From a marine gamma proteobacterium HTCC2080 (lineage in GTDB: Bacteria; Pseudomonadota; Gammaproteobacteria; Pseudomonadales; Halieaceae), in the NCBI GenBank assembly GCA_000169115.1, contig AAVV01000005.1:62001-126000 (forward strand): a DNA stretch of 64,000 nt. Reading direction: 5' to 3'. The stretch's first letter is position 1. Each line of letters opens with the position of its first letter. A program made the position numbers and the translations under genes. This document shows positions 1-64,000 of the stretch, in pieces. The notes beneath the pieces were generated by a model that was not told the origin of the DNA, did not search any database, and worked only from the letters and a program-made list of their open reading frames with translations.

Positions 1-199
1 CGGTCCATGAAGCGTTGCCAGAGCGGTCGCCGTAGCCTAGGCGCATTTCCGGATAACTCTCAAGGCTCCATGCCCAATGCTCTTCAATGACCGCCTCAAC
101 CGCTTTGTCGTTGGCTACAACAAGTTGGCTCATGAGTGACGTTGAGAGCACAAAAAAACCGCCTAAGAGGCGGTTTGCTCGTTTAGTTTGAGATCTCAT
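1..199 (-). CDS. DUF885-family exported protein, N-terminal fragment
   Basis: Only the first 66 codons are present; the gene runs off the left edge. Starting at the ATG at 199, the product opens with a basic stretch (RSQTKRANR), a hydrophobic core (LLGGFFVLSTSL) and a plausible signal-peptidase site after LVVA, then EHWAWSLESYPEMRLGYGD. That last segment resembles the start of DUF885 proteins (secreted or lipoprotein hydrolase-like, function poorly defined). A second ATG at 133 would remove the signal peptide, so the upstream start is preferred. The start lies 5 bases after the acyl-CoA dehydrogenase stop, suggesting a shared transcript. An intrinsic-terminator-like hairpin lies inside the signal-peptide codons. 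The family call rests on a short fragment. Confidence 0.6.
   Translation of the reverse strand, partial: MRSQTKRANRLLGGFFVLSTSLMSQLVVANDKAVEAVIEEHWAWSLESYPEMRLGYGDRSGNASWT
152..176 (-). terminator. Intrinsic-terminator-like hairpin inside signal-peptide codons
   Basis: Read on the minus strand, AAACCGCCT pairs perfectly with AGGCGGTTT around a 3-base loop and runs into a T tract (seven T in total). It lies downstream of the acyl-CoA dehydrogenase stop but within the open frame of the DUF885-like gene. It could end the upstream transcript, act as an attenuator, or be coincidental coding sequence. Confidence 0.6.
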
Positions 200-204
200 G
201 TGAA

Positions 205-1353
205 TCACCGGCCAAGAATGGAGCGCGCTACAAGCTCTCTCATAATTTCAGAAGTGCCGCCATAAATGGGTTGAATACGGGCGTCTACATAAAAGCGGGA
301 GATGGGGTATTCGGTGGTGTAGCCATAACCGCCAAAGCACTGCAAACATTGGTCAGCAACCCGGCACTGCATTTCACAGCTGGCGAGTTTTAGCATTGCA
401 GCTTCTTCACTGCTGAGATCTTCATTGGCATATTTCTCCGTGCACTTTTCATAAAATGCGCGGTTAATGGCGATATCCGTTTTTACATCAGCAAGCTTAA
501 ATCGAGTGTTTTGGAAGCCACCTATTTTTTGTCCAAAAGCTTCACGTTCTTTCACGTATTCAACGGTAACGTCGAGGGCACCTTCAGAGGCAGCCACAGC
601 CTGAGCAGCAATACCCAAGCGTTCTCTTGGCAGTTCATCCATGAGAATTGCGAATCCTTTATTCGCCTCACCCAGTAGGGCATCGGCAGGTAGGCGCACG
701 TCGGTAAAAAATAGCAGTGCCGTATCGGACGTGTGCTGACCGATTTTCTCAATTTTCTTGGATTTCTCAAAACCCGGCGCGTGGGCGTCAACTAGAAATA
801 AGGACGTACCTTTGGCGCCTTTACCCGGGTCTGTGATGGCGGCAACGATAACTAGGTCAGCGTGGATACCATTAGTGATAAATATTTTAGATCCATTTAG
901 CACCCATTCATCACCATCGCGGACTGCGTTAGTGCGAATGCTTTGCACGTCTGACCCCGCGCCCGGTTCGGTCATGGCAAGAGCACCAACGCATTCGCCG
1001 GTAACCATTCTGGGCAGCCAGTGCGCTTTCTGCTCCGGTGTGCCATGCCGGCTTAAATAGGGAGCGATGATATTAGAGTGAATCCCGTAAGCCGAGGCAA
1101 ATCCACCAAAACACATGTAGGACAGCTCTTCTATCATGGCAAGTGTGACGTGGGGTGTGGTGCCTGCGCCACCGTACTCCTCGGCCACATCGGGGCATAG
1201 TAGTCCCGCTGCGCCTAGGGTATTCCAGAGTTCACGAGGCACCATATGTTCCTCTTCCCACTGAGCGTAATGTGGTGAGATCTCTTTTTCAAAGGCGCGC
1301 CTTGCCATGTCACGGAACAGCTGCATTTCATCAAGATTTACGGCTTGGTTCAT
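205..1353 (-). CDS. Acyl-CoA dehydrogenase, long-chain/isovaleryl-like type
   Basis: A 382-residue flavoprotein of normal acyl-CoA dehydrogenase length. It is predicted to oxidise an acyl-CoA to the 2,3-enoyl-CoA with FAD, passing electrons to ETF. Visible family motifs are AMTEPGAGSD (residues 126-135), the FAD/substrate segment around WVLNGSKIFITNG, the helix near EAFGQKIGGFQNTRFKLADV, and the C-terminal QCFGGYGYTTEYPISRFYVD and IYGGTSEIMRELVA. The usual catalytic Glu of short/medium-chain enzymes (YEGT) is Gly here (YGGT). As in long-chain and isovaleryl enzymes, the base is likely E244 in ELPRERLGIA. Substrate cannot be fixed from sequence. It sits just upstream of the DUF885-like gene on the same strand. 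Confidence 0.93.
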   Translation of the reverse strand: MNQAVNLDEMQLFRDMARRAFEKEISPHYAQWEEEHMVPRELWNTLGAAGLLCPDVAEEYGGAGTTPHVTLAMIEELSYMCFGGFASAYGIHSNIIAPYLSRHGTPEQKAHWLPRMVTGECVGALAMTEPGAGSDVQSIRTNAVRDGDEWVLNGSKIFITNGIHADLVIVAAITDPGKGAKGTSLFLVDAHAPGFEKSKKIEKIGQHTSDTALLFFTDVRLPADALLGEANKGFAILMDELPRERLGIAAQAVAASEGALDVTVEYVKEREAFGQKIGGFQNTRFKLADVKTDIAINRAFYEKCTEKYANEDLSSEEAAMLKLASCEMQCRVADQCLQCFGGYGYTTEYPISRFYVDARIQPIYGGTSEIMRELVARSILGR

Positions 1354-1529
1354 ATCGGTGTAGCCTTTTAATCGCAGGCTCGGAATTATGCCTAAAACTA
1401 GCGGCCGCTGAAAGGAGGAGTCCTTTTTTCTCTGGAAAGGCCATAACTATCGAGTCGTGTTACTTTAAAGCCAACAACACATGAATTTCAGCACGGTTCA
1501 TGCTTTTTGGCCTTTATGGAGATTCTCCC

Positions 1530-1997
1530 ATGCAAAAACTGCGGACTACATTGCTGCGCTCAGCGCGTGGGTTTTCGTTGATCGAACTCATGGTCGCCAT
1601 TGCGATCATAGGCATATTGGCGGTCGTAGCATTGCCTGCCTATCAAAGCTACGTGAAGCGCGCAGAGTTTGCGCAAGTCATTGAAGATTGGGATGCACTC
1701 AAAGTAGCTCTTGAACTTTGCTGGGAGCTTGAGGGCGATCTTCGCAAGTGCGACACCTCTCATGGAGGAATCGCCGCCGCTATTAAGGGCCTTGCCGGGG
1801 TAGGTGTGCGGATTTACACCAGCGGTGGAAGTCCTTATACAACACAGGTTAGGCTCTTCAGCACCACGGTTCTTCTCTCGGATGGTTCATATGCTGCCAT
1901 TCAATATACTGCCGCAGCGGTCAAGGGCGGCACTCTAAGATGGGGCATCACTGAAAACGCCTCAACCTGCCTTTCTGAGGATATCTGCAGCTTGTGA
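1530..1997 (+). CDS. Type IV pilin-like protein (prepilin)
   Basis: A 155-residue protein with a class III signal: a short leader ([14 protein letters not shown]), cleavage G14/F15, and [20 protein letters not shown] with the conserved Glu at mature position 5. The hydrophobic N-terminal helix continues into [15 protein letters not shown]. The start at 1530 places GGAG about ten bases upstream and gives a normal leader, unlike the ATG at 1500. The globular part has an internal pair of Cys ([13 protein letters not shown]) and two Cys at the C-terminus (STCLSEDIC), compatible with a disulphide-bounded loop. No other pilus genes are adjacent, so it could be a major pilin, minor pilin or pseudopilin exported by machinery encoded elsewhere. 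Confidence 0.88.
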
Positions 1998-2146
1998 TAT
2001 TGAATGCGATCAAAAAACCTATAGCAGCGCTCCCAGCCCATGGTTTCAATCCTCAATGGGAAGCTGTTAAAGCGCGCTGTAAAGACATTGAGCTGACTTG
2101 CCAGCAGTCAAAGTGGAAGATCGACGAGGGTCGCTGTGCACGCTAA
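1994..2146 (+). CDS. Possible 50-aa coupled small protein after the pilin
   Basis: A GTG overlaps the pilin stop in a GTGA arrangement and opens a 50-residue frame ending in TAA, overlapping the next gene start by 11 bases. The product is basic, contains three Cys ([14 protein letters not shown] and GRCAR at the end) and has no signal or membrane segment. The stop-start overlap suggests translational coupling, but I recognise no family and the frame may be fortuitous. If real, it would link the pilin and dioxygenase genes into one transcript. Confidence 0.3.
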
Positions 2147-2975
2147 CGGAGCGCCAGTCGACTTCGGAACGCATTGTTCAGCGATTCAGGAAGAGGGCTA
2201 TACGGTATTTACTGATGTGCTTTCCGAAGCTGAAATTACAGCGTATCGGGCGGCACTTCAGCCTTGGCTAGATAAAGATCTCTGTGGGCGTAATGTCTTT
2301 GAAGGTACCCGCAGTCATCGCGTTTACGCCATGCTTGCTAAGAATCCCATCTTTGCCGAACTGGTTACGCATCCCTTGGCCTTAACTCTCGCGGAGCATT
2401 TTCTTGGAGAGAGTTGTTTGTTATCGGCCTGCCTTGCGATAGAGCTCATGCCCGGGGAAAGTGCACAGCCCTGGCACACTGATGATGGTCACGTTTCACT
2501 GAAGCCACCCCATGAAATTTTAGGTATATCGGCGTTCTGGGCTTTGTCAGATACCACGGTTGAAAATGGCGCCACCGAGGTGCTTCCCCGGTCCCATCTT
2601 TGGGCTGAGCAGGATCTTCCCGGTGCCTTAACCGCTGTTGATTTTGACAATACAGATGGCGTTGATGAAGCGGCAGATCATGAATGTCATTCCGCCGCGA
2701 AAACGGTCACATTGACCGCCGGCTCACTGATGGTGGCGCGAGGCGATCTGTGGCATCGTGGTGGGGCAAACCTGTCTGGTGGGTCACGGCTAATCGTTAC
2801 ACCGCAGTATTGTGCCGGCTGGCTGCGTCCCTTGGAGACAATGCTGCTTACTATGACACCTGCACAAGTCGCTGCTTTTCCCGAACGTTTGCAGGCCTTG
2901 CTAGGTTATTCCATTCATGCGCCTTTTATGGGGTACGTGGATGGTATGCATCCGAAGCGAATTTTAGGTGCGTAA
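2136..2975 (+). CDS. Phytanoyl-CoA dioxygenase (PhyH) family protein
   Basis: A 279-residue Fe(II)/2-oxoglutarate-dependent oxygenase candidate. The iron triad is visible: H114 and D116 in QPWHTDDGH and the distal H207 in DLWHRGG. R218 in SGGSRLIVTPQY is suited to binding the 2-oxoglutarate carboxylate. The N-terminal EEGYTVFTDVLSEAEI is typical of the family start. GTG is used, preceded by GAGG. The family hydroxylates diverse small molecules, lipids and acyl-CoAs, so the substrate is unknown. The gene is followed by the truncated aldehyde dehydrogenase, which may once have been part of the same unit. Confidence 0.85.
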   Translation: MHANGAPVDFGTHCSAIQEEGYTVFTDVLSEAEITAYRAALQPWLDKDLCGRNVFEGTRSHRVYAMLAKNPIFAELVTHPLALTLAEHFLGESCLLSACLAIELMPGESAQPWHTDDGHVSLKPPHEILGISAFWALSDTTVENGATEVLPRSHLWAEQDLPGALTAVDFDNTDGVDEAADHECHSAAKTVTLTAGSLMVARGDLWHRGGANLSGGSRLIVTPQYCAGWLRPLETMLLTMTPAQVAAFPERLQALLGYSIHAPFMGYVDGMHPKRILGA

Positions 2976-3053
2976 TGCGCTCGGTTTCGCTATGTTCTCG
3001 CTTCGCGAGTTTACGTTTTAATTATAATTAGGTTTTTTAAAAAAGGTGATCCC

Positions 3054-3530
3054 ATGAGAGAGTACAAGCAGTTCTACATTAACGGTGAGTGGGTTGCGCC
3101 ATCTGCACCGAGTGATTTTGAGGTTTTTGATCCCGCTACCGAAGAGGTTTGCGCGACCATTTCTTTGGGTAATGAAACCGATGTTGATAAGGCCGTTGCA
3201 GCGGCTAAGGCGGCATTTGAGACTTTTAGTCAGACATCTGTTGAAGAGCGTGTGGCTTTGCTCGAGCGCATATGCGAGATCTATCAGCGTCGTTTAGGCG
3301 ATATCGCTGAAGCGATCCGTTTAGAAATGGGCGCGCCGATTAAGCTTGCCTCGACGGCACAGGCTTTTGCCGGGTTGGGCCATATTGCGGAAGCAGCCAA
3401 GGTACTAAAAACCTACGCATTTACCGAAGATCTCGGAGAGCACCGTGTCGTTAAGGAGCCTATAGGCGTGTGCGGCTTGATTACACCGTGGAACTGGCCC
3501 CTGAATCAGGTAGGATGGCTGATTCGTTAG
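3054..3530 (+). pseudogene. Truncated aldehyde dehydrogenase (N-terminal third)
   Basis: Residues 1-152 match the N-terminal NAD-binding region of aldehyde dehydrogenases: FYINGEWV, VFDPATEEV, the helix ERVALLERICEIYQRR, and KEPIGVCGLITPWNWPLNQ. Homology then ends abruptly and the frame terminates after VGWLIR. A full enzyme is about 480 residues and needs the downstream catalytic Cys and Glu, which are absent. A good ribosome site (AAGGTG) remains. The break coincides with the end of a convergent truncated gene, so this is a remnant left by a rearrangement. Confidence 0.85.
3503..3525. repeat. 7-bp inverted repeat at a rearrangement junction
   Basis: GAATCAG and CTGATTC flank a 9-base spacer exactly where homology to two truncated genes ends. 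In the forward gene the left arm encodes the NQ of WPLNQ. On the reverse strand the right arm encodes the NES of FISNESA. Each parent gene thus contributes the same heptamer in its own sense direction, a plausible microhomology for template switching or inversion. Confidence 0.7.
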
Positions 3531-3819
3531 AAATGAAAAATGATAGGCAATAAGTTCCTCGTAAATTTTTGTCGTGCTCTGGCACAGCGCTGACCATGAG
3601 AAAAGCAGCTCGATAGGGGCCTGCGTTGCTGCCGCGCCAATCGCCTATCGTGAGGCTCGCAGGACCAGCCCCGGGTTCTAGGCCAGGTGGCAACACCTCC
3701 CGAACAAAATCTACATCTGTATCGAAAGGAACGTAAAGTACCCGTCCATCGCGAGCGTGAGGTTTTGCCAAAACGGCCTGTAGCTCTGCGATTTCTTCGG
3801 GGTTCTTAACGTAGCCCAT
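3512..3819 (-). pseudogene. Truncated acetoacetate-decarboxylase-like gene
   Basis: About 100 residues resemble the N-terminal half of acetoacetate-decarboxylase-superfamily proteins: GRVLYVPFDTD, FVREVLPPGLEPG, and GTYCLSFFISNESA. The last segment in intact members leads into the GRE-x-x-G-x-PK active-site lysine motif. Homology stops there and the frame continues into the antisense of the truncated aldehyde dehydrogenase (open to 3481). The active-site lysine half is therefore missing. It is divergent from, and more standard in sequence than, the two decarboxylase-like genes that follow on the forward strand. Confidence 0.7.
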
Positions 3820-3937
3820 AGTCGTTCAGCTTCTCTTAAATTTGGTGCATACTGTTTTAGGAAAATTTCCTAGTGGTTCTAGTTTGAACCAATTATCGCT
3901 TTCTTCAAAGCGTCAATTAAAGCGCCGAGGATTTGGA

Positions 3938-5185
3938 ATGGATGCTTCACGGACGGACACCCCTCTTTCCACGTTTAACAATGTAATGACGCGTGTTTTC
4001 CCCCTACCTGCGGATCAATCAACGTTGCAGGGATTTGTCGATAAGTATTTGAATGATCCGTGCCACAGCGGTGGTAATTACTTTCGCGTAGCGCTTCCGC
4101 TGGTGTACTTGCAGTTATTGGATTACGGCTCTATGAGTGGTCGCTTAACGGGCAGCGCGCATACCTCTCAGAATGAGCTCTTATTCATGGTTGTTTTAGA
4201 GTGGTTTGAAGAGTGCGTGAGCGGCACTTTCAAATTTAATGGTAAGGCTTATAAGAGACACGCTGAAGGCAATGCCTTGGTGACCCCATTTATTTTTGTA
4301 GATAACCCTTTGTCGGTCATGATGGGTAGGGAAAATTTTGGCTGGCCCAAGTCACTTATCAATGTTACCCCCGTTGCTCCTGGCTGGGCGCCCGAAGCGG
4401 GCCAGAATGTGCCTATTATGCGCATTGCTGCTATGCGATTGGCGCAGTTTTACGAGGGGAAATCCCAGAGATTTAGCACGATCATGGAGATTGAGAAACG
4501 CGCCGGCTATACAGATGGTACAACGGGGGTTTCGCTTGATGCGGTAAAGGCGCTTACCGACTGGTGGGCTGGCTCTAAACGAAGTTATGAAACACTGATG
4601 CAGCAGTGGCGCGAAATTATAGATCTAAGTGCTACAAATGTAGGCTTGATCACGCAAATGTTAGAGCGATACAGGCAAACAGTCTCGGGAAATACTACGG
4701 GTTCCGGATCCCTGGCTCATTGGTTCGCATCACTCGGAAATTCTATTGGCGTTAAGCACTTTAGTGATCCACAGGCCCCAAACCAGCCGTGTTTTGAGTC
4801 GCTCGCGAATATGCGTACCGAGGTCACAAAAATGTATGGAGGCGGACTACTGGGCAGCTTGGAGTCTCAAGTTTCGAGTTTGGACGGTGGCTTTGCGATT
4901 CGTGTTCATCGATATGAAGCGTATCCAGCGCTGAAAACTTTGGGCGTTAAGGTCAGCAAAACGGAAAAGCCAGCGAGAGCAGGGGATCCACCAGTCGATA
5001 TTCTTACGCCTCTAATGCCTTTTTGGTACCGAATGAATTTCTCGCTTAAAACGAGTGTTCCGCTGTCAACGCGCGTGCATGGCGAGGCTTTTGCTGAGGC
5101 GCTAGATCGGACCCAGTTGGCTGACTACCAACCAGAGTTCAATCCTTCAATGGGGCAGGATGTAAACGGGGTGGATGCCTCATGA
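3938..5185 (+). CDS. Acetoacetate-decarboxylase-like protein, lysine motif present
   Basis: A 415-residue protein with the superfamily signature FIFVDNPLSVMMGRENFGWPK; the lysine (K138) sits where acetoacetate decarboxylases form their Schiff base. It is much longer than a standard decarboxylase (about 250 residues) because roughly 110 residues are inserted after the first half (around EIEKRAGYTDGT to HWFASLGNS). The second half resumes near CFESLANMRTEV. The ATG at 3938 is preferred over an upstream TTG because AGGA lies just ahead. Its stop overlaps the next start (ATGA). Whether it decarboxylates, or performs the aldol or dehydratase-type chemistry known in distant superfamily members, cannot be told. 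First gene of the cluster. Confidence 0.75.
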   Translation: MDASRTDTPLSTFNNVMTRVFPLPADQSTLQGFVDKYLNDPCHSGGNYFRVALPLVYLQLLDYGSMSGRLTGSAHTSQNELLFMVVLEWFEECVSGTFKFNGKAYKRHAEGNALVTPFIFVDNPLSVMMGRENFGWPKSLINVTPVAPGWAPEAGQNVPIMRIAAMRLAQFYEGKSQRFSTIMEIEKRAGYTDGTTGVSLDAVKALTDWWAGSKRSYETLMQQWREIIDLSATNVGLITQMLERYRQTVSGNTTGSGSLAHWFASLGNSIGVKHFSDPQAPNQPCFESLANMRTEVTKMYGGGLLGSLESQVSSLDGGFAIRVHRYEAYPALKTLGVKVSKTEKPARAGDPPVDILTPLMPFWYRMNFSLKTSVPLSTRVHGEAFAEALDRTQLADYQPEFNPSMGQDVNGVDAS

Positions 5186-6342
5186 TCGCGCCACTTTTTA
5201 GTGCTTACCCAGAACGTAGCAACGTGGCTGATGAAACGTTGCGTAACCCCTACCAATATTTTGGCAAAGTAAGGGCGCTGGGCTTGTCTGCTGATGCTGC
5301 GATTTTAAAAGCATTCCTAGATAGTTATCTCAATAGTCGGTTATTGGGCTCGGGATTTAAGTTCGATTTATCAGACCCAACGAATCCAACTGTAATAATG
5401 GTGGTCAGTGACTTTTATCGGATTACTGGATATCCAGATCGCGGTAATTTCCGAAACCGTAGTCTTCAATTTCATGTGCCGGTTACGCGTTATGAGTGCA
5501 ACTCGGATCGAAATGGCGAGCAGGGGACGCTGCAGGTATTCTCTTATGCATCCAATATGTGGAATGCCCTGACGTCCACAGAACTTCGTGGCCCGCTGAC
5601 ACGCCACGCACTGATGCGCTGTCGAACTTGGATCGAAGATTTGCATGCTGAGGCGTCGCCCAGCACCTGTTTCTCCATGGCACCTCAAGTTATTGGCGAT
5701 GATGGAGGCGTTGTCAGTACTTCAATTGTGTCGGTACAAAAACGTGCATCAGGTTTTAAAGCTGTGGAGGAATCACCTAGTAGCTGGGATTTAATAAAGC
5801 TGGATAATGTTTTTGCTGTTAAGCAGTTCCAGCACCAAAAATATCCAGGAAAAGTTTGTTACGAATCCCTGGTGCAAATTGGTTACGACAACACCGGAAT
5901 GGCGTCTCGAATCAATTGGCGCAGCGAAGGTGATTCCGAGGGAAGACTCTCGAAGATGTGTGTCCGGATAAGACAAGATGCGGCACACCCGATCGTTGAG
6001 GCGTTGGGCCTCAAGACTTGTGACCTTCACAGTTATGGGCGACCCGAGAAGCGTCTGCGTGCCATAGCCCAGTCAGGTGCTGCGGCGGACTTGTCAGATT
6101 CCGATGAGGTGAAAGATCATTTGTTAATGCCAACTTTCTATCAGGTTATGGAGGCCGGCTCGCCGGCTAAAGTCGATGCTCACGAGGCCACCCAGCAGCT
6201 CAGGACAGACCTAGCGCTTACATCAGAAGCTCCCGACTCTGACTTGGAAGGCGGTTGCATCAAGGAAGCGGGTAGCGAGACACTTTGCTACCGATATCGA
6301 AGCGACCGTCCCAGTTACGGATGGATAAAGCCATCAAGCTAA
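5182..6342 (+). CDS. Second acetoacetate-decarboxylase-like protein, active-site motif lost
   Basis: A 386-residue protein that parallels its upstream neighbour: FLDSYLNSRLLGSGFKFDLS matches FVDKYLND with the strand after it, YESLVQIGYDNTGM matches FESLANMRTEVTKM, and IVEALGLKTCDLHSYGRPEK matches LKTLGVKVSKTEKP. No GRE-x-x-G-x-PK segment is present, so a Schiff-base lysine is not evident. The ATGA overlap with the first gene implies coupled synthesis, and a heteromeric complex of one active and one degenerate subunit is a reasonable inference. The C-terminal 60 residues are acidic and low in conservation signals. Assignment rests on internal similarity to the neighbour. Confidence 0.55.
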   Translation: MIAPLFSAYPERSNVADETLRNPYQYFGKVRALGLSADAAILKAFLDSYLNSRLLGSGFKFDLSDPTNPTVIMVVSDFYRITGYPDRGNFRNRSLQFHVPVTRYECNSDRNGEQGTLQVFSYASNMWNALTSTELRGPLTRHALMRCRTWIEDLHAEASPSTCFSMAPQVIGDDGGVVSTSIVSVQKRASGFKAVEESPSSWDLIKLDNVFAVKQFQHQKYPGKVCYESLVQIGYDNTGMASRINWRSEGDSEGRLSKMCVRIRQDAAHPIVEALGLKTCDLHSYGRPEKRLRAIAQSGAAADLSDSDEVKDHLLMPTFYQVMEAGSPAKVDAHEATQQLRTDLALTSEAPDSDLEGGCIKEAGSETLCYRYRSDRPSYGWIKPSS

Positions 6343-6402
6343 CATGGCTATCGGTACGCCGGTGATCACCCTGATGAAGCCCAGCAATGAGCACAGTTTT
6401 CT

Positions 6403-7665
6403 TTGACGGCTGACCGCGCCGCCTTCGCCGTATTGGGTGCTACGGGTTTTACAGGTCGAGCTATTGTGGGTTACCTATTGAAACGCATAAGCGCGCCTCT
6501 CAAGTGGATTATCGCCGGTCGCGACGTGCAGGCGCTTACTGAAATGGCGGCAGAATTTGCACAAGGTTACGCGCCTGAAATTGTAGAAATTGAGGATCTT
6601 GGGCTGGCTGATATAGGTCGCCTGACGTCCCAGACCGAGTGGCTTATCAATGCGGCTGGTCCTTATGCCCACCATGGAGATCGAGTTATCGAGAGTTGTT
6701 TAGGCAGCGGCACTCACTACATTGATATATCGGGTGAGGTTGATGTTATAGGCGACTGGATTCACCTGTTTCATGACCGAGCGGTGGCTGCAAATATTCA
6801 AATTATTCCAGCGGCAGGATTTGAAGCTTTACCCTTCGATTTGATGACTAGAGCTGCAGTCGAGAGGATGGCAGCAGATCACCCTGTGACGCAGGTTCAC
6901 GTTGACGTGCTGTTGTCCTATCGCGGGCTCAGCTGGGTAAATTTCTCCCAATTTGCTTCCTCAGGAACTGTAGCGACTGCGCTGGAGACACTTGTTCGAA
7001 ATCCATCCAAGCAAAGGTTGATCGATCCGTCGAGTTTGATTGCAAATGACTTGGCGCAGTTTAGTCGGGACCGGAATCGGCTGGATCTGAGCGCAAAATA
7101 TGATCACGAGTATCAAGTTTGGCGGGCTCCTCTGGTTCCTGGCCCCTTTATTAACCCTGCAGTTATCCACCGCAGTAATGCGCTGCTGAATGGTCTTGGG
7201 GAAGGTTATGGTCAAGGATTTAGCTATGAAGAAAGTATGAATGTCTCCTCAATAGCACCTTGGCCCTTGGGACAATCGGTATTGGCAAACACGTTGGCGT
7301 CTAGCGCGCGTGAATTCCTTGCCGCTCTGGGTGAAGACAGCGTAAGGCGGCAATCGACTCTGGCATTGTGGAGGAGTTTAGCGGAGCAGCCGTCACGAGT
7401 TACGAGTAAGTCACTTGATGCTGTTGGCTATCAGCTTGATGTTGTAGCCAGTCATCATGGTACTCCTAAGGTCAGGGCTCGAATGTACGGAACGGGTCAT
7501 CCGGGTTACCGGTCCACTGGCAATATCATAGGGGAAATAGCACTCGGCTTTGCCAAATCTAGGGGCAAGGTTCGACGTGGGGGGGTCTTGACGCCTGCAG
7601 TTGGCCTAGAAAAAGACATCCTTGCACGCCTTAATAAAGCGGGGATCTCGTGCTGCTGGTTATAG
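6403..7665 (+). CDS. Saccharopine-dehydrogenase-like NAD(P) oxidoreductase
   Basis: A 420-residue protein of typical length for the Sccpdh / trans-acting enoyl-reductase-like family. The Rossmann motif VLGATGFTG sits at residues 10-18, followed by LKWIIAGRDVQAL and WLINAAGPYAHHGDRVIESC, then GTHYIDISGEVD and IIPAAGFEALPFDLM, all characteristic. Members reduce or oxidise C=N or C=C bonds with NAD(P)H, including double bonds of lipid intermediates in mycobacteria. The start is a TTG 60 bases after the preceding gene; no in-frame ATG exists before a stop at 6388, so the start is uncertain. Cytoplasmic or peripheral; no signal peptide. Confidence 0.78.
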   Translation: MTADRAAFAVLGATGFTGRAIVGYLLKRISAPLKWIIAGRDVQALTEMAAEFAQGYAPEIVEIEDLGLADIGRLTSQTEWLINAAGPYAHHGDRVIESCLGSGTHYIDISGEVDVIGDWIHLFHDRAVAANIQIIPAAGFEALPFDLMTRAAVERMAADHPVTQVHVDVLLSYRGLSWVNFSQFASSGTVATALETLVRNPSKQRLIDPSSLIANDLAQFSRDRNRLDLSAKYDHEYQVWRAPLVPGPFINPAVIHRSNALLNGLGEGYGQGFSYEESMNVSSIAPWPLGQSVLANTLASSAREFLAALGEDSVRRQSTLALWRSLAEQPSRVTSKSLDAVGYQLDVVASHHGTPKVRARMYGTGHPGYRSTGNIIGEIALGFAKSRGKVRRGGVLTPAVGLEKDILARLNKAGISCCWL

Positions 7666-7709
7666 CTCCTCAAACTGCGCAACATATTGGTGCAAGATAA
7701 AAAACTTTT

Positions 7710-7737
7710 TTGGCAATGTCCCCAGATCGAATATTAA
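7710..7737 (+). promoter_or_regulatory. Possible internal sigma-70-type promoter
   Basis: TTGGCA and TATTAA are separated by 16 bases in the widest gap (127 bases) within the forward cluster. It could give separate expression of the downstream genes. The match is moderate and untested. Confidence 0.3.
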
Positions 7738-7792
7738 GAGGTAAAGTGTGACTTGGAGCACATAATGCTTGAGTGAATGGCTAGGGACGGAC

Positions 7793-8806
7793 ATGTCACA
7801 AGGTAAAACGCTTCTCTTTCTAGGAGCACAAGGGTACTCAGGCAGGCTTATTTACGAGGGCCTCTCGAGCACGGCAAATGTTATTGCACCAAAGCTCTCC
7901 CACGATTTTTCGATCGCGGAGCAACTGGCAAAATATTCGCCAATGCTCAAACCGGGAGACTTTGTATTGAACTGTTTGGGACCTTTCCAAAACTCCTACC
8001 TTCCAGTCATCGAGTTTTGCTTGTCTCAAGGTACTCATTACTTTGACATTAATGCCGAATGGCAGGTTTTTGAGGCCATTCAGCGACTAGGTTCTAGGGC
8101 TGAGCGCGCCGAAATTATGCTTTTACCGGGCATCGGGTTCGATGTGGTTGCTTCAGACTGCTTGGTGGGTCATGTGTGCCAACGGTTTACTGGCGCATCA
8201 CGAATACAGATAGGGATCTCGGGGCTCGAGCTTTTATCTCGTGGCTCAGCTAAAACGTTGTCCCAGCTCATGGGTGAGCCCCTTCGGGTTCGTCGGCGAA
8301 GTCGGATTGTTTCAGAAACCAGAATACTTGAAACCCACTTCGACTTTGGTGTCGGTGAACGTCGCGCTCTGGGGGTAAGTTGGGGTGATATCAGCACCGC
8401 TTGGTATAGCAGTGCTGTGCCCAACATTGAGGTGTTTTTTGAGGCCACTGCGGCTTTATCTGCGGCCGTTTTCGTTAACCGCACATTCGGTTGGTTGGCT
8501 GCTGAAGACGGCGTTTCTCGTGTCGCACAAGGTCTCATGCAGCGTTTTCCTGCAGGTCCTAATGCGTCTGCCCGGTCGCAGAAAAATGCGACTGTAGTGG
8601 TAAGGGCGCTTGATAGCGACGGACGGCAGGCAGAGTCAAGGCTTCATACTCGAGAAGCCTATACCTTCACTGCTGACGCGGCAAAAGCCACTCTTGAGCA
8701 CTTTGGCCACAACCCAGCACTGTCAGGGTTTCAAACGCCATTTAGTGCTTTGGGGGCTGACTTCGTACTGGAGCTGCCTGAGTGTGAACGAACGGACGTG
8801 CAATAA
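7793..8806 (+). CDS. Second saccharopine-dehydrogenase-like oxidoreductase, short form
   Basis: A 337-residue relative of the upstream oxidoreductase. It starts TLLFLGAQGYSGRLI (Rossmann glycines at 11, 14 and 17), followed by DFVLNCLGPFQNSYLPVIEF, GTHYFDINAEW and LLPGIGFDVVASDCLVGH, which line up with the corresponding blocks of its neighbour. It is about 80 residues shorter, mostly in the C-terminal half. The ATG at 7793 has AGGGA in place and is preferred over an upstream TTG. Its TAA is followed directly by an ATG of the flavoprotein frame, indicating an operon. A distinct step on a related substrate, or a hetero-oligomer with the first enzyme, are both possible. Confidence 0.72.
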   Translation: MSQGKTLLFLGAQGYSGRLIYEGLSSTANVIAPKLSHDFSIAEQLAKYSPMLKPGDFVLNCLGPFQNSYLPVIEFCLSQGTHYFDINAEWQVFEAIQRLGSRAERAEIMLLPGIGFDVVASDCLVGHVCQRFTGASRIQIGISGLELLSRGSAKTLSQLMGEPLRVRRRSRIVSETRILETHFDFGVGERRALGVSWGDISTAWYSSAVPNIEVFFEATAALSAAVFVNRTFGWLAAEDGVSRVAQGLMQRFPAGPNASARSQKNATVVVRALDSDGRQAESRLHTREAYTFTADAAKATLEHFGHNPALSGFQTPFSALGADFVLELPECERTDVQ

Positions 8807-8827
8807 ATGATCAGGGGGATTGATTCA

Positions 8828-10960
8828 ATGACGAGTGAACCTACTAAGGTGGCAATTATTGGGGGTGGGTGCTCAGCAATGGCCACAGCGTTTGATCTCA
8901 CTCGCCCTGAACTTGAAGGTCAATATCAAGTCACAATTTTTCAGCAAGGTTTTCGATTGGGCGGTAAGGGTGCTTCAGGGCGAGGTCCGGGAGATCGAAT
9001 TGAAGAGCATGGGCTGCATATTTTTATGGGCTTTTATGAAAATGCTTTCAGGCTGATTCGCGAGTGCTACCGAGAGCTAGACCGCCCATCGACCAGTCGT
9101 TTTTCGGATTGGGACGATGTCTTCAAGCCCGATCGCTTGACCGGTGTAAAAGATGATCATCATGACGGAACGGCGTCGCACTGGCTTACATGGTTTCCGC
9201 CAGGTGCGGGAACTCCGGGTGACCCAGATGCACCACCAAGAATGTTCAGTGCTAGCGAATACATGGCACGCGGGTTTCAGCTACTTGAAGCAACGTTGCT
9301 ATCTGCACGTCGAGATGAGGTTCTCGATGCAAAGGAGGAAAACCCAGAAGGGTTGAGCCCAAGCTCAACTCCCATAGAGCAAGTGAGTCGTATTTTTCGC
9401 CTGGGGCAGTTGGGTAGCATTGCGGTCGCTGTGGAGGCTGTGCATGCCGCTCGATTAATTGCTGAATCTCCAACGCTAATTTCTTTTCCAGTATTGGCTA
9501 AGGTGGTGGATATGCTCAGTGAATTCGTCAATCGGCGAGTGCACGCATTGGTTAGTCGTGACACTGAAATGAAGCGACTGTTCGAGCTCATTGACCTCAC
9601 GCTGACTGCGATGCGAGGTTCGCTTCAGGATGGCTTAATTTCTCATCCAGACGGGTTCGATGCGATTAGTGATTTGGATTGGCGTGAGTGGCTAAAAAAG
9701 CACGGTGCAACAGAACTTACGTTGAATTCATCGTTTCTGGATACCCTTTACAACATCGCTTTTTCTTATGAACAGGGCGATTTGCGTCGTCCAAACGCAG
9801 GGGCGGGTGAGGCGTTGCGATGTGCCGTTAGGGCTTTCTTAACCTATCGAGGATCTTTTTTTTACAAAATGCAAACGGGTATGGGCGATGCTGTATTCGC
9901 ACCATTTTACGAGGTTTTGCGCCGCCGAGGCGTTCGCTTTGAGTTTTTCCACCGATTGCGAAATCTACAGCTGTCTACAGCGTTGTCCTCTCAAACTCCC
10001 AGTATCGAAGAAATGCACTTTGATGTGCAGGCTAGGTGTAAAGACGGACATGACTATCTGCCGTTAGTCGATGTTGACGGCATACCCTGCTGGCCAAGCG
10101 AGCCCCTGTGGGATCAGTTACTTGATGGCCGTGAGAGCAAGGATAAGGGGGTGGACTTTGAATCACATTGGGATGCCACCACTGTGGAGAATCTGCGGCT
10201 GAAGGTTGGTGAGGATTTTGACGCGGTAGTCCTAGCAGTTGGCTTAGGTGAAGTTCCCTTTGTAGCAGGTGAACTACTGGAACGATTCCCCCACTGGAAG
10301 CGAATGACCGAGAAGGTTAAGACCGTTGCTACCAAGGCTTTTCAGGTTTGGGTAAGTGAAGATATTGAGGCCTTAGGTTGGCGAGATGACTCAGTGAACC
10401 TTACAGGTATCCCGGGCCCTTATGAGACCTGGGCTGATATGACCCATTTGATAGCTCACGAAAGCTTTCCTAAAGAGCCTAAATCCCTCGCTTATTTTTG
10501 TAGCTCTCTGATCACACCCGACGAGTTACCCGCGCAGGACGATTTTGAATACAAAGCCTCCTACGAAGCGGCCATAGTGGTCGACTCGCAGCGTTATTTG
10601 AATGAAAACATTGGCACGGTATGGCCAAACGCTGTGGACGAGAATGGTTTTAGATGGGCGCTTCTTGTTGATCCTGACGGTGAGGAATATCAAGACCCCG
10701 AGTCAAGCCTTCGAAGTCAATATATTCGCGTTAATTTAAACCCGACCGACCGCTACGTCTTATTTACTGCTGGCAGCAGCAAGCATCGAATTTCGCCACT
10801 TGACTATGATGTAAGCAATATGACTGTAGCGGGTGACTGGACCGATGCTGGGCTGAATGTCGGCTGCGTTGAAGCCGCGATGATGTCGGGCCGTGTCGCA
10901 GCGCATGCAATTTCTACTTACCCCGCCCTGGAGGATATTCCAGGCTTTGACCATCCATAG
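8828..10960 (+). CDS. FAD-dependent oxidoreductase, carotene-desaturase-like
   Basis: A 710-residue flavoprotein. The N-terminal dinucleotide fold VAIIGGGCSAMATAFDL is followed by VTIFQQGFRLGGKGASGRG and HGLHIFMGFYENAFRL, the pattern of phytoene/zeta-carotene desaturases and related amine-oxidase-superfamily enzymes. The C-terminal MTVAGDWTDAGLNVGCVEAAMMSGRVAA is the matching second FAD-binding block. It is longer than bacterial phytoene desaturases (about 500), with extra sequence in the middle (residues about 110-330). The ATG at 8828 follows AGGGGGA; an in-frame ATG at 8807 is the alternative. Co-localisation with a polyprenyl synthase supports an isoprenoid or other lipid substrate, but that is inference. 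Confidence 0.75.
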   Translation: MTSEPTKVAIIGGGCSAMATAFDLTRPELEGQYQVTIFQQGFRLGGKGASGRGPGDRIEEHGLHIFMGFYENAFRLIRECYRELDRPSTSRFSDWDDVFKPDRLTGVKDDHHDGTASHWLTWFPPGAGTPGDPDAPPRMFSASEYMARGFQLLEATLLSARRDEVLDAKEENPEGLSPSSTPIEQVSRIFRLGQLGSIAVAVEAVHAARLIAESPTLISFPVLAKVVDMLSEFVNRRVHALVSRDTEMKRLFELIDLTLTAMRGSLQDGLISHPDGFDAISDLDWREWLKKHGATELTLNSSFLDTLYNIAFSYEQGDLRRPNAGAGEALRCAVRAFLTYRGSFFYKMQTGMGDAVFAPFYEVLRRRGVRFEFFHRLRNLQLSTALSSQTPSIEEMHFDVQARCKDGHDYLPLVDVDGIPCWPSEPLWDQLLDGRESKDKGVDFESHWDATTVENLRLKVGEDFDAVVLAVGLGEVPFVAGELLERFPHWKRMTEKVKTVATKAFQVWVSEDIEALGWRDDSVNLTGIPGPYETWADMTHLIAHESFPKEPKSLAYFCSSLITPDELPAQDDFEYKASYEAAIVVDSQRYLNENIGTVWPNAVDENGFRWALLVDPDGEEYQDPESSLRSQYIRVNLNPTDRYVLFTAGSSKHRISPLDYDVSNMTVAGDWTDAGLNVGCVEAAMMSGRVAAHAISTYPALEDIPGFDHP

Positions 10961-10968
10961 GAGACGCT

Positions 10969-11673
10969 ATGACAGAGCAGGCATGGAAGCGACCCGCCCT
11001 TGAAAGAACTAAGCCGCATCGGCAATTGGCGGCAAATATTTCACTAACGGGATCGCAGCAATCCCCAAAGGCGTCACACGCTATGACGGGAGCAGCAAAA
11101 GGCGCTCAGTTGGGCTATGAAGTCTCTGAGGAACAAATGGAAGAAGGTAAAGCTCAGGCTCGGTTTCATGACATTCCCGGTGCCGCCTCTGATTTGTTTG
11201 GATCTGGATTTTCTGATTTAAAAGGCACGGTATCGTCAGAGAACTTTCTGGCGCTGTCAGAACGGGTTATGAAGGATACCTTGCTGTGGGTTGAGTTTGT
11301 CGCACGGTCCGTGCAGTGGCAAATGCCTGGTAGTAAATCAGAATCCAATGAGACGTCGAAATCTGCAGAGCAAACAGCGCCTGCAGGCGGTGGTGGATTT
11401 ACCACTGAGGTTAGCAGTCTTCAGCCTGTCGAGGTGACTTTTCAACCACACCCCGGTGCTGAGTCGCGCTCCTTAGGTGTGCATGATCTTCGTGGATTAG
11501 ATGCAGAGTCTCCTGCAATTACGGGCGTCGAGGTAACTCGCGACGGTGACCAATGGCGGTTAAGGATTGGTATCGGTCAAAGCCAACCGCCAGGGCTATA
11601 TACGGGAATTGTTTTCGATCGTGAAGATGGTGCTATTCGCGGGTCACTTTCTGTCGCAGTGAAAGGTGGTTGA
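10969..11673 (+). CDS. Unrecognised protein with C-terminal beta domain in the isoprenoid-like cluster
   Basis: A 234-residue protein I cannot assign. Residues 1-70 are polar and probably flexible; about 75-125 could form helices (LALSERVMKDTLLWVEFVARSV). A low-complexity linker rich in Ser, Thr and Ala with a Gly run (GGGG) follows. The last 90 residues look like a compact beta sandwich (TGVEVTRDGDQWRLRIGIGQ, PPGLYTGIVFD, GSLSVAVKGG). There are no cysteines, no signal peptide and no clear transmembrane segment. It begins 8 bases after the flavoprotein stop, and its own stop lies at the ribosome-binding region of the polyprenyl synthase. It could be a scaffold or carrier for the cluster enzymes; no function is claimed. 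Confidence 0.6.
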   Translation: MTEQAWKRPALERTKPHRQLAANISLTGSQQSPKASHAMTGAAKGAQLGYEVSEEQMEEGKAQARFHDIPGAASDLFGSGFSDLKGTVSSENFLALSERVMKDTLLWVEFVARSVQWQMPGSKSESNETSKSAEQTAPAGGGGFTTEVSSLQPVEVTFQPHPGAESRSLGVHDLRGLDAESPAITGVEVTRDGDQWRLRIGIGQSQPPGLYTGIVFDREDGAIRGSLSVAVKGG

Positions 11674-11675
11674 TT

Positions 11676-12710
11676 GTGCCAATTACCAGCGACTCAACGG
11701 TTGCAGAGGTTCTTGATGACTATGGAAAAATCACCCGAGCTGAATTAAAAAACTGGCTCCCTAAAGGCGACCCCGAAGACTACCTTTACGGTCCCATGTC
11801 AGACTATCCAATGCGGGGGGGGCGGATGTTTCGCCCTTCGCTCTGTATCGCTACAGCGAAGGTATTTGGAGCCTCACTTGAGCAGGTGATACCTGCTGCA
11901 GTCTCGATAGAACTCCTACACAATGCGTTGCTTATCCATGATGATATTGAAGACGAGAGCGATGAGCGGCGAGGCAAACCTACCTTACACAAAAAAATTG
12001 GGACACCACTTGCACTCAACGCTGGGGACTCGCTGGCGTTTCTAAGTTTGAGACCTATTATCAGGGGCAGTGCTTCAATGGGTTCTGACTCGATAGTTCG
12101 TATTCTTGAAGAGTTTGACCAAATGGCCCAGCAGACCGCGGAAGGTCAGGCGTTGGACCTTGGTTGGCGCCGAGATAATCACATCGAGCTTTGCGAAGCC
12201 GATTATTTAAAAATGGTCCTTAAGAAAACCTGTTGGCTGACCACGCTTTTTCCAATTCGTCTCGGGGCTTTGATTGGATCCGGGGGCAGGGCGAATCTCG
12301 ATAGCTTGTTTAATTTTGCTTTTTTTCTGGGCGCTGCCTTTCAAATTCAGGATGATGTTTTAAATCTTATCGGTAACCATGAACGTTACGGTAAAGAGTT
12401 GGGTGGCGACCTTCTGGAAGGCAAGCGCACTTTAATGCTGGTGAATTTGTTGGAGCTGTCCTCTTCCTCGGAGCGAGTGCGAATCAAGGCGATTCTAGAT
12501 ACCCCTCGGGATGCTCGTAGTGACGCATCAGTTAGCTGGCTGCGATCTGCCATGATAGAGCGAGGTTGTATTGAGTACGCTAAAGAGTTGGCTCATGGGT
12601 TGGCGGGCGCTGCGAGCCATGAGTTTGATAAGACATTTAAAGAGCTTCCAGAGAGTAGCGACAAAGCCTTTTTATCTAAATTACCTTCGTGGGTGATAGA
12701 GCGTTCGTAG
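11676..12710 (+). CDS. Polyprenyl synthetase (trans-isoprenyl diphosphate synthase)
   Basis: A 344-residue trans-prenyltransferase expected to extend an allylic diphosphate with isopentenyl diphosphate. The first Asp-rich motif is DDIED (about residues 89-93) in HNALLIHDDIEDESDERRG. The second is DDVLN (about 226-230) in FQIQDDVLNLIGN, followed by GKELGGDLLEGKRTLM. The N-terminal GGRMFRP corresponds to the usual GGK-x-x-RP. A small residue (Ala) lies five positions before the first motif, so a C20 or longer product is possible, but length cannot be fixed. GTG at 11676 is chosen because AGGTGG lies six bases upstream; the TTG at 11670 would leave no spacing. Last gene of the forward cluster. 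Confidence 0.9.
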   Translation: MPITSDSTVAEVLDDYGKITRAELKNWLPKGDPEDYLYGPMSDYPMRGGRMFRPSLCIATAKVFGASLEQVIPAAVSIELLHNALLIHDDIEDESDERRGKPTLHKKIGTPLALNAGDSLAFLSLRPIIRGSASMGSDSIVRILEEFDQMAQQTAEGQALDLGWRRDNHIELCEADYLKMVLKKTCWLTTLFPIRLGALIGSGGRANLDSLFNFAFFLGAAFQIQDDVLNLIGNHERYGKELGGDLLEGKRTLMLVNLLELSSSSERVRIKAILDTPRDARSDASVSWLRSAMIERGCIEYAKELAHGLAGAASHEFDKTFKELPESSDKAFLSKLPSWVIERS

Positions 12711-12777
12711 CTTTGGCTCTCAGAATACGCTGCGAAAAATCGCCCGCTAAGTTCTGCTATCGATTGTTGGTTTTTTG

Positions 12778-15618
12778 CTAGGCGTGCTTTGCGGAGGCGT
12801 TGTTAGCGTGCTTCTCGAGCGCAGCTGTTGCGCGCTCTTCAAAAATCCGTGCAGACATAGCCTTAGCTGTGTCCTGAGCACGTTTTATCCAGCTTACGCC
12901 TTCAGGGCGGCCAAGCTCGATCATGCATTCACCCTTTAGCCGGTAGATTTCAGAATCGACGAAGTGTTCGAAGCGATCCTGACTGCCTTCCAATATGGCA
13001 TCGAGGGCTTTAATAGCGTCTTCAGATCTTTGGTTTAGACGCAGTATCTCCGCTAGCTGACACTGGCGCCAGGTGAGGCACAATACCCCGCCTAAGGCCT
13101 CATAGGTTTCCCGCCCCGCTCTAGCTTCAACGAGTCCAGCTTCAGGACTTTCTAATTGGGCCACTGCCATGCCTCGGGTGCAGTGCGCGACGGCAAGCCA
13201 ACTCTGGTAGCCGTTTTCTGTGGCCAAAGTAATAATTTGATCAGAAATGATTTTTAGTTGCGGGTAATTGCCAATGACCTCGTAAATGCAGGCGAGGTAG
13301 CTTAGGGCTTGAACTTGGCAATAGGTTCCCATCTGAGTCGCTTCACTGAGGGTTTTTTTAGCGAGCCCTAAACCATCCTCCGCTCGCCCCATTAAGGCCA
13401 AACACCACGCATGATACAGGGGGCTGAGCATAGTGTATGCCAGGCTTGTCAGTGGTTTTTTCTTGACCCTTAGTTGTTGTAGTTTTTGTTGCCAATATTC
13501 TGTCGCGGTCTCCAATGATTTACACGCAAGAGCGAAATCTCCCTCAAAAAAACGTGTTGTCGCTGCCGCGTTGCTGGCCAAGACGTGGGTTGTATCGTAG
13601 TTAAGCTGCTCGGCCAGAGTTAACTGCCGCTCTACCAGAGGAAGGGCGGCTGGGCTGCAGTGCATGGCGTGGTATGACCAGACCGCATTGAGTGCGTAGA
13701 ACAGAGAGGGCGAGTCTGGATAATCATTGCACAGGTTCATTGCTCGTTCATACTCAGGCACCGCCGCGCTCGCGCCAGAGCCCTCTAGCGTTACAATGGA
13801 GAGCCCTAAACTGAGCCGGTAGCGAATCTCTTTTTCGATGAGCTCACGGGGGGGAAGTTCACTGTCTGTGAGAAGAATCAGTGCCTGTCGCCACCTAGTA
13901 ATGGCATCAGCGAAGGCAGATTGTCCTCTTGCTATATTTGCGGCCTGTTCCCAGTAATCTAGAGCGCGATCAATCAACCCGGAAAGCTGAAAGTGATGGG
14001 CGATCGTTTCGCAATGGCTCGCAACCCCCAGTGATCCCGTCTGATGGTCGGCATAATAATCTCCCAGAGCGCGGTGCCAGTTCATGCGGTCATCTAGCTT
14101 TATGTCTTCATAGAGCGTGTCACGTAACAATATATGTGTGAAGCGAATGCGGCCGCTGGGCCCGATATCAAGGATTCCCGCACTGGTAGCCTCTGCGATG
14201 AGATTTCTGCCTACCTCTTCAGAGACGCCGCTGATGCTGTATATGATGTCTGGGGATAATCTACGCCCCATCACTGAGGCGAGATTGAGAAAGTCCCGGC
14301 AGTCCTTTGTTAAATTACGCATCCTTTCCAGCAATGTGTTTTTTAAATTGCTTGGAATGACAAGACTTTTGGAGCTGCGCCCCGAGCCACTTTGGGCTTC
14401 GTGATTAATAGAGCGTGCAAATTCGGTTATGTACAGAGGATTTCCATCCGCCTTTGATATGACTGCTTGGGCAAGATTTTCAGGGCCTGCCACATTGTCA
14501 GCAAAAAATTGTGCGACTTCCTCCTTAGGTAGCGGTTCTAGGTCATATTGGGCAAAGTGCGATGAACGCGTCAGTTCTACTAGGCCCCTACGGAGTTCGT
14601 GGTCGCTTGCTAGGTCATTGGCCCTATAGTTTCCAAGGATCATTACTGACCCTCGATTCAGTTCCCTTGCAATGATTAAAAAGACCTTAAGTGTTTGTGC
14701 GTCCGAGCAATGTAGATCATCAAACAAGATCAATATGGGCTTACGTTCTGCCAACTTGCGAAAGAGCAGCAAAAGCGCCTGGCCAATCTCAAATGTGAGG
14801 TGGTCAGCTGAATACTCAGGTAGCGATTCAATATCGGAAAATAGCTCCCGCAACTCAGGCAGCAGACTTGCCAATACTGCCGCGCCGCGCCCAAGCTCCT
14901 GTCGCTGCAGCGGAGGATTGAGCTCGTCTATTAAGGTTCTGAGCATGCGAACAATAGGCCAATAAGGCGGTGCGTACATGCTTTCTTCAGACCAAGCGGC
15001 ATGTACTGCAATCCCTTTTTTTCTGGCGTGCTGGGCGAGCTCTTCAGCGGTGCGAGATTTGCCCATGCCGGGCTCGCCCGAGAGCAAAACGACTTGCCCT
15101 GAGCCCTGAGCTGATTGGGAGAGGGCTGCGGTGAGACTGTTCAGGAGATTATTTCTGCCAACGAAAGGCGGAGTGGACCAGTGCTTTTGGTTTTCCGAGG
15201 CCGTAATTTTTTCTGTGAGTGCGACCTGCTTTTTCTTTAGTGCTGGTGCAATTTGCCCAATAGCAGCTATTAATTCGGCAAAGTCCGCGTTGTTACCGAA
15301 GCGACAGGGTATTCCTTGTAGTGCTCGAAAAATAAGTGGTGGGCGTGTGTCATCGATCAATACCGGCACCAGAATGCCTCGGGTATGGCCCTCGTTGGCC
15401 TCAGCCCTAACCCAGTCAGATTGTACTGAATGCCTAGACCAAAGAACGACCACTGTTTGAGCGGCATCGAGTGCATCTTCTATGTCTCTGGCGTAGGAGC
15501 TGCCAGCATCAATACGCTGGTCCCACCAGACCTCCAAGCCAGTGCGTTCGAAATATTCGACCATAGGCACGACGAACGCCCTGTCCTTGGAAGAGTAGCT
15601 AATAAAAATGTCTGGCAT
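12778..15618 (-). CDS. TIR domain / AAA-type ATPase / TPR protein
   Basis: A 946-residue multidomain protein. Residues 1-125 are a TIR domain (DIFISYSSKDRAFV, GLEVWWDQRIDAG, VVVLWSRHSV). It keeps the SDWVRAE segment, where the Glu (E73) matches the W-x-x-x-E residue of NAD-consuming TIRs. Residues about 150-420 form a predicted ATPase with PFVGR at its start, Walker A GEPGMGKS (181-188) and Walker B ILILFDD (D300/D301). Helical repeats of TPR/MalT type fill about 530-930. This layout matches cyclase-ATPase-TPR signalling proteins with TIR in place of the cyclase. It could be a signalling NADase or a phage-defence STAND protein; neither is shown. It converges on the polyprenyl synthase gene and is divergent from the next gene. 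Confidence 0.85.
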   Translation of the reverse strand: MPDIFISYSSKDRAFVVPMVEYFERTGLEVWWDQRIDAGSSYARDIEDALDAAQTVVVLWSRHSVQSDWVRAEANEGHTRGILVPVLIDDTRPPLIFRALQGIPCRFGNNADFAELIAAIGQIAPALKKKQVALTEKITASENQKHWSTPPFVGRNNLLNSLTAALSQSAQGSGQVVLLSGEPGMGKSRTAEELAQHARKKGIAVHAAWSEESMYAPPYWPIVRMLRTLIDELNPPLQRQELGRGAAVLASLLPELRELFSDIESLPEYSADHLTFEIGQALLLLFRKLAERKPILILFDDLHCSDAQTLKVFLIIARELNRGSVMILGNYRANDLASDHELRRGLVELTRSSHFAQYDLEPLPKEEVAQFFADNVAGPENLAQAVISKADGNPLYITEFARSINHEAQSGSGRSSKSLVIPSNLKNTLLERMRNLTKDCRDFLNLASVMGRRLSPDIIYSISGVSEEVGRNLIAEATSAGILDIGPSGRIRFTHILLRDTLYEDIKLDDRMNWHRALGDYYADHQTGSLGVASHCETIAHHFQLSGLIDRALDYWEQAANIARGQSAFADAITRWRQALILLTDSELPPRELIEKEIRYRLSLGLSIVTLEGSGASAAVPEYERAMNLCNDYPDSPSLFYALNAVWSYHAMHCSPAALPLVERQLTLAEQLNYDTTHVLASNAAATTRFFEGDFALACKSLETATEYWQQKLQQLRVKKKPLTSLAYTMLSPLYHAWCLALMGRAEDGLGLAKKTLSEATQMGTYCQVQALSYLACIYEVIGNYPQLKIISDQIITLATENGYQSWLAVAHCTRGMAVAQLESPEAGLVEARAGRETYEALGGVLCLTWRQCQLAEILRLNQRSEDAIKALDAILEGSQDRFEHFVDSEIYRLKGECMIELGRPEGVSWIKRAQDTAKAMSARIFEERATAALEKHANNASAKHA

Positions 15619-15710
15619 GATGTACCGGTCGTCGGAGGCCCCTGCATTATAGCGCCTTAATCAGTAAATCGCATAAGGCGACGCATTTTGATTATTTATA
15701 TGCACATTTT

Positions 15711-15746
15711 TTCTCGAGAACAGCCTGATTCAGCGTTAAGCGCTTA
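15711..15746. promoter_or_regulatory. Two perfect 10-bp palindromes in a divergent promoter region
   Basis: TTCTCGAGAA (15711-15720) and TAAGCGCTTA (15737-15746) are each perfectly self-complementary, centred 26 bases apart, in the 219-base gap between two divergent genes. An AT-rich ATATATATT stretch lies just downstream. They are candidate operator sites; no regulator is identified. Confidence 0.35.
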
Positions 15747-15837
15747 GCCTTCATATGTAAATTCGACTAAATATATATTGCTGTGGAGCGGACTGTGGCT
15801 GCATGCTTCAACGCGTATTTATTCTCTTGGGGGAAAA

Positions 15838-17538
15838 ATGTCTATAAGAACACGAATTGTAAAAAGCCTATTGTGGGTCGTGCTTGGGTGTGGCTTTCTG
15901 CAAAGTGCAGTGATTGCGGATGAGAGCGATAAAGGTGCTGCTGGTTACTCGGCGATCCTGGTCCCCGGATCGGGCCAGTATTCTCGTCAAGTCGATAGTT
16001 TACTTCCCGCAGCGCAACCTTTTTTCGATCAGGGGTTACGTTTGGCTTGGGCGTTTTACTTCCCAGAATCAATTGCTTCGTATCAGGAGGCATCTCGACT
16101 CGACCCAACCCATCCGATGCCTTATTGGGGGCTCGCTCATGCAGCGGGTCCCAACCCTAATTCACGCTATGCGCAAATGCCTGATGATCCAAATGGTATT
16201 GGTAAGGCCGCGATCAACAAAGCTTTGGACTATATTGAGCGCGCCAGCGCCACTGAGTCGGCACTCATTCAGGCACTACGAATATTTTACGACGATGAGG
16301 CGATACCTGACCCAGATGATCGAGATCTTGCTTATCTCTCGGCGATGCGGGCTCTTAACCAACAATTTCCTGCGGATCCTGATATCGCCGCGCTTTATGC
16401 TGCTAGCTATATGTCGATTCGCCGGTGGGACTATTGGGACGGTGCCGGTGAGCCAAAGAGTGAAACCCTGCAGGTGGCAGCAGCGTTGGAAAAAATTATC
16501 GAGACCGACCGAACCCATCCTGGGGTACTTCACTTACACATCCATCTAATTGAAGCATCGCGGCATCCTGAGCGCGCCATGGTTTCTGCTAATGCTTTAG
16601 AGGCCACCGTGCCCATTGCTGGCCATGTCGTTCATATGCCAGCACATATCTACATTCGAGTGGGTGACTACGACCGGGCTATAGCAAACAATCGCCGGTC
16701 TTTGGCGGTTGATCAAGAGTTTGCCGCTATCTGGGGTGATCGCCCCTTGCCCAATCAAGGCACTTACAACCTATCCCACCGAGTGCATGCTGGGCATGCG
16801 TTGGACTTTATTCGCTTCGCTGCCACCATGCAGGGCAACTACGCTACGGCTAACGCATCGGCATGGGAAATGGCCAATCGAATGACCCCCGCAGCGGCCA
16901 CTATGGGCCGCGCTCAAAAGCGTCGCGCTGCCCCTTGGTTGGTGCTGAAAATCTTTGGGCGCTGGGATGAGCTACAGGCGTTAGATCCGCCCCAGAAAAC
17001 AACGCCATACTTATCGGGGATTTGGTCCTATGTGCAGGGCAGTGCCTTCGTGGCCAAGGGTGAGCTGGAGCTAGCACGGGCGGAGCTTGAAAAGCTTGAG
17101 GCTATAAAAACAGCGCCAAACAGCGGGGGTAACCGAGCAGGTGCAACCGCAACCACTGAGATTGTAGCCTTGGCAGCACATGGTCTGAGAGGTGAAATCC
17201 AACTCGCTATGGGTGATCTCGAGGGTGCCATTGAATCGTTTGAAGCAGGGGTCGCTGTAGAAGATACTAATAACTACACCGAGCCACCCGACTGGCCGCA
17301 ATCGATGCGGCTATATCTTGGCTCAGCCCTGTTGCGAGCTGGGCGGTATGCTGAGGCTCAAGGCGTATTTGAACGAGATTTACAATGGAACCAAAACAAT
17401 GGGTGGACGCTATTCGGTTTGACGCAAGCACTGCGCGGCCAAAGTTTATCGGTCGCAGCAGATGCTCACGACCTCCAATGGGAAAAGGCCTGGGCGAGCG
17501 CAGACCTACACCTGACCGAAGCTGTTGTGCTCGACTAA
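15838..17538 (+). CDS. Exported TPR protein with conserved histidine clusters
   Basis: A 566-residue protein starting at an ATG preceded by GGGGGA. An N-terminal signal (core LLWVVLGCGFLQSAV, likely cut after VIA) directs it out of the cytoplasm; the VLGC could alternatively be a weak lipobox. TPR-like repeats follow, for example RLAWAFYFPESIASYQEA and PMPYWGLAHAA. The centre carries three His clusters: HLHIH (232-236), HVVHMPAH (263-270) and SHRVHAGH (313-320), a spacing suited to metal binding. C-terminal repeats (GDLEGAIESFEAGV, LRAGRYAEAQGVFERDL) are ordinary TPRs. The family is widespread as TPR proteins of unknown function. A periplasmic metalloprotein role is inference. Confidence 0.7.
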   Translation: MSIRTRIVKSLLWVVLGCGFLQSAVIADESDKGAAGYSAILVPGSGQYSRQVDSLLPAAQPFFDQGLRLAWAFYFPESIASYQEASRLDPTHPMPYWGLAHAAGPNPNSRYAQMPDDPNGIGKAAINKALDYIERASATESALIQALRIFYDDEAIPDPDDRDLAYLSAMRALNQQFPADPDIAALYAASYMSIRRWDYWDGAGEPKSETLQVAAALEKIIETDRTHPGVLHLHIHLIEASRHPERAMVSANALEATVPIAGHVVHMPAHIYIRVGDYDRAIANNRRSLAVDQEFAAIWGDRPLPNQGTYNLSHRVHAGHALDFIRFAATMQGNYATANASAWEMANRMTPAAATMGRAQKRRAAPWLVLKIFGRWDELQALDPPQKTTPYLSGIWSYVQGSAFVAKGELELARAELEKLEAIKTAPNSGGNRAGATATTEIVALAAHGLRGEIQLAMGDLEGAIESFEAGVAVEDTNNYTEPPDWPQSMRLYLGSALLRAGRYAEAQGVFERDLQWNQNNGWTLFGLTQALRGQSLSVAADAHDLQWEKAWASADLHLTEAVVLD

Positions 17539-17562
17539 AATTTCAGGCCTGCACCTTGAGCG

Positions 17563-17958
17563 TTATGCTTTAGCCAGCCGCCACTGCGGCAGGTGCTGGC
17601 CTGCGCTCATCACTAGTAGTCCCGCGAAGATGCCAAGATTTTTCACGAAGTTTTGTAGTTCGTGGCCTTGATTACCCTCTGGATAGGTATTCCAGAAATC
17701 GTGCATTCCTAGGTTTATCAGAATTGTCATGCCGGCAAACATAAGGGCAATCTCTTTGATCCGTAAGCCTGCGATGAGGCACAGTCCTCCCAAGATCTGC
17801 AGCGCTGTAGTAATGGGCAGCAGTACATCTACCATAGGAATATTGTGCAACGTCATATAATCGAGCATGGCCTGGTAGCTCGTGACCTTTGATATCCCCG
17901 GCATTAAAAAATACAGACCCAAAAGGCAACGTCCCAATGTGACCGCTAGTTTTTCCAT
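17563..17958 (-). CDS. DoxX family membrane protein
   Basis: A 131-residue integral membrane protein with four hydrophobic segments and the DoxX hallmarks RCLLGLYFLMPGISKV near the start, ILGGLCLIAGL, and LQNFVKNLGIFAGLLVM at the end. DoxX-type proteins are associated with redox and thiosulphate metabolism, but most paralogues, including this one, lack a defined role. AAGGA lies upstream of the ATG. It is transcribed away from the aminotransferase gene. Confidence 0.85.
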   Translation of the reverse strand: MEKLAVTLGRCLLGLYFLMPGISKVTSYQAMLDYMTLHNIPMVDVLLPITTALQILGGLCLIAGLRIKEIALMFAGMTILINLGMHDFWNTYPEGNQGHELQNFVKNLGIFAGLLVMSAGQHLPQWRLAKA

Positions 17959-18317
17959 CGTAGTGTGTCCTTATAGTTATCGTGTGCTTAGGATTAAACC
18001 GCGTTTATTTGCCAATAGATATGATGGTTAAAACATTTTTTTGTTGCTAAAAAAAGTTAAGGGGATGGGTATTGGCGCGACTGATCATCGCTTCGGAAAA
18101 ATGAAAAATACACGCGCCTATAAAACTCCGCGCTTAAGATGATGAGCAGTTTCTGGGTGCGCCGCCCGTTCGAAAGAGTCCGTGGGGGATAGGTCATTTA
18201 TGAGCGTTTATCAGGGCGTCTAACACGCCTAAAATGTGGATTCCAGCGGATGCAAACCACCCCCTTTAGGGGGTTGGCTAACATGCAACGAGAGAGTAGC
18301 GTTAGCGGGAAGTTTTG
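17959..18317. other. Divergent intergenic region with a small hairpin
   Basis: No gene is visible. It must carry promoters for the DoxX gene and the aminotransferase. A near-perfect inverted repeat (CCACCCCCT at 18257-18265 with AGGGGGTTGG at 18268-18277) lies about 40 bases before the aminotransferase start. It has no T tract, so it is more likely a leader structure than a terminator. No known riboswitch is recognised. Confidence 0.4.
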
Positions 18318-19682
18318 ATGCTATTGGGGCAAGCCATGACAGCCATGATTTATCCAACGACCAATCCTGCAGCCACCGAAGTCATGGTGGTATCTAGAGG
18401 TGAGGGCCCTTACATCTACGATCAGGCGGGTAAGCAATACCTTGAGGGCATGGCGGGGCTTTGGTGCACTTCCCTGGGTTATGGCAATCAGGAAATTATT
18501 GAAACCGCGACCCGGCAAATGGAGCAGCTGAGCTTTAGCCACATGTTCAGCGGTAAGACTCACCCGTCGGCAATTGAGCTTGCCGATAAGCTTGCGGCAA
18601 TGGCCCCCATTGATGATGCCCGAGTTTTTTTAGGCGCTTCAGGCTCCGACGCGAACGATACCTTGGTGAAGTTGATTCGCTATTATGCGGTCGCGAGTGG
18701 CCAGCCCGATAGGGTCAAGATTATCGCGAGAGATAAGGGCTACCATGGGGTGTCAGTCGCATCAGCCGCACTGACAGGGTTGCACGCCAACCATGCGCAC
18801 TTTCAATTACCCTTCGATGCCTTGGGAGTCCTCCGGACCGGTGCCCCACATTATTATCGTTGTGCTGAAGCTGGAGAAACGGAGGCCGACTTTGTGGCGA
18901 GACGGGCTAGTGAGCTTGAGGCGCTTATTCTCGATGAAGGCCCTGATACCATTGCGGCCATGATTGCTGAGCCTGTCAATGGTGCGGGTGGGGTAATTAT
19001 TCCTCCTGAGGGTTATTTTGAAGCCGTGCAAGCCGTCTTAGATAAGTACGGCATTATGCTTTGGGATGACGAGGTCATTTGTGGATTTGGGCGTTTAGGG
19101 GCCGCCTTTGGAGCTGAAAAGCTCAATATGAAGCCCCGTATGATGGCTTGTGCCAAGGCGCTAACCTCAGCGTATGTGCCGTTATCAGCGGCAATTGTTG
19201 CAGGAGACATTGCCGAAGCTATCGCCGGTCCTGCAGCAGATATGGGGGTATTTGGCCATGGCTATACCTATAGTGGCCATCCCTTGGGATGTGCCGTAGC
19301 CAGCAAAGTTCTGGATATCTATGTTCGCGACCGGCTTTTTGAGCATGCCGCTACGTTGGGCGCTTACATGAGCAAGCGATTAGCCGAGTTTTCAGACCAC
19401 CCGCTTGTTGGCGAAGTGTCTGCTATGGGGTTGCTGGGAGCGCTTGAACTGGTTGCCAATAAAGACAGCAAACAGCCCTTCGAAGGTATGAGGGTAGCGC
19501 AGTTCTGTGCCAAAGCTGCAGAAGACAACGGTCTAATTATCCGACCTCTCGGCGGCAATCGGATGGCCTTGTGTCCGCCGCTGATTATTCAAGAGGCTCA
19601 CGTTGATGAAATCATGGATAAATTGAGCAGAGCGCTGGATAGCACGTTGGATTTTGTGACGGCAGAAGGCCTTACCGTTTAA
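18318..19682 (+). CDS. Class III PLP-dependent aminotransferase
   Basis: A 454-residue omega-aminotransferase. Family features are GMAGLWCTSLGYGN near the start, VFLGASGSDANDTLVKL, the PLP-binding DKGYHG, AEPVNGAGGVIIPPEGYF, LWDDEVICGFGRLG and the catalytic lysine in CAKALTSAYVPLSA, then FGHGYTYSGHPLGCAV. It transfers an omega-amino group to a 2-oxo acid such as pyruvate. Donor preference (beta-alanine, GABA, diamine or taurine) cannot be read from sequence. The succinate-semialdehyde-type dehydrogenase 2.4 kb away would fit GABA or putrescine use. CGGGAAG precedes the ATG; a TTG lies immediately upstream. Its TAA overlaps the TAA of the convergent egtD. Confidence 0.88.
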   Translation: MLLGQAMTAMIYPTTNPAATEVMVVSRGEGPYIYDQAGKQYLEGMAGLWCTSLGYGNQEIIETATRQMEQLSFSHMFSGKTHPSAIELADKLAAMAPIDDARVFLGASGSDANDTLVKLIRYYAVASGQPDRVKIIARDKGYHGVSVASAALTGLHANHAHFQLPFDALGVLRTGAPHYYRCAEAGETEADFVARRASELEALILDEGPDTIAAMIAEPVNGAGGVIIPPEGYFEAVQAVLDKYGIMLWDDEVICGFGRLGAAFGAEKLNMKPRMMACAKALTSAYVPLSAAIVAGDIAEAIAGPAADMGVFGHGYTYSGHPLGCAVASKVLDIYVRDRLFEHAATLGAYMSKRLAEFSDHPLVGEVSAMGLLGALELVANKDSKQPFEGMRVAQFCAKAAEDNGLIIRPLGGNRMALCPPLIIQEAHVDEIMDKLSRALDSTLDFVTAEGLTV

Positions 19683-20665
19683 GCAGTCTGCATTAATGCT
19701 AGGCAAAACTGCGACTGGCTATCGAGCCAATGGTGCGTGACGACCATGCCGCCGGCTGTAGCCAAGTCTTCGATGTTGTCGAGGGTGAATTTGTGTGAGT
19801 GTTCCGTTCTGATAACTGCCCCCGGAGCAAAAGTCAGTGTTTGGGTGCCGATTGTTACTGATTGCGCTGATTGCGCGACGAGCTCCATTTCGATGCGTCG
19901 CATCTTGGAGTTATAGCGGGCTTGGTGCTGCCAATTGTTGGGTTCAAAATTGGATCCCGTTCGGGCATTAACAACGGCAAGCATGTTGCGGTTAAATTCC
20001 GCTGTGATACCGGAAGCGTCATCATATGCGCGTTGTAAAACGGCGCTGTCTTTGTGTAGGTCGACGCCAAGCAAGATGCCCCCTTGAGTGCCAACCACTT
20101 TTGCGAGTTGTCCAATAAAGTCTCTCTGTGCTGCGGGGTCGAAATTCCCCAGGGTCGAGCCCGGGTAGAAAACGATGCGCCGCCCCTGAGGAATGTTTTC
20201 TGTAAAAGCCCAGTTCTGCGTAAAGTCTGCTGCAATCGCGGTCACTGCCAAATCTGGATGCGCCATTGCTGTATTGGCGGCTGCTTCTAGTAGAAAGTCG
20301 CCCGCGATATCAATCGGTACGAAAGCCCTGGGCATGGCGCGCTCGAGTAGGGGCTGGACTTTACTGCAGTTCCCGCTGCCGGGCTCAATAATAATGTCAC
20401 CCTCACCAAGGGCCTTTGCTATGTCGTCCAGGTGGCGATCGAAAATTTCTGCCTCAGCACGTGTCAGGTAATATTCGGGTAGCTCGGTAATGCCCTCGAA
20501 AAGTTCTGAGCCTCGAGAATCATAAAAGTACTTGGGGGACAGCCGCGGTGGGGATTGTGCCAGTGAGGTTAATACCTCGCGGGTTTCATCAATGACGGGG
20601 CGTGGCGTTTCGATAAATTTGAGATTGGGTGGAAAATTCTGTCTGAGATTGGGCGTAGATGTCAT
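19679..20665 (-). CDS. egtD: L-histidine N-alpha-methyltransferase, ergothioneine biosynthesis
   Basis: A 328-residue SAM-dependent enzyme expected to trimethylate histidine to hercynine. The EgtD signature is clear: LSPKYFYDSRGSELFEGITELPEYYLTR-type N-terminus, SAM-binding IIIEPGSGNCSKV, VPIDIAGDFL, and the FYPGSTLGNF loop. Later RIEMELVAQ and IRTEHSHKFTLD supply the substrate-binding C-terminal part. Length is normal. Its ATG overlaps the stop of the upstream egtB (ATGA), so the two are translationally coupled. The gene ends four bases into the convergent aminotransferase gene. Confidence 0.93.
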   Translation of the reverse strand: MTSTPNLRQNFPPNLKFIETPRPVIDETREVLTSLAQSPPRLSPKYFYDSRGSELFEGITELPEYYLTRAEAEIFDRHLDDIAKALGEGDIIIEPGSGNCSKVQPLLERAMPRAFVPIDIAGDFLLEAAANTAMAHPDLAVTAIAADFTQNWAFTENIPQGRRIVFYPGSTLGNFDPAAQRDFIGQLAKVVGTQGGILLGVDLHKDSAVLQRAYDDASGITAEFNRNMLAVVNARTGSNFEPNNWQHQARYNSKMRRIEMELVAQSAQSVTIGTQTLTFAPGAVIRTEHSHKFTLDNIEDLATAGGMVVTHHWLDSQSQFCLALMQTA

Positions 20666-21909
20666 GGGGAGGTAGCCGTTTTTCCGAGTCGCAGGCCCGT
20701 AAATTGCCAGCGGTCTGCGGGGTAAAAAAAGTTCCGATAGTGTAGCCGTTGTTGCAGTTCAGGGGTGGCAAAAGAGCTGCCACGCAATACCCATTGGCTG
20801 CTCATGAACTTCCCGTTGTACTCACCAACGGCGCCTTTATCGGGTTGGTAGCCTGGATAAGGCCCGTAGGCGGATTGGGTCCATTGCCAAACACTACCGA
20901 ACCATCCTGACTGGTTCATTGCGTCTGACAGTCCGGCGGGCCTAATCTCAGGGGTTTGCCTGGAGGCGGCGTATTCCCATTCAAATTCGGTGGGCAGTCG
21001 GCAGCCAGACCACCGAGCATATGCCTCTGCTTCATAACCTGAAAGGTGGCAGACAGGGGCGTTGAGATCGAGGGGCTGAACTCCCTGCAAGCTGAAGATT
21101 CGATTTTGATCTAGCCAGTGCAAGGGGCGGCGCCACTGTTCGCGATTAACGGTGTCCCATCCCTCAGATAGCCACCATTGGGCGTCGAGGTAGCCGCCAG
21201 CATCAATAAACTTCTGGTATTCGCCGTTCGTGACCAGGCGATTGGCAATAACAAAGGGCTCTAGAAAATGGCGATGACGAGGATGTTCGTTGTCAAAAGA
21301 AAACCCCTCATCACCAGCCCCTACCTCAATAAGCCCACCATCGAATTTAAGCCACTCGACCTTGGCAGCAGCAGGGTGAAGTGGGGCTGGAGTCGCATTG
21401 AAGATAGGGTGGCTTGGGTTAAGGGAAAAACTGTAGAGCAGGTCGGTGACTAACAGTTCCTGATGTTGCATCTCATGTTGGAGCCCTAAATCAATGAGTT
21501 GTAACTGCTCAGGGTTAAACTGGTCTGCGTTCAGACTTTTGACTATCTGATCATCGACCTGCATTCGCCATTGAATGATATCGGACAGTGCCGGCCGACT
21601 TAATATACCGCGGGCAGCCCGGGCATGGGGTTGACCAAGGCCGTTGTAGTAAGAGTTAAACAATGTTTTCCAGCTGCTAGGAGTGCTGGGCTCCAGTGCC
21701 AGTGGCTCCAACACAAAGGTCGCAAAAAACCAATTGGTGTGCGCTAAGTGCCATTTTGGCGGGCTGGCAAAAGGGGCGCCCTGAATCATGTGGTCTTCAG
21801 GAGATAGGCTATCGCACAGGGTTAGCGAGTAATCCCGGCAGGTTTTGAAGGCCTGAATGCGATCTTCCTGTTCGCATGGGTCGACTATTTTTGACGCGTG
21901 TTGGGGCAC
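20662..21909 (-). CDS. egtB: Ergothioneine biosynthesis sulfoxide synthase EgtB
   Basis: A 415-residue non-haem iron enzyme that joins a thiol donor to hercynine. The N-terminal DinB-type domain has PPKWHLAHTNWFFATFVLEP and the iron-binding HEMQHQE (H-x3-H-x-E). The C-terminal half is a formylglycine-generating-enzyme-like fold (GGLIEVGAGDEGFSFDNE, NRLVTNGEYQKFI, AYARWSGCRLPTEFEWEYA, LRGSSFATPE). No egtA, egtC or egtE is adjacent. Two-gene egtB-egtD loci are common outside actinobacteria, with a general cysteine lyase finishing the pathway. Preferred thiol (cysteine or gamma-glutamylcysteine) is not evident. Confidence 0.92.
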   Translation of the reverse strand: MPQHASKIVDPCEQEDRIQAFKTCRDYSLTLCDSLSPEDHMIQGAPFASPPKWHLAHTNWFFATFVLEPLALEPSTPSSWKTLFNSYYNGLGQPHARAARGILSRPALSDIIQWRMQVDDQIVKSLNADQFNPEQLQLIDLGLQHEMQHQELLVTDLLYSFSLNPSHPIFNATPAPLHPAAAKVEWLKFDGGLIEVGAGDEGFSFDNEHPRHRHFLEPFVIANRLVTNGEYQKFIDAGGYLDAQWWLSEGWDTVNREQWRRPLHWLDQNRIFSLQGVQPLDLNAPVCHLSGYEAEAYARWSGCRLPTEFEWEYAASRQTPEIRPAGLSDAMNQSGWFGSVWQWTQSAYGPYPGYQPDKGAVGEYNGKFMSSQWVLRGSSFATPELQQRLHYRNFFYPADRWQFTGLRLGKTATSP

Positions 21910-22091
21910 TAATCGTCGTCTCCGTTATTGCGCTTATTTGCTGTTGAAAGAGCTGGTGCGCGTCTGATTGGTTAGTCTAAAGCACACGTATGCAGAGTTC
22001 ACCTATGGTGATTACCGTCTGACTCGAGAGGCATTCAGTGAGTGAAAGGGCGGCAGAGGTTGCAGGCTTTTAGCTACCAGCGTAGCTGAGC

Positions 22092-23555
22092 TTACTGGTT
22101 TAATCCGCCCATCAACATATATTTGATTTCCAGATAGTCATCGATACCGTATTTAGAGCCCTCGCGACCTGACCCAGACTCTTTTACGCCACCAAAAGGT
22201 GCCATTTCATTAGAGATGATGCCCTCATTAATGCCGACAATACCGTATTCGAGAGCTTCAGCGACTCGCCAGACTCGTCCAATATCCCGAGTGTAAAAGT
22301 AACTGGCAAGTCCGAACTCGGTGTCGTTCGCGAGCTCAATGGCTTCTGCTTCTGTTTCGAAGCTTATGATGGGTGCGACAGGACCAAAAATCTCATTGCG
22401 AAAGACCGGCATCTCAGGGCGAACTCCCGTAAGAATCGTGGGCTGGTAAAAGCAGCCGCCTAAATTGCTGGGTGCGCCTCCCAGGACGAGCTTGGCACCA
22501 GCGCTGATCGATCCTTGCACTAACTCATGCACATCGTTAACGGCTTTCGCATTAACAAGAGGTCCTAGATCGACGTTTTCATCAAGACCGTTTCCTAGCT
22601 TAAGCGACTCCGTGGCCGCGACCAGTTTGGCAGTGAACTCTTCGGCAATGCCGGCCTGCACTAACAGACGATTTGAGCAGACGCAGGTTTGGCCGCTGTT
22701 ACGGTACTTAGAAATTAATGCGCCCTGTACAGCACTATCGATGTCAGCATCATCAAAGACTATGAAGGGTGCATTGCCTCCCAACTCCATAGAAGTTTTT
22801 TTCAGGGTTGGCACGCACTGAGCTTCCAGCATTTTTCCAATGGGTGTAGACCCGGTGAACGACAGCTTGCGCACGGTTGGATTGCTGGTGAGTTCTGCGC
22901 CGATGTCTGAAGAACTGCCTGCCAAAACATTTAACACGCCGGGGGGAATGCCCGCCTGATGAGCTAGCTCGGCAAGTGCCAGTGCGGAGAGGGGCGTTTC
23001 ACTCGCGGGCTTAATTACAATAGTACAGCCGGCAGCGAGAGCTGGTGCGGCTTTTCGAGTAATCATAGCGTTGGGAAAATTCCAAGGTGTGATAGCGGCA
23101 CACACACCAACAGGTTGCTTAATACAGATAATTCTTTTGTCGCCGCTAGGGGCGGGAATAACATCTCCGTCTATGCGCTTGGCTTGTTCCGCAAACCACT
23201 CAATGTAAGAGGCACCGTAGGCGACCTCGCCCCTAGACTCGGCTAAGGTTTTGCCTTGCTCTAGCGTCATGATGCGAGCTAGGTCCTCTTGATTTGCCAT
23301 AATCAAATCAAACCAGCGGCGCATAACTTGAGCGCGTTGCTTGGCGGGCTGCTGGCGCCAGCTCAACATGGCAGTTTCAGCAGCCGCAATGGCGCGTCTG
23401 GTCTCAGCTGCGCCGGTTTTAGCGACATCAGTAATCAGCGCTCCTGTCGCCGGGTTGGTCACAGGAAGCCGGGCGCCATTATCAGCTCCAATCCACTCGC
23501 CATTGACGAAAGCCTCGGTTCTGAAAAGCGTTGGGTTGGTCAGTTCTATATTCAT
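22092..23555 (-). CDS. gabD: NAD(P)-dependent succinate-semialdehyde-type dehydrogenase
   Basis: A 487-residue aldehyde dehydrogenase, complete in contrast to the truncated one earlier in the window. Catalytic residues are visible: Glu in SMELGGNAPFIVFDDADID and Cys in RNSGQTCVCSNR, with cofactor motifs ITPWNFPNAMI and FTGSTPIGK. The C-terminal NEGIISNEMAPFGGVKESGSGREG is the GabD/GabD2-type ending, suggesting oxidation of succinate semialdehyde to succinate. Together with the nearby class III aminotransferase it could complete a GABA or polyamine degradation route. It is co-directional with egtB after a 182-base gap but need not share its promoter. Confidence 0.85.
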   Translation of the reverse strand: MNIELTNPTLFRTEAFVNGEWIGADNGARLPVTNPATGALITDVAKTGAAETRRAIAAAETAMLSWRQQPAKQRAQVMRRWFDLIMANQEDLARIMTLEQGKTLAESRGEVAYGASYIEWFAEQAKRIDGDVIPAPSGDKRIICIKQPVGVCAAITPWNFPNAMITRKAAPALAAGCTIVIKPASETPLSALALAELAHQAGIPPGVLNVLAGSSSDIGAELTSNPTVRKLSFTGSTPIGKMLEAQCVPTLKKTSMELGGNAPFIVFDDADIDSAVQGALISKYRNSGQTCVCSNRLLVQAGIAEEFTAKLVAATESLKLGNGLDENVDLGPLVNAKAVNDVHELVQGSISAGAKLVLGGAPSNLGGCFYQPTILTGVRPEMPVFRNEIFGPVAPIISFETEAEAIELANDTEFGLASYFYTRDIGRVWRVAEALEYGIVGINEGIISNEMAPFGGVKESGSGREGSKYGIDDYLEIKYMLMGGLNQ

Positions 23556-23834
23556 TAAAAGCTTCCTTGACTCGGGCTGAATTTATTTGCCGCCAAATTG
23601 TGTATGTTCGCTGGGTTTTGCGCATGAAGATTAGCAGTTAAATGGCAGAGTAAAAGCCCTCTTTCAACGGCGCTTTATCGGATTTTTTCTAACGCAGCAA
23701 AGTGCTTTCCGTTGCGACTGTGAGCTTTCGGCGGTGAGCGTACGTTTGGTGCGAGCCTGAGTGCATCTGTGTTTTAAGTATCTACCGTTTTATCTGGCTA
23801 TTAACTTTATGAACCTTGTCCCACAACCGATCTT

Positions 23835-24896
23835 TTACTCACCTCTGCCTGGTCGCGTTCTCAAGCTATGTTTGCGCATAAGGCTGCGCATTTGATCGTA
23901 ACTTAAACCCAGTAATTGAGCTGCAATCTTTTGGCTTTGTTTGCTCTCTTCAAGTGCACAAACCAGCCAGTCACGTTCGATCGCCTGTAGCTTTTCACGT
24001 AAATCAGTAGGCCAAGCCTTATCGTGAGATTCAGCGGCTTCAGCGGGTTCAGCGGCTTTGTTATTTTGGGTATGACCGTCCAGCATTTGTGTGCCGCTTA
24101 AGCTGGACGTGCCGTCGTGAGCGAAGCTGTGAAATGGATTGATGACTACTTGATCAACGGCTGTATCTTGGTCTCCCCAGCGATATACGGAGCGTTCCAC
24201 GACATTTTTTAGCTCGCGAATATTCCCCGGCCAGTGGTGGCTCAACATGGTTTTCAGGGCGATCTCGCCAAAGCCTTGAAAGAGTGGCCACCCTAACTCC
24301 GCCACCATTTTGATGGCGAAATGGTGTGCAAGCTCAGTGATATCGTCTTGACGCTCTCTAAGGGGGGGGAGGCGAACAACATCGAAGGTCATCCGATCCA
24401 GCAAGTCCCATCGAAACTCTCCTGCATCGGCTAACTTAGGGAGGTCGGCATTGGTGGCGGCAATAACGCGTACATTGACTTGAAGGGTTTTACTGCCTCC
24501 AACCCGTTCAAATTCGCCGTACTCAATGAGCCTTAACAGTTTTTCTTGCAGACGCAGCGACATAGTGCCCAGCTCGTCAAGGAATAGCGTGCCTTGGTCA
24601 GCACGTTCAAAACGACCGATGTGTTGCTTAGTGGCGCCGGTGAATGCACCCGCTTCGTGGCCAAATAGTTCACTTTCAAGCAGTGTTTCTGTAATGGCGC
24701 CGCAATTTATTTTGACGAATGCCCCAGCCCAGCGTGGTGATAAAAAGTGCAGGCGTTCTGCCGCTAGCTCTTTGCCTGTGCCTCGCTCACCCAGAATTAA
24801 GACGGGACGATCGATACTCGCTAGGGATGAGAGATGGTCTAGAGCCGCCATTAGTGCGGGCGACTGCCCAATCATATTTTGTTTTATTCTTTCCAT
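23835..24896 (-). CDS. pspF: Sigma-54 activator PspF
   Basis: A 353-residue AAA+ enhancer-binding protein that starts directly with the ATPase domain and has no receiver or sensor domain, as in PspF. Walker A is GERGTGKE, the sigma-54 contact loop is GAFTGA (residues 83-88), and the Fis-type HTH at the end is IAAQLLGLSYDQMRSLMRKH. It is divergent from the psp genes and is expected to activate their sigma-54 promoter when PspA is titrated away. A linker of about 70 residues rich in Ala and Glu separates ATPase and HTH. Confidence 0.92.
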   Translation of the reverse strand: MERIKQNMIGQSPALMAALDHLSSLASIDRPVLILGERGTGKELAAERLHFLSPRWAGAFVKINCGAITETLLESELFGHEAGAFTGATKQHIGRFERADQGTLFLDELGTMSLRLQEKLLRLIEYGEFERVGGSKTLQVNVRVIAATNADLPKLADAGEFRWDLLDRMTFDVVRLPPLRERQDDITELAHHFAIKMVAELGWPLFQGFGEIALKTMLSHHWPGNIRELKNVVERSVYRWGDQDTAVDQVVINPFHSFAHDGTSSLSGTQMLDGHTQNNKAAEPAEAAESHDKAWPTDLREKLQAIERDWLVCALEESKQSQKIAAQLLGLSYDQMRSLMRKHSLRTRPGRGE

Positions 24897-24906
24897 GGGT
24901 TAAATA

Positions 24907-24952
24907 TACCTTAAAAGGTAATTTATTCTCAAGAATAGGTATAAATAACCTT
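24907..24952. promoter_or_regulatory. Nested inverted repeats upstream of psp, candidate PspF sites
   Basis: TACCTT-AA-AAGGTA is a perfect 6-bp inverted repeat (24907-24920). A longer imperfect one pairs AAGGTAATTTAT (24915-24926) with ATAAATAACCTT (24941-24952), 11 of 12 positions. They lie 75-120 bases upstream of the sigma-54 promoter and right at the pspF start, the expected place for enhancer binding and pspF autoregulation. Confidence 0.55.
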
Positions 24953-25024
24953 AATATGTGGCTTTTTACATGTCTATATCGAGTAAAAAAATATAGGTGG
25001 CTGTTTTTATTGAAAAAAAACCGA

Positions 25025-25041
25025 TTGGCACGTAGATCGCT
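25025..25041 (+). promoter_or_regulatory. Sigma-54 promoter of the psp operon
   Basis: TTGGCAC, five bases, then TCGCT match the -24/-12 consensus (TTGGCAC-N5-TTGCW) with the GG and GC at correct spacing; only one base of the -12 element deviates. It lies about 85 bases upstream of the first small gene and downstream of the PspF-type inverted repeats. Confidence 0.8.
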
Positions 25042-25124
25042 ATAACCGGGGTGTAGGCGCCGGAGTGGCCGGTTTCTCGAGGGGCATGACGCCCAATCTA
25101 CCAACGAAAAAGGGATAGAAAAAC

Positions 25125-25304
25125 ATGGACGCTATCGACGAACGCTTTGCGATTTATACGGTAATCATTCTCATCTGCGGTGCAGTGGGTGCATTGGCGG
25201 GTGGTTTTGCTGCTGCTATGACCTTCGCCTTCATAGCCCTCGGTGTGGAGCTCGCTTACTTGTGTGGCTGGATTATTGAAAATGCCGACCGCTCCGGCGC
25301 CTAA
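25125..25304 (+). CDS. 59-aa membrane protein, first gene of the psp operon
   Basis: A short gene beginning at an ATG behind AAGGGA, ending 21 bases before pspA. The product has an acidic N-terminus (MDAIDERF), then two hydrophobic spans (YTVIILICGAVGALAGGF and FAFIALGVELAYLCGWII), and ends NADRSGA. This fits a two-pass inner-membrane protein. It is neither PspB nor PspG by length or motif and I do not recognise a named family. Position directly after the sigma-54 promoter and before pspA argues that it is a real component of this stress operon. Confidence 0.7.
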   Translation: MDAIDERFAIYTVIILICGAVGALAGGFAAAMTFAFIALGVELAYLCGWIIENADRSGA

Positions 25305-25325
25305 CGTTAAAACGGGAGAACTATC

Positions 25326-26027
25326 ATGGGTATCTTTTCACGTATGTCAGACATCGTTAACTCTAATATCAACTCACTACTGGATAGTGCAGAAGATCCA
25401 GAGAAGATGATTCGATTGATTATTCAGGAGATGGAGGACACGTTGGTTGAAGTGCGCAGTTCATCTGCTCGAGTGCTGGCCGATCGTAAAACAGCAGAGC
25501 GTAAGCTCTTGCGCATTACGCAAGAAGTCACGGACTGGGAAGAGAAGGCAAAGCTGGCAATTAGTAAAGGGAGAGAAGACCTGGCTAGAGCGGCGCTTCA
25601 GGAAAAACGCGCGATCGAAGAAGAATTGGAACTTAGCAGCGCTGAGTTGCGGTCAGCTGACGACCATATCGACCAACTCAACGACGAAGTTAGCCAGCTA
25701 CAGCAGAAATTATCAGATGCTAAGGCCAAGCAAAAGGCGATATTGATTCGCTCGCAAACGGTGCATTCACGAATTGCCGTGAAGCGACAAATTCATCGCA
25801 CCCAGCTCGACGAGGCGTTTAATAAGTTTGATAAGTTTGAGCGCAAAATGGACAACTTGGAGGGCGATCTCGAAGCGATGGACCTAGGACGTGAGGGTGG
25901 ACTCGCGGCAGAAATCGACGCTTTGCGCGACGACGATGCCCTTAACGAGGAGCTTGCGGCACTTAAGCGGTCTATGCAGGACAGTAGGTCTGAAAAGGCT
26001 GAAAGTGCCGAAAGCAACGATCCTTAA
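25326..26027 (+). CDS. pspA: Phage shock protein A
   Basis: A 233-residue, almost wholly helical coiled-coil protein of PspA/IM30 type. It opens with the amphipathic membrane-binding helix GIFSRMSDIVNSNINSLLD, followed by EDPEKMIRLIIQEMEDTL and long coiled coils through about residue 200. It ends in an acidic Ser-rich tail. PspA binds stressed inner membrane and, when free, inhibits PspF. A GGGAGA ribosome site precedes the ATG. It is second in the psp operon. Confidence 0.95.
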   Translation: MGIFSRMSDIVNSNINSLLDSAEDPEKMIRLIIQEMEDTLVEVRSSSARVLADRKTAERKLLRITQEVTDWEEKAKLAISKGREDLARAALQEKRAIEEELELSSAELRSADDHIDQLNDEVSQLQQKLSDAKAKQKAILIRSQTVHSRIAVKRQIHRTQLDEAFNKFDKFERKMDNLEGDLEAMDLGREGGLAAEIDALRDDDALNEELAALKRSMQDSRSEKAESAESNDP

Positions 26028-26099
26028 AAGTTGGGGATGAAAGCCCGGGGCAGGGTGATTACACTGACTACTTAATGCAATGGGGCAGGGAGCCACAGC

Positions 26100-26348
26100 A
26101 TGAACGTGTTTGAATTAATGTTTGTACCAATGGTGCTCTTCATGGTGGTCGTTGCACCGATCTGGATAGTCATGCACTACCGCAGTTTGAATAAATCTAG
26201 CCGCAGCCTCAGTGAGGATGACCGTCAGTCACTTGATGAAATGTTGGCAACGGTCGATAAGCTGAGTCATCGAATAGTATCGCTGGAGTCGATCCTTGAC
26301 GCGGATCACCCAAACTGGCGCGAAGCTGAAAAATCAAGGAGCGAATAA
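26100..26348 (+). CDS. pspB: Phage shock protein B
   Basis: An 82-residue protein with an N-terminal transmembrane segment (MFVPMVLFMVVVAPIWIVMHY) followed by a cytoplasmic helical tail (SLSEDDRQSLDEMLATVDKLSHRIVSLESILD), the standard PspB layout. It works with PspC to sense membrane stress and bind PspA. Its TAA overlaps the ATG of pspC (TAATG), so the two are co-translated. Confidence 0.9.
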   Translation: MNVFELMFVPMVLFMVVVAPIWIVMHYRSLNKSSRSLSEDDRQSLDEMLATVDKLSHRIVSLESILDADHPNWREAEKSRSE

Positions 26349-26806
26349 TGCGCAAGGAAAAGCATGATAGTTTTGGAAAACGACGCAAACGCGGTTGGGG
26401 TATGGATTTATATCGCAATGCGTCTGAAGGCCTTATTGGTGGCGTCTGTGCAGGCTTGGCAGATTACTGGGGCGTGGCGACCTGGATGGTCCGTCTTGCA
26501 GCGATTGCGCTGCTGTTATTCACAGGATCTTTAGCCTTTTGGGGCTATATTGTCGCCTGGGTGATTTTGTCCCCGCGGCCAACGCGCTGGGAGGATGGCG
26601 CCAGTGATGTCGAAGTGGAAATGGAATACGACGAAGACCGACATACCTATCGCAAGAAAACCGTATTTCATTACCCAGATTCACCAACAGATCGAGTTCG
26701 CAAGGCGCAGCAACGGCTTGATGAGGCGCTTGAGCGAGTGCAATCTATGGAGCGCTACGTCACTTCCAGACGCTATGACCTAAATCGTGAATTTTCAAAG
26801 CTGTAA
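26348..26806 (+). CDS. pspC: Phage shock protein C, PspC-domain membrane protein
   Basis: A 152-residue protein. The PspC domain is at about residues 18-75 (LYRNASEGLIGGVCAGLADYWGV, then the transmembrane stretch LAAIALLLFTGSLAFWGYIVAWVIL). A charged cytoplasmic or periplasmic region and a C-terminal helix (AQQRLDEALERVQSMERYV) follow. The N-terminal 17 residues are unusually basic (MRKEKHDSFGKRRKRGWG). It partners PspB in relieving PspA inhibition of PspF. A strong terminator follows. Confidence 0.92.
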   Translation: MRKEKHDSFGKRRKRGWGMDLYRNASEGLIGGVCAGLADYWGVATWMVRLAAIALLLFTGSLAFWGYIVAWVILSPRPTRWEDGASDVEVEMEYDEDRHTYRKKTVFHYPDSPTDRVRKAQQRLDEALERVQSMERYVTSRRYDLNREFSKL

Positions 26807-26822
26807 GGTTTTCACCCAGCAT

Positions 26823-26847
26823 GCCCGATAATTTTCGGGCTTTTTTT
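26823..26847 (+). terminator. Rho-independent terminator of the psp operon
   Basis: GCCCGA and TCGGGC pair around a six-base loop and are followed by seven T residues, 16 bases after the pspC stop. Confidence 0.9.
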
Positions 26848-26919
26848 ATGCCTAAGCTATGTCGTCTTCCCTTGGTTTAAACCAACTCGTGTTCTGACTA
26901 CGTATCTTACAAGTTGTTC

Positions 26920-27780
26920 ATGAGATCTCACCTTCGCTGTATGCAAACGCTAACTGATTTATCCAATGAAAGCTCGGGTGAACCTCGCCCGTTGATTGTC
27001 TTTACCCATGCCAATGGTTATCCCCCAGAAAGTTATGAGACGCTTCTCGAGCCCCTGCTAGCGCACTTTAGGGTGGCGACGGTGGAGCATCGTCCGCTTT
27101 GGGGTGCAGATGCGGCGCCGCGAACATTGGATTGGCAGGTTTATGCCGGAGATTTGATAGCAACCCTGGAGCGTGAAGTCGACGAGCCAGTGTTTCTGGT
27201 GGGGCATTCCATGGGAGCAACAATTGGAATGCTGGCAGCATTGCGCGCGCCGAGCCTGTTTCGCGGTATTGTGGCGTTGGACCCAGTACTTTTGCCCTTC
27301 AAATACTGGTTGGCAGGGCTGGTTATGCGAACTTTTGGTAAAGAGTTGCCCATGATCCAAAGTGCACTGCGCCGTCCGCATAATTTCGATAGTTTCCAGG
27401 CTGCCCATGATTTTTATCGCAGTAAGCGCCCTTTTCGCAGAATTTCAGATGAGGTCCTTGAAGATTATGTGCGTGCCGGTCATTCCGAAGAGGAAGGCGG
27501 GGACGTAAAGTTACGTTGGTCGGGTGCTTGGGAGGCTTGCGTTTACCGTTCGGCTCCGCTGATGTATCGCCGGTTGCGCCAACTCAAATTGCCTGCGATG
27601 GCTGTGGTAGGGCGTGACAGTGAGGTCTTCGGGCCGGAAAGTCTGAATATTTGGAATCAAATGGGTAGTAGTAAAGGTGTGCATGCGATTGAGGGAGGGC
27701 ACTTGGTCCCCCTTGAGAACCCGAAGGTCTGTGCTGACCACGTCACAGCCTTTATTCAGCAGGAATACAGCCACAGTTAG
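26920..27780 (+). CDS. Alpha/beta hydrolase
   Basis: A 286-residue alpha/beta-hydrolase-fold protein. PLIVFTHANGYPPESYETLL carries the oxyanion-hole region, VGHSMGATIG holds the nucleophile Ser, MAVVGRDSEVFGPES is the usual acid-bearing strand and EGGHLVPLENP supplies the His. It lacks a signal peptide and is probably cytoplasmic. Start choice is weak: ATG at 26920 and 26941 are both possible and neither has a good ribosome site. Substrate is unknown; small esters or lactones are typical for the family. Confidence 0.82.
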   Translation: MRSHLRCMQTLTDLSNESSGEPRPLIVFTHANGYPPESYETLLEPLLAHFRVATVEHRPLWGADAAPRTLDWQVYAGDLIATLEREVDEPVFLVGHSMGATIGMLAALRAPSLFRGIVALDPVLLPFKYWLAGLVMRTFGKELPMIQSALRRPHNFDSFQAAHDFYRSKRPFRRISDEVLEDYVRAGHSEEEGGDVKLRWSGAWEACVYRSAPLMYRRLRQLKLPAMAVVGRDSEVFGPESLNIWNQMGSSKGVHAIEGGHLVPLENPKVCADHVTAFIQQEYSHS

Positions 27781-27886
27781 CGCCAAAATTTACAGGCTGA
27801 ATGGTTGAAAGTTTTGTGCACGGCCAGCTGACGCGCCTATACTGAAGTTGCTCCTTACTAAACGCGTAGTGTGACGAGGGATATTC

Positions 27887-28753
27887 ATGAGTAAGTTACT
27901 TATTGTCGCTGGTCTCGAAGATCAGTGTGCTGCGACTTCGAGAGGTATGCAGCTTGCTGAGCTAATGGATCTTCAAGTTGAGGTGGTCGCTTTTGCATAT
28001 GCCAATCTCAAACGACTCAAGCTCGATCGAAAAGGCATTGCTGATGTAAAGCAGCGGCTGTTGGATCAGCGTCGCGCGGATGTTGTTTCGCAACTAAACA
28101 GGGTTGCGGGAGTTGGGCATGGAGTGAAGGTAAGCGTCATTTGGTCGGAGGATATTCATCCTTGGATAATCAAGCGTGCGGCTGGGGATTACGCCGCAGT
28201 AATAAAAACTCGACATCGATCTGAGTCTCTAGGTTATACGTCGACTGATTGGCACTTGCTGCGTGAGTGTGTGGCTCCCGTTCTGCTCGTGAGTCGGCAG
28301 AAGTGGAAGAAGGGCAGTGCCATTATGGCAACGGTAGACCTAGAGGCCACCGCAAAAGCAAAGCAGGCTTTAAATGTCGATGTCATAACGTCGGCTCGCC
28401 ACTATGCCGAAATGCTGCAGGTCGATCTTTCAGTTCTGTGTGTTATCGATGTGCCTACGCTGCTTGTAGATCTCGATCTGATTGATGCAAAAGCCTATGC
28501 GAAAGAGCGGATCAAAGAATTGCAGCCTGCCCTAACGGCGCTTGCCAAAAAGACTGGTTTGCCGTTGTCCAAGTTTCAGCTTAAGCGGGGACCGGTGGCT
28601 AAAACCATCGTTTCTGAGGCGGCAGAATTAAAGGCGCAGCTAGTGGTTATGGGCACTGTCGGTCGTCGTGGTGTACGTGCTCAGGTGCTGGGTAATACCG
28701 CTGAGGAGGCACTCCAGCTTTTGAAGACCGACACTTTAACGCTGAAGCCGTAA
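27887..28753 (+). CDS. Tandem universal stress protein (UspE-like)
   Basis: A 288-residue protein made of two Usp domains. The first (residues 1-145) is degenerate. The second (about 150-288) ends with VVMGTVGRRGVRAQVLGNTAEEAL, the nucleotide-binding G-x2-G-x9-G(S/T)-like segment. Tandem Usp proteins of this size act in stress survival, motility or adhesion control. It precedes ppk by 81 bases on the same strand. Confidence 0.85.
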   Translation: MSKLLIVAGLEDQCAATSRGMQLAELMDLQVEVVAFAYANLKRLKLDRKGIADVKQRLLDQRRADVVSQLNRVAGVGHGVKVSVIWSEDIHPWIIKRAAGDYAAVIKTRHRSESLGYTSTDWHLLRECVAPVLLVSRQKWKKGSAIMATVDLEATAKAKQALNVDVITSARHYAEMLQVDLSVLCVIDVPTLLVDLDLIDAKAYAKERIKELQPALTALAKKTGLPLSKFQLKRGPVAKTIVSEAAELKAQLVVMGTVGRRGVRAQVLGNTAEEALQLLKTDTLTLKP

Positions 28754-28834
28754 AGCCATGGGGGCGTTATCCCCTTACCTTTGCGTCAATTAAATTGTGT
28801 TGCTGAGGCCGTAAAAGAGCGGCGCTAATCGTTT

Positions 28835-30973
28835 ATGAGTCAAACGCCGATTGAAGAACTCTTGGCTGACCTTGGTGAGCCACACACTTATCCCAGAGAA
28901 CTCAGCTGGCTTAGCTTCAATGCGCGCGTTTTGCAGGAAGCTCAAGACAAGGACGTGCCGTTAATTCAGCGAGTGCGTTACCTCGGTATTTTTTCAAATA
29001 ATTTAGACGAGTTCTTCAGGGTGCGGGTTGCCGAAGTTCGGCGCCTCATCTCGCTTACGAACGGCAAAGGTCGGCAGCGCGCTGAAAAATTGTTGGGGGC
29101 GATTCAGTATCGCGTTTTGTTACTGCAGCAAGAGTTCGAAGCTATTTACATTAAATTGTTGAGGGAGCTCGCTCGCAGGGGCGTTTACTTAATTAATGAA
29201 ACGCAGCTGCAGGAGGGGCAGCTGGAATTTGTCGAGGCGTTCTTCCGTGACAAAGTATTGCCTGAGCTGGAACCTATTTTATTAAGAGATGACCAGCCCA
29301 TTCCTCATTTGACCGACGAATCGCTATATCTTGCTGTTGATATTGAGACGACTTCGGGGCCTCAATATGCCCTGCTAGAAGTTCCTACAAATAGATTAGG
29401 GCGCTTTATTGAGGTTCCAGGCCGTAAGCGTCGCAAGGGCAGAGTCTTTATTGTGCTCGATAATATTATTCGGGCGTGCTTACCTCAGGTATTTCGCGGT
29501 GTCTTTGAAATTAAGTCTGCCTCAGCCTATTGCTTTAAGTTCTCAAGAGACGCTGAGCTTGAAATTGATTCGAGTATTAATGAGAGCCTGATTGCCAAAA
29601 TGGCATCGGGCCTGAGGCAACGTCGCAGAGCAGACGCAGTTCGCTTTGTATTTGATGAAAAGATGCCTAAGCGCATGCTTGACTACCTGCGCAAACGGTT
29701 TGGCTTTGGAAAATACGACAGCATGATTCCAGGGGCGCGATACCACAACTCCAAGGATTTTATGGGGTTTCCTAACGCCGGACCAAAGTACCTCGAGTTT
29801 AAACCTTTGCCGACAATACCGATTGAGCGATTAGACGGTGGCGGCAGTATTTTTTCAGCGATTCGAGAGCAGGACGTGCTGTTGCACTACCCCTACCATG
29901 CCTTTGATTACATCATTGATGTGCTCAAAACTGCAGCACTAGATCCCAGCGTTATAACGATTCGAATTTGTTTGTACCGCGTTGCGGAAAATTCGCGCGT
30001 TGTCGACGCCCTTATTAATGCCAAGGACAACGGTAAGTCGGTGCAAGTGGTCGTAGAGCTGGCGGCACGCTTTGATGAGCAGGCGAATATCGCCTGGGCG
30101 CAGCGACTAACAGATGCTGGCATTGAGGTTATTTTTGGACTTCCAGGGTTGAAGGTTCACAGCAAGATTTTTTTGATTGAGCGCCGAGAGTCTCAGAAGG
30201 TTCGCTACTACAGTCATATTGGAACGGGTAATTTCAATGAAAATACCGCAAGACTTTACAGCGACTTGTCTTTGCTTACCTCTGACCAAACTATTGGTCG
30301 TGATGTCGCGAAGGTTTTCGACTTTTTAAAATACAACTACCGGCGACCTGAATACGAGCAGCTTCTAGTATCGCCACACAGCTCCCGCTCTGGTCTCATG
30401 GCCATGATCGATAGAGAGATTCAGCACGCGAAGGATGGCTATCGTGCAGAGATGGTTCTTAAGTGTAATAACCTTGTTGATAGTGGTTTCTCTAGCAAAC
30501 TCTACGAGGCAAGCCAGGCCGGCGTTGAAATTAGGTTAATTATTCGCGGAATGTGTTCGCTGCTACCAGGCGTCGCAGGTTTGTCAGAAAATATCGAAGC
30601 AATCAGCATTGTGGATCGGTATTTAGAGCATTCCAGAGTTTATGTATTTCATAACCGAGGATGTCCTGACTACTACTTTGGTTCTGCTGATTTGATGACA
30701 CGAAACATCGACTTTAGAGTAGAAGTTCTTTGCCCTATTCGTGATCTTGATGCACAAAACATGGTTCAAAACACCCTCGACCAGCAGTGGAATGACAATG
30801 TTAAAGCCCGGCGGCTCAATATAGATCAAGACAATGTATTGCTGTCGTCGTCCAAATCCAGCAGCCACATTCAATCTCAGGAAACAATCTATCGGTACCT
30901 AGCGACGGGCAAGCTTCCGCGCTATCCAAAGTCAACGATGAGGCAGCCCTCAATGCGGCGCAGAAGAGGTTAA
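28835..30973 (+). CDS. ppk1: Polyphosphate kinase 1
   Basis: A 712-residue enzyme of normal PPK1 length that polymerises phosphate from ATP onto polyphosphate. N-terminal ELSWLSFNARVLQEAQD and IFSNNLDEFFRVRVAEV are diagnostic. The phospholipase-D-like catalytic halves contain HSKIFLIERRE with the phosphorylated His and YSHIGTGNFNENTARLYSDL, then IRGMCSLLPGV and HSRVYVFHNRG. It is probably cotranscribed with the downstream DUF808 gene, which starts 4 bases after its stop. Confidence 0.95.
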   Translation: MSQTPIEELLADLGEPHTYPRELSWLSFNARVLQEAQDKDVPLIQRVRYLGIFSNNLDEFFRVRVAEVRRLISLTNGKGRQRAEKLLGAIQYRVLLLQQEFEAIYIKLLRELARRGVYLINETQLQEGQLEFVEAFFRDKVLPELEPILLRDDQPIPHLTDESLYLAVDIETTSGPQYALLEVPTNRLGRFIEVPGRKRRKGRVFIVLDNIIRACLPQVFRGVFEIKSASAYCFKFSRDAELEIDSSINESLIAKMASGLRQRRRADAVRFVFDEKMPKRMLDYLRKRFGFGKYDSMIPGARYHNSKDFMGFPNAGPKYLEFKPLPTIPIERLDGGGSIFSAIREQDVLLHYPYHAFDYIIDVLKTAALDPSVITIRICLYRVAENSRVVDALINAKDNGKSVQVVVELAARFDEQANIAWAQRLTDAGIEVIFGLPGLKVHSKIFLIERRESQKVRYYSHIGTGNFNENTARLYSDLSLLTSDQTIGRDVAKVFDFLKYNYRRPEYEQLLVSPHSSRSGLMAMIDREIQHAKDGYRAEMVLKCNNLVDSGFSSKLYEASQAGVEIRLIIRGMCSLLPGVAGLSENIEAISIVDRYLEHSRVYVFHNRGCPDYYFGSADLMTRNIDFRVEVLCPIRDLDAQNMVQNTLDQQWNDNVKARRLNIDQDNVLLSSSKSSSHIQSQETIYRYLATGKLPRYPKSTMRQPSMRRRRG

Positions 30974-30977
30974 AGAT

Positions 30978-31886
30978 ATGGCTTTTGGAAGTTTATTGGC
31001 TTTAGTCGATGACATCGCCGCGGTACTTGATGACGTCGCCTTAATGACAAAGATAGCCGCGAAAAAAACTGCGGGTGTTCTGGGTGACGATCTTGCGGTT
31101 AATGCGGAGCGGGTCTTAGGTGTTCGGCCCGATCGTGAATTGCCCGTCGTGTGGGCGGTTGCAAAGGGGTCTTTTTTAAACAAACTGATTTTGGTGCCTG
31201 CTGCGCTGCTAATCTCTGCATTTATCCCTGCTCTTATTACACCCCTGCTGGTTTGTGGTGGCTTGTATCTGTGTTTTGAAGGTGCGGAGAAGGTGCTACA
31301 TGGAGTGGGCGCGCACTCCGATGAACAGGCTGCACAGATTATGGAGCAGCTCGCGAACCCTGACTGCGACCTGGTTAAATTAGAGCGTGATAAAATTAAG
31401 GGCGCTGTTCGAACAGACTTTATTTTGTCTGCAGAGATCATTGTACTTACCTTGGGTGTAGTAGAAGGGCAGGAGTACCTCACGCAGCTTATTGTCTTGG
31501 CGGGCATTTCGACGCTCATGACTATTGGTGTGTATGGTCTTGTGGCAGGCATTGTTAAAATTGATGACCTGGGACTGCTGTTAAGCCAGCAAGCGGGTTC
31601 GAGTTTATGGATGCGGGTCTTGCGCAGGGTAGGTGCAGCATTACTTTGGTTTGCTCCAAGACTGATGAAAGGTTTGTCGGTCGTGGGAACTGTTGCCATG
31701 TTTTTTGTGGGAGGCGGTATTCTTGTTCATGCTGCGCCCCCTGTGGCTCATGGTATTGAGGCGTTTGCGGCTCAAATGGGCGCCATAGAGATTTTAGTGC
31801 CAACACTGTGCGGTGGTATGTTGGGGCTTTGCGCGGGGGTTCTAACCGTGAAGATTGTCGAGGGTATCGCTGCGTTGCGAGGTTGA
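30978..31886 (+). CDS. DUF808 family inner-membrane protein
   Basis: A 302-residue protein with the DUF808 start AFGSLLALVDDIAAVLDDVA and TKIAAKKTAGVLGDDLAVNA, followed by several hydrophobic segments (LILVPAALLISAFIPALITPLLVCGG, FILSAEIIVLTLGVV, GLSVVGTVAMFFVGGGILV). E. coli YedI belongs here; function is unknown. Close coupling to ppk1 is notable but the family is not otherwise tied to polyphosphate. Confidence 0.88.
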   Translation: MAFGSLLALVDDIAAVLDDVALMTKIAAKKTAGVLGDDLAVNAERVLGVRPDRELPVVWAVAKGSFLNKLILVPAALLISAFIPALITPLLVCGGLYLCFEGAEKVLHGVGAHSDEQAAQIMEQLANPDCDLVKLERDKIKGAVRTDFILSAEIIVLTLGVVEGQEYLTQLIVLAGISTLMTIGVYGLVAGIVKIDDLGLLLSQQAGSSLWMRVLRRVGAALLWFAPRLMKGLSVVGTVAMFFVGGGILVHAAPPVAHGIEAFAAQMGAIEILVPTLCGGMLGLCAGVLTVKIVEGIAALRG

Positions 31887-31925
31887 TGACCTTGGTGTCG
31901 GGAGCCCCTTGATTTACGGCGTCTG

Positions 31926-31976
31926 GAAAACTGAGTCTGATGTTGCGTCACAGGGCTTCAGACCTCAGTGGCTTTT
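31926..31976. terminator. Likely bidirectional terminator between converging genes
   Basis: ACTGAGTCTGA (31930-31940) pairs with TCAGACCTCAGT (31958-31969) with one bulge. It is followed by TTTT on the forward side and, on the reverse side, by the complement of AAAA. It lies between the converging DUF808 and DUF429 genes. Confidence 0.55.
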
Positions 31977-32006
31977 CTAAGGGATCACCTGAAAAACGAT
32001 GCCAAC

Positions 32007-32735
32007 TCAGGTCACTGTGCCTGCTGACTTGAACGCTCGCGCACTGTAGTAGCAAATTTCCATGTTAAGGCCTTTGTTATCTCTCTCTGGCTTTGCTGGC
32101 AGCGTCTGCAGCCGACCTGAGAGGGGCATGACGGCTAGGCAACATGCATCTAAGATATCATCCGCAGCGATGTCCTTGCGCCGGGTTTCCGCCAATATAT
32201 TTTGAGTTAACGCAGCCACGCGGCCATCCAGCTGGCAAAGAAGATCCAGCCGCTCCTGAAACCCCTCAGGGGTCTTTTTCTTGAAGCACAGTGAAGCGCC
32301 TTTGATGGCATGGAAGGCTACTTCAGGGTGTGCCTCCCGCAGAAGGCTGGCTGAATTTGATGGGTTGCGCAGCCAGTTATCGACCTCACGAATCTTTGGC
32401 AGTAGATAATAAGACTGTTTACTCAGTCCGCTGCCAACCTGCTGTCGATTAAGCCCATTTGCCTCAGGATAATCTTTACCCTTTAGCGCAAGGCGACACG
32501 GTGTAGGGAACACTGAGCTAGAGAATTTGCGTCCTAACATTTGACGCGCCGCACGATCACAAAGCCTAGGGCCTGTGCTGGAAAGGCCGATGGGCATATC
32601 AATAAAGGCGTGTGACGGGGGGGGGGAGGCGATCAGATCTTCCAGTGCCGCGCTGAAGAACCACTTCAGTTGTTTAGGGCTATGCCAGATACCTATCCAG
32701 CCCCCTCGGCAACCATCAATGCCCAGTACCTGCAT
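32007..32735 (-). CDS. DUF429 family protein (RNase H-like fold)
   Basis: A 242-residue protein opening VLGIDGCRGGWIGIW, the first acidic strand of the RNase-H-like DUF429 fold. HAFIDMPIGLSSTGPRLCDRAARQ follows, then SVFPTPCRLAL and the late DDILDACCLA with further acidic residues. DUF429 proteins are predicted nucleases without established substrates. It is monocistronic: a terminator for the upstream gene precedes it and a bidirectional hairpin follows. Confidence 0.82.
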   Translation of the reverse strand: MQVLGIDGCRGGWIGIWHSPKQLKWFFSAALEDLIASPPPSHAFIDMPIGLSSTGPRLCDRAARQMLGRKFSSSVFPTPCRLALKGKDYPEANGLNRQQVGSGLSKQSYYLLPKIREVDNWLRNPSNSASLLREAHPEVAFHAIKGASLCFKKKTPEGFQERLDLLCQLDGRVAALTQNILAETRRKDIAADDILDACCLAVMPLSGRLQTLPAKPERDNKGLNMEICYYSARAFKSAGTVT

Positions 32736-32746
32736 TTTACACCCCT

Positions 32747-32772
32747 AAAAAAACGGCCCACCAAGTGAGCCG
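32747..32772 (-). terminator. Rho-independent terminator
   Basis: Read on the minus strand, CGGCTCAC pairs with GTGGGCCG (one G-T wobble) around a TTG loop and is followed by seven T. It lies 28 bases after the stop of the 93-residue protein gene. Confidence 0.85.
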
Positions 32773-32800
32773 CTAATTACTTACTGAATTTTGAGGGAGT

Positions 32801-33082
32801 TTAGCTGAAGTCGCCACCGCGTACGTTGTAAAAAGGTTTGGTGGAGCCATCTTCTTCAATCCTCATGAACTCTGTACGTTCGGGATTCTGAATAATGACG
32901 TCTATATCCTGGAAGAGCGGGCGACGAACAAAAGCCAATGTCCAGCCAAACTGATTTTTAGCTGTGAGGGTTACGGATTGCTCAAAACTTAGTAGTTTTT
33001 CAAGCTGGTCGGGGATGGCGGCCTGTCGCCCACGCCTTTCAGCGGTCGTGGTGTTGGTGTTAAGAGCTGCGGGTGCGTTCAT
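32801..33082 (-). CDS. Small conserved-looking hypothetical protein, 93 aa
   Basis: A 93-residue soluble protein. The first 25 residues are low-complexity (NTNTTTAERRGRQ). The rest looks like a compact alpha/beta unit: QLEKLLSFEQSVTLTAKNQFG, WTLAFVRRPLFQDIDVIIQN, EFMRIEEDGSTKPF. No family is recognised. A strong terminator directly downstream and a gene-like composition support expression. It has no cysteines, signal or membrane segment. Confidence 0.65.
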   Translation of the reverse strand: MNAPAALNTNTTTAERRGRQAAIPDQLEKLLSFEQSVTLTAKNQFGWTLAFVRRPLFQDIDVIIQNPERTEFMRIEEDGSTKPFYNVRGGDFS

Positions 33083-33231
33083 GGTTGTCTCAAATCAGGC
33101 ATGCTTTCTGTGGCCTCCCAATCTAGCTAATTGGGTCCTCTGCAAAAAGCTAAAGCGCCGGTTTGTGTGAGGTTGATCACAGATCCGAATAAAGATATCT
33201 CATAATCTCGGATTCAGAGTCGGTCAGCGAG

Positions 33232-34092
33232 CTAGAACAGCCAAGCCGTGATGTTTGCTCGGTTGGCAATAATCACCTGTTGAGCCTTGGGATCAGACAA
33301 AGCTTCACCCGTGTGAATGTTCAGTAATTGTAGTAAGTAGTTAGCTAATCGGGCGCGGACAATTACGCATAATTGTCCTTGGTTCATACCAAAGTCTTTC
33401 GCCACCACGTCTTGCTGTTCCTCGGATAGGCGTGGGTCAGGCTTGAGTATTATTTCAATAGTTTTATGCCAGTCCTGGTCATCATCACTACATTGGGTTG
33501 TTGGGCCTAGCAGTTCTGGAGTGCCTCGGAATCGACTTAGCACAAAATCTCGGAACCCCTGATTTTTTTCACACCAGCCTCTGACATGCCATCGTGTGCC
33601 GGTCCAAACCAACGTGTGAGGCGCGATGATGCGCCCCTCTCGATTTGGGTTGTTGAGTGATACATAGTCGACCTCTAACCGTTGCTGTTCACGAGCTGCC
33701 TGCAGCAGTGGCCGCAACAGCTCTGGCGAAACTGGACGAATCGGCGGTGCTAAAACCTCAGTATTACCCTGTGGTAAGGCGACAGAGGAAAAGGTGCGAT
33801 GCAGTTCGCTGCGGTTGGCCAGCAGCTGTAGATACTCCTCGGCAAGACCGCGTGTCACGGTGGGCTTGAATGCGGCGTTGGGCTCATAGCCCTTTAGAAA
33901 TTTGTCGTAGCGAAGATTGTCGGGCGCTACCGTACGATTGTAGGTATTGATGTCCTTACTGGCTTGCTGACGCCCAATGCCAAATGTCTCAACAAGATGC
34001 CGTGTGGTGAGTCGACCCTCCCAAAGTGCGATGCACTCGATGAATCGATACCGCAGTAACAGATCCCATCGATAGGGGAGGGTCTGCTCCAT
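33232..34092 (-). CDS. WYL-domain transcriptional regulator
   Basis: A 286-residue regulator with an N-terminal winged helix (RFIECIALWEGRLTTRHLVETFGIGRQ and QASKDINTYN), a central WYL domain (residues about 125-205, QQRLEVDYVSLNNPNREGRIIAPHTLVW then RWHVRGWC and RDFVLSRFRG) and a C-terminal extension. This is the layout and length of CapW/BrxR-like repressors of defence loci, though no CBASS or BREX genes are adjacent. It starts 2 bases downstream of the PLP-decarboxylase stop, so the two are probably cotranscribed. Confidence 0.82.
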   Translation of the reverse strand: MEQTLPYRWDLLLRYRFIECIALWEGRLTTRHLVETFGIGRQQASKDINTYNRTVAPDNLRYDKFLKGYEPNAAFKPTVTRGLAEEYLQLLANRSELHRTFSSVALPQGNTEVLAPPIRPVSPELLRPLLQAAREQQRLEVDYVSLNNPNREGRIIAPHTLVWTGTRWHVRGWCEKNQGFRDFVLSRFRGTPELLGPTTQCSDDDQDWHKTIEIILKPDPRLSEEQQDVVAKDFGMNQGQLCVIVRARLANYLLQLLNIHTGEALSDPKAQQVIIANRANITAWLF

Positions 34093-34094
34093 GC

Positions 34095-35441
34095 TTATAA
34101 TGTATCTAAAATCATGCGGATGTCGTCGATTCCGGTGCGCGGATTAACAATACAAAATCGGAGTACTGTTTCGCCTTCGTGTTTGGTAGGAGTGACAAAC
34201 CCAATTCCATCCTCAAGCAGCTTGTCGCTCCAGGCGTTGTAGTCTTCAGCGATCCAGCCGGGGCGTCTGAAAACGCAGATAGAGAGCTGTGATGGAACTA
34301 CCATTTCAAGCTTGGGGTGGTCGTCAATGAGTTGTGCGGTTGCTTTAGTGACTTCAAGACTACGTTCTACGGCATCTGTGTAGGCGCTAGTCCCATGCGT
34401 TGCCAAGCTGAACCAGAGCGGGAGCCCTCGCGCGCGTCGCGATAAATGGTGAGCATAGTCAGAAGGATTCCATTCGCCGTCGTATAAGACTTCAAGGTAA
34501 TCCCCTTTCTGCCGATGGGCACGGCGCGCAGTCGCAGGGTCTCGGTAAATAAGGGCGCAGCAATCAAAGGGGGCAAACAGCCACTTGTGCGGGTCAACGA
34601 TGAAAGTATCCGCCCGTTCTATTCCGTCGTATTGAGGACGAACCGAGGGAGCTGCCAAGCCAGCGCCACCATAGGCGCCGTCCACATGCATCCATAATGA
34701 TTCTGCTTCGCAAACATCGGCGATGGAGGTCATGTCATCGATGATGCCTAGGTTAGTGGTTCCGGCAGTGCAGGCTACAGCGAAAAGGCGCCCACGATCC
34801 TCGGTGCTCAAGCCGCTAATAGTCGCAGCTACGTCTTCACCGGTGAGTCGGTGACCACCGGTTTCAACGAGGTCTGCATCCATAACATGTGCCGCTTGGG
34901 CAATGGAGGCATGGGCTCCCTTTGAGGACACGATGAGGCCGCGCATGGCGCGCTTGCTGGCGTCTTTACGCCGCCATTCATGACGTGCGGCGGTTAGCGC
35001 TGAAAGATTGCCCGCAGTGCCGCCACTAACAAACACACCGCCGGCCTCTGCAGGGAAGCCGGCGAGATCTGAAATCCAACGCAAGGCCTGATTCTCAGCA
35101 TAGACTGCCCCTGATCCTTCCAACCATGTCCCGCCAAAAATACTGGAGGCGCCAACGACTAAGTCAAATAATGTCGCTGCTTCGGTAGGTGCTGCAGGTA
35201 CGAAGGCAAGCAGCCTGGGATGATCCACTGACAGACACGCAGGGGCCAATACATCGGTAAACACCCTAAGGGCTTCGAGCCCGCCTAAACCCTCTTGAGT
35301 GACTGTTTGTCCGGCCATTGCTTGGAGCTCATGTTCGGGCCGTGCACCGTCCAGCGTTGGTGGATCCATTCGCACTCTATCGACCGCGTATCGAACGATG
35401 GCCTGTGTTAGAACCTCCATGTCCTTATTGATTTCGTGCAC
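34095..35441 (-). CDS. PLP-dependent group II amino-acid decarboxylase
   Basis: A 448-residue decarboxylase of the aromatic-amino-acid/glutamate type. The PLP lysine is in FIVDPHKWLFAPFDCCALIYRD. Upstream GVFVSGGTAGNLSALTAARH and WMHVDGAYGGAGL are the cofactor-binding blocks. It lacks the longer N-terminal extension of DOPA decarboxylases. Products could be an aromatic amine or beta-alanine-type compound. It is followed at 2 bases by the WYL regulator and preceded by an MFS exporter gene on the same strand 48 bases upstream, which suggests amine production coupled to export. Confidence 0.83.
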   Translation of the reverse strand: MHEINKDMEVLTQAIVRYAVDRVRMDPPTLDGARPEHELQAMAGQTVTQEGLGGLEALRVFTDVLAPACLSVDHPRLLAFVPAAPTEAATLFDLVVGASSIFGGTWLEGSGAVYAENQALRWISDLAGFPAEAGGVFVSGGTAGNLSALTAARHEWRRKDASKRAMRGLIVSSKGAHASIAQAAHVMDADLVETGGHRLTGEDVAATISGLSTEDRGRLFAVACTAGTTNLGIIDDMTSIADVCEAESLWMHVDGAYGGAGLAAPSVRPQYDGIERADTFIVDPHKWLFAPFDCCALIYRDPATARRAHRQKGDYLEVLYDGEWNPSDYAHHLSRRARGLPLWFSLATHGTSAYTDAVERSLEVTKATAQLIDDHPKLEMVVPSQLSICVFRRPGWIAEDYNAWSDKLLEDGIGFVTPTKHEGETVLRFCIVNPRTGIDDIRMILDTL

Positions 35442-35489
35442 AGTAATCTCCTTTGAAACAGGATCTTCAGCGACCCGGTTAATAATCTA

Positions 35490-36698
35490 TTATCTGCCTC
35501 TTAACCGGATCCAGCTACTCCCCCTTACGGGTATTTGCGCCCGCGCAAGAGGCAAGCCCAGCATTCCGACGCCCGCACAGACAAGCATGATGTTGGTAAC
35601 TGAGACTAGGGAACCATCGTACAAATGGCCAGCATAGACGCCCACGAGCGCAGCAACAGAAGATTGAGTGAAGCCAAAAACTGCAGAGGCAGAGCCTGCA
35701 TGGTCGGGAAAGAGCGATAAAGCGCCCATTGTTGCGTTTGCAGAGGTAAAGCCAACCCCCAAAAACATGACAAAAGAGCATCCGGCCAATAGGGCGATTG
35801 GAGTATCGTTAAGGCTTGCACCCAGTGACTGTCCCAAGGCGCCCAGCAAAGACAAAGTGGTGCCAAGTGCCAGCGTACGGTTAATGCCCAAGTGGATAAC
35901 AATTCGGGAGCACAACAAAGCGCCCACCATGAACCCTGCTACTGTTACCGCGAACGCGTAACCAAAGTATTTGATCGGCAGTGCGAATACGTCTTGCATA
36001 AAGAATGAGACCGTAGAGAGGTAAGCAACAATGGCTGAGAAAGCGGCAGTCCCGCAAATCTGGTAACCCACAAAGCGCCGATTTTGTAAGCAGGTCGAGA
36101 AATGTTTGAGCACGGGGACAATCCCAATAGTGCCTTTGCGAATGTGCGGTGCCGATTCTTCAAAGCTTCGCAGCCCCAAAAGCACAATGCCAGCAAAAAT
36201 TGCTAGGGCGATATATGTGGCTCGCCAGCTCACTAAAATCAGCAGCCATGCTCCCAACGTTGGAGCCATTAACGGTACTACTGCCATTGCACCCGACAGG
36301 ATAGCCATAATTTGCGCCGCCCTAGGGCCCTCGTAGCGGTCTCTTACGATGGCTCTTGCAATCACCGGGCCGCTTGCTGCGGCGAGCCCTTGGGCTAATC
36401 TAGTCAGCCACATGAACTCCATAGAAGAGGCGAGTGCACAGGCAATGGAGGTGCCCAAAAACAGAACGGTTCCAATCTTCACTACAGGAAGACGACCGTA
36501 GTAGTCAGACAGAGGGCCAAAGATAAGTTGTCCCACGGCGATGCCCAACATAAAGGTGGATAACGTCAGCTGACCGTCGGATGCGGTAGCGCCAAATTCG
36601 GCCACTATGGCAGGAATCGCGGGTAAGTAGAGGTCGGTGGCAATGGCCGCATAGGCGACTAGAGCGACCAGCGTCGCGAAGGTTATTCGTTCCTTCAC
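35490..36698 (-). CDS. MFS drug/metabolite exporter, Bcr/CflA-type
   Basis: A 402-residue, twelve-segment transporter. The motif YLPAIPAIVAEFGATASDGQLTLSTFMLG, then GQLIFGPLSDYYGRLPVV (motif A) and RLAQGLAAASGPVIARAIVRD (motif B region) identify the Bcr/CflA subgroup. GTG at 36698 is chosen because it lies 7 bases after the preceding stop; a further-upstream start would overlap that gene and add a non-membrane tail. It probably forms an operon with the 123-residue protein upstream and the decarboxylase downstream. Confidence 0.85.
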   Translation of the reverse strand: MKERITFATLVALVAYAAIATDLYLPAIPAIVAEFGATASDGQLTLSTFMLGIAVGQLIFGPLSDYYGRLPVVKIGTVLFLGTSIACALASSMEFMWLTRLAQGLAAASGPVIARAIVRDRYEGPRAAQIMAILSGAMAVVPLMAPTLGAWLLILVSWRATYIALAIFAGIVLLGLRSFEESAPHIRKGTIGIVPVLKHFSTCLQNRRFVGYQICGTAAFSAIVAYLSTVSFFMQDVFALPIKYFGYAFAVTVAGFMVGALLCSRIVIHLGINRTLALGTTLSLLGALGQSLGASLNDTPIALLAGCSFVMFLGVGFTSANATMGALSLFPDHAGSASAVFGFTQSSVAALVGVYAGHLYDGSLVSVTNIMLVCAGVGMLGLPLARAQIPVRGSSWIRLRGR

Positions 36699-36705
36699 AT
36701 GATTG

Positions 36706-37077
36706 TCAGTTGAGGGTGGGTTCGGCGAGCTGACAAATGGGGCAAGATTCTGGAATAAAGAACTGCCCGTTCTCGGCATCCATAATGTCTAAACCGATTG
36801 CTTGGTGGTTTTCAAAGAGAGCGAACCGCATGACATAGGTTGACTCGCTGCTACTCAGCTGCACCATTTGAAACAGCTCTATGTCAGTGCGATTGTCGGT
36901 AGCGGTGCGAACAGCAACCTGTTCCATATACTTTTGAGCTGCGGCTGGTTCCATGGGTACCAAGGGTTCCAGTAGCGCCTTTTCCAGCATTTTTGCGAGT
37001 AAATCTTTGTTTTCATCGGTAAACAGTGTGGCGCTTGCCACGTTATTCAATTCTGACACGCTAAACCCCCATTTCAT
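36706..37077 (-). CDS. Hypothetical protein, 123 aa, C-terminal CPIC motif
   Basis: A 123-residue soluble protein. The N-terminal half is helical (FTDENKDLLAKMLEKALL, AAAQKYMEQVAV). The second half alternates strands (ELFQMVQLSSSESTYVMRFALFENHQAIGLDI) and ends with PESCPICQLAEPTLN. The CxxC could bind metal or be redox-active. I do not recognise the family. It sits directly ahead of the MFS exporter, 7 bases apart, so cotranslation is likely. Confidence 0.6.
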   Translation of the reverse strand: MKWGFSVSELNNVASATLFTDENKDLLAKMLEKALLEPLVPMEPAAAQKYMEQVAVRTATDNRTDIELFQMVQLSSSESTYVMRFALFENHQAIGLDIMDAENGQFFIPESCPICQLAEPTLN

Positions 37078-37182
37078 TTGACTAGGTCAGTGCATCTGCA
37101 ATTTTTTGTTGTTATCGGTTCGCAGCGGGCGGCGAGTGTACACCCTAAAGCCTTGGGGTGTCGATTGAATCGACTTGAAGTC

Positions 37183-38040
37183 TTAGCGCCAGTTAATTTT
37201 GTCGAAGTCAGTGCTGCTGTGACGCTCAAGCAGTTGCTTGTCTGCGTCTCCCCAGGCCTTATTTACCAGCCTTCCGCGCTTCGCTGCAGGTCGCTCACTG
37301 ATTAAATTGGCCCAGCGCTGAACATGTTCATAGCTTTCGACATCGAGAAACTGCCCCGCACTGTAAAGTAATCCTTTTGCCAAGGCACCGTACCAGGGCC
37401 AGGTGGCAATATCTGCAATGGTATAGTCTTCACCGGCCAGGTAGGTATGCTCAGCAAGTCGCTGATTTAAAAGATCAAGATGTCTTTTTATTTCCATGCT
37501 AAACCGGTTGATCGGGTATTCCATTTTGTAGGGGGCATAGGCATAAAAATGCCCGAATCCACCCCCTAAATAGGGCGCTGAGCCCTGTAACCAAAACAGC
37601 CAGCTAAGAACTTCGGCCCGAGACTCACTGTCTTTTGGCATGAAATGGCCAAATTTGTCGGCCAAGTGCAGCAAAATCGCTCCTGACTCAAAAACACGTA
37701 CAGGTTTGCTGCCGCTGCGATCAAGGAGTGCGGGTATCTTTGAGTTGGGATTGACTCCGACGAAGCCGGACGAAAACTGCGCGCCCTCTTGAATGTTAAT
37801 CAGCCAAGCGTCGTATTCAGCATCTGCCTCACCCAGCTCGAGTAGCTCCTCGAGCATAATGGTGACCTTGACGCCATTGGGTGTCCCAAGGGAATAGAGC
37901 TGCTGAGGGTGATCGCCCAGCGGCAGGCCCTTCTCAGACTGTGCGCCTGCTGTGGGGCGGTTGATGTTTGCGAAGCGTCCGCCGGACTCGTTTTCCCATG
38001 TCCAAACTGTTGGTGGTACGTATTCGTTTTCATCACTCAC
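37183..38040 (-). CDS. yghU: Glutathione S-transferase, YghU-type disulfide reductase
   Basis: A 285-residue GST of the nu class. It has the long N-terminal extension typical of YghU (VPPTVWTWENESGGRFANINRP). The thioredoxin-like domain carries YSLGTPNGVKVTIMLEEL, with Thr/Asn at the glutathione site in place of Tyr or Cys, followed by NPNSKIPALLD and FESGAILLHLADKFG. The helical domain ends with AGEDYTIADIATWPWYG. YghU enzymes reduce organic disulfides and peroxides with two glutathiones. Confidence 0.9.
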   Translation of the reverse strand: MSDENEYVPPTVWTWENESGGRFANINRPTAGAQSEKGLPLGDHPQQLYSLGTPNGVKVTIMLEELLELGEADAEYDAWLINIQEGAQFSSGFVGVNPNSKIPALLDRSGSKPVRVFESGAILLHLADKFGHFMPKDSESRAEVLSWLFWLQGSAPYLGGGFGHFYAYAPYKMEYPINRFSMEIKRHLDLLNQRLAEHTYLAGEDYTIADIATWPWYGALAKGLLYSAGQFLDVESYEHVQRWANLISERPAAKRGRLVNKAWGDADKQLLERHSSTDFDKINWR

Positions 38041-38203
38041 AGTGAAGCTCCTTTTGAAGGCCTCTGATTAATAGTTAGATAGGGCTTTAGTCTGACGATA
38101 ACGCAAGCTACTTGCCACCCGGATATTTTTCGGTTGTTTATCTTAAAGCTATTCAGGTGTCTCAGTTCCACTTAACTACGGTATCCAAGGCGTCGTAGCA
38201 TTC

Positions 38204-39082
38204 TTATTGGTGGTAGTTCAGTAGAAAGACCAGCACATTGGGCAGCGATTGTGCCCAGACCTGCCAATCATGGCCACCATCGACAATCCGTAGCTCGACC
38301 GCATCGGGTTGGTGTGCCCGAAGTTTACTGAACAGTGCGGTGGCATGTTGAGCTATCTCAAACTCATCGTGATCGCCGCTGTTGATATAAAAGGGAACGG
38401 TAATATTTTTTGCCAGGTAATCGGACCAGTAGCTCGGGTAGTTACTCTCCTGCCAAAGCGCGGCATCAAAAGCACCCTCAGCATTGATGAAGGCCGGATG
38501 TCTGTAGGCTGAGGAGTTTTTTGGGGGCAAGGGCACATAGGTCGCTGGACTCAGCGCTGCTGCGGCGCCGAAGCGTTCAGGATGCATCAACGCGAAGCGG
38601 GTGGCGCCAAACCCGCCCGCAGACAGTCCGGCAATGAAACGTCCTCCTCGAACAGTCGCGACGGGGTAATTGGCCTCAACGAAGGGAAGTAAATCGTCAA
38701 TAAATGCTGTTTCGGCGAGCTCATTATGACCATTGAGCCACCAGCTCTTTGAGCCGGGCATGACAATGAGGGTGGGCGGAATGACTCCCGATGCAATGAG
38801 ACGATCGGCGGTGTTCTCAAGATCACCATTGGCTAGCCAGTCATTTTCTGAGCCAAAAGACCCGTGCAATAAATAAACCACGGGATACCCAGAATCGACT
38901 TTAGGAGGTGCGTCGGGAACATACAGTGTCATGGGATAGGGGGCCTGCAGTACATCAGAATCAAATGAGGTGTGCAGTACAGTCCCTGCTTTTGATGCTG
39001 GACTGATGAGCAATGCGCCAAAATAGGCAGTAAGCAGAGCGCTTAAGAACAAGCGATTATAAACGTAGGTCATTACAGTCAC
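38204..39082 (-). CDS. Exported esterase of the esterase D / FrsA-like alpha-beta hydrolase type
   Basis: A 292-residue protein with a signal peptide (LFLSALLTAYFGALLISPASKA). YPVVYLLHGSFGSENDWL follows, then the nucleophile motif IAGLSAGGFGATRFAL, acid strand FYINSGDHDEFEIA and catalytic His in VDGGHDWQVW. This is the tributyrin/esterase D (S-formylglutathione hydrolase-like) fold, but export argues for an extracytoplasmic ester or acyl substrate. It is transcribed alone; no close partner is seen. Confidence 0.82.
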   Translation of the reverse strand: MTVMTYVYNRLFLSALLTAYFGALLISPASKAGTVLHTSFDSDVLQAPYPMTLYVPDAPPKVDSGYPVVYLLHGSFGSENDWLANGDLENTADRLIASGVIPPTLIVMPGSKSWWLNGHNELAETAFIDDLLPFVEANYPVATVRGGRFIAGLSAGGFGATRFALMHPERFGAAAALSPATYVPLPPKNSSAYRHPAFINAEGAFDAALWQESNYPSYWSDYLAKNITVPFYINSGDHDEFEIAQHATALFSKLRAHQPDAVELRIVDGGHDWQVWAQSLPNVLVFLLNYHQ

Positions 39083-39260
39083 GTATCAATTTAGCAGTTA
39101 GGGCAGCATAAGGGCGTCTTAAACTGACGGATTGAACATTAACTGACAAGCTATGTCGCCGGCAACGTGAGTTCAAGGGAAGCACCTGCCCGCAGCCTTA
39201 TCTAATTAGCCTAAATGGTAAATGTCAGACTTCATAGATCGCTTTGGATGCCGGCCGAGG

Positions 39261-39791
39261 TTACTCGACCTTGGCGCGATGGACCTCAATACTAGCGGGC
39301 GGTTTAGAGTGACTGATTTCGTCACTCGTTAGAGCCATCAAGGCTAGCTCACGATCCTCAATGCTAAAGGTGCCTGTGGTCACGCAAAATTCCACCATGT
39401 TGCCGTTGGGATCTTTGGTATAGATGGAATGGCACCAGTTGTGGTCTACCTCGAGTACTGACAAGCCAGCGCTTTGCCAGACATCTCTGCGACGATGTAG
39501 GCTCTCCAAATCCGGTGCGTTAAAGGCGATGTGATTGATCTGATCCGGCACGCCTGCAGCTTTGGATAGTGACGTCTCCAGCTTGGTGCAGCCTGGTACC
39601 TCGTGGAGTTCCCAAAAGGCGATAAAAGAAGAGTCGTCTCCCGCCATTCGATAAAAGAAATGTTTTGCCCAACCTCCATTGGGTACGGGGCCTACCTCTA
39701 CCTTGACCAGCTCAAATTCTAAAAGGGTCTCATAAAAGTGATGAATAGCGGTCATGTCTGCCGCCGCCATGGCGAGATGATGGTAAGCCAC
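39261..39791 (-). CDS. VOC (glyoxalase/dioxygenase fold) protein
   Basis: A 176-residue vicinal-oxygen-chelate protein. Metal ligands are suggested by His near the start (YHHLAMAAADMTAIHHFYE), His in DQINHIAFNAPD and Glu in KDPNGNMVEFCVTTGTF. DHNWCHSIYTKDPNGN is the usual last beta hairpin. It starts with a GTG overlapping the previous stop (TAGTG), so it is translationally coupled to the carboxymuconolactone-decarboxylase-like gene. Together they suggest a ring-cleavage or small-molecule detoxification pair. Confidence 0.82.
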   Translation of the reverse strand: MAYHHLAMAAADMTAIHHFYETLLEFELVKVEVGPVPNGGWAKHFFYRMAGDDSSFIAFWELHEVPGCTKLETSLSKAAGVPDQINHIAFNAPDLESLHRRRDVWQSAGLSVLEVDHNWCHSIYTKDPNGNMVEFCVTTGTFSIEDRELALMALTSDEISHSKPPASIEVHRAKVE

Positions 39792-40435
39792 TACTGTGTC
39801 TCCTTATCGATCATAGCCATGACGTCACGGTTTGCAGCTTCCGTGGGCGCGATGATTTCAGTGATCCGTTCATCCACATCATCATATTCCAGACGTAGTG
39901 CTCGAGCGATGGTGGCGTGCATGTCGTAGAGTGTTGTTATGTAGGTGAGCTCCAATATGGCCTCGTCTGATAGAGCCTGTTTGAGCTCGGCAAAGAGGCC
40001 ATCGGGAATGCGGCCGCCCTCTAAGACTAGGGCATCGGTATATGCAAGCACCGATCGTTCAAGAGCCGAGTAAGCATCACTGGTTGACCAGTGAGGAAGC
40101 GCTGTGATTTTGTCCTCCGACAGCCCCACAGAACGGCAGGATTTACTGTGTTGGGAAAACACAAACTGTGACCCTCTGGCATAACCTGCCCGCGTCTGGG
40201 CCAACTCTCTCAATTGTGGATCAATTTTGCGCTGGGGATCTCGATAGAACTGAAAACCCTGCAAGGCGTGCTTCAAACATTGGGGCACCAAAGCAAAAAC
40301 GGTCCACCAGTTGCCGGGAGTCCCCGTAGCGGTGCCGGGTGTTGCCACAGGGTCGCGATCGCCGAAAATCAAATCATACATTTGGCGGGCAATGGGGTCT
40401 GCATCGGGTCGCGCAACTTGTCGGAGTCTGGGCAT
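39791..40435 (-). CDS. Carboxymuconolactone-decarboxylase / AhpD-like protein
   Basis: A 214-residue all-helical protein. The AhpD-like core is RELAQTRAGYARGSQFVFSQHSKSCRSVGLSEDKI, with Ser/His/Cys in place of the classic CxxC-x-x-H, followed by RSVLAYTDALVLEGGRIPD and ILELTYITTLYDMHATIARAL. The ATG at 40435 follows GAGGGATT and is preferred over a start 75 bases upstream. Related proteins act as gamma-carboxymuconolactone decarboxylases or peroxidases; activity is not certain. It is the first gene of a pair with the VOC protein. Confidence 0.8.
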   Translation of the reverse strand: MPRLRQVARPDADPIARQMYDLIFGDRDPVATPGTATGTPGNWWTVFALVPQCLKHALQGFQFYRDPQRKIDPQLRELAQTRAGYARGSQFVFSQHSKSCRSVGLSEDKITALPHWSTSDAYSALERSVLAYTDALVLEGGRIPDGLFAELKQALSDEAILELTYITTLYDMHATIARALRLEYDDVDERITEIIAPTEAANRDVMAMIDKETQ

Positions 40436-40726
40436 GATCAATCCCTCAGTTCTTATTGTGGCAAGCGTGAGAGTTACTCTGACTCCAAAGTTGGTTACTG
40501 GCAACTGCAAGTGGATTGTTGACTAGTCGTGCCCGCGTTGCTGGGATGCGAAAGTTCGGCTTAGGAGAGAATCAAGAAACAGCCCATTCATCCGTTATAA
40601 GTCTAAATTGCTATCGCAGAGATTCCCCGCTTAAGCCCGCTCTGAGTTGTTTTCCGTAGCGAATTGACCATTGTGCCTACCTTCGAGCTTGACCTGAATT
40701 CTATGCATCCCTATGATCGCAGGCCT

Positions 40727-40803
40727 CCGCCCGTAGCTCAGCTGGATAGAGCACCAGGCTTCGAACCTGGGTGTCGGGAGTTCGAATCTCTCCGGGCGGG
40801 CCA
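40727..40803 (+). tRNA. tRNA-Arg (anticodon UCG)
   Basis: The acceptor stem is perfect (CCGCCCG with CGGGCGG), the D arm is standard (TAGCTCAGCTGGATAGAGC), and the anticodon stem CCAGG/CCTGG holds loop CTTCGAA with anticodon TCG, reading CGA. The T arm is GGGAG-TTCGAAT-CTCTC with one wobble. Discriminator base is G and CCA is encoded. Confidence 0.95.
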
Positions 40804-41344
40804 CCTCCTTTAGTTCGTGTACTCAATTGCTGATCTCGTTCTAGATTGGTGTGGTCTGGTTGCGGCTAACCTTATAGCTCGCCAAACGTTGAACCCCCTC
40901 TGTTGTTAGTTCCTTTAAAACCTTTCGAGAATCCTTCAATGTCGGAGCCGTGTACGGAGACTAGAATTCTTAGGTGCGAACTAGGGCTGTCCGCAGGCGT
41001 CCACGTGACGACCTTTGTCGTTGCTACTCGGGATAGTAAAGCTAGCAGCTAGGCGAGGTCATGAGCCGACAAGGTCATCGGAAGTGGTGGCACACACGCT
41101 TAGCGTTTGGCACCAAATGCTTAGCCTGATAATGTAAGACGCTGTTTAGTGCCTTAGGGGCTTTGGTCATGGACTCGATCAAGGCTGGTTAGAGCATGGT
41201 AGTGGATTAGCATTCTCCACCATTGTTGGAGGTGTGATACCGCTTCTAAGCCTCGTTGATCGGGTAAGCCCGGGCCTTTTTAGGCGGTACTCGCGATTGC
41301 TGGTTCCGATGCTCGGGGTGCTAATAATACATAGGAGATAACAT
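40804..41344. other. Non-coding gap downstream of tRNA-Arg
   Basis: No credible gene on either strand. It probably contains the tRNA terminator and the promoter for the stomatin operon, but neither is clear. No second copy of the tRNA 3' end, integrase remnant or mobile element is visible. A small repeat structure lies at 41098-41125. Confidence 0.5.
41098..41125. repeat. Direct repeat flanking a short inverted repeat
   Basis: GCTTAGC occurs twice, 21 bases apart start to start, bracketing TTTGG-CA-CCAAA. The spacing equals two helical turns, as in paired operator half-sites, and it lies about 220 bases upstream of the stomatin gene. Confidence 0.3.
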
Positions 41345-42259
41345 ATGGATCTTGGAATCATCTTAACCTTGGCATTTTTTGCCTTTGCGATTTTAGTGGC
41401 GGCTAAGTCTGTTGCCATTGTGCCTCAGTCAGACGAATACGTGGTCGAGCGCTTTGGTAAGTATCGCGAAACGCTATCTGCGGGAATTAACCTGCTTATC
41501 CCATTTCTAGATCGGATAGAACACAAGGTTGTGGTCTTAGAGCGTCAGCTTGATGCCTTCGACATATCGGTTATTACCCGGGACAACGTCGAAATAGTCT
41601 TGGAAACGACGGTTTTCTTTCGAGTCATTGATGCTGCAAAGTCGGTCTATAGAATTCGGGATGTGCCACTGGCATTAAGAACAACTGCGGAATCTATTAT
41701 CCGTAGCGCTGCCGGTAAATTAGAGCTGGACGATATTCAGAGCAGCCGCCAGCAGATGAATGACGAGATTCTCAAAAATCTGCGTGATGCCTCAGAAGTC
41801 TGGGGCCTTGAGATTACCCGGTCAGAGATCACAGATGTCAGGGTTGATGAAGCAACCAAGCAGGCCCAGCGACAGCAGCTTAATGCAGAGCGGGAGCGTC
41901 GTGCAACGGTAGCCAAGGCAGAGGGCGAGCGCTCTAGGGTAGAACTCGAAGCTGATGCTGAGCTCTACGAGGCCACTAAAAAAGCCGAGGCTATAAAGCT
42001 AACAGCGGATGCCGATGCCTATGCGGTCATCAAAAAGGCCGAGGCCGACGCACAACAAACGAAAATGATTGCCGAGGCCATAGCTGACAACGGACAACCT
42101 GCGGTTGATTTTGAAATTTTAAAGCGTCAGGTCGATGCGATTGCGAAAATGGGATCCTCTGAAAATACTAAGACTATTGTACTCCCGACTGATGTCACCA
42201 AAACTCTGGGCGGGTTAGCCGGTCTTCAAGACGTATTACGTCGAACGGATGGAGCGTGA
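41345..42259 (+). CDS. SPFH/Band 7 membrane protein, QmcA/stomatin-like
   Basis: A 304-residue protein with an N-terminal membrane anchor (LGIILTLAFFAFAILVAAKSV), then VPQSDEYVVERFGKYRETLSAGINLLIPFLD typical of QmcA/stomatin. The SPFH core includes VVVLERQLDAFDISVITRDNVEI. A C-terminal coiled coil rich in Ala, Glu and Lys (about residues 175-245) mediates oligomerisation. These proteins form membrane scaffolds linked to quality control. AGGAG precedes the ATG. It pairs with the downstream NfeD-like gene. Confidence 0.93.
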   Translation: MDLGIILTLAFFAFAILVAAKSVAIVPQSDEYVVERFGKYRETLSAGINLLIPFLDRIEHKVVVLERQLDAFDISVITRDNVEIVLETTVFFRVIDAAKSVYRIRDVPLALRTTAESIIRSAAGKLELDDIQSSRQQMNDEILKNLRDASEVWGLEITRSEITDVRVDEATKQAQRQQLNAERERRATVAKAEGERSRVELEADAELYEATKKAEAIKLTADADAYAVIKKAEADAQQTKMIAEAIADNGQPAVDFEILKRQVDAIAKMGSSENTKTIVLPTDVTKTLGGLAGLQDVLRRTDGA

Positions 42260-42260
42260 A

Positions 42261-42548
42261 ATGAGTCTGTTACTAAGCTTTGAAGTCTGGTTTATTGCAG
42301 CACTTTTGCTTGTGGCTTTAGATGTCATGTTGGGATTAGATTTTATTCTTTTATCCTTTGGTATTGGAGCGGCGGTTACCGGAAGCTCACTGCTGCTTAA
42401 GGATGCTTTGCCAATGCCTTTTACCGGCAGCTGGGAGGCTTTACTGACTTTTTTTGCGGTATTTAGTCTTTTAATTTTGGTGCCACTGCGCAGATGGACA
42501 AAAAAACCCGCGGCGGGGCAAGACGATACTGACATTAATAAATATTAG
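42261..42548 (+). CDS. Short NfeD-like membrane protein
   Basis: A 95-residue protein with two or three hydrophobic helices (VWFIAALLLVALDVMLGLDFILLSFGIGAAVTG, LLTFFAVFSLLILVPL) and a basic end. It is the size and arrangement of YbbK-partner NfeD-like proteins (YbbJ type), here lacking much of the C-terminal OB domain. The ATG at 42261 has GGAG six bases upstream and lies just after the stomatin stop. The two proteins are expected to interact in the membrane. Confidence 0.82.
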   Translation: MSLLLSFEVWFIAALLLVALDVMLGLDFILLSFGIGAAVTGSSLLLKDALPMPFTGSWEALLTFFAVFSLLILVPLRRWTKKPAAGQDDTDINKY

Positions 42549-42562
42549 CGGTTACTCTCAGC

Positions 42563-42597
42563 GCCTAGTGCTGCGCGGCTGCGGCAGCACGTTAGGC
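42563..42597. repeat. Strong hairpin after the stomatin/NfeD pair
   Basis: GTGCTGC (42568-42574) pairs with GCAGCAC (42584-42590). Outer GCCTA (42563-42567) pairs with TAGGC (42593-42597) across a 2-base bulge. No T tract follows, so it may be a transcript-stabilising or REP-like palindrome rather than an intrinsic terminator. Confidence 0.6.
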
Positions 42598-42770
42598 TAA
42601 GCGCTCTCAAAATTCAGTGTCCAAGCTGCACTGTGGGCCAATACCGATGCGGGAACGATGTTTGTTGCTTAATCAGTTTGGTCTTTGAACGCTTTAACGA
42701 TGTGCTAGGCCGTGTCGTCGATAAAGCGGGGCCGAATGATTGGGCAGCTCAGCGAAGACCTTAAGATTCG

Positions 42771-44102
42771 CTAAATCGAAGCAGGTTCAGCGGGGGGCAC
42801 TGCGCCAATGCGATTCCCTAATACATTCTTGCATTCCTTCGCAGTCCAAAAGCTGAGCACGACAAAGCCCAGGAAGAAATAAAACCCCATTCCTAGCTCA
42901 GACGCAGAAGCGGCCTGCACAAACTGCGCTTCAGTGAATAAAGTGTTCATGGCGTCAGTATGACTCGCAATTAGCTGATCCATGCCAATGAAGGCCATGA
43001 TCAGGGCAACGACAAAGACATCCGCCATCGACCATTTTCCGGAGTCGATAGCTAACCACTTGAGTGCTGGGTGAACAGGTTTAGGCGTTGTTTGAAGTAG
43101 CAATACTATGGCAGCTAAGCATTTGCTCACTGGGATGAGGACGCAAAATAACGTCATGCCAGCGGCTAAGGCCAGCAGTGAAGGTTGACCGGTCTCGATA
43201 AGTAGCGTCGCTAGGTCGCCCACGCTTTTGTTCTGGTACATCAACAGCTGTTGGTCAAAATATAGGCTGGCCCCACCAACACTTACTTCAAATGGCTCGA
43301 TGAACGCTTTTAACTTCATCATTGGTACTAAAATACCTGGAACCAGCAGAGCCAGAATCGAAACGTTGAGCAGGCAAAGCGTCACCGCGCGGGGTGATGC
43401 GCCCCCTGTGGTATTCGGCGGGACGAAACGATTAATGATAATGAGGGATAGTAGGGCGAGTGCAAGGCACAGCACCAAAAGATTAGCTTGCTCTTGGGTT
43501 TGTTGCTGTGACACCTGCAGCTTCGCAACGCACTGGGTTGTCGTCTCACACTGCAACAGGCGGTGGATGGATTGCGTTTGATCGATGGCTTCCGCATTTA
43601 AGTCTTGTGACAGGTTGTTGAGATATTGGCCAAGTGCGGATTCAAGACCGGCTGCTAGTTCACCTTGCTCAAGGTCTTCGACAAAGGCTTCTGCAATAGC
43701 AGGTACTGAACTCTCAAGTGCGTCGAAATCTACGAGCACATCCAGAATAAACGCCTGCCCCAGTGCCTGTAGCGAGTTGTTGATAGTTTTGGCGTTTGCT
43801 TGTTTTTCTCGAAGGGTGCTGCGGTACTCGACAATGGCGTTATATAGCAGTGTTTCTGTCGCCTCGATGAGTAAATCTTTGGAGCTCTGTTGCTCAAAAA
43901 GACGGTCAATTTCTTGCTTCCCAAGCTTTCCAAGCACCTCCCCCCAGACTGTTGGCGAGGTGATCGCCCGCTCGCTAAGGGTGAGAGCTGATATTTGATC
44001 CTCCACATTGCGTGCGGCGTTAAGTTGTTGAGTAATTCCAAGGGCCGACCACCAAATCATCGCGGTTGTAATGACGCCCAACGTTATGAGGAATGATTTC
44101 AT
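42771..44102 (-). CDS. Paraquat-inducible protein A (PqiA)-like membrane protein
   Basis: A 443-residue protein. A transmembrane segment at the N-terminus is followed by a long helical soluble region (about residues 25-205, rich in Gln, Glu and Ala). Four or so transmembrane segments in the second half then carry the PqiA signature WSMADVFVVALIMAFIGMD and preceding LIPVSKCLAAIVLLLQ. Normal PqiA lacks the long N-terminal insert and has zinc-ribbon Cys pairs; here only two Cys (LLQCETTTQC) lie before the membrane core. PqiA-type proteins act with MCE transporters at the envelope, but no mce genes are nearby. Confidence 0.7.
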   Translation of the reverse strand: MKSFLITLGVITTAMIWWSALGITQQLNAARNVEDQISALTLSERAITSPTVWGEVLGKLGKQEIDRLFEQQSSKDLLIEATETLLYNAIVEYRSTLREKQANAKTINNSLQALGQAFILDVLVDFDALESSVPAIAEAFVEDLEQGELAAGLESALGQYLNNLSQDLNAEAIDQTQSIHRLLQCETTTQCVAKLQVSQQQTQEQANLLVLCLALALLSLIIINRFVPPNTTGGASPRAVTLCLLNVSILALLVPGILVPMMKLKAFIEPFEVSVGGASLYFDQQLLMYQNKSVGDLATLLIETGQPSLLALAAGMTLFCVLIPVSKCLAAIVLLLQTTPKPVHPALKWLAIDSGKWSMADVFVVALIMAFIGMDQLIASHTDAMNTLFTEAQFVQAASASELGMGFYFFLGFVVLSFWTAKECKNVLGNRIGAVPPAEPASI

Positions 44103-44186
44103 GGTGCCAGTAATACCTTCTGTTGCGTATACAGTTTCAAGCCACCGTAAACTGTACTAGGTAAAGATGATGAATAGTCCTAGAAG

Positions 44187-45275
44187 CTATCGTCTGGTCC
44201 TAAAGAGGAAGAATAACGCAAAGACCATACACCCCATCACGTAGGGCAGCGAACCAATTGGAAGACCCTGTTTAGTTAAGCCCTCAGTTGCCGCTAGGTA
44301 ATCGGGTAGGGCGTAAAGCCAGAGGCAGAAAAACACGCTAAGGAAGAGCACAAAATAGGCTCGGGAATAGCGCCAAAGCCCCTCGGTAGAAAAAGAGGTA
44401 AGACGCAAAAATTGACGCAACGTAAGTCCAGCCGCCGCGCCCACAATGGCTACCGAGGCAAGCATCTCCAAGCGGGGCGTGAGGTCAATGCCCAGTACAC
44501 TGAACCAAGTGTTGAGTGTGAGCAGTACGAAAACTATTGGTGTTAGCAGCCCCGCGAGCAGTGTGCCGAGAGCGAAGCCCCGAACACGACGATTTCCAGG
44601 CATGGCGGGTGCGTTTTGCGCGAGCACAGACTTAGGGACTAAAAGTTGGGTGGCAAGGGTCAGCGCAATAGGCCCTACGAAGGCAAAGCTGACCATGCTG
44701 GAAACTGGTACTGAGGCAAGGGATGAAGTGAAGTTGGGGTAATTCCATGTCCACCACCCATATTGGGGGCCAAAGTGATCAAAAATCTCATAGAAAACAT
44801 GGTGAACTATGCCTACGCCCAGTGCGCCAATGAGTGTTCCCCATTGTTGGTCAAAGAGCCCAGCTTGCCTTACGAGGACGAAGGACGCGTACATGATGGC
44901 CGGGTAAAGTGCGAGGATGTACAGGGGCGCTCGCCCGAAGAAGAACTGCACGGAAAACTCATTATGAATGAAAAATAGGGCGTTGTCCGGTGCGCCCAGC
45001 TTCTCGGGAAAATATACGGGTATTTCCAGCGCCAGCATAAAAATGACCGAAGCCAGCCAAAAGCCTAAATAAATAGATTCGCCTGCCTTAAAGCGAGTCA
45101 CGCTGTGACGCAGGCCCCAAAGTGCACCTAGGATGAGCAGTACTTCAATGACATTCATGGTCCAGTGGGACAGCGTAAAAGGGCTTTTTATAAAAGCCCA
45201 GCTCTCAATATTTTTGGGGTCGAAGCCGCCAAGACGCTCGACCAGTTGGGTAAAGGTGAGTGCGGTCTCAGTCAC
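44187..45275 (-). CDS. Multi-spanning membrane protein of unknown function
   Basis: A 362-residue protein with about nine hydrophobic segments. Polar residues within or near the membrane include GALGVGIVHHVFYEIFDHFG and NALFFIHNEFSVQFFFGR. It starts at a GTG overlapping the end of the upstream metal-hydrolase-like gene; a start further upstream would lie inside that gene. No family is recognised with confidence. The His-rich loop and its coupling to a likely di-iron protein suggest a shared pathway, but this is inference. Confidence 0.65.
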   Translation of the reverse strand: MTETALTFTQLVERLGGFDPKNIESWAFIKSPFTLSHWTMNVIEVLLILGALWGLRHSVTRFKAGESIYLGFWLASVIFMLALEIPVYFPEKLGAPDNALFFIHNEFSVQFFFGRAPLYILALYPAIMYASFVLVRQAGLFDQQWGTLIGALGVGIVHHVFYEIFDHFGPQYGWWTWNYPNFTSSLASVPVSSMVSFAFVGPIALTLATQLLVPKSVLAQNAPAMPGNRRVRGFALGTLLAGLLTPIVFVLLTLNTWFSVLGIDLTPRLEMLASVAIVGAAAGLTLRQFLRLTSFSTEGLWRYSRAYFVLFLSVFFCLWLYALPDYLAATEGLTKQGLPIGSLPYVMGCMVFALFFLFRTRR

Positions 45276-46113
45276 TGAGCACCAGGTGTTGAGGTTTGCC
45301 GACAATTTGAGACACATCGGCGCCCGACTGCCAGTGACCCAGCCACTCGGCATAGTAGTCAGGCAAAGGCTGGTTCACGCTGTCATGCCAGGGGAACTGT
45401 GAGGCCAGCACACCGACTGCAGATCTCAATTGTGCCCATAGGGGGATACGTGCAAAGGGGTTATCTGAATACGCGTTGTCTGGGACGTCTTTGACTAGGG
45501 ATTCGAATTCTCCCTTAATCATGTCAAACAAATCGCGGGTATGTTTTTGAAACGCCCCAGTTTTTCGAATGCGGTACCAGTGGCTGCCAACGACGTGGTT
45601 GTAGACATCGTAGGCGGAGCTTCGATGCTCAATTTCCTCGCAAAAGTGCCAAACAAAAAGCGATGCTACTTGGGCATCGCCCTCTTCAAATAATGCGGCA
45701 CGGTGATCAAGTATCATTTTAAAAAACGGGGTGAAAATGGCCTCGAGGCCGCCTGCATAGGCCAAGTGATATTCCAGAGGATGGGCGTTGTAAACGTCGT
45801 CGTAGCTGGCTAGTACTTTATCGAGTACGCCTTGTAGTGCGGGGTATTGCGCTATGAGCGCCCTAGCGTGTCGCATGTGTTTTTGGGCATGAATGGCTTC
45901 CTGCTTACGAAAAGCAACAGCTTCTTCCATAACCGCTGGGTCGGTAATATGCGCTTCTGCATCGCGCATCGCGCGACACATGTACTTTTCGAAGCCGACA
46001 ACAAAGAACGTGATTTGGTTCATCAGCACGGAGAACGAGGGATTGGCAGGATTCCAGATAAATTTGGCCTGATCTACATCGAAGTTAATTTGCCTTACGA
46101 CTAAATCACTCAC
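45268..46113 (-). CDS. Predicted metal-dependent hydrolase (PF10118-like, di-iron helical fold)
   Basis: A 281-residue helical protein resembling the Metal_hydrol family. Possible metal ligands are E and H in FRKQEAIHAQKHMRHAR, H and E in EYHLAYAGGLEA and HFCEEIEHRSSAYD, the ExxH pattern of ferritin-like di-iron proteins. No signal peptide. Function in the family is not established; hydroxylase or hydrolase activity is possible. It overlaps the next gene, a multi-pass membrane protein, by 8 bases. Confidence 0.78.
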   Translation of the reverse strand: MSDLVVRQINFDVDQAKFIWNPANPSFSVLMNQITFFVVGFEKYMCRAMRDAEAHITDPAVMEEAVAFRKQEAIHAQKHMRHARALIAQYPALQGVLDKVLASYDDVYNAHPLEYHLAYAGGLEAIFTPFFKMILDHRAALFEEGDAQVASLFVWHFCEEIEHRSSAYDVYNHVVGSHWYRIRKTGAFQKHTRDLFDMIKGEFESLVKDVPDNAYSDNPFARIPLWAQLRSAVGVLASQFPWHDSVNQPLPDYYAEWLGHWQSGADVSQIVGKPQHLVLSD

Positions 46114-46205
46114 GGTGCTTCTATACTCCTTTTCGCTAACTTCATGAACAATAGCCGGATTAGGCCCTTGGCACCACTGCCGCCTCAGGCTGTGAAAAAC
46201 TGATT

Positions 46206-47489
46206 TTAGTTGGCAGCCATAAAATCGAGGGTCAGGGCGGTCAATGCTCTTACGCCAACGGGCAGTGCGCGCTCATCGGCATAAAATCGGGGCGAGTGAT
46301 TGGGGTACACCAAGGTCGGGTCATCAGGTGCGACACCTAGAAACAAAAATAGTCCTGGTGCCTCGTTTGCGAAATAGGAGAAGTCTTCAGCGGTGGTAGT
46401 TTGCTGGGCCTCAACAAACTGCCCGCCAGTAACTCCCCGAAGGGTGGGTACCATCTGTTGGAAAAGTTCAGGATCGTTGCGAGTAACACCATAACCAAGA
46501 TCGATATCAACTTGAGCTGTGGCGCCAGCCGCTTCAGCAATATGCGTGGCCGTTCGGCGAATTCGATCGTGTATGTCGAGCCTTGTGTCAGCGTCGAAGG
46601 TGCGGATGGTGCCAATGAGATCGACCGATTCAGGAATAATGTTGCTACGAACCCCTCCGTCAATCTTTCCTACTGTCACAATCGATGGCGTGAGTGTTGC
46701 GTCTAGTTGCCGAGAAACGATGGTTTGTAGCCCGAGAACGATTTGACTGGCTGTAACAATGGGATCAACGCCGGCCCAGGGCACAGCGCCGTGAGTTTGC
46801 TTGCCGGTGACTGTGATTTTATAGCTGTCTGAGGACGCCATGAGGCCGCCGGGGCGAGTTGCAATAACACCTGCAGGGTAGGGGAAGACATGTAGGCCAA
46901 AGACCGCATCGGGAAGCACGTCATCAAAGGCGCCTTCCTGCAGCATAAGTTCGGCGCCGCCGACTGTTCCATCGGGGGTGCCTTCTTCTGCAGGTTGGAA
47001 TAAGAACAAGACAGTACCGGGTAATTCATCGCCTAGGCCGGCCAGTACTTCTGCCACCCCCATTAAAATAGCGACATGGTTGTCGTGACCGCAGGCATGC
47101 ATGACGCCAACATCTTGACCCAGATACTCGCCACGTGCCTTGGAAGCAAAGGGCAGGTCTACTAACTCTGTAACCGGTAGGCCATCCATGTCGGCGCGCA
47201 GCGCAACCACGGGACCATCACCACCTTTCAGCACACCTATTACGCCAGTGTGGGCGACTTCGGTTCGCACCTCCATACCGAGCCCACGCAAATGCTCTGC
47301 AATGATACCGGCGGTGCGAAACTCCCGATTGCCCAGCTCAGGATGTTCATGCAAATCCCGCCGCCAAGAGACAACTTCGGGCATCACTGCCTCGACACGG
47401 CGCTCTACAGACTCAGCCAAATCTGCTGCGGTGATGGGTGTAAGCAAGACTGCAAAGGAAATCGTGGCGATGCGTGTAAATAGATTCAT
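46206..47489 (-). CDS. Exported M20-family amidohydrolase
   Basis: A 427-residue zinc amidohydrolase with a signal peptide (TISFAVLLTPITA). The family motifs are WRRDLHEHPELGNREFRTA, VVALRADMDGLPVTE, MHACGHDNHVAILMGVAEVL and FQPAEEGTPDGTVGGAELML, with metal-ligand Cys/His/Glu (CGHD and EE). The dimerisation domain contains GKQTHGAVPWAGVDPI. Relatives cleave N-acyl amino acids, indole-acetyl amino acids or hippurate. Export is unusual for the general family but occurs in marine members. Substrate unknown. Confidence 0.9.
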   Translation of the reverse strand: MNLFTRIATISFAVLLTPITAADLAESVERRVEAVMPEVVSWRRDLHEHPELGNREFRTAGIIAEHLRGLGMEVRTEVAHTGVIGVLKGGDGPVVALRADMDGLPVTELVDLPFASKARGEYLGQDVGVMHACGHDNHVAILMGVAEVLAGLGDELPGTVLFLFQPAEEGTPDGTVGGAELMLQEGAFDDVLPDAVFGLHVFPYPAGVIATRPGGLMASSDSYKITVTGKQTHGAVPWAGVDPIVTASQIVLGLQTIVSRQLDATLTPSIVTVGKIDGGVRSNIIPESVDLIGTIRTFDADTRLDIHDRIRRTATHIAEAAGATAQVDIDLGYGVTRNDPELFQQMVPTLRGVTGGQFVEAQQTTTAEDFSYFANEAPGLFLFLGVAPDDPTLVYPNHSPRFYADERALPVGVRALTALTLDFMAAN

Positions 47490-47724
47490 GGTGTTTTGCC
47501 TCTAATTACGCACAACAAGATCGTGCGCTAGACGTGTTTTCTTATAGTTGTTGAACTAAAACTCTCACTGAGCCTCGTTACTGTGACGCAGCTTGGGCAC
47601 GGGAGCAACATTGCCAGTATCATTTGCAATCGGCAAATCAGCTGAAAACCCAACTTTATCCATGTCACTGGAACCTGGCACTGGAGCCTGCTACTGGAGA
47701 TTACTACCGGTTATGTCGAGTCGT

Positions 47725-47913
47725 TTACAGGCCGAACACGCCACTGGCATTACCGAAATAGCACATACCTATGAAAGCTATTGTCGCACTGACCAGGGGA
47801 ATCCAAAACATACCGACGGGCGCATCGGCACGACGTGCCATCCCCAAATCTCCTAGCAAGCTGATCAGCCACATTGCCGCGCAGCCCCAAAATCCAATCG
47901 TTAGCCAACTCAT
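47725..47913 (-). CDS. Small two-pass membrane protein, 62 aa
   Basis: A 62-residue gene starting at an ATG with AAGGA six bases upstream. Two hydrophobic helices (WLTIGFWGCAAMWLISLLGDLGM and FWIPLVSATIAFIGMCYFG) are joined by a basic loop (ARRADAP), and the end is NASGVFGL. The pattern is gene-like although no family is recognised. It is isolated between the M20 amidohydrolase and the divergent MttB-family gene. Confidence 0.55.
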   Translation of the reverse strand: MSWLTIGFWGCAAMWLISLLGDLGMARRADAPVGMFWIPLVSATIAFIGMCYFGNASGVFGL

Positions 47914-48102
47914 GAAAAATCCTTGTGTTTTTAGATTCACCTACAGTATTTCTGAGAATGTTTTTGATCACAAATCCGACCTTTTGAGTGTCGTTTTTAG
48001 AACTGGTGTCTGTGTCAATTATGAGGTATTTCTACACTCAGAATACGATCGGGTGTACGCGAAGCTCGGCGGCCTTTTGGTGTTAGCTTGGGGAATTTCA
48101 TC

Positions 48103-49650
48103 ATGGCAAGAAGATCAGGCGGTAGACAGGCAAGACATGCGCAGCGCAGCGCGCCGTTAGCTGAAGAGTTGAAGCCCGTTAGGCCCGGGGAGCGAGGAGG
48201 GCAGTATCAGCCGTTTGCCAAAGCAGACCTTGATGCTGTGGTCGCCAATATTTTTCGAATTCTTGAAGAAGTCGGGTTCAAAGATGCCACCCCCCATTGT
48301 ATCGCCGCTTGCCAGGCTGTTGGTGCGATCCTCGGCGAGGATGGGCGACTGCGGATGCCTCGCAGTGTTGTTGATGATGCCCTAGGCAAAGCGCGGCGTA
48401 ATATGACCTTGTTTGCACAAGACCCAGCCTTTGATTTAGATCTTTCGGGAACTCGGGTACATTTTTCTACCGCTGGTGCGGCGGTAATGGTCGCTGACTC
48501 TGTTCGCAACGAATACCGCGAATCAACCTCACAAGATTTGTACAACCTGGCACGCATTGTTGATAACTGCGAAAACATCCACATGTTCCAACGTATGTGC
48601 GTTTTACGCGATATTGAAGATCCTTATGAGATGGATCTCAATACCACCTATTGTTCCGTTGCCGGTACGCGTAAACACGTGGGTGCGAGCTGGGGTCATC
48701 ACACCCACCTCGAGAAAACGTTGGAAATGCTTCACGTTATCGCTGGGGGAGAGGCTAAGTGGCGTGAGCGACCCTTTGTCAGTCAGTCGAATTGCTTTGT
48801 AGTGCCGCCTATGAAGTTTGCCAGCGACGCACTGGAGTGTCTGCGCGTGGCCGTTGAGGGTGGCATGCCGGTGCTGTTGTTGTCGGCTGGGCAGGCGGGG
48901 GCGACAACACCGGCCTGTCTTGCAGGTGCAGTGAGTCAAGCTTGGGCCGAGTGCTTGGGTGGTTTGGTTTACGTCAACGCGATAAAGCCCGGTGCTCCGG
49001 CCATTATTGGCACCTGGCCTTTCGTCTCTGATCTGCGTACGGGGTCTATGAGTGGAGGATCTCCAGAGCAGGGCTTAATATCTAGTGCCTGCGCACAGTT
49101 GGGTGCACATTTTGATTTGCCCTTCGGTACCGCTTGCGGCATGACCGACGCCAACATGCCGGACTTTCAGGCGGGAGCCGAGCGTGCCCATACTCTGATG
49201 CCACCAGCCCTAGCCGGTGCCAATATTATTTATGAATCCGCTGGTATGTATTCGAGCTTATTGGGCGTGTGTCCGGAAAGCTTGCTGCTCGATAACGATG
49301 TCCTAGGCGCCACATTGCGAGCGGTTCGTGGTGTGGAGGTTAACACCAACACCCTTGGCTTTGACGATCTAGCTGAAGTTTGTCTCGGTGAGAAAGGTCA
49401 TTACTTGGGGTCTGATCATACGCTCGCAGTGATGCAAAGTGAGTATATTTATCCTGAGGTGGGTAATCGTTTTAGCCCTACGCTGTGGGAACAAGCAAAA
49501 AAGCCTTTGGCCATCGATAGTGCCATTCGCAAACGCGATGAAATACTGACGACGTACAGTCCCAGCCATATCAGCGCTGCAGTTGATGCCGAAATACGGG
49601 CAAAGTTTCCCATTCGACTTCACCTTGAAGAACTCTCACAGACCGGCTGA
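48103..49650 (+). CDS. MttB-family (trimethylamine methyltransferase-like) protein, non-pyrrolysine
   Basis: A 515-residue member of the MttB superfamily of corrinoid-dependent methyltransferases. Family blocks include ANIFRILEEVGFKDATPHCI near the start, RVHFSTAGAAVMVAD, SQSNCFVVPPMKF, and FGTACGMTDANMPDFQAG, the region where methanogen MttB carries pyrrolysine; here it is read through with ordinary codons and no UAG. Non-pyrrolysine members demethylate betaines such as glycine betaine, proline betaine or carnitine. A corrinoid protein gene is not adjacent. The ATG at 48103 has GGGGAA upstream. It converges on two dimethylglycine-dehydrogenase-like genes. Confidence 0.85.
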   Translation: MARRSGGRQARHAQRSAPLAEELKPVRPGERGGQYQPFAKADLDAVVANIFRILEEVGFKDATPHCIAACQAVGAILGEDGRLRMPRSVVDDALGKARRNMTLFAQDPAFDLDLSGTRVHFSTAGAAVMVADSVRNEYRESTSQDLYNLARIVDNCENIHMFQRMCVLRDIEDPYEMDLNTTYCSVAGTRKHVGASWGHHTHLEKTLEMLHVIAGGEAKWRERPFVSQSNCFVVPPMKFASDALECLRVAVEGGMPVLLLSAGQAGATTPACLAGAVSQAWAECLGGLVYVNAIKPGAPAIIGTWPFVSDLRTGSMSGGSPEQGLISSACAQLGAHFDLPFGTACGMTDANMPDFQAGAERAHTLMPPALAGANIIYESAGMYSSLLGVCPESLLLDNDVLGATLRAVRGVEVNTNTLGFDDLAEVCLGEKGHYLGSDHTLAVMQSEYIYPEVGNRFSPTLWEQAKKPLAIDSAIRKRDEILTTYSPSHISAAVDAEIRAKFPIRLHLEELSQTG

Positions 49651-49719
49651 TCCAGAGCTTCTCTAGTGAGCGCTGATCAGTCTCACTGTAGTAGCTATCT
49701 AGGCACTATCACTCGCTGT

Positions 49720-52164
49720 TTAGGACCGAATGCGCGCATTTTTTGGATCATACATCGGGTCTAAAGAAACCTCTGCTGGCACGCGTTCACACGCCACTTC
49801 TACTTCGTAGGTTCCTGTTAGCACATCTTTGCGATCACCATCTGGTGGTACGTCAACGTAGCCCAAACCAATGGCGCCTCCCAAGGTATGCCCGTAGGCT
49901 CCAGAGGTGATGTGGCCCACGAGAGCACCATCGCGCCAAATAGGCTCGTTGTGGTAGATCAAGGGTTCGGGGTCACACAGTTTGAGCTGTAGCAGCTGTC
50001 GAGAAAGCCCTTGCTCCTGCTGACGGAGCAGGGCCTCGCGACCAATAAAGCCTTGGGGTTTGTCAAATTTGATCACGAAACCCAAGCCGGCTTCCAGCGG
50101 TGAGTCTTCATCCGTAATGTCGTGGCTCCAGTGTCGATAAGCCTTTTCAAGCCGCAGAGAATTGAGCGCATGATAACCGGCGTGGACAAGCCCAAAGGCT
50201 TGTCCAGTCGAGACGATTCGGTCATAAATATCCTGCATAAACTCAGTGGGAATATACAGCTCCCAGCCTAGTTCGCCGACGAAGGTAATGCGTGAGGCCC
50301 TAACGTAGCCCAACCCTAGTTCAATCTCGCGACTGGTGGCAAAAGGAAAGCCCTTGTGGCTGAGATCGTCCGGGGAGAGTGACTGCAGAAGTGCTCGCGC
50401 TTGCGGTCCCATAATCGACAGCACGCCCATTCCCGACGTGACGTTGGTCAAAACGCAGTGGGCGGTTTCGGGGATGTGTTGTTTAAGCCAGTAAAAATCG
50501 CGAACCTCAGTTTCTGCGGCAGTGACAACTAGAAAAGCATTTTCAGAAAGCCGGGTGATGGTGAGGTCGGCTTCGATACCCCCCAGCTCGTTTAACCACT
50601 GGGTATAAATGACGCGGCCTACACTGACATCGACGTTATTGGCACATATGCGGTTGAGCACGCCAGCGGCGTCCCGGCCTTCACAACGAAATTTTGCAAA
50701 AGACGATAGGTCAAACAAAGCCACGCCCTCCCGAACAGCAAAATGTTCTGCGGCGGAGTGTTCGAACCAGTTCTGGCGACCGTAGCTGTATTCGTAACGC
50801 GCTTCAATTCCCTCTGGAGCGTACCAGTTGGGCCGTTCCCAGCCGTAAGCCTCGCCGTGACAGGCCCCCGCCGATACCAGTCGATCATGAATGGCTGACT
50901 TGCGTACACCGCGCCCGGTTTCATATTGGCGGTAGGGGTAGTGTGTGGCGTATAGCAGCCCCAGACTTTCGCTGACGCGCTCTCGCAAATATTGTCGATT
51001 GTTTTGAAACGGCATGTTGCGTCGAACATCGACTTCCCAAAGGTCGACGGGTGGCCGTTTGTCTCGAATCCATTCGGCGGTAACTTTGCCAACGCCGCCA
51101 GCAGACTGGAGGCCAATGGAGTTTAAACCCGCTGCGACAAAGCAGTTCTCTAGTTCGGGTGCCTCTCCAAGGTGGTAACGCACGTCTGGCGTAAAGCTTT
51201 CGGGGCCGCAAAAAAACTTTTGTATGCCGGCCTGCCCCAATGCGGGCAAACGCCTCATGGCATCGTGGAGCACCGGTTCGAAATGGTCAAAATCCCCTGC
51301 GATTTCATCGAAACAAAAGTCCTCAGATATGCCATCCATGCCCCAGGGCTTGGCATGGGGTTCGAAGGCGCCTACCAGCAGTTTCCCAGCGTCATATTTG
51401 TAATAAGTGCAGGCGTTATAATCGCGAAGCACGGGTAGGTCAGGGTGCAGCCCTGCTACTGACTCAAACAAAACGTAATAGTGCTCACAGGCATGCAACG
51501 GTAAATTGACACCGACCGATGCCGCGAGATCCCGCGACCACATGCCACCACAGATAACAACATGCCGGGCTTGTATCTCACCCTCCGCGGTACGCACCCC
51601 GGACACTTTTGAGCCCGTGCGTAAAATCTCTTCGACCGCAGTGTTAGTGAATATCTGAGCGCCGCGATTGCGCGCACCTTTGGCGAGGGCCTGAGTAATA
51701 TCAACGGCGTTGGCATACCCGTCTGAGGGAATATGAATCCCCCCGAATAAATCTTGAGTCTCTATTAGCGGATACCTCTCGCCAATTTCATCAACTTCAA
51801 GCACATTCACTTCCAGGCCGAAGACTTTCGCCATAGAAGCGCTGCGTTTGAGTTCCTCGAGTCGCTCCTCGGTTGAGGCTATGGAAATTGATCCAGACTG
51901 TCGGTACCCCGTGGCTTGTCCTGTCTCGGTCTCCAGTTCGCGGTATAGCTCACTGGTATAGCGGGCTAGTTTGGTCATATTAATAGAGCTTCGCAGTTGA
52001 CCAACAAGCCCGGCGGCATGCCAAGTCGTACCACTCGTTAACTCCTTTCGCTCTAACAAAACGACGTCGGTGATACCCAGTTTTGTCAGATGGTAGGCCA
52101 CGGAGCAACCAATAACACCGCCGCCGACAATGATGACTTCACATCGCGCTGGAAGGGCCGCCAT
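49720..52164 (-). CDS. Dimethylglycine/sarcosine dehydrogenase-like flavoprotein (DAO-GcvT), copy B
   Basis: An 814-residue enzyme of the DMGDH/SARDH type. Residues 8-25 form the FAD fold (EVIIVGGGVIGCSVAYHL). H49 in SGTTWHAAGL is the residue that carries covalent flavin in DMGDH. The middle domain leads to a C-terminal GcvT region (about 430-810; FKFRCEGRDAAGVLNRI-like, GVLSIMGPQARALL, VGELGWELYIPTEF). It should oxidatively demethylate an N-methyl amino acid, giving methylene-tetrahydrofolate. Its ATG overlaps the stop of the upstream paralogue (TAATG). Confidence 0.9.
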   Translation of the reverse strand: MAALPARCEVIIVGGGVIGCSVAYHLTKLGITDVVLLERKELTSGTTWHAAGLVGQLRSSINMTKLARYTSELYRELETETGQATGYRQSGSISIASTEERLEELKRSASMAKVFGLEVNVLEVDEIGERYPLIETQDLFGGIHIPSDGYANAVDITQALAKGARNRGAQIFTNTAVEEILRTGSKVSGVRTAEGEIQARHVVICGGMWSRDLAASVGVNLPLHACEHYYVLFESVAGLHPDLPVLRDYNACTYYKYDAGKLLVGAFEPHAKPWGMDGISEDFCFDEIAGDFDHFEPVLHDAMRRLPALGQAGIQKFFCGPESFTPDVRYHLGEAPELENCFVAAGLNSIGLQSAGGVGKVTAEWIRDKRPPVDLWEVDVRRNMPFQNNRQYLRERVSESLGLLYATHYPYRQYETGRGVRKSAIHDRLVSAGACHGEAYGWERPNWYAPEGIEARYEYSYGRQNWFEHSAAEHFAVREGVALFDLSSFAKFRCEGRDAAGVLNRICANNVDVSVGRVIYTQWLNELGGIEADLTITRLSENAFLVVTAAETEVRDFYWLKQHIPETAHCVLTNVTSGMGVLSIMGPQARALLQSLSPDDLSHKGFPFATSREIELGLGYVRASRITFVGELGWELYIPTEFMQDIYDRIVSTGQAFGLVHAGYHALNSLRLEKAYRHWSHDITDEDSPLEAGLGFVIKFDKPQGFIGREALLRQQEQGLSRQLLQLKLCDPEPLIYHNEPIWRDGALVGHITSGAYGHTLGGAIGLGYVDVPPDGDRKDVLTGTYEVEVACERVPAEVSLDPMYDPKNARIRS

Positions 52165-54581
52165 TAGCTGGCTAACCGGTTGTTGGTAGCATCATAAGCG
52201 GGGTCTTCGAGCACGCGCGCGTCATATCGGGCATCGAGCAGTCCTACCTGAAAGGCCGAACCGGGGGTAGCATGCTCGGGTGATACGTAACCAAACCCCA
52301 GACTTTTTTCAACGGCATAGCCGTAGCCACCCGACGTGGTCACGCCAATGCAGGCGTCGTCGATAAAGATAGGTTCTCCCCCGCGAACGTCAGAGTCTTT
52401 AGCATTGACTTCGAAGTACACCAATTTCAATGTGTTATCGGCTTTTTCTTCTGTCGCGAATTTACCCACAAAGTCGGCTTTCGTACGGCTAAAAAACCGG
52501 GCCATATCGGCTTCGAGAAGGGTGACTTCATTGGTTAATTCGGTGCCCCAGCCTCGGTAGGCCTTCTCCATGCGCAGACTGTTGAGAGCGTATAAGCCAA
52601 AGTCGACCATGCCCTGGTCTTGCCCCGCGCCCCAAACGGCATCGTATAGTGCCGATAAATCTTCCATCTTGGGATGCAATTCCCAGCCCAACTCGCCCAC
52701 ATAATTGATGCGCAAGGCACGTACTTTCATGCCCGAAATTTCAATGTCTTGGCTGCTACGCCACCGAAAATTCTCATTGTCCAGCGGTGCATCAGTGAGT
52801 TTGGCAAGTACATCCCGCGACTTAGGGCCGACCAGCGCGAGCACGCCACGCTCATCGGTTGTGTTGCGAATCGTGACCTGTTCGCCCGATTCGACTTGCT
52901 GCGTGAGGTGGTCGAGATCGCGCATTTCAGCGCTAGCCGCCGAGAGCAAATAGAAGTGCTCGCTGGTAACACGAGTTACAGTTGCTTCACCCAAAATACG
53001 ACCGTTGCGCGACAGAAAGTGTGCCAAAGCAATACCACCATCACGTTTCGGCATTCGATTGGCCAGTACGCGATTGAGAAAACTTTCAGCATCGGCTCCG
53101 CAGATGTCATATTTTGCGAAGCCTGTTAGATCGATAATCCCCACACGTTCCCGCACCGCGAGACACTCTTCTCGCACCACATCAAAGGTGGCATTGCGTC
53201 GGTAACTGTGGTCTTCCTCCCGCCCATTGATCGAGAACCATTTGGGGCGCTCCCAACCAAAGGTTTGCGTATGAATAGCCCCTTTACTTTTTAGCTTGCC
53301 GTATAAGGGGCTGAGTCTGCACTCTCTAGCAGCCTCAAATTCCTCCCCAGGTAGTGGTGTTGCATAGGTTAGTCCGTAGTCTTGGAACCCTTTGGCACGC
53401 ATGAAGTCGCGATCGGCAAAGACGCCAAATCGGCGCGGGTCAAACCCCGTCATATTGATCTCTGAGTCACCATAAACCATCCACTGTGCGAGGTACTTAC
53501 CGCAGCCAGCACCTTGCGCAATGCCAAAGGATGAGCCACAACATAGCCAAAAGTTAGGAATACCTGCTACCGGGCCTAACAGGGGCGGGCCGTCGGGCGA
53601 GTGAGGAATTGCGCCATTCACCACGCGCTTAATCCCAGCATCAAGCATATTCGGCATGCAGTGCATAGCACGTTCTAACCAGGGCATGATTCGGTCAAGG
53701 TCATCGGGGAACAGTTCGCTGTCTGATGACCAAGGTGGCAACCCCGAGGGCCCCCAAGCTTCAGTAATGCCGCTGGACTCGTAGATACCAATTAAGCCGG
53801 ATTTTTGTTCTTGGCGAATGTAAGCCGAGGCGTAGGGGTCGCGCATGACGGGGAACTCTTCATCGCGATCGACAAAATCCTGAATGGCGCCAGTGACAAT
53901 ATAGTGATGTTCCATATTGGCTATGGGGAGATCGGCGCCAACCATCTGTGCGATTTGACGGGCAAAACTGCCAGCGGCGTTAACGATGATTTGCGCCGTG
54001 ACTTTTCCTTTTTCGGTATCGATTTCCCAATCACCTGAGGGGAGGGCGTTGATGTCAAGCACTCGGTTGTGCCGAACGATACGCACCCCGAGGTTAGTGG
54101 CGCCCCGAGCCATTGCGTTGGTGAGGCCCGAGGGATCGGCATGGCCGTCGTCGAGGGTCCAAGCGCCGGCAAGAACGCCATCGATGTCGTAAAACGGGTT
54201 GATTTCTTTGATCTTGGCCGGACTGATAATTTCCATATGGAAACCGACGTTGTCGGCGATACCTTTCATGTAATGGAACCAATCGAGATCGGCTTGCTGA
54301 CGGGCTACTCGGATGCCTCCGGAGGCGTGCCAGCTGACATACTGTCCGGTTTTCTCTTCGAGTGTCGGGTACAAACGATTGCCATAATCATGGATTTTGG
54401 CGAGGTTGTAGTTACTGACCAAGCTGGGGCATTGGCCTGCTGCATGCCAAGTAGAGCCCGAGGTAAGCTCCCCTTTTTCTATCAGCAAAACGTCGGTTTC
54501 GCCTTCCTCGGCCAGATGGTAGGCCAGAGCCACGCCCATGATTCCGCCACCGACAATAACAACCTTGGCTTGTGTTTCCAT
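52164..54581 (-). CDS. Dimethylglycine/sarcosine dehydrogenase-like flavoprotein (DAO-GcvT), copy A
   Basis: An 805-residue paralogue of the next gene, same domain order: FAD fold VVIVGGGIMGVALAYHL, flavin-linking H46 in SGSTWHAAGQ, then a GcvT-like half (YDICGADAESFLNRV, GVLALVGPKSRDVLAKL, YVGELGWELHPKME). The ATG at 54581 follows GGGGGAAAG and is preferred over a TTG 18 bases upstream. Two tandem, coupled copies with diverged sequence suggest successive demethylations (dimethylglycine then sarcosine) or two substrates. The MttB-family methyltransferase just beyond would supply an earlier demethylation step; this pathway order is inference. Confidence 0.9.
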   Translation of the reverse strand: METQAKVVIVGGGIMGVALAYHLAEEGETDVLLIEKGELTSGSTWHAAGQCPSLVSNYNLAKIHDYGNRLYPTLEEKTGQYVSWHASGGIRVARQQADLDWFHYMKGIADNVGFHMEIISPAKIKEINPFYDIDGVLAGAWTLDDGHADPSGLTNAMARGATNLGVRIVRHNRVLDINALPSGDWEIDTEKGKVTAQIIVNAAGSFARQIAQMVGADLPIANMEHHYIVTGAIQDFVDRDEEFPVMRDPYASAYIRQEQKSGLIGIYESSGITEAWGPSGLPPWSSDSELFPDDLDRIMPWLERAMHCMPNMLDAGIKRVVNGAIPHSPDGPPLLGPVAGIPNFWLCCGSSFGIAQGAGCGKYLAQWMVYGDSEINMTGFDPRRFGVFADRDFMRAKGFQDYGLTYATPLPGEEFEAARECRLSPLYGKLKSKGAIHTQTFGWERPKWFSINGREEDHSYRRNATFDVVREECLAVRERVGIIDLTGFAKYDICGADAESFLNRVLANRMPKRDGGIALAHFLSRNGRILGEATVTRVTSEHFYLLSAASAEMRDLDHLTQQVESGEQVTIRNTTDERGVLALVGPKSRDVLAKLTDAPLDNENFRWRSSQDIEISGMKVRALRINYVGELGWELHPKMEDLSALYDAVWGAGQDQGMVDFGLYALNSLRMEKAYRGWGTELTNEVTLLEADMARFFSRTKADFVGKFATEEKADNTLKLVYFEVNAKDSDVRGGEPIFIDDACIGVTTSGGYGYAVEKSLGFGYVSPEHATPGSAFQVGLLDARYDARVLEDPAYDATNNRLAS

Positions 54582-54911
54582 AGCCGTTCTTTCCCCCAAT
54601 TATTCTTGCTGAGGCTACCTTGAATTTGTGGTCAGAGAAAAGCCTTTTAGGCGCATTTAGTGAATCAAATAATAAAAACATATCTCAACGATATCCGCCG
54701 GCTGATCGTGCTTGTATGACGGGTGCTATGCTTGATTAAACATCGCTAAGAAGTCGATGCGGACTCGAATGGGCGATGGCGCTTTGGTGCGCCAATTGTT
54801 GCCTTGGTAGTGCTCAAAAATAGGGGTCGTTCGGTAAAATCTGGCGGTAAGTTTGGCGTAAAAAGTGCAGTGGGTGTTAAACCATTTGTTTAGTTGGTGT
54901 GGGGAGTAGTT
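54582..54911. other. Divergent intergenic region, no gene
   Basis: It separates the dehydrogenase pair from the forward DUF1214 gene and must hold promoters for both. I see no convincing promoter match, small gene or repeat. Confidence 0.5.
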
Positions 54912-56102
54912 GTGAGCAAGTCTCTTTTGATGCTTAGCATTGTTATCGCTTTAGTTGGGGGCTATGTGTTTGGCACTCTCCAAAACCATCGTGCCATTGA
55001 ACTGCCACCCACTGACTGGGCCGAGGGCAGTGAAGCTGCACAGGCGTGGCGAGAATTTTCCGCGAGTCTTGAAGCGGGTGGGGCTTTAGTTGTGGAATCC
55101 GCCCCTGACGTGCAAGCACGCCATGATGGACTGGCTTTCATAGCCGAGTTGGCATCGGCATCCTTAGAGATGAAGTTAACTCGCGGTAGTACAACTCAGC
55201 CGCAGTTTACCGATTGGATGAGCGGCTACCGCAAGTTCCTCGGGGATAGTCCTGATGCGCTTTATCACTCTGCAGAGGTTTCTTCGGAAAACCAGTATGT
55301 GATCAGTGGCCATCGAGGTGATGCTGATTATGTGGGGCTGACACTTTACGGACGCCATATTAACGGCTGGAACCGCGTATCTGCTCATTTGACGCACGAC
55401 GATATTGAGTTTGATACACAAGGCAACTTTAGCGTCTCAGTCAGCGTCATTCGTCCTGAGGGTGCGAGAGGGAATTGGTTGGCTATGGACAAGGATGCTC
55501 ATCTTATTATGGTGCGGCAGTACTTTCATGATCGTGATCAAGCTACCAAGGCAACATTGCAGATTGAAAATCTATCGGCAAAACCAAAAGAGGCGACAGA
55601 GCCTGTGAGTTTGTCGGGCGATTTGCGCCGAGCAGCCGAATTTTTTAACAGCACTTTGCAGGGAACCGTGACCCTAGCAAGAATGGTGTCTCACATGCCG
55701 AATTCAATTGAGCCGCCTCGAGATTACAGTCCAGATTTTGGCGGCGTGTTTTATCCAACCCCCGACAATGAATACCTCGGGGGTTGGTATAAATTGGAGA
55801 AGGATGAGGCACTGATTGTTGAGGGTGCCGTACCCAACGCTGCTTATTGGTCTGTGTCTCTGCAAAATCGATGGCTACAATCGCTAGACTATGAAAAGCA
55901 TCAAACCGCTTTAAATCATCGTCAGATCCAAACTGAAGACGGACAATATACCGTCATTATTTCGTCGCAAAAGCCGCCGTCGGGTAACTGGCTAGATACG
56001 GCCGGTCGTGACGAGGGGTTGCTAGCTATTCGCTACCAGAGGGTTGTAGAAAGTGAGGCGCCTACGGTGCGACTGGTAAAGTTTTCGAATTTTAAATTGT
56101 GA
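54912..56102 (+). CDS. DUF1214-domain envelope protein
   Basis: A 396-residue protein anchored by one N-terminal hydrophobic segment (LLMLSIVIALVGGYVFGTL). The C-terminal half matches DUF1214: YYPTPDNEYLGGWY-type region, ALIVEGAVPNAAYWSVSLQNRWLQSLDY, DGQYTVIISSQKPPSGNWLDTAGRDEGLLAIRYQ. DUF1214 proteins are of unknown function, often periplasmic. The GTG at 54912 has GGGGAG upstream and is preferred to a TTG start 18 bases before. Confidence 0.8.
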   Translation: MSKSLLMLSIVIALVGGYVFGTLQNHRAIELPPTDWAEGSEAAQAWREFSASLEAGGALVVESAPDVQARHDGLAFIAELASASLEMKLTRGSTTQPQFTDWMSGYRKFLGDSPDALYHSAEVSSENQYVISGHRGDADYVGLTLYGRHINGWNRVSAHLTHDDIEFDTQGNFSVSVSVIRPEGARGNWLAMDKDAHLIMVRQYFHDRDQATKATLQIENLSAKPKEATEPVSLSGDLRRAAEFFNSTLQGTVTLARMVSHMPNSIEPPRDYSPDFGGVFYPTPDNEYLGGWYKLEKDEALIVEGAVPNAAYWSVSLQNRWLQSLDYEKHQTALNHRQIQTEDGQYTVIISSQKPPSGNWLDTAGRDEGLLAIRYQRVVESEAPTVRLVKFSNFKL

Positions 56103-56385
56103 CTTAACGTCAATATTTCTGCCGCCAACAGACAAACGCAACGCATTTCAGCCAGCGCACAGTATTGTGCAGTTAACGATTATCCACCTCACCGTCTACC
56201 TACATAACGATTAATGAACTAACTGGCCTATCGACCCTATAATTCGGCTGACTTGCGGGCCAGTAGTCTTTAGGATTTCCAGGCTACTGCCGCAGCGACT
56301 CCTTGGCTGCTGAGGTTAGGCTTTGAGCAATCATTTTTAGCTGGCCAAGTGATATTTTCTGCAAGTCGTCAAACTATGAAGGGCC

Positions 56386-58053
56386 ATGAGAGACCAGGGA
56401 CTTCGGTTATTCACAGCGGCGTTATGTGGTACTCTGCGGCCCCCTTCGGTAGGAGACAAGGACATCACACTACGCGTTTATACAGGCTTGCCTGCATCAG
56501 GAAAGAGCAGTGCAATAATATCGGAGGCGAACCAACGCAAAGCGCTTGGCGACTTGGTTGAGTTGATATTATCGAATGAGCATAAGGAGCTCACTCGCAG
56601 GCACAATGTCCGGGTCGGTGGATTTATGGGTTGTCGCGATAGCAGCTTGGGCATGTTGATTGATCACGTAGTGAATACAGCGGCTGCTCTATCTATTTTA
56701 GCGAAAGCTGCACCCTCCAGTGTTTTGGTGTTCGATGAGGCTCAGTACTTTGATGCGGAGATAGTGCGTGGCTGGTGCGAGGCATCAAAGCGTGGTGTTG
56801 ATATTTTAGTCGGCACACCGTCCGGGGCTCAGCTCACACTTTTAGGCGAGCAAGAGTTCGAACACGTGCACCTGTCGGTCCCCTGTGCCTGCGGAAAGGC
56901 AGCGTCTACTCAGGTTGTCTATGATAGGAATTTAGTCAACCCAACCCACTTTTGCGGTCAATGCTATGAGGAAAAGATGAATCTAGAAATACAACAATTG
57001 CTTGATGTGGTTAAGGCAGCTGAACCTTTCCCTGGTGAGCTACACACCTACCAACCCTTCTACGATATTGATATGTCGGGGTGGAAGTTAGTGCGAAATG
57101 ATTGCCCCAGCCGCATCAGCATAATTTTAGAGGCGGTAAGCCGTTGTGAATCACTTCAGGACAAGTTGGCCCATTCAGTCAATCAGCCCAGTTTCGTCGA
57201 TGTTGGTTGTTGCTCGGGTTTCTTCTCGGATGGTATGGCAGCGCATGGATTTACTGCCGCAGGTGTGGATGTCAGTGCTGACTTTATCGAATGGGCGACG
57301 CGCGTTGCTTATTCAAAAGCGCAGAATATTAGGTATACACAAGAGAACGCGCTTACTTATCTCGAGAAGCTCGAGGAGAGTTTCGATGTCATTAGCACTT
57401 TTGCAACCATTCAATGGGTGATGGCACAGCAAGGCTACGAAGCTGGATTGAAATGTTTTGACGCCATATTCAAAAAGACCGATGAGATCTGTGTTGTTGA
57501 GATGGGCTATACCGAAGAGGACATCTACAAAGACAAGATTTTGGATCGTCCCGTAGAAATAGATAGAAACTGGGTATTAAATCTCATGGAGTCCTCTAAT
57601 TTGTTCGACACCATAGAAGTTCATCCAGCGGGAGAGGCGGGTATATGGCGTGACATTTTTGTGGGCTTTAAGCACAAGCCCTCTTCACCGCAAGTTTTCA
57701 ACGACCTTGAGGTGGCGGGGGTAGCACAAACATCCAGTGCGAGAGGCTATTTTAATGATGGCTGGGTAGGACGCAATCTGGAGGTTGGACTTGTCGCCAC
57801 GCAAGATCTGTCCAGTGTCACTCTAGAAGGATGGCGGCCAGATGATGCAGAGCCGTCTGCTTTAACTGTGACGTTATCGGGTGACACTGTTCATCAACAG
57901 GAGGTCGGTGGTGGGGTGTTTCACCTAGAGATGGCTGTAGCAATCAAAGCGTCAGAGCGACTTCACCTGAAGGTGTCTAGTAGCTGTGTATTTACCCCTG
58001 AGGATGACGCACGACAACTTGGTTTTATTTTAAGACAGCTTGCGTTCTCTTAA
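56386..58053 (+). CDS. Fusion: thymidine-kinase-like P-loop module + SAM methyltransferase + C-terminal beta domain
   Basis: A 555-residue protein with three parts. Residues about 27-200 resemble type II thymidine kinase: P-loop GLPASGKSS (34-42), the diagnostic DEAQ (117-120), and two Cys pairs (CAC 167-169, CGQC 190-193) of the zinc-ribbon type. Residues about 245-430 are a class I methyltransferase (motif I VDVGCCSGFF, then AAGVDVSADFIEWA and FDVISTFATIQWV). The last 110 residues (VTLEGWRPDDAEPSALTVTLSG, RQLGFILRQLAF) resemble a beta domain found in glycan-cluster enzymes. The start has no strong ribosome site and its first 26 residues lack homology. Joint function, perhaps nucleotide or sugar-nucleotide modification, is unknown. 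Confidence 0.75.
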   Translation: MRDQGLRLFTAALCGTLRPPSVGDKDITLRVYTGLPASGKSSAIISEANQRKALGDLVELILSNEHKELTRRHNVRVGGFMGCRDSSLGMLIDHVVNTAAALSILAKAAPSSVLVFDEAQYFDAEIVRGWCEASKRGVDILVGTPSGAQLTLLGEQEFEHVHLSVPCACGKAASTQVVYDRNLVNPTHFCGQCYEEKMNLEIQQLLDVVKAAEPFPGELHTYQPFYDIDMSGWKLVRNDCPSRISIILEAVSRCESLQDKLAHSVNQPSFVDVGCCSGFFSDGMAAHGFTAAGVDVSADFIEWATRVAYSKAQNIRYTQENALTYLEKLEESFDVISTFATIQWVMAQQGYEAGLKCFDAIFKKTDEICVVEMGYTEEDIYKDKILDRPVEIDRNWVLNLMESSNLFDTIEVHPAGEAGIWRDIFVGFKHKPSSPQVFNDLEVAGVAQTSSARGYFNDGWVGRNLEVGLVATQDLSSVTLEGWRPDDAEPSALTVTLSGDTVHQQEVGGGVFHLEMAVAIKASERLHLKVSSSCVFTPEDDARQLGFILRQLAFS

Positions 58054-58414
58054 CAGGCTTAGTCTGGCAGCTAGGGCCGTATGTTAAGAAGCCAATTTTT
58101 TGTTTGCGGACTGGAGAGCTTTTCTTTCTCCGCTATGCAATACAGCAGCCGGGCTCTCGATGTAGTGGGCGAGTCGGAGCCCGGGCAGAGTTTTCGATAC
58201 TTCTCCAGCTAGCACAAGGGGCTTACAGGGCGGGCTCTGTGCCAGAAGCTCGCAGGTGCTTTAGGCGTTGTTCAACGCGAAGTTGCCCTAAGTGTTACAG
58301 CATACTAGCCAGTGTTTTTGTCGGAAAAATTACGGCGCTCATCGGCACTTGGAACGGTGGTATCGAAACTGAATCTGACTGCGAGTTGACAGACAGCGTA
58401 TGGGTTCAGAAATG
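58054..58414. other. Intergenic region, no supported gene
   Basis: It lies between the fusion gene and rhlE, which converge here. A forward 104-codon frame is present, but it has no ribosome site, odd composition (Cys- and Arg-rich) and no recognisable motif. No terminator hairpin is obvious. Confidence 0.5.
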
Positions 58415-59728
58415 TTAGCGGGCTTTGTTATTGCTGCGTCTACGTTTCCATGGATCGGTTGAAGTTGGAGTTCGACGACTATCTCGCTCGCCAGTTTTAT
58501 TACCATCAACGTTGCTGCCAGCATGCCTTTGTGTCGTAGGCTTTTTGGGCTTTTTGGGTTTGGCAGGGGGACGTAGAGCGAGTTCGGGTAGCGGGTTTTC
58601 CGGTTCATAGCCCGCGACGAGCTTTCTTGAAAGTAGCGTCTGGATTAAGCGCTCAATATCTTGTAGTAGTTGGGCTTCATCAGCACTCACGAGTGATATC
58701 GCTTGCCCCGTGGCTCCTGCACGCCCCGTCCGGCCTATGCGATGAACATAATCTTGCGCGACCTCGGGTAAGTCGAGATTTACTACTTGGGGCAGCTGTT
58801 CGATATCAAGGCCCCGGGCTGCGATGTCGGTGGCGACTAAGACGCGTAATTTCCCTGACTTGAATTCGCTAAGCGCTCTGGTGCGTGCACCTTGGCTTTT
58901 ATTGCCATGAATTGCTGCGGCTTGAATGCCTTTCTTATCAAGAAATTCGGCTAGGCGGTTCGCCCCGCGTTTTGTTCGGCTGAAAACAAGCACCTGCTCC
59001 CAATTGTGCTGGTTAATCAGCTCAACCAACAAATGCCGTTTTTGATTTTTATCAACCGGGTGTATCCACTGGGTCACGCTTACTGCCGTGCTATTTCTTG
59101 GTGTTACAGAAATTTCTACCGGGTTGTTTACAATGGTTTTGGCAAGATCGCGAATGTCTTCAGAAAAAGTCGCAGAAAACATCAGGTTTTGTCGTTTGTT
59201 CGGTAAGGCTTTCATTATTCTTCGAATATCGTGGATAAAACCCATGTCGAGCATGCGGTCTGCTTCATCCAAAATGAGAACTTCAAGCTTCTGAAAAGAC
59301 ATGGCATTTTGCTGATACAGGTCTAATAGACGTCCCGGCGTAGCAATTAATATATCGACGCCCTTACGTAGCCGCATCATTTGTGGGTTGATTTTAACGC
59401 CGCCAAAAACCACCGCAGAACGAAGATTCAAGTATTTTCCGTAGATGTCGACACTTTCCGCGACTTGAGCCGCTAACTCTCGCGTTGGCGTTAAAACAAG
59501 TGCTCGCACTTGGTTTGCTTTTGCGGGCTGTCCCTTCGATAGTCCGTGTAGCAACGGTAGGGTGAAACCCGCGGTTTTGCCGGTACCGGTTTGGGCTGCG
59601 GCCATGACGTCACGGCCCTCCAGCACCGCAGGGATAGCCTGCGCCTGTATGGGAGACGGCGTGGTGTAGCCTTCGTCGGCAACCGCTTTAAGTAGTGATT
59701 CAGATAAACCTAGGGTAGAAAAACTCAT
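58415..59728 (-). CDS. rhlE: DEAD-box RNA helicase RhlE
   Basis: A 437-residue ATP-dependent RNA helicase. The Q motif is [17 protein letters not shown]. Motif I is AAQTGTGKT, motif II DEAD in [14 protein letters not shown], motif III SAT, motif [14 protein letters not shown] and motif [14 protein letters not shown]. The C-terminal 60 residues are basic with Pro/Lys repeats and a Thr/Arg-rich end ([14 protein letters not shown]), typical of RhlE tails. It remodels ribosome and mRNA structures. Confidence 0.95.
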
Positions 59729-60120
59729 AATGTCTCTTTTTATCAGTGGGGCTCAAACCAAGGGTGTGATGCGCTAGACATTTCGCAACGTGCTGATGCA
59801 CTAGCATTACAAACTCATGAGAAGGGCATGTTATTTGTGCGGAATTCCAAGGATGCTTTTTTTGACTACCGCCTTTTATGTGCTTGAAATATGCAAAATA
59901 AAAGTCGCTGCTCAAATGCCTCTGGATTGTTCAAGAAGGTCGTGATGCTGGCTTGCCCGCCCGAGCCTCATTATATGTCAAATAGTCGACTAGCCGTGGC
60001 ATGACCGCAATTTATTCCGTGTAAAAAGCCGGATCCGGTCGCCTTGTAAGGCTACAGCGAGTGGTTCTTTGACGTTTGACGTGGTGTAAGTCCGGCTATG
60101 CCCATAGCTTATTCCGGCTC
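59729..60120. other. Intergenic region upstream of rhlE, no gene
   Basis: The reverse frames crossing it are antisense or leader sequence without ribosome sites. A short self-complementary CCGGATCCGG lies near 60030 with a run of A on its forward-strand left side. It could be a weak terminator for the reverse-strand aminopropyltransferase operon ending at 60121. Confidence 0.4.
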
Positions 60121-61896
60121 TCACCAAGGATCTCGTACGTGCCAGATATTTCCTGATGGCAGTGTTGGTCTAAAGATCGAGTTGATCTTATCTGGATCTG
60201 TAGGAGCCAGCGACGGAATTAGATTACGTAGAGTCAGATACAAACGGGTATCGTTAATCACGTGGAGCTTCACGCGAGGATCTTGATAAATGGGCCTATC
60301 GGGCCAATTATCGCGCGCGGTGATAAAACCTAGTCGCATTGAAGCAGCGTGGCTAGCCAATAATCTTCGGGCTTTTTCCTCTTCGTACCCAGAAGCCAGT
60401 AAAAACTCATAGGCGGCTTCGTTAATGGTTTCAATTTTTGATATGTAAGGCGTGACAAATTTGTAGCCTGCCGCGGCAAGGGTGCTGGTATAGATCTCCC
60501 GCCTTTCTTTATTATGCCTTAAGCCAGGAGAATCAAGTGCGATGAAGCCATCGCTCGTCAACCGTTGACGAACGAAATGATAGAACTCTCGGCTATATAG
60601 CTTAGATAGGTTGTAATCTCTGGGGTCCGGAAAATCTAGGTAAATAGCGTCAAATTGTTCGCTGCTGTTGCGGATGAAACGATAGGCATCATCAAAGTGC
60701 CTTGTAATTCGCGGGTCACTTAATGCCCCCTCATTCATTGCTAACAGGACTGGGTGGGTAGTCGCTTGTTCAATAAGTTCACGATCAAGGTCGACATGTA
60801 CGATGGTTTTAATGTCTGAATATTTTACTAACTCGCGGAGCAGCAATCCGTCGCCACCACCCATCACCAAAACATGACGGGGCACTGCACCATTTGTCAT
60901 GATCGGAATATGCGCAAAAAACTCGTGGTAGTACTCTTCGTAGTTAGAGGCCAGCTGGAAGTCGCCGTTTAAGAACAGAGAATAATTTTTGGGCTGCTGT
61001 GGATTATCTACGAACTTGCTGGAATAGAAATCATCGACGGGGCTTGGCCCGGAGCCGTTTTTGTCGTGGACCAGATCAATTCTTTGGTAGGGGGATCGAA
61101 CGCGAAACACATCCTCTGTGTTATCCATGGAAGCAAAAAGCTGCTTGAAGTCCTCTGACTGATCCCAGTAAAAATAATAGAGTTTGGTAAAGTAGCGGTC
61201 GAGAGATGGCGCGAGGCTTAATCCTAGACCCAACATAATTACCAGTGACCCACTGACGATGAATCCAAACGAAGATCGGTGGAGTTTTGGCAGAAAAAAA
61301 TACAAAGCTAGAATCGCCAGAAAAACATTCAGAGTGGCGGCGATCAGCCCGATAGCAACTAAACTGAGCTTTGGTAACAGGATTAACGGAAATGCCAAGC
61401 CACCTAGCAAGGATCCCGTATAGTCTGACGCCAGTACCCGATTCGTCAGGCGCCTTTTGTCCTTGGCAGTATTGGCAAGATCGATCAATACAGGGAGTTC
61501 AAATCCGGTCAAGATACCAATGGTCGTTATTGAGAGGAATCCAGTACCAAAGAACAAGACCTCTCCTAAAAAGGTAAGTCCATAGAGCTCAAGTAATAAG
61601 GCCCCCGTATGGCTAAAGTGCAAAAGAGGCACGGCGATGGCGCCGGCGGCACTTAGCGCAATTTCGACCTTGAAAAATCTTGCCCAAAGGTTGTCGGTGG
61701 GGTGTTGATCGTGCAGCAGTGCCCCCAGCCCCATTCCAGCGAGGTATAAGCCTACGGTCACGCTGTACCAAGTTACTGTATTGGCCGCGAATGTGGCTAG
61801 AGCCTGAGCGATTAATAGCTCGTAGAGAAGACTGCAGGCCGCCAGAATAAGTGTGGCGGCATAAATCATGCGCGGAGATCCTGTCAGATTACTCAT
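60121..61896 (-). CDS. Membrane-fused spermidine-synthase-like aminopropyltransferase
   Basis: A 591-residue protein: seven or so transmembrane helices (residues 1-230; TLILAACSLLYELLIAQALATFAANTV, GLYLAGMGLGALL, FELPVLIDLANT) and a cytoplasmic aminopropyltransferase domain from about 250. HVLVMGGGDGLLLREL, VHVDLDRELIEQA, DPRITRHFDDAYRFI and AIYLDFPDPRDYNLSKLYSREFYHFV are the spermidine-synthase motifs, with the catalytic Asp in YLD. It would transfer aminopropyl groups from decarboxylated SAM, made by the adjacent SpeD. Its start overlaps the speD stop by 8 bases. Membrane-tethered synthases of this kind are little characterised. Confidence 0.82.
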   Translation of the reverse strand: MSNLTGSPRMIYAATLILAACSLLYELLIAQALATFAANTVTWYSVTVGLYLAGMGLGALLHDQHPTDNLWARFFKVEIALSAAGAIAVPLLHFSHTGALLLELYGLTFLGEVLFFGTGFLSITTIGILTGFELPVLIDLANTAKDKRRLTNRVLASDYTGSLLGGLAFPLILLPKLSLVAIGLIAATLNVFLAILALYFFLPKLHRSSFGFIVSGSLVIMLGLGLSLAPSLDRYFTKLYYFYWDQSEDFKQLFASMDNTEDVFRVRSPYQRIDLVHDKNGSGPSPVDDFYSSKFVDNPQQPKNYSLFLNGDFQLASNYEEYYHEFFAHIPIMTNGAVPRHVLVMGGGDGLLLRELVKYSDIKTIVHVDLDRELIEQATTHPVLLAMNEGALSDPRITRHFDDAYRFIRNSSEQFDAIYLDFPDPRDYNLSKLYSREFYHFVRQRLTSDGFIALDSPGLRHNKERREIYTSTLAAAGYKFVTPYISKIETINEAAYEFLLASGYEEEKARRLLASHAASMRLGFITARDNWPDRPIYQDPRVKLHVINDTRLYLTLRNLIPSLAPTDPDKINSIFRPTLPSGNIWHVRDPW

Positions 61897-62272
61897 GATC
61901 TTGGATTGCCCCAGCTTCTATTTGACCTCGAGTAACTCTAAAGACTTCTACCCGCTGGGCGTTAAACGCGTCTTGCAGAAAAGCGATTGCAATATCGGGT
62001 TTCATCACCTCGCCGCTGGTATAAATATCCACGGCGACGAAATTGTTTTCGGGCCAGGTGTGCACGCTAAAATGTGACTCGGCGATTAAGATGACCCCGC
62101 TGACTCCTGTGGGCGAAAACTGGTGAAAGAAATATTTGATGATTGTCGAGCCGCAACGTTTTGCAGCTGCAAGAAGCGCCTCTTGAGTTGGCTCAACGCT
62201 CCCAATAACCGAGGCGTCACACCCATGAAGGTCCACCAGAAAGTGGTCACCGTAGGTTTCTGTCGAGCCCAT
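61889..62272 (-). CDS. speD: S-adenosylmethionine decarboxylase proenzyme-like SpeD
   Basis: A 127-residue class 1b SpeD. The self-cleavage and pyruvoyl site is Ser66 in ILIAESHFSVHTWPE, with His71 and the HTWPE motif conserved; GDHFLVDLHGC is the standard N-terminus. In VAVDIYTSGEV, position 86 is Ser where most SpeD have the active-site Cys (usually TCG). The ATG at 62272 is one codon after a TTG that would give ideal spacing to AGGAG. It is embedded between two membrane aminopropyltransferase-like genes in one operon. Decarboxylated SAM production is expected, but some SpeD homologues use ornithine or arginine. Confidence 0.88.
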   Translation of the reverse strand: MGSTETYGDHFLVDLHGCDASVIGSVEPTQEALLAAAKRCGSTIIKYFFHQFSPTGVSGVILIAESHFSVHTWPENNFVAVDIYTSGEVMKPDIAIAFLQDAFNAQRVEVFRVTRGQIEAGAIQDHE

Positions 62273-62289
62273 CAATGCGTTCTTCTCCT

Positions 62290-62967
62290 TTAATTTAGAT
62301 ATGCTTGCAGAACCAGCTCACTGATGTGATCGGCCATAATCAAATAATAAACGAGCACCAAAGCCATGGTGGATACAACGACTAGCATGCCATGGAAGTG
62401 AGGCAGGTCTGACGCGGAAACATGCTTTTTTTGCAGCATTAGCAACATGCCGACGGCCGCGTTAAGTAGAGCTACGATAAATGCCGTAGGTATCAAACCA
62501 ACGTATGGGTAAAGGACGAACGCGAAGGTCATGGTGCCCAAAAAAGCGCCCAAATAATTGATGCCAATAATGGCGTTATCACGATATTCGGCGTCCAGAC
62601 TTTTTAGCGCGATAAGCAAGGGGATTTCAAAGCCAGATAGGACGCCAATAATTATGATGAGTAAATGCGCGGTTATCGAGAGCGTGATTCCGGTTGCACC
62701 GGTGCTGTCGATAAAAAATAGAAGCACCACCGAGCCGCCGCCGAATAAGGTCAATAGCGTTTCGACACGCAGCAAGGCAACAGCGGGACGAGCCACAAAC
62801 CGTCCTTCCGCAATCATTGATCCTATGCCGAGAGACATCATGTAAAGGCCGATGGTGACACTGTATCTCAGGACTGTGTTTCCTAAAAAAGCACTGAGTG
62901 CCTGCCCCAGCAGAAGCTCGTAGACGATGCTGCAAAAAGCGAGCACAAATGTCAGGGAGTAAATCAT
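62290..62967 (-). CDS. Membrane-only relative of the fused aminopropyltransferase
   Basis: A 225-residue integral membrane protein with seven hydrophobic helices. Its start, TFVLAFCSIVYELLLGQALSAFLGNTVLRYSVTIGLYMMSLGIG, closely parallels the N-terminal membrane half of the 591-residue protein in the same operon (SLLYELLIAQALATFAANTVTWYSVTVGLYLAGMGLG). GVLSGFEIPLLIALK likewise parallels GFELPVLIDLA. No catalytic domain is present and the frame ends cleanly. Its ATG overlaps the previous stop (TAATG). It may act as a partner subunit for a polyamine-related membrane complex. Confidence 0.78.
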   Translation of the reverse strand: MIYSLTFVLAFCSIVYELLLGQALSAFLGNTVLRYSVTIGLYMMSLGIGSMIAEGRFVARPAVALLRVETLLTLFGGGSVVLLFFIDSTGATGITLSITAHLLIIIIGVLSGFEIPLLIALKSLDAEYRDNAIIGINYLGAFLGTMTFAFVLYPYVGLIPTAFIVALLNAAVGMLLMLQKKHVSASDLPHFHGMLVVVSTMALVLVYYLIMADHISELVLQAYLN

Positions 62968-64000
62968 TACTTTAACAACTGAAAGGGACTTGAGAAATCA
63001 TCGGTCCACAAGCGCACGTCGCTCATGTTGTCGGGCATTTGTTGCTTTTGTAATTGAATAAATTGCTGTGACATAAATCGATCGTTTTTCGTCAAAATCA
63101 TCCAACGGGAGCCCCATTGCTGTGCACTGTTGGAGGCGTTTGTTACCAGTACAGATTGCAAGCCAAGTGTCTTTCCCATTTCCGTGAGTAAAGGCTGAAA
63201 ATCGAAATGCCAGCTTGAAATAAGCACGGCGATAATACCATCAGGTTTAAGGTGTCTCAGGTATAGCTCAAAAGCCTCTCGAGTCAATAAATGAATGGGA
63301 ATTGCATCGCTAGAAAAAGCGTCAAGGACAAAAACATCGAAAGCTTGCGGAAGCTCGTTTTCTAGGGAAAGTCGGGCATCCCCCAAAACAATTTTTACGT
63401 CCGCAGTTGTATCTGCAAGGTAGGTGAAATGGCGTTGAGCGATTTCAACAACATCAGGGTTGATCTCATAGACTTTTACCGAGTCTTGCGCCCCGGCGTA
63501 ACTAATTGCGGTGCCAATACCCAGGCCAATCATCCCTAGGCGCCTTTTGCGCTGTCCTGCGGAAAAGCTCATCGCCATATCGATCCCGCTTCCGGGCGAG
63601 TAGTAGGTAATCGGCAAAGACTTTGCAGGCGCTGTTGTAGCCTGTGCGCCGTGATAGCTATTGCCGTTCCGCAACCACAAAAACTCATCAGAAGTGCCAG
63701 CATTATCTCGCCCGACAGTTAACACCCCATAAAAATTGCGGGCCTGATGAACGATGTCTGGCTCCTCGTCACACGCAGATTGCACGAATACAAAAACAAC
63801 AAACGTAGTGCCAATTGCCAGTGCGAGTTGGATTGGAATGCCTGCAGTCAACGACACTTTGACGTTAACGTGTTTCATTAAAAGGAGAACTACCAATATT
63901 GTTGCCATCGATGCGGCAATTTGTAACTCAATGTAGCGATCACTAATTATTGGCATTAGCACAGATACGAGGGCACTACCTAAGGCCCCTCCCAACGCCA
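62967..64000 (-). CDS. Fused membrane / spermidine-synthase-like protein, partial (5' end outside)
   Basis: The visible 344 codons form the C-terminal part of a larger protein; the TTG at 63993-63995 is read as an internal Leu because the frame stays open to the window edge (ALGGALGSALV). Two hydrophobic segments are followed by a soluble aminopropyltransferase-like domain: GMIGLGIGTAISYAG, VYEINPDVVEIAQRHF, VLGDARLSLE, FDVFVLDAFSSDAIPIHLLTREAF. The DAFSSDAIP form is characteristic of fused MFS/spermidine-synthase proteins. It is the first gene of the reverse operon within the window. Confidence 0.82.
   Translation of the reverse strand, partial: ALGGALGSALVSVLMPIISDRYIELQIAASMATILVVLLLMKHVNVKVSLTAGIPIQLALAIGTTFVVFVFVQSACDEEPDIVHQARNFYGVLTVGRDNAGTSDEFLWLRNGNSYHGAQATTAPAKSLPITYYSPGSGIDMAMSFSAGQRKRRLGMIGLGIGTAISYAGAQDSVKVYEINPDVVEIAQRHFTYLADTTADVKIVLGDARLSLENELPQAFDVFVLDAFSSDAIPIHLLTREAFELYLRHLKPDGIIAVLISSWHFDFQPLLTEMGKTLGLQSVLVTNASNSAQQWGSRWMILTKNDRFMSQQFIQLQKQQMPDNMSDVRLWTDDFSSPFQLLK

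Follow-up and report, generated by a model that had tools for sequence, protein, structure and literature searches.

Within the window, the whole 64,000-nucleotide stretch of the marine gammaproteobacterium HTCC2080 that was analysed, the list of open reading frames confirms seven plus-strand genes at 3938–12710, which, together with Pfam searches, bears out the kinds of genes proposed in the initial annotation. Two acetoacetate-decarboxylase (ADC)-like proteins are encoded by g1 (ADC1, from a TTG at 3842 or an ATG at 3938 to 5185) and g2 (ADC2, 5182–6342), overlapping at an ATGA. After a gap of 60 bases follows the gene for a saccharopine-dehydrogenase-like oxidoreductase of 420 aa (g3, SDH1, 6403–7665) and, after another 103 bases, that for a second one of 345 aa (g4, SDH2, 7769–8806, with a further ATG at 7793). 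A TAAATG junction connects the latter to g5 (8807–10960), encoding an FAD-dependent oxidoreductase, which is separated by 8 bases from g6 (10969–11673), coding for a helical/beta-sandwich protein, while g7 (11670–12710, TTG start), encoding a trans-polyprenyl diphosphate synthase, overlaps g6 by 4 bases. Hence, the tight packing described before holds for the overlaps and short gaps, but not for the g2–g3 and g3–g4 intervals. The two proposed duplications are corroborated, as a profile comparison of ADC1 with ADC2 gives a probability of 100% and g3 and g4 are related at a BLAST E-value of 1e-11 over 89 residues.

Against the Pfam family ADC, g1 reaches only 19.4 bits and thus stays below the gathering cut-off of 29.8, the homologue at another locus (L017) scores 36.6 bits, and for g2 no Pfam family was matched. 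In acetoacetate decarboxylases, the active-site lysine is followed by a second lysine, and this pair has a role in the enzyme. ADC1 has kept the active-site lysine motif (GRENFGWPK) and shows VKHFSD at a position where many relatives have LKQFRD, but the second lysine is missing (GWPKS). ADC2, aligned in 24 rows representing a subset of the loci (L033 was excluded due to a split ADC ORF), has kept VKQFQH but lacks the active-site lysine, with RGPLT at that site. Comparison with the ADC superfamily (ADC, MppR; structure 4zbo) gives a similar picture, as the lysine of the G.PK motif is shared with ADC1 (aligned to 4zbo at an E-value of 0.07 over a short stretch), whereas superfamily proteins have 265 aa versus about 350–400 aa in the cluster ADCs, and ADC1 differs by the absent second lysine and by the lysine-less partner domain alongside. 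Therefore, of the decarboxylase-like pair initially postulated, the ADC-like fold stands, but “decarboxylase” is to be taken as the name of a fold, since g2 is without the catalytic lysine and ADC1 without the second one. Both g3 (40.7 bits) and g4 (35.5 bits) exceed the Pfam cut-off of 25.1 for Sacchrp_dh_NADP. Of the two, g3 is an accessory and ranks as top match at only a small number of further loci (L035, L061, L069, L070, L073, and L084). The Sacchrp_dh family also includes Rv2953, which is listed in PMC3089613 as a putative trans-acting enoyl reductase of mycobacteria. This likeness is one of family name only, and nothing in the cluster points to a polyketide or acyl substrate.

The g5 product exceeds the Pfam cut-offs for both NAD_binding_8 and Amino_oxidase, and its structure model shows an FAD-binding fold with desaturase topology (phytoene desaturase/amine oxidase fold) and the plant phytoene desaturase 5mog as best match at 13–16% identity, in agreement with the desaturase-like flavoprotein annotated before. 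However, 5mog has 467 residues and g5 717, of which about 125 (approximately residues 149–274) make up a helical region, and the cluster is without a phytoene source. Scores against the NCBIfam models for phytoene_desat (22 bits, cut-off 569), zeta-carotene desaturase (35 bits, cut-off 622) and HpnE (50 bits, cut-off 283) are far lower than required. Fold and motif alone do not determine the reactions of g5 and ADC1, and desaturase activity is putative. Two-gene relatives consist of the flavoprotein and an ADC, often fused, without a prenyl synthase within the stretches examined, so the core chemistry need not use prenyl chains. This form gives a weak match, below cut-off, to MCRA, a fatty acid hydratase. 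On two plasmids, a FadL-like gene (name given by eye) or a patatin gene is located near the two-gene form.

In g6, for which no Pfam family was matched, the N-terminal half is helical and bears a conserved R..P.R motif, and the C-terminus forms a beta sandwich. As one of four PF00348 genes in the genome, g7 matches polyprenyl_synt at 201 bits, above the Pfam cut-off, and possesses both Asp-rich motifs (DDIED and DDVLN) with Ala at position -5 of the first. Judged from this family match and the Asp motifs, it resembles the GGPP-type prenyl synthases of carotenoid clusters and can putatively be classed with them. The NCBIfam model for the polyprenyl synthase cargo of family 2 encapsulins (NF041169) scores 170.5 bits, under its cut-off of 450.

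The seven genes lie in a replacement block at 3512–15951 (about 12.4 kb), defined by the last left and the first right base matching a relative of the same genus (G007). Window positions 1–3511 and 15952–20551 align to the corresponding contig L113, in which only about 3.2 kb lie between, comprising the remainder of an intact aldehyde dehydrogenase (ALDH) gene and a 500-aa gene, named by eye as probably glycerol kinase-like, and positions 3512–15951 are missing as one stretch. In HTCC2080, the N-terminal third of this resident ALDH gene (3054–3530, plus strand), which is intact in L113, L114, and L115, is cut by the block. At the same left end, a further ADC gene is cut, leaving its N-terminal half (3481–3819, minus strand; PF06314, 46 bits) in an ORF that continues into the ALDH sequence left of 3512. 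Two other genomes show about 3 kb between the flanks (G009) or other differences between them, with right-hand similarity resuming only at 18333 (G002). No cluster gene was matched at this site in G007, G009, and G002, and none of the 36 genomes of the genus examined, many of them incomplete drafts, contains the flavoprotein, which rules out vertical inheritance within the genus. The seven genes together with a signalling ATPase were swapped into the genome as a single block.

This ATPase is encoded on the minus strand at 12778–15618, directly following g7, and shows Pfam matches to TIR, AAA_16 and, weakly, TPR, but to no DNA-binding family recognised by Pfam. It probably is part of the cluster and its regulator, because signalling ATPases are usual neighbours of such clusters and the gene is inside the block missing from the genus relative; the initially annotated seven-gene unit accordingly seems smaller than the real one. 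AAA_16 is found in 28 of 34 neighbouring regulators, which does not represent an independent count, since these proteins (including one from L055, a locus that stops before g6) were chosen among neighbouring genes for their resemblance to AAA or TPR; a further figure of 18/22 refers to an AAA profile built for this analysis, whereas the expectation is based on Pfam AAA_16. The N-terminal domain is variable among the 34 regulators (cyclase in 20, BTAD in 5, TIR and kinase in 4 each), and the mode of action is putative. Cluster-situated regulators of the SARP, LAL, and AAA_16 types likewise combine AAA_16 and TPR next to a biosynthetic-looking gene set, and BTAD occurs in five of the 34 neighbours. 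In contrast to SARP and LAL proteins, however, the window protein starts with a TIR domain and shows nothing recognisable as DNA-binding, and its counterparts at the other loci often bear cyclase, TIR or kinase domains.

Recurrence was assessed at the best 80 of at least 541 flavoprotein relatives. Among these, flavoprotein and g6 occur together in 42 loci, with the polyprenyl synthase present in 41 and a contiguous flavoprotein–g6–synthase arrangement in 37 of them, and the cluster loci span at least five phyla. The five non-contiguous cases (L028, L037, L038, L041, and L093) include L037, where g6 and the flavoprotein without synthase are found on a cut contig, and L093 with just a weak g6 apart from the flavoprotein. 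Other components are less constant, as SDH2 is absent in eight and ADC1 in five of 23 well-flanked loci, and in the mycobacterial relatives, the synthase is accompanied by a diverged g6, while ADC1 finds no match. When 398 genomes were drawn evenly from the phylum, five including HTCC2080 possessed the flavoprotein at an E-value of 1e-10, and among the four others G304 carries the g6 and synthase set. Consequently, the expectation that the set recurs in distant genomes is borne out, but not in a fixed order, since gene order differs between genomes. Correlation between trees may also stem from the hosts' shared descent. A chance run of unrelated genes is ruled out by this recurrence; with the block acquired as a whole and no point in its favour found, the probability of mere adjacency is practically nil.

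On balance, we consider it probable that the locus represents a horizontally moving biosynthetic cluster for a polyprenyl-derived metabolite, either a small molecule or a lipid, of a class for which open full text yielded no description. This reading is based on the joint recurrence of the genes, the g7 motifs, the g5 fold, the lysine kept in one ADC and lost in the other, and the ATPase within the acquired block. The product would most likely be polyprenyl-derived and controlled by the signalling ATPase. In the proposed sequence, g7 would provide an all-trans prenyl diphosphate with a chain of at least C20, and g5 might dehydrogenate or isomerise the prenyl chain or an alcohol or aldehyde derived from it. 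ADC1, assisted by the non-catalytic ADC2, could bind a carbonyl intermediate as a Schiff base and thereby enable an aldol reaction, a cyclisation or a decarboxylation, g4 (here also g3) may use NADPH to reduce a C=C or C=N bond, and g6 possibly acts as a holder of enzymes or of a greasy intermediate. The TIR-AAA_16-TPR protein would sense a signal and switch the pathway. Among the seven genes, Pfam revealed neither a prenyltransferase nor a terpene cyclase nor a transporter.

Carotenoid clusters, which are of the crtE-crtB-crtI or crtP type, likewise combine a trans-prenyl synthase with a phytoene-desaturase-type flavoprotein. However, none of the seven genes matches the phytoene synthase family PF00494, no cyclase was recognised, as had been noted before, and the ADC pair, the Sacchrp_dh reductases, g6 and the AAA_16 regulator are not carotenoid genes. 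The only squalene/phytoene synthase family gene of the genome is at C21:195169, about 115–120 kb from the cluster, and has a crtE-like gene at a distance of 1.6 kb. A broken carotenoid cluster is rejected in view of this separate pair and of six among 31 genomes bearing the cluster or its mycobacterial relative in which no such synthase was detected. An accessory pathway, in which the flavoprotein desaturates phytoene or squalene from a host synthase encoded elsewhere and the remaining enzymes tailor the product, would agree with the fold of the g5 model and with a squalene/phytoene synthase family gene in 25 of 31 genomes bearing the cluster or its mycobacterial relative, HTCC2080 included. 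We regard it as unlikely, as the cluster supplies its own prenyl synthase, HTCC2080 has the crtE-like gene near its own distant synthase, and six of the 31 genomes (G452, G454, G469, G471, and two mycobacteria whose form is diverged) lack the synthase at an E-value of 1e-6. This absence carries little weight because most are drafts, although G484 is complete by its record.

To a similar degree improbable is a modification of lipids or fatty acids for membrane adaptation or signalling, with flavoprotein and ADC acting on fatty acyl chains and the synthase as side supply. The synthase-free two-gene form, its sub-cut-off MCRA match, the nearby FadL-like or patatin genes and the family relationship to the putative enoyl reductase Rv2953 (PMC3089613) are consistent with such a role, but the synthase accompanies g6 about as regularly as the flavoprotein does, being present at 41 of the 42 g6 loci among the best 80 of at least 541 relatives. 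Still more doubtful is a defence or conflict island with an immune-type sensor whose signal is made or removed by the enzymes. The block is acquired, PADLOC models of the Thoeris and SAVED-TIR types hit the TIR domain, and Pycsar models hit the cyclase domain in L046. These domains, however, gave the sole matches among six proteins scanned, which speaks against a defence island; no PADLOC model was matched by g1, g5, and g6, and TIR is found in only four of the 34 regulators versus cyclase in 20, kinase in 4, and BTAD in 5. An enzyme set of this kind is not known from any immune system.

Returning to the polyprenyl-derived metabolite, a more specific version is put forward tentatively: a new isoprenoid pathway class in at least five phyla, built on the two-gene flavoprotein and ADC module, in which a phytoene-desaturase-type flavoenzyme might act without phytoene on the product of the cluster's own synthase, together with a lysine-bearing ADC, its lysine-less twin and the new g6 helper, and in which signalling ATPases of the TIR, cyclase, kinase or SARP type, replacing one another, would switch production. 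In line with the initial annotation, searches of open full text yielded no pathway combining these genes. In the papers searched, these enzyme families, here paired with TIR-, cyclase- or kinase-type signalling ATPases, are not recorded together. Isoprenoid clusters are usually found via a terpene cyclase, a phytoene/squalene synthase or a prenyltransferase. Searches based on these markers would be expected to miss the present cluster, because none of them is recognised in it. Conserved in distant bacteria and moved between them, the cluster offers a way to test which role a desaturase-type enzyme can have in the absence of phytoene and to which signals such ATPases respond. For collecting further clusters, g6 is a good marker, as it was detected in 36 of 40 genomes searched and always at such a cluster, with one genome (G471) even bearing two whole clusters.

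The seven plus-strand open reading frames at 3938–12710 of the window encode two acetoacetate-decarboxylase-like proteins (ADC1 and ADC2; g1, g2), two Sacchrp_dh proteins (SDH1 and SDH2; g3, g4), a flavoprotein (g5), a protein of unknown family (g6) and a polyprenyl synthase (g7), upholding the family names of the initial annotation. The tight packing also described there applies to most junctions, which overlap, touch or leave 8 bases, but not to two gaps of 60 and 103 bases. A pattern scan of the species-genome collection based on the flavoprotein alignment gave at least 541 relatives, the best 80 of which were kept, with locus genes called by profile HMMs built in this analysis. Among these best 80 of at least 541, flavoprotein and g6 occur together at 42 loci, 41 of them with the polyprenyl synthase and 37 in the contiguous single-strand order g5>g6>g7. 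According to record titles, the 42 loci, many of them from metagenome bins, represent five phyla, i.e., Pseudomonadota (alpha, beta and gamma), Myxococcota, Acidobacteriota, Gemmatimonadota and Cyanobacteria, and possibly a sixth through a single Mycobacterium locus (L093) whose g6 is weak. At the 23 of the 42 loci flanked by at least 7.5 kb on each side, ADC1 matches were present in 18, SDH2 in 15 and an AAA domain protein in 19 cases. ADC1 and ADC2 often form a single fused protein elsewhere; they are separate in the window, L011, L043 and L045, among others.

Tree distances of g5, g6 and g7 correlate (r 0.81–0.83, 37 loci; 0 of 2000 permutations as high), which shows a shared history of the three genes, not their function. 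In the midpoint-rooted flavoprotein tree, loci with clear g6 appear to form one clade with the window as an early branch, adjoined by an actinobacterial clade with the synthase in most loci and a diverged g6 in several, while the remaining tree comprises the form devoid of synthase and g6. A g6 match was obtained in 36 of 40 genomes searched, always at the cluster (positions compared by eye) save for one extra match in genome G471, which sits in a second complete cluster of AAA regulator, flavoprotein, g6, synthase, double ADC and SDH2. At E 1e-5, g6 was found neither in two genomes with only a fused ADC-flavoprotein gene nor in two mycobacteria. The two whole clusters of G471, L100 (G471:C6:2750000-2769900) and L038, are about 520 kb apart, and a squalene/phytoene synthase family gene was not found in this draft.

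The HTCC2080 genome (3.58 Mb, 25 contigs, 99% complete) holds four PF00348 genes including g7. Two are taken as housekeeping IspA and IspB types by length and motif only, and one, 1.6 kb from the sole squalene/phytoene synthase family gene, is taken as crtE; hence, g7 appears to be additional to the usual set. The seven genes are best interpreted as a biosynthetic cluster whose product would be polyprenyl-derived; with its chemistry still putative, we rate the cluster among those of isoprenoid type and not as categorically new. A described pathway with this gene combination was not found in searches of the open full-text literature. Synthesis of a carotenoid would agree with the squalene/phytoene synthase family gene present in 25 of 31 genomes carrying the cluster or the related mycobacterial form, but this reading is weakened because the cluster has its own prenyl synthase, yet no recognised phytoene synthase, and because six of the 31 genomes (mostly drafts, two with the diverged mycobacterial form) showed no such gene. 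A role in acyl-lipid metabolism remains as an alternative to the polyprenyl-derived product, since, in the stretches seen, no prenyl synthase accompanies the two-gene module of flavoprotein and ADC.

The DNA flanking the cluster to the left and right is common to the genus, and the g5 protein had no match in 36 same-genus genomes, many of them incomplete. At the same site, the same-genus genomes G007, G009 and G002 bear an intact aldehyde dehydrogenase gene (ORFs of 476–494 aa) beside a co-directional ORF of 500–549 aa that looks like glycerol kinase from its first residues, and at E 1e-4 no cluster gene was matched at this site. The aldehyde dehydrogenase of the window stops at 3511 after about 153 shared codons, and similarity resumes at 15952 (G007), 16006 (G009) or only at 18333 (G002). 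In the block absent from G007 as one stretch (3512–15951), the seven genes lie between half of another ADC gene and a TIR-AAA_16-TPR regulator gene (12778–15618), both on the minus strand. As the aldehyde dehydrogenase and the 500–549 aa ORF occupy the site in relatives, the block is a replacement of resident genes holding regulator and enzymes together, and arrival in one event would be the simplest reading. The replacement scar lies at 3054–3819, where the cut aldehyde dehydrogenase abuts the truncated ADC gene on the opposite strand.

Among 34 hand-picked neighbourhood regulators, the window's included, AAA_16 was found in 28, class III cyclase in 20, BTAD in 5, and TIR and protein kinase domains in 4 each. 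An AAA domain protein is encoded at 18 of 22 loci versus 0.73 expected from AAA_16 gene number in the same genomes, a simple density estimate with an AAA model differing somewhat from that of the observed count. The four other loci are L040, L042 and L050, the latter two with a BTAD-group regulator instead, and G304 with a TIR-TPR protein. The window TIR domain may be NAD-cleaving, as it carries, by eye, a W-V-x-x-E stretch, as expected of NADase TIRs. Signalling domains are interchangeable among the regulators, e.g., kinase, GAF and histidine kinase (L026), BTAD (L042) or TIR and cyclase (L046). Since SARP and AAA_16 regulators are described as associated with biosynthetic clusters of Streptomyces (PMC12224297), the AAA regulator would fit a cluster-situated switch.

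A simpler form is the fused ADC-flavoprotein of about 1030–1100 aa in Duganella, Janthinobacterium, Shewanella and others (L065, L071, L072, L074, L078, L079, L082, L083, L085, L087, L088, L090, L091, L092, L094), with neither synthase nor g6 in the stretch and the motif GRE[LI].G[YF]PK retained in the ADC part. Large plasmids (L007, L008, L009, L010) also carry the flavoprotein, mostly with ADC adjacent or fused; an Azospirillum plasmid encodes a FadL-like protein and a large AAA ATPase alongside two flavoproteins, and cyclase proteins adjoin the flavoprotein on Rufibacter and Qingshengfaniella plasmids. Mycobacterial relatives (L060, L061, L062, L069, L070, L075, L077, L084, L093) combine synthase, AAA ATPase and flavoprotein, with a diverged g6 in several and SDH1 in some; eccB (type VII secretion) is close by in L061, as is truA in L070, and the stretches of L061 and L093 also encode a protein of 474–618 aa that matches no Pfam family. 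Double ADC proteins of about 1150–1415 aa (L016, L017, L020, L027, L028, L035, L036, L039, L040, L046, L086) bear an extra C-terminal domain of about 330–530 aa, and these domains are mutually related and dissimilar to other cluster proteins.
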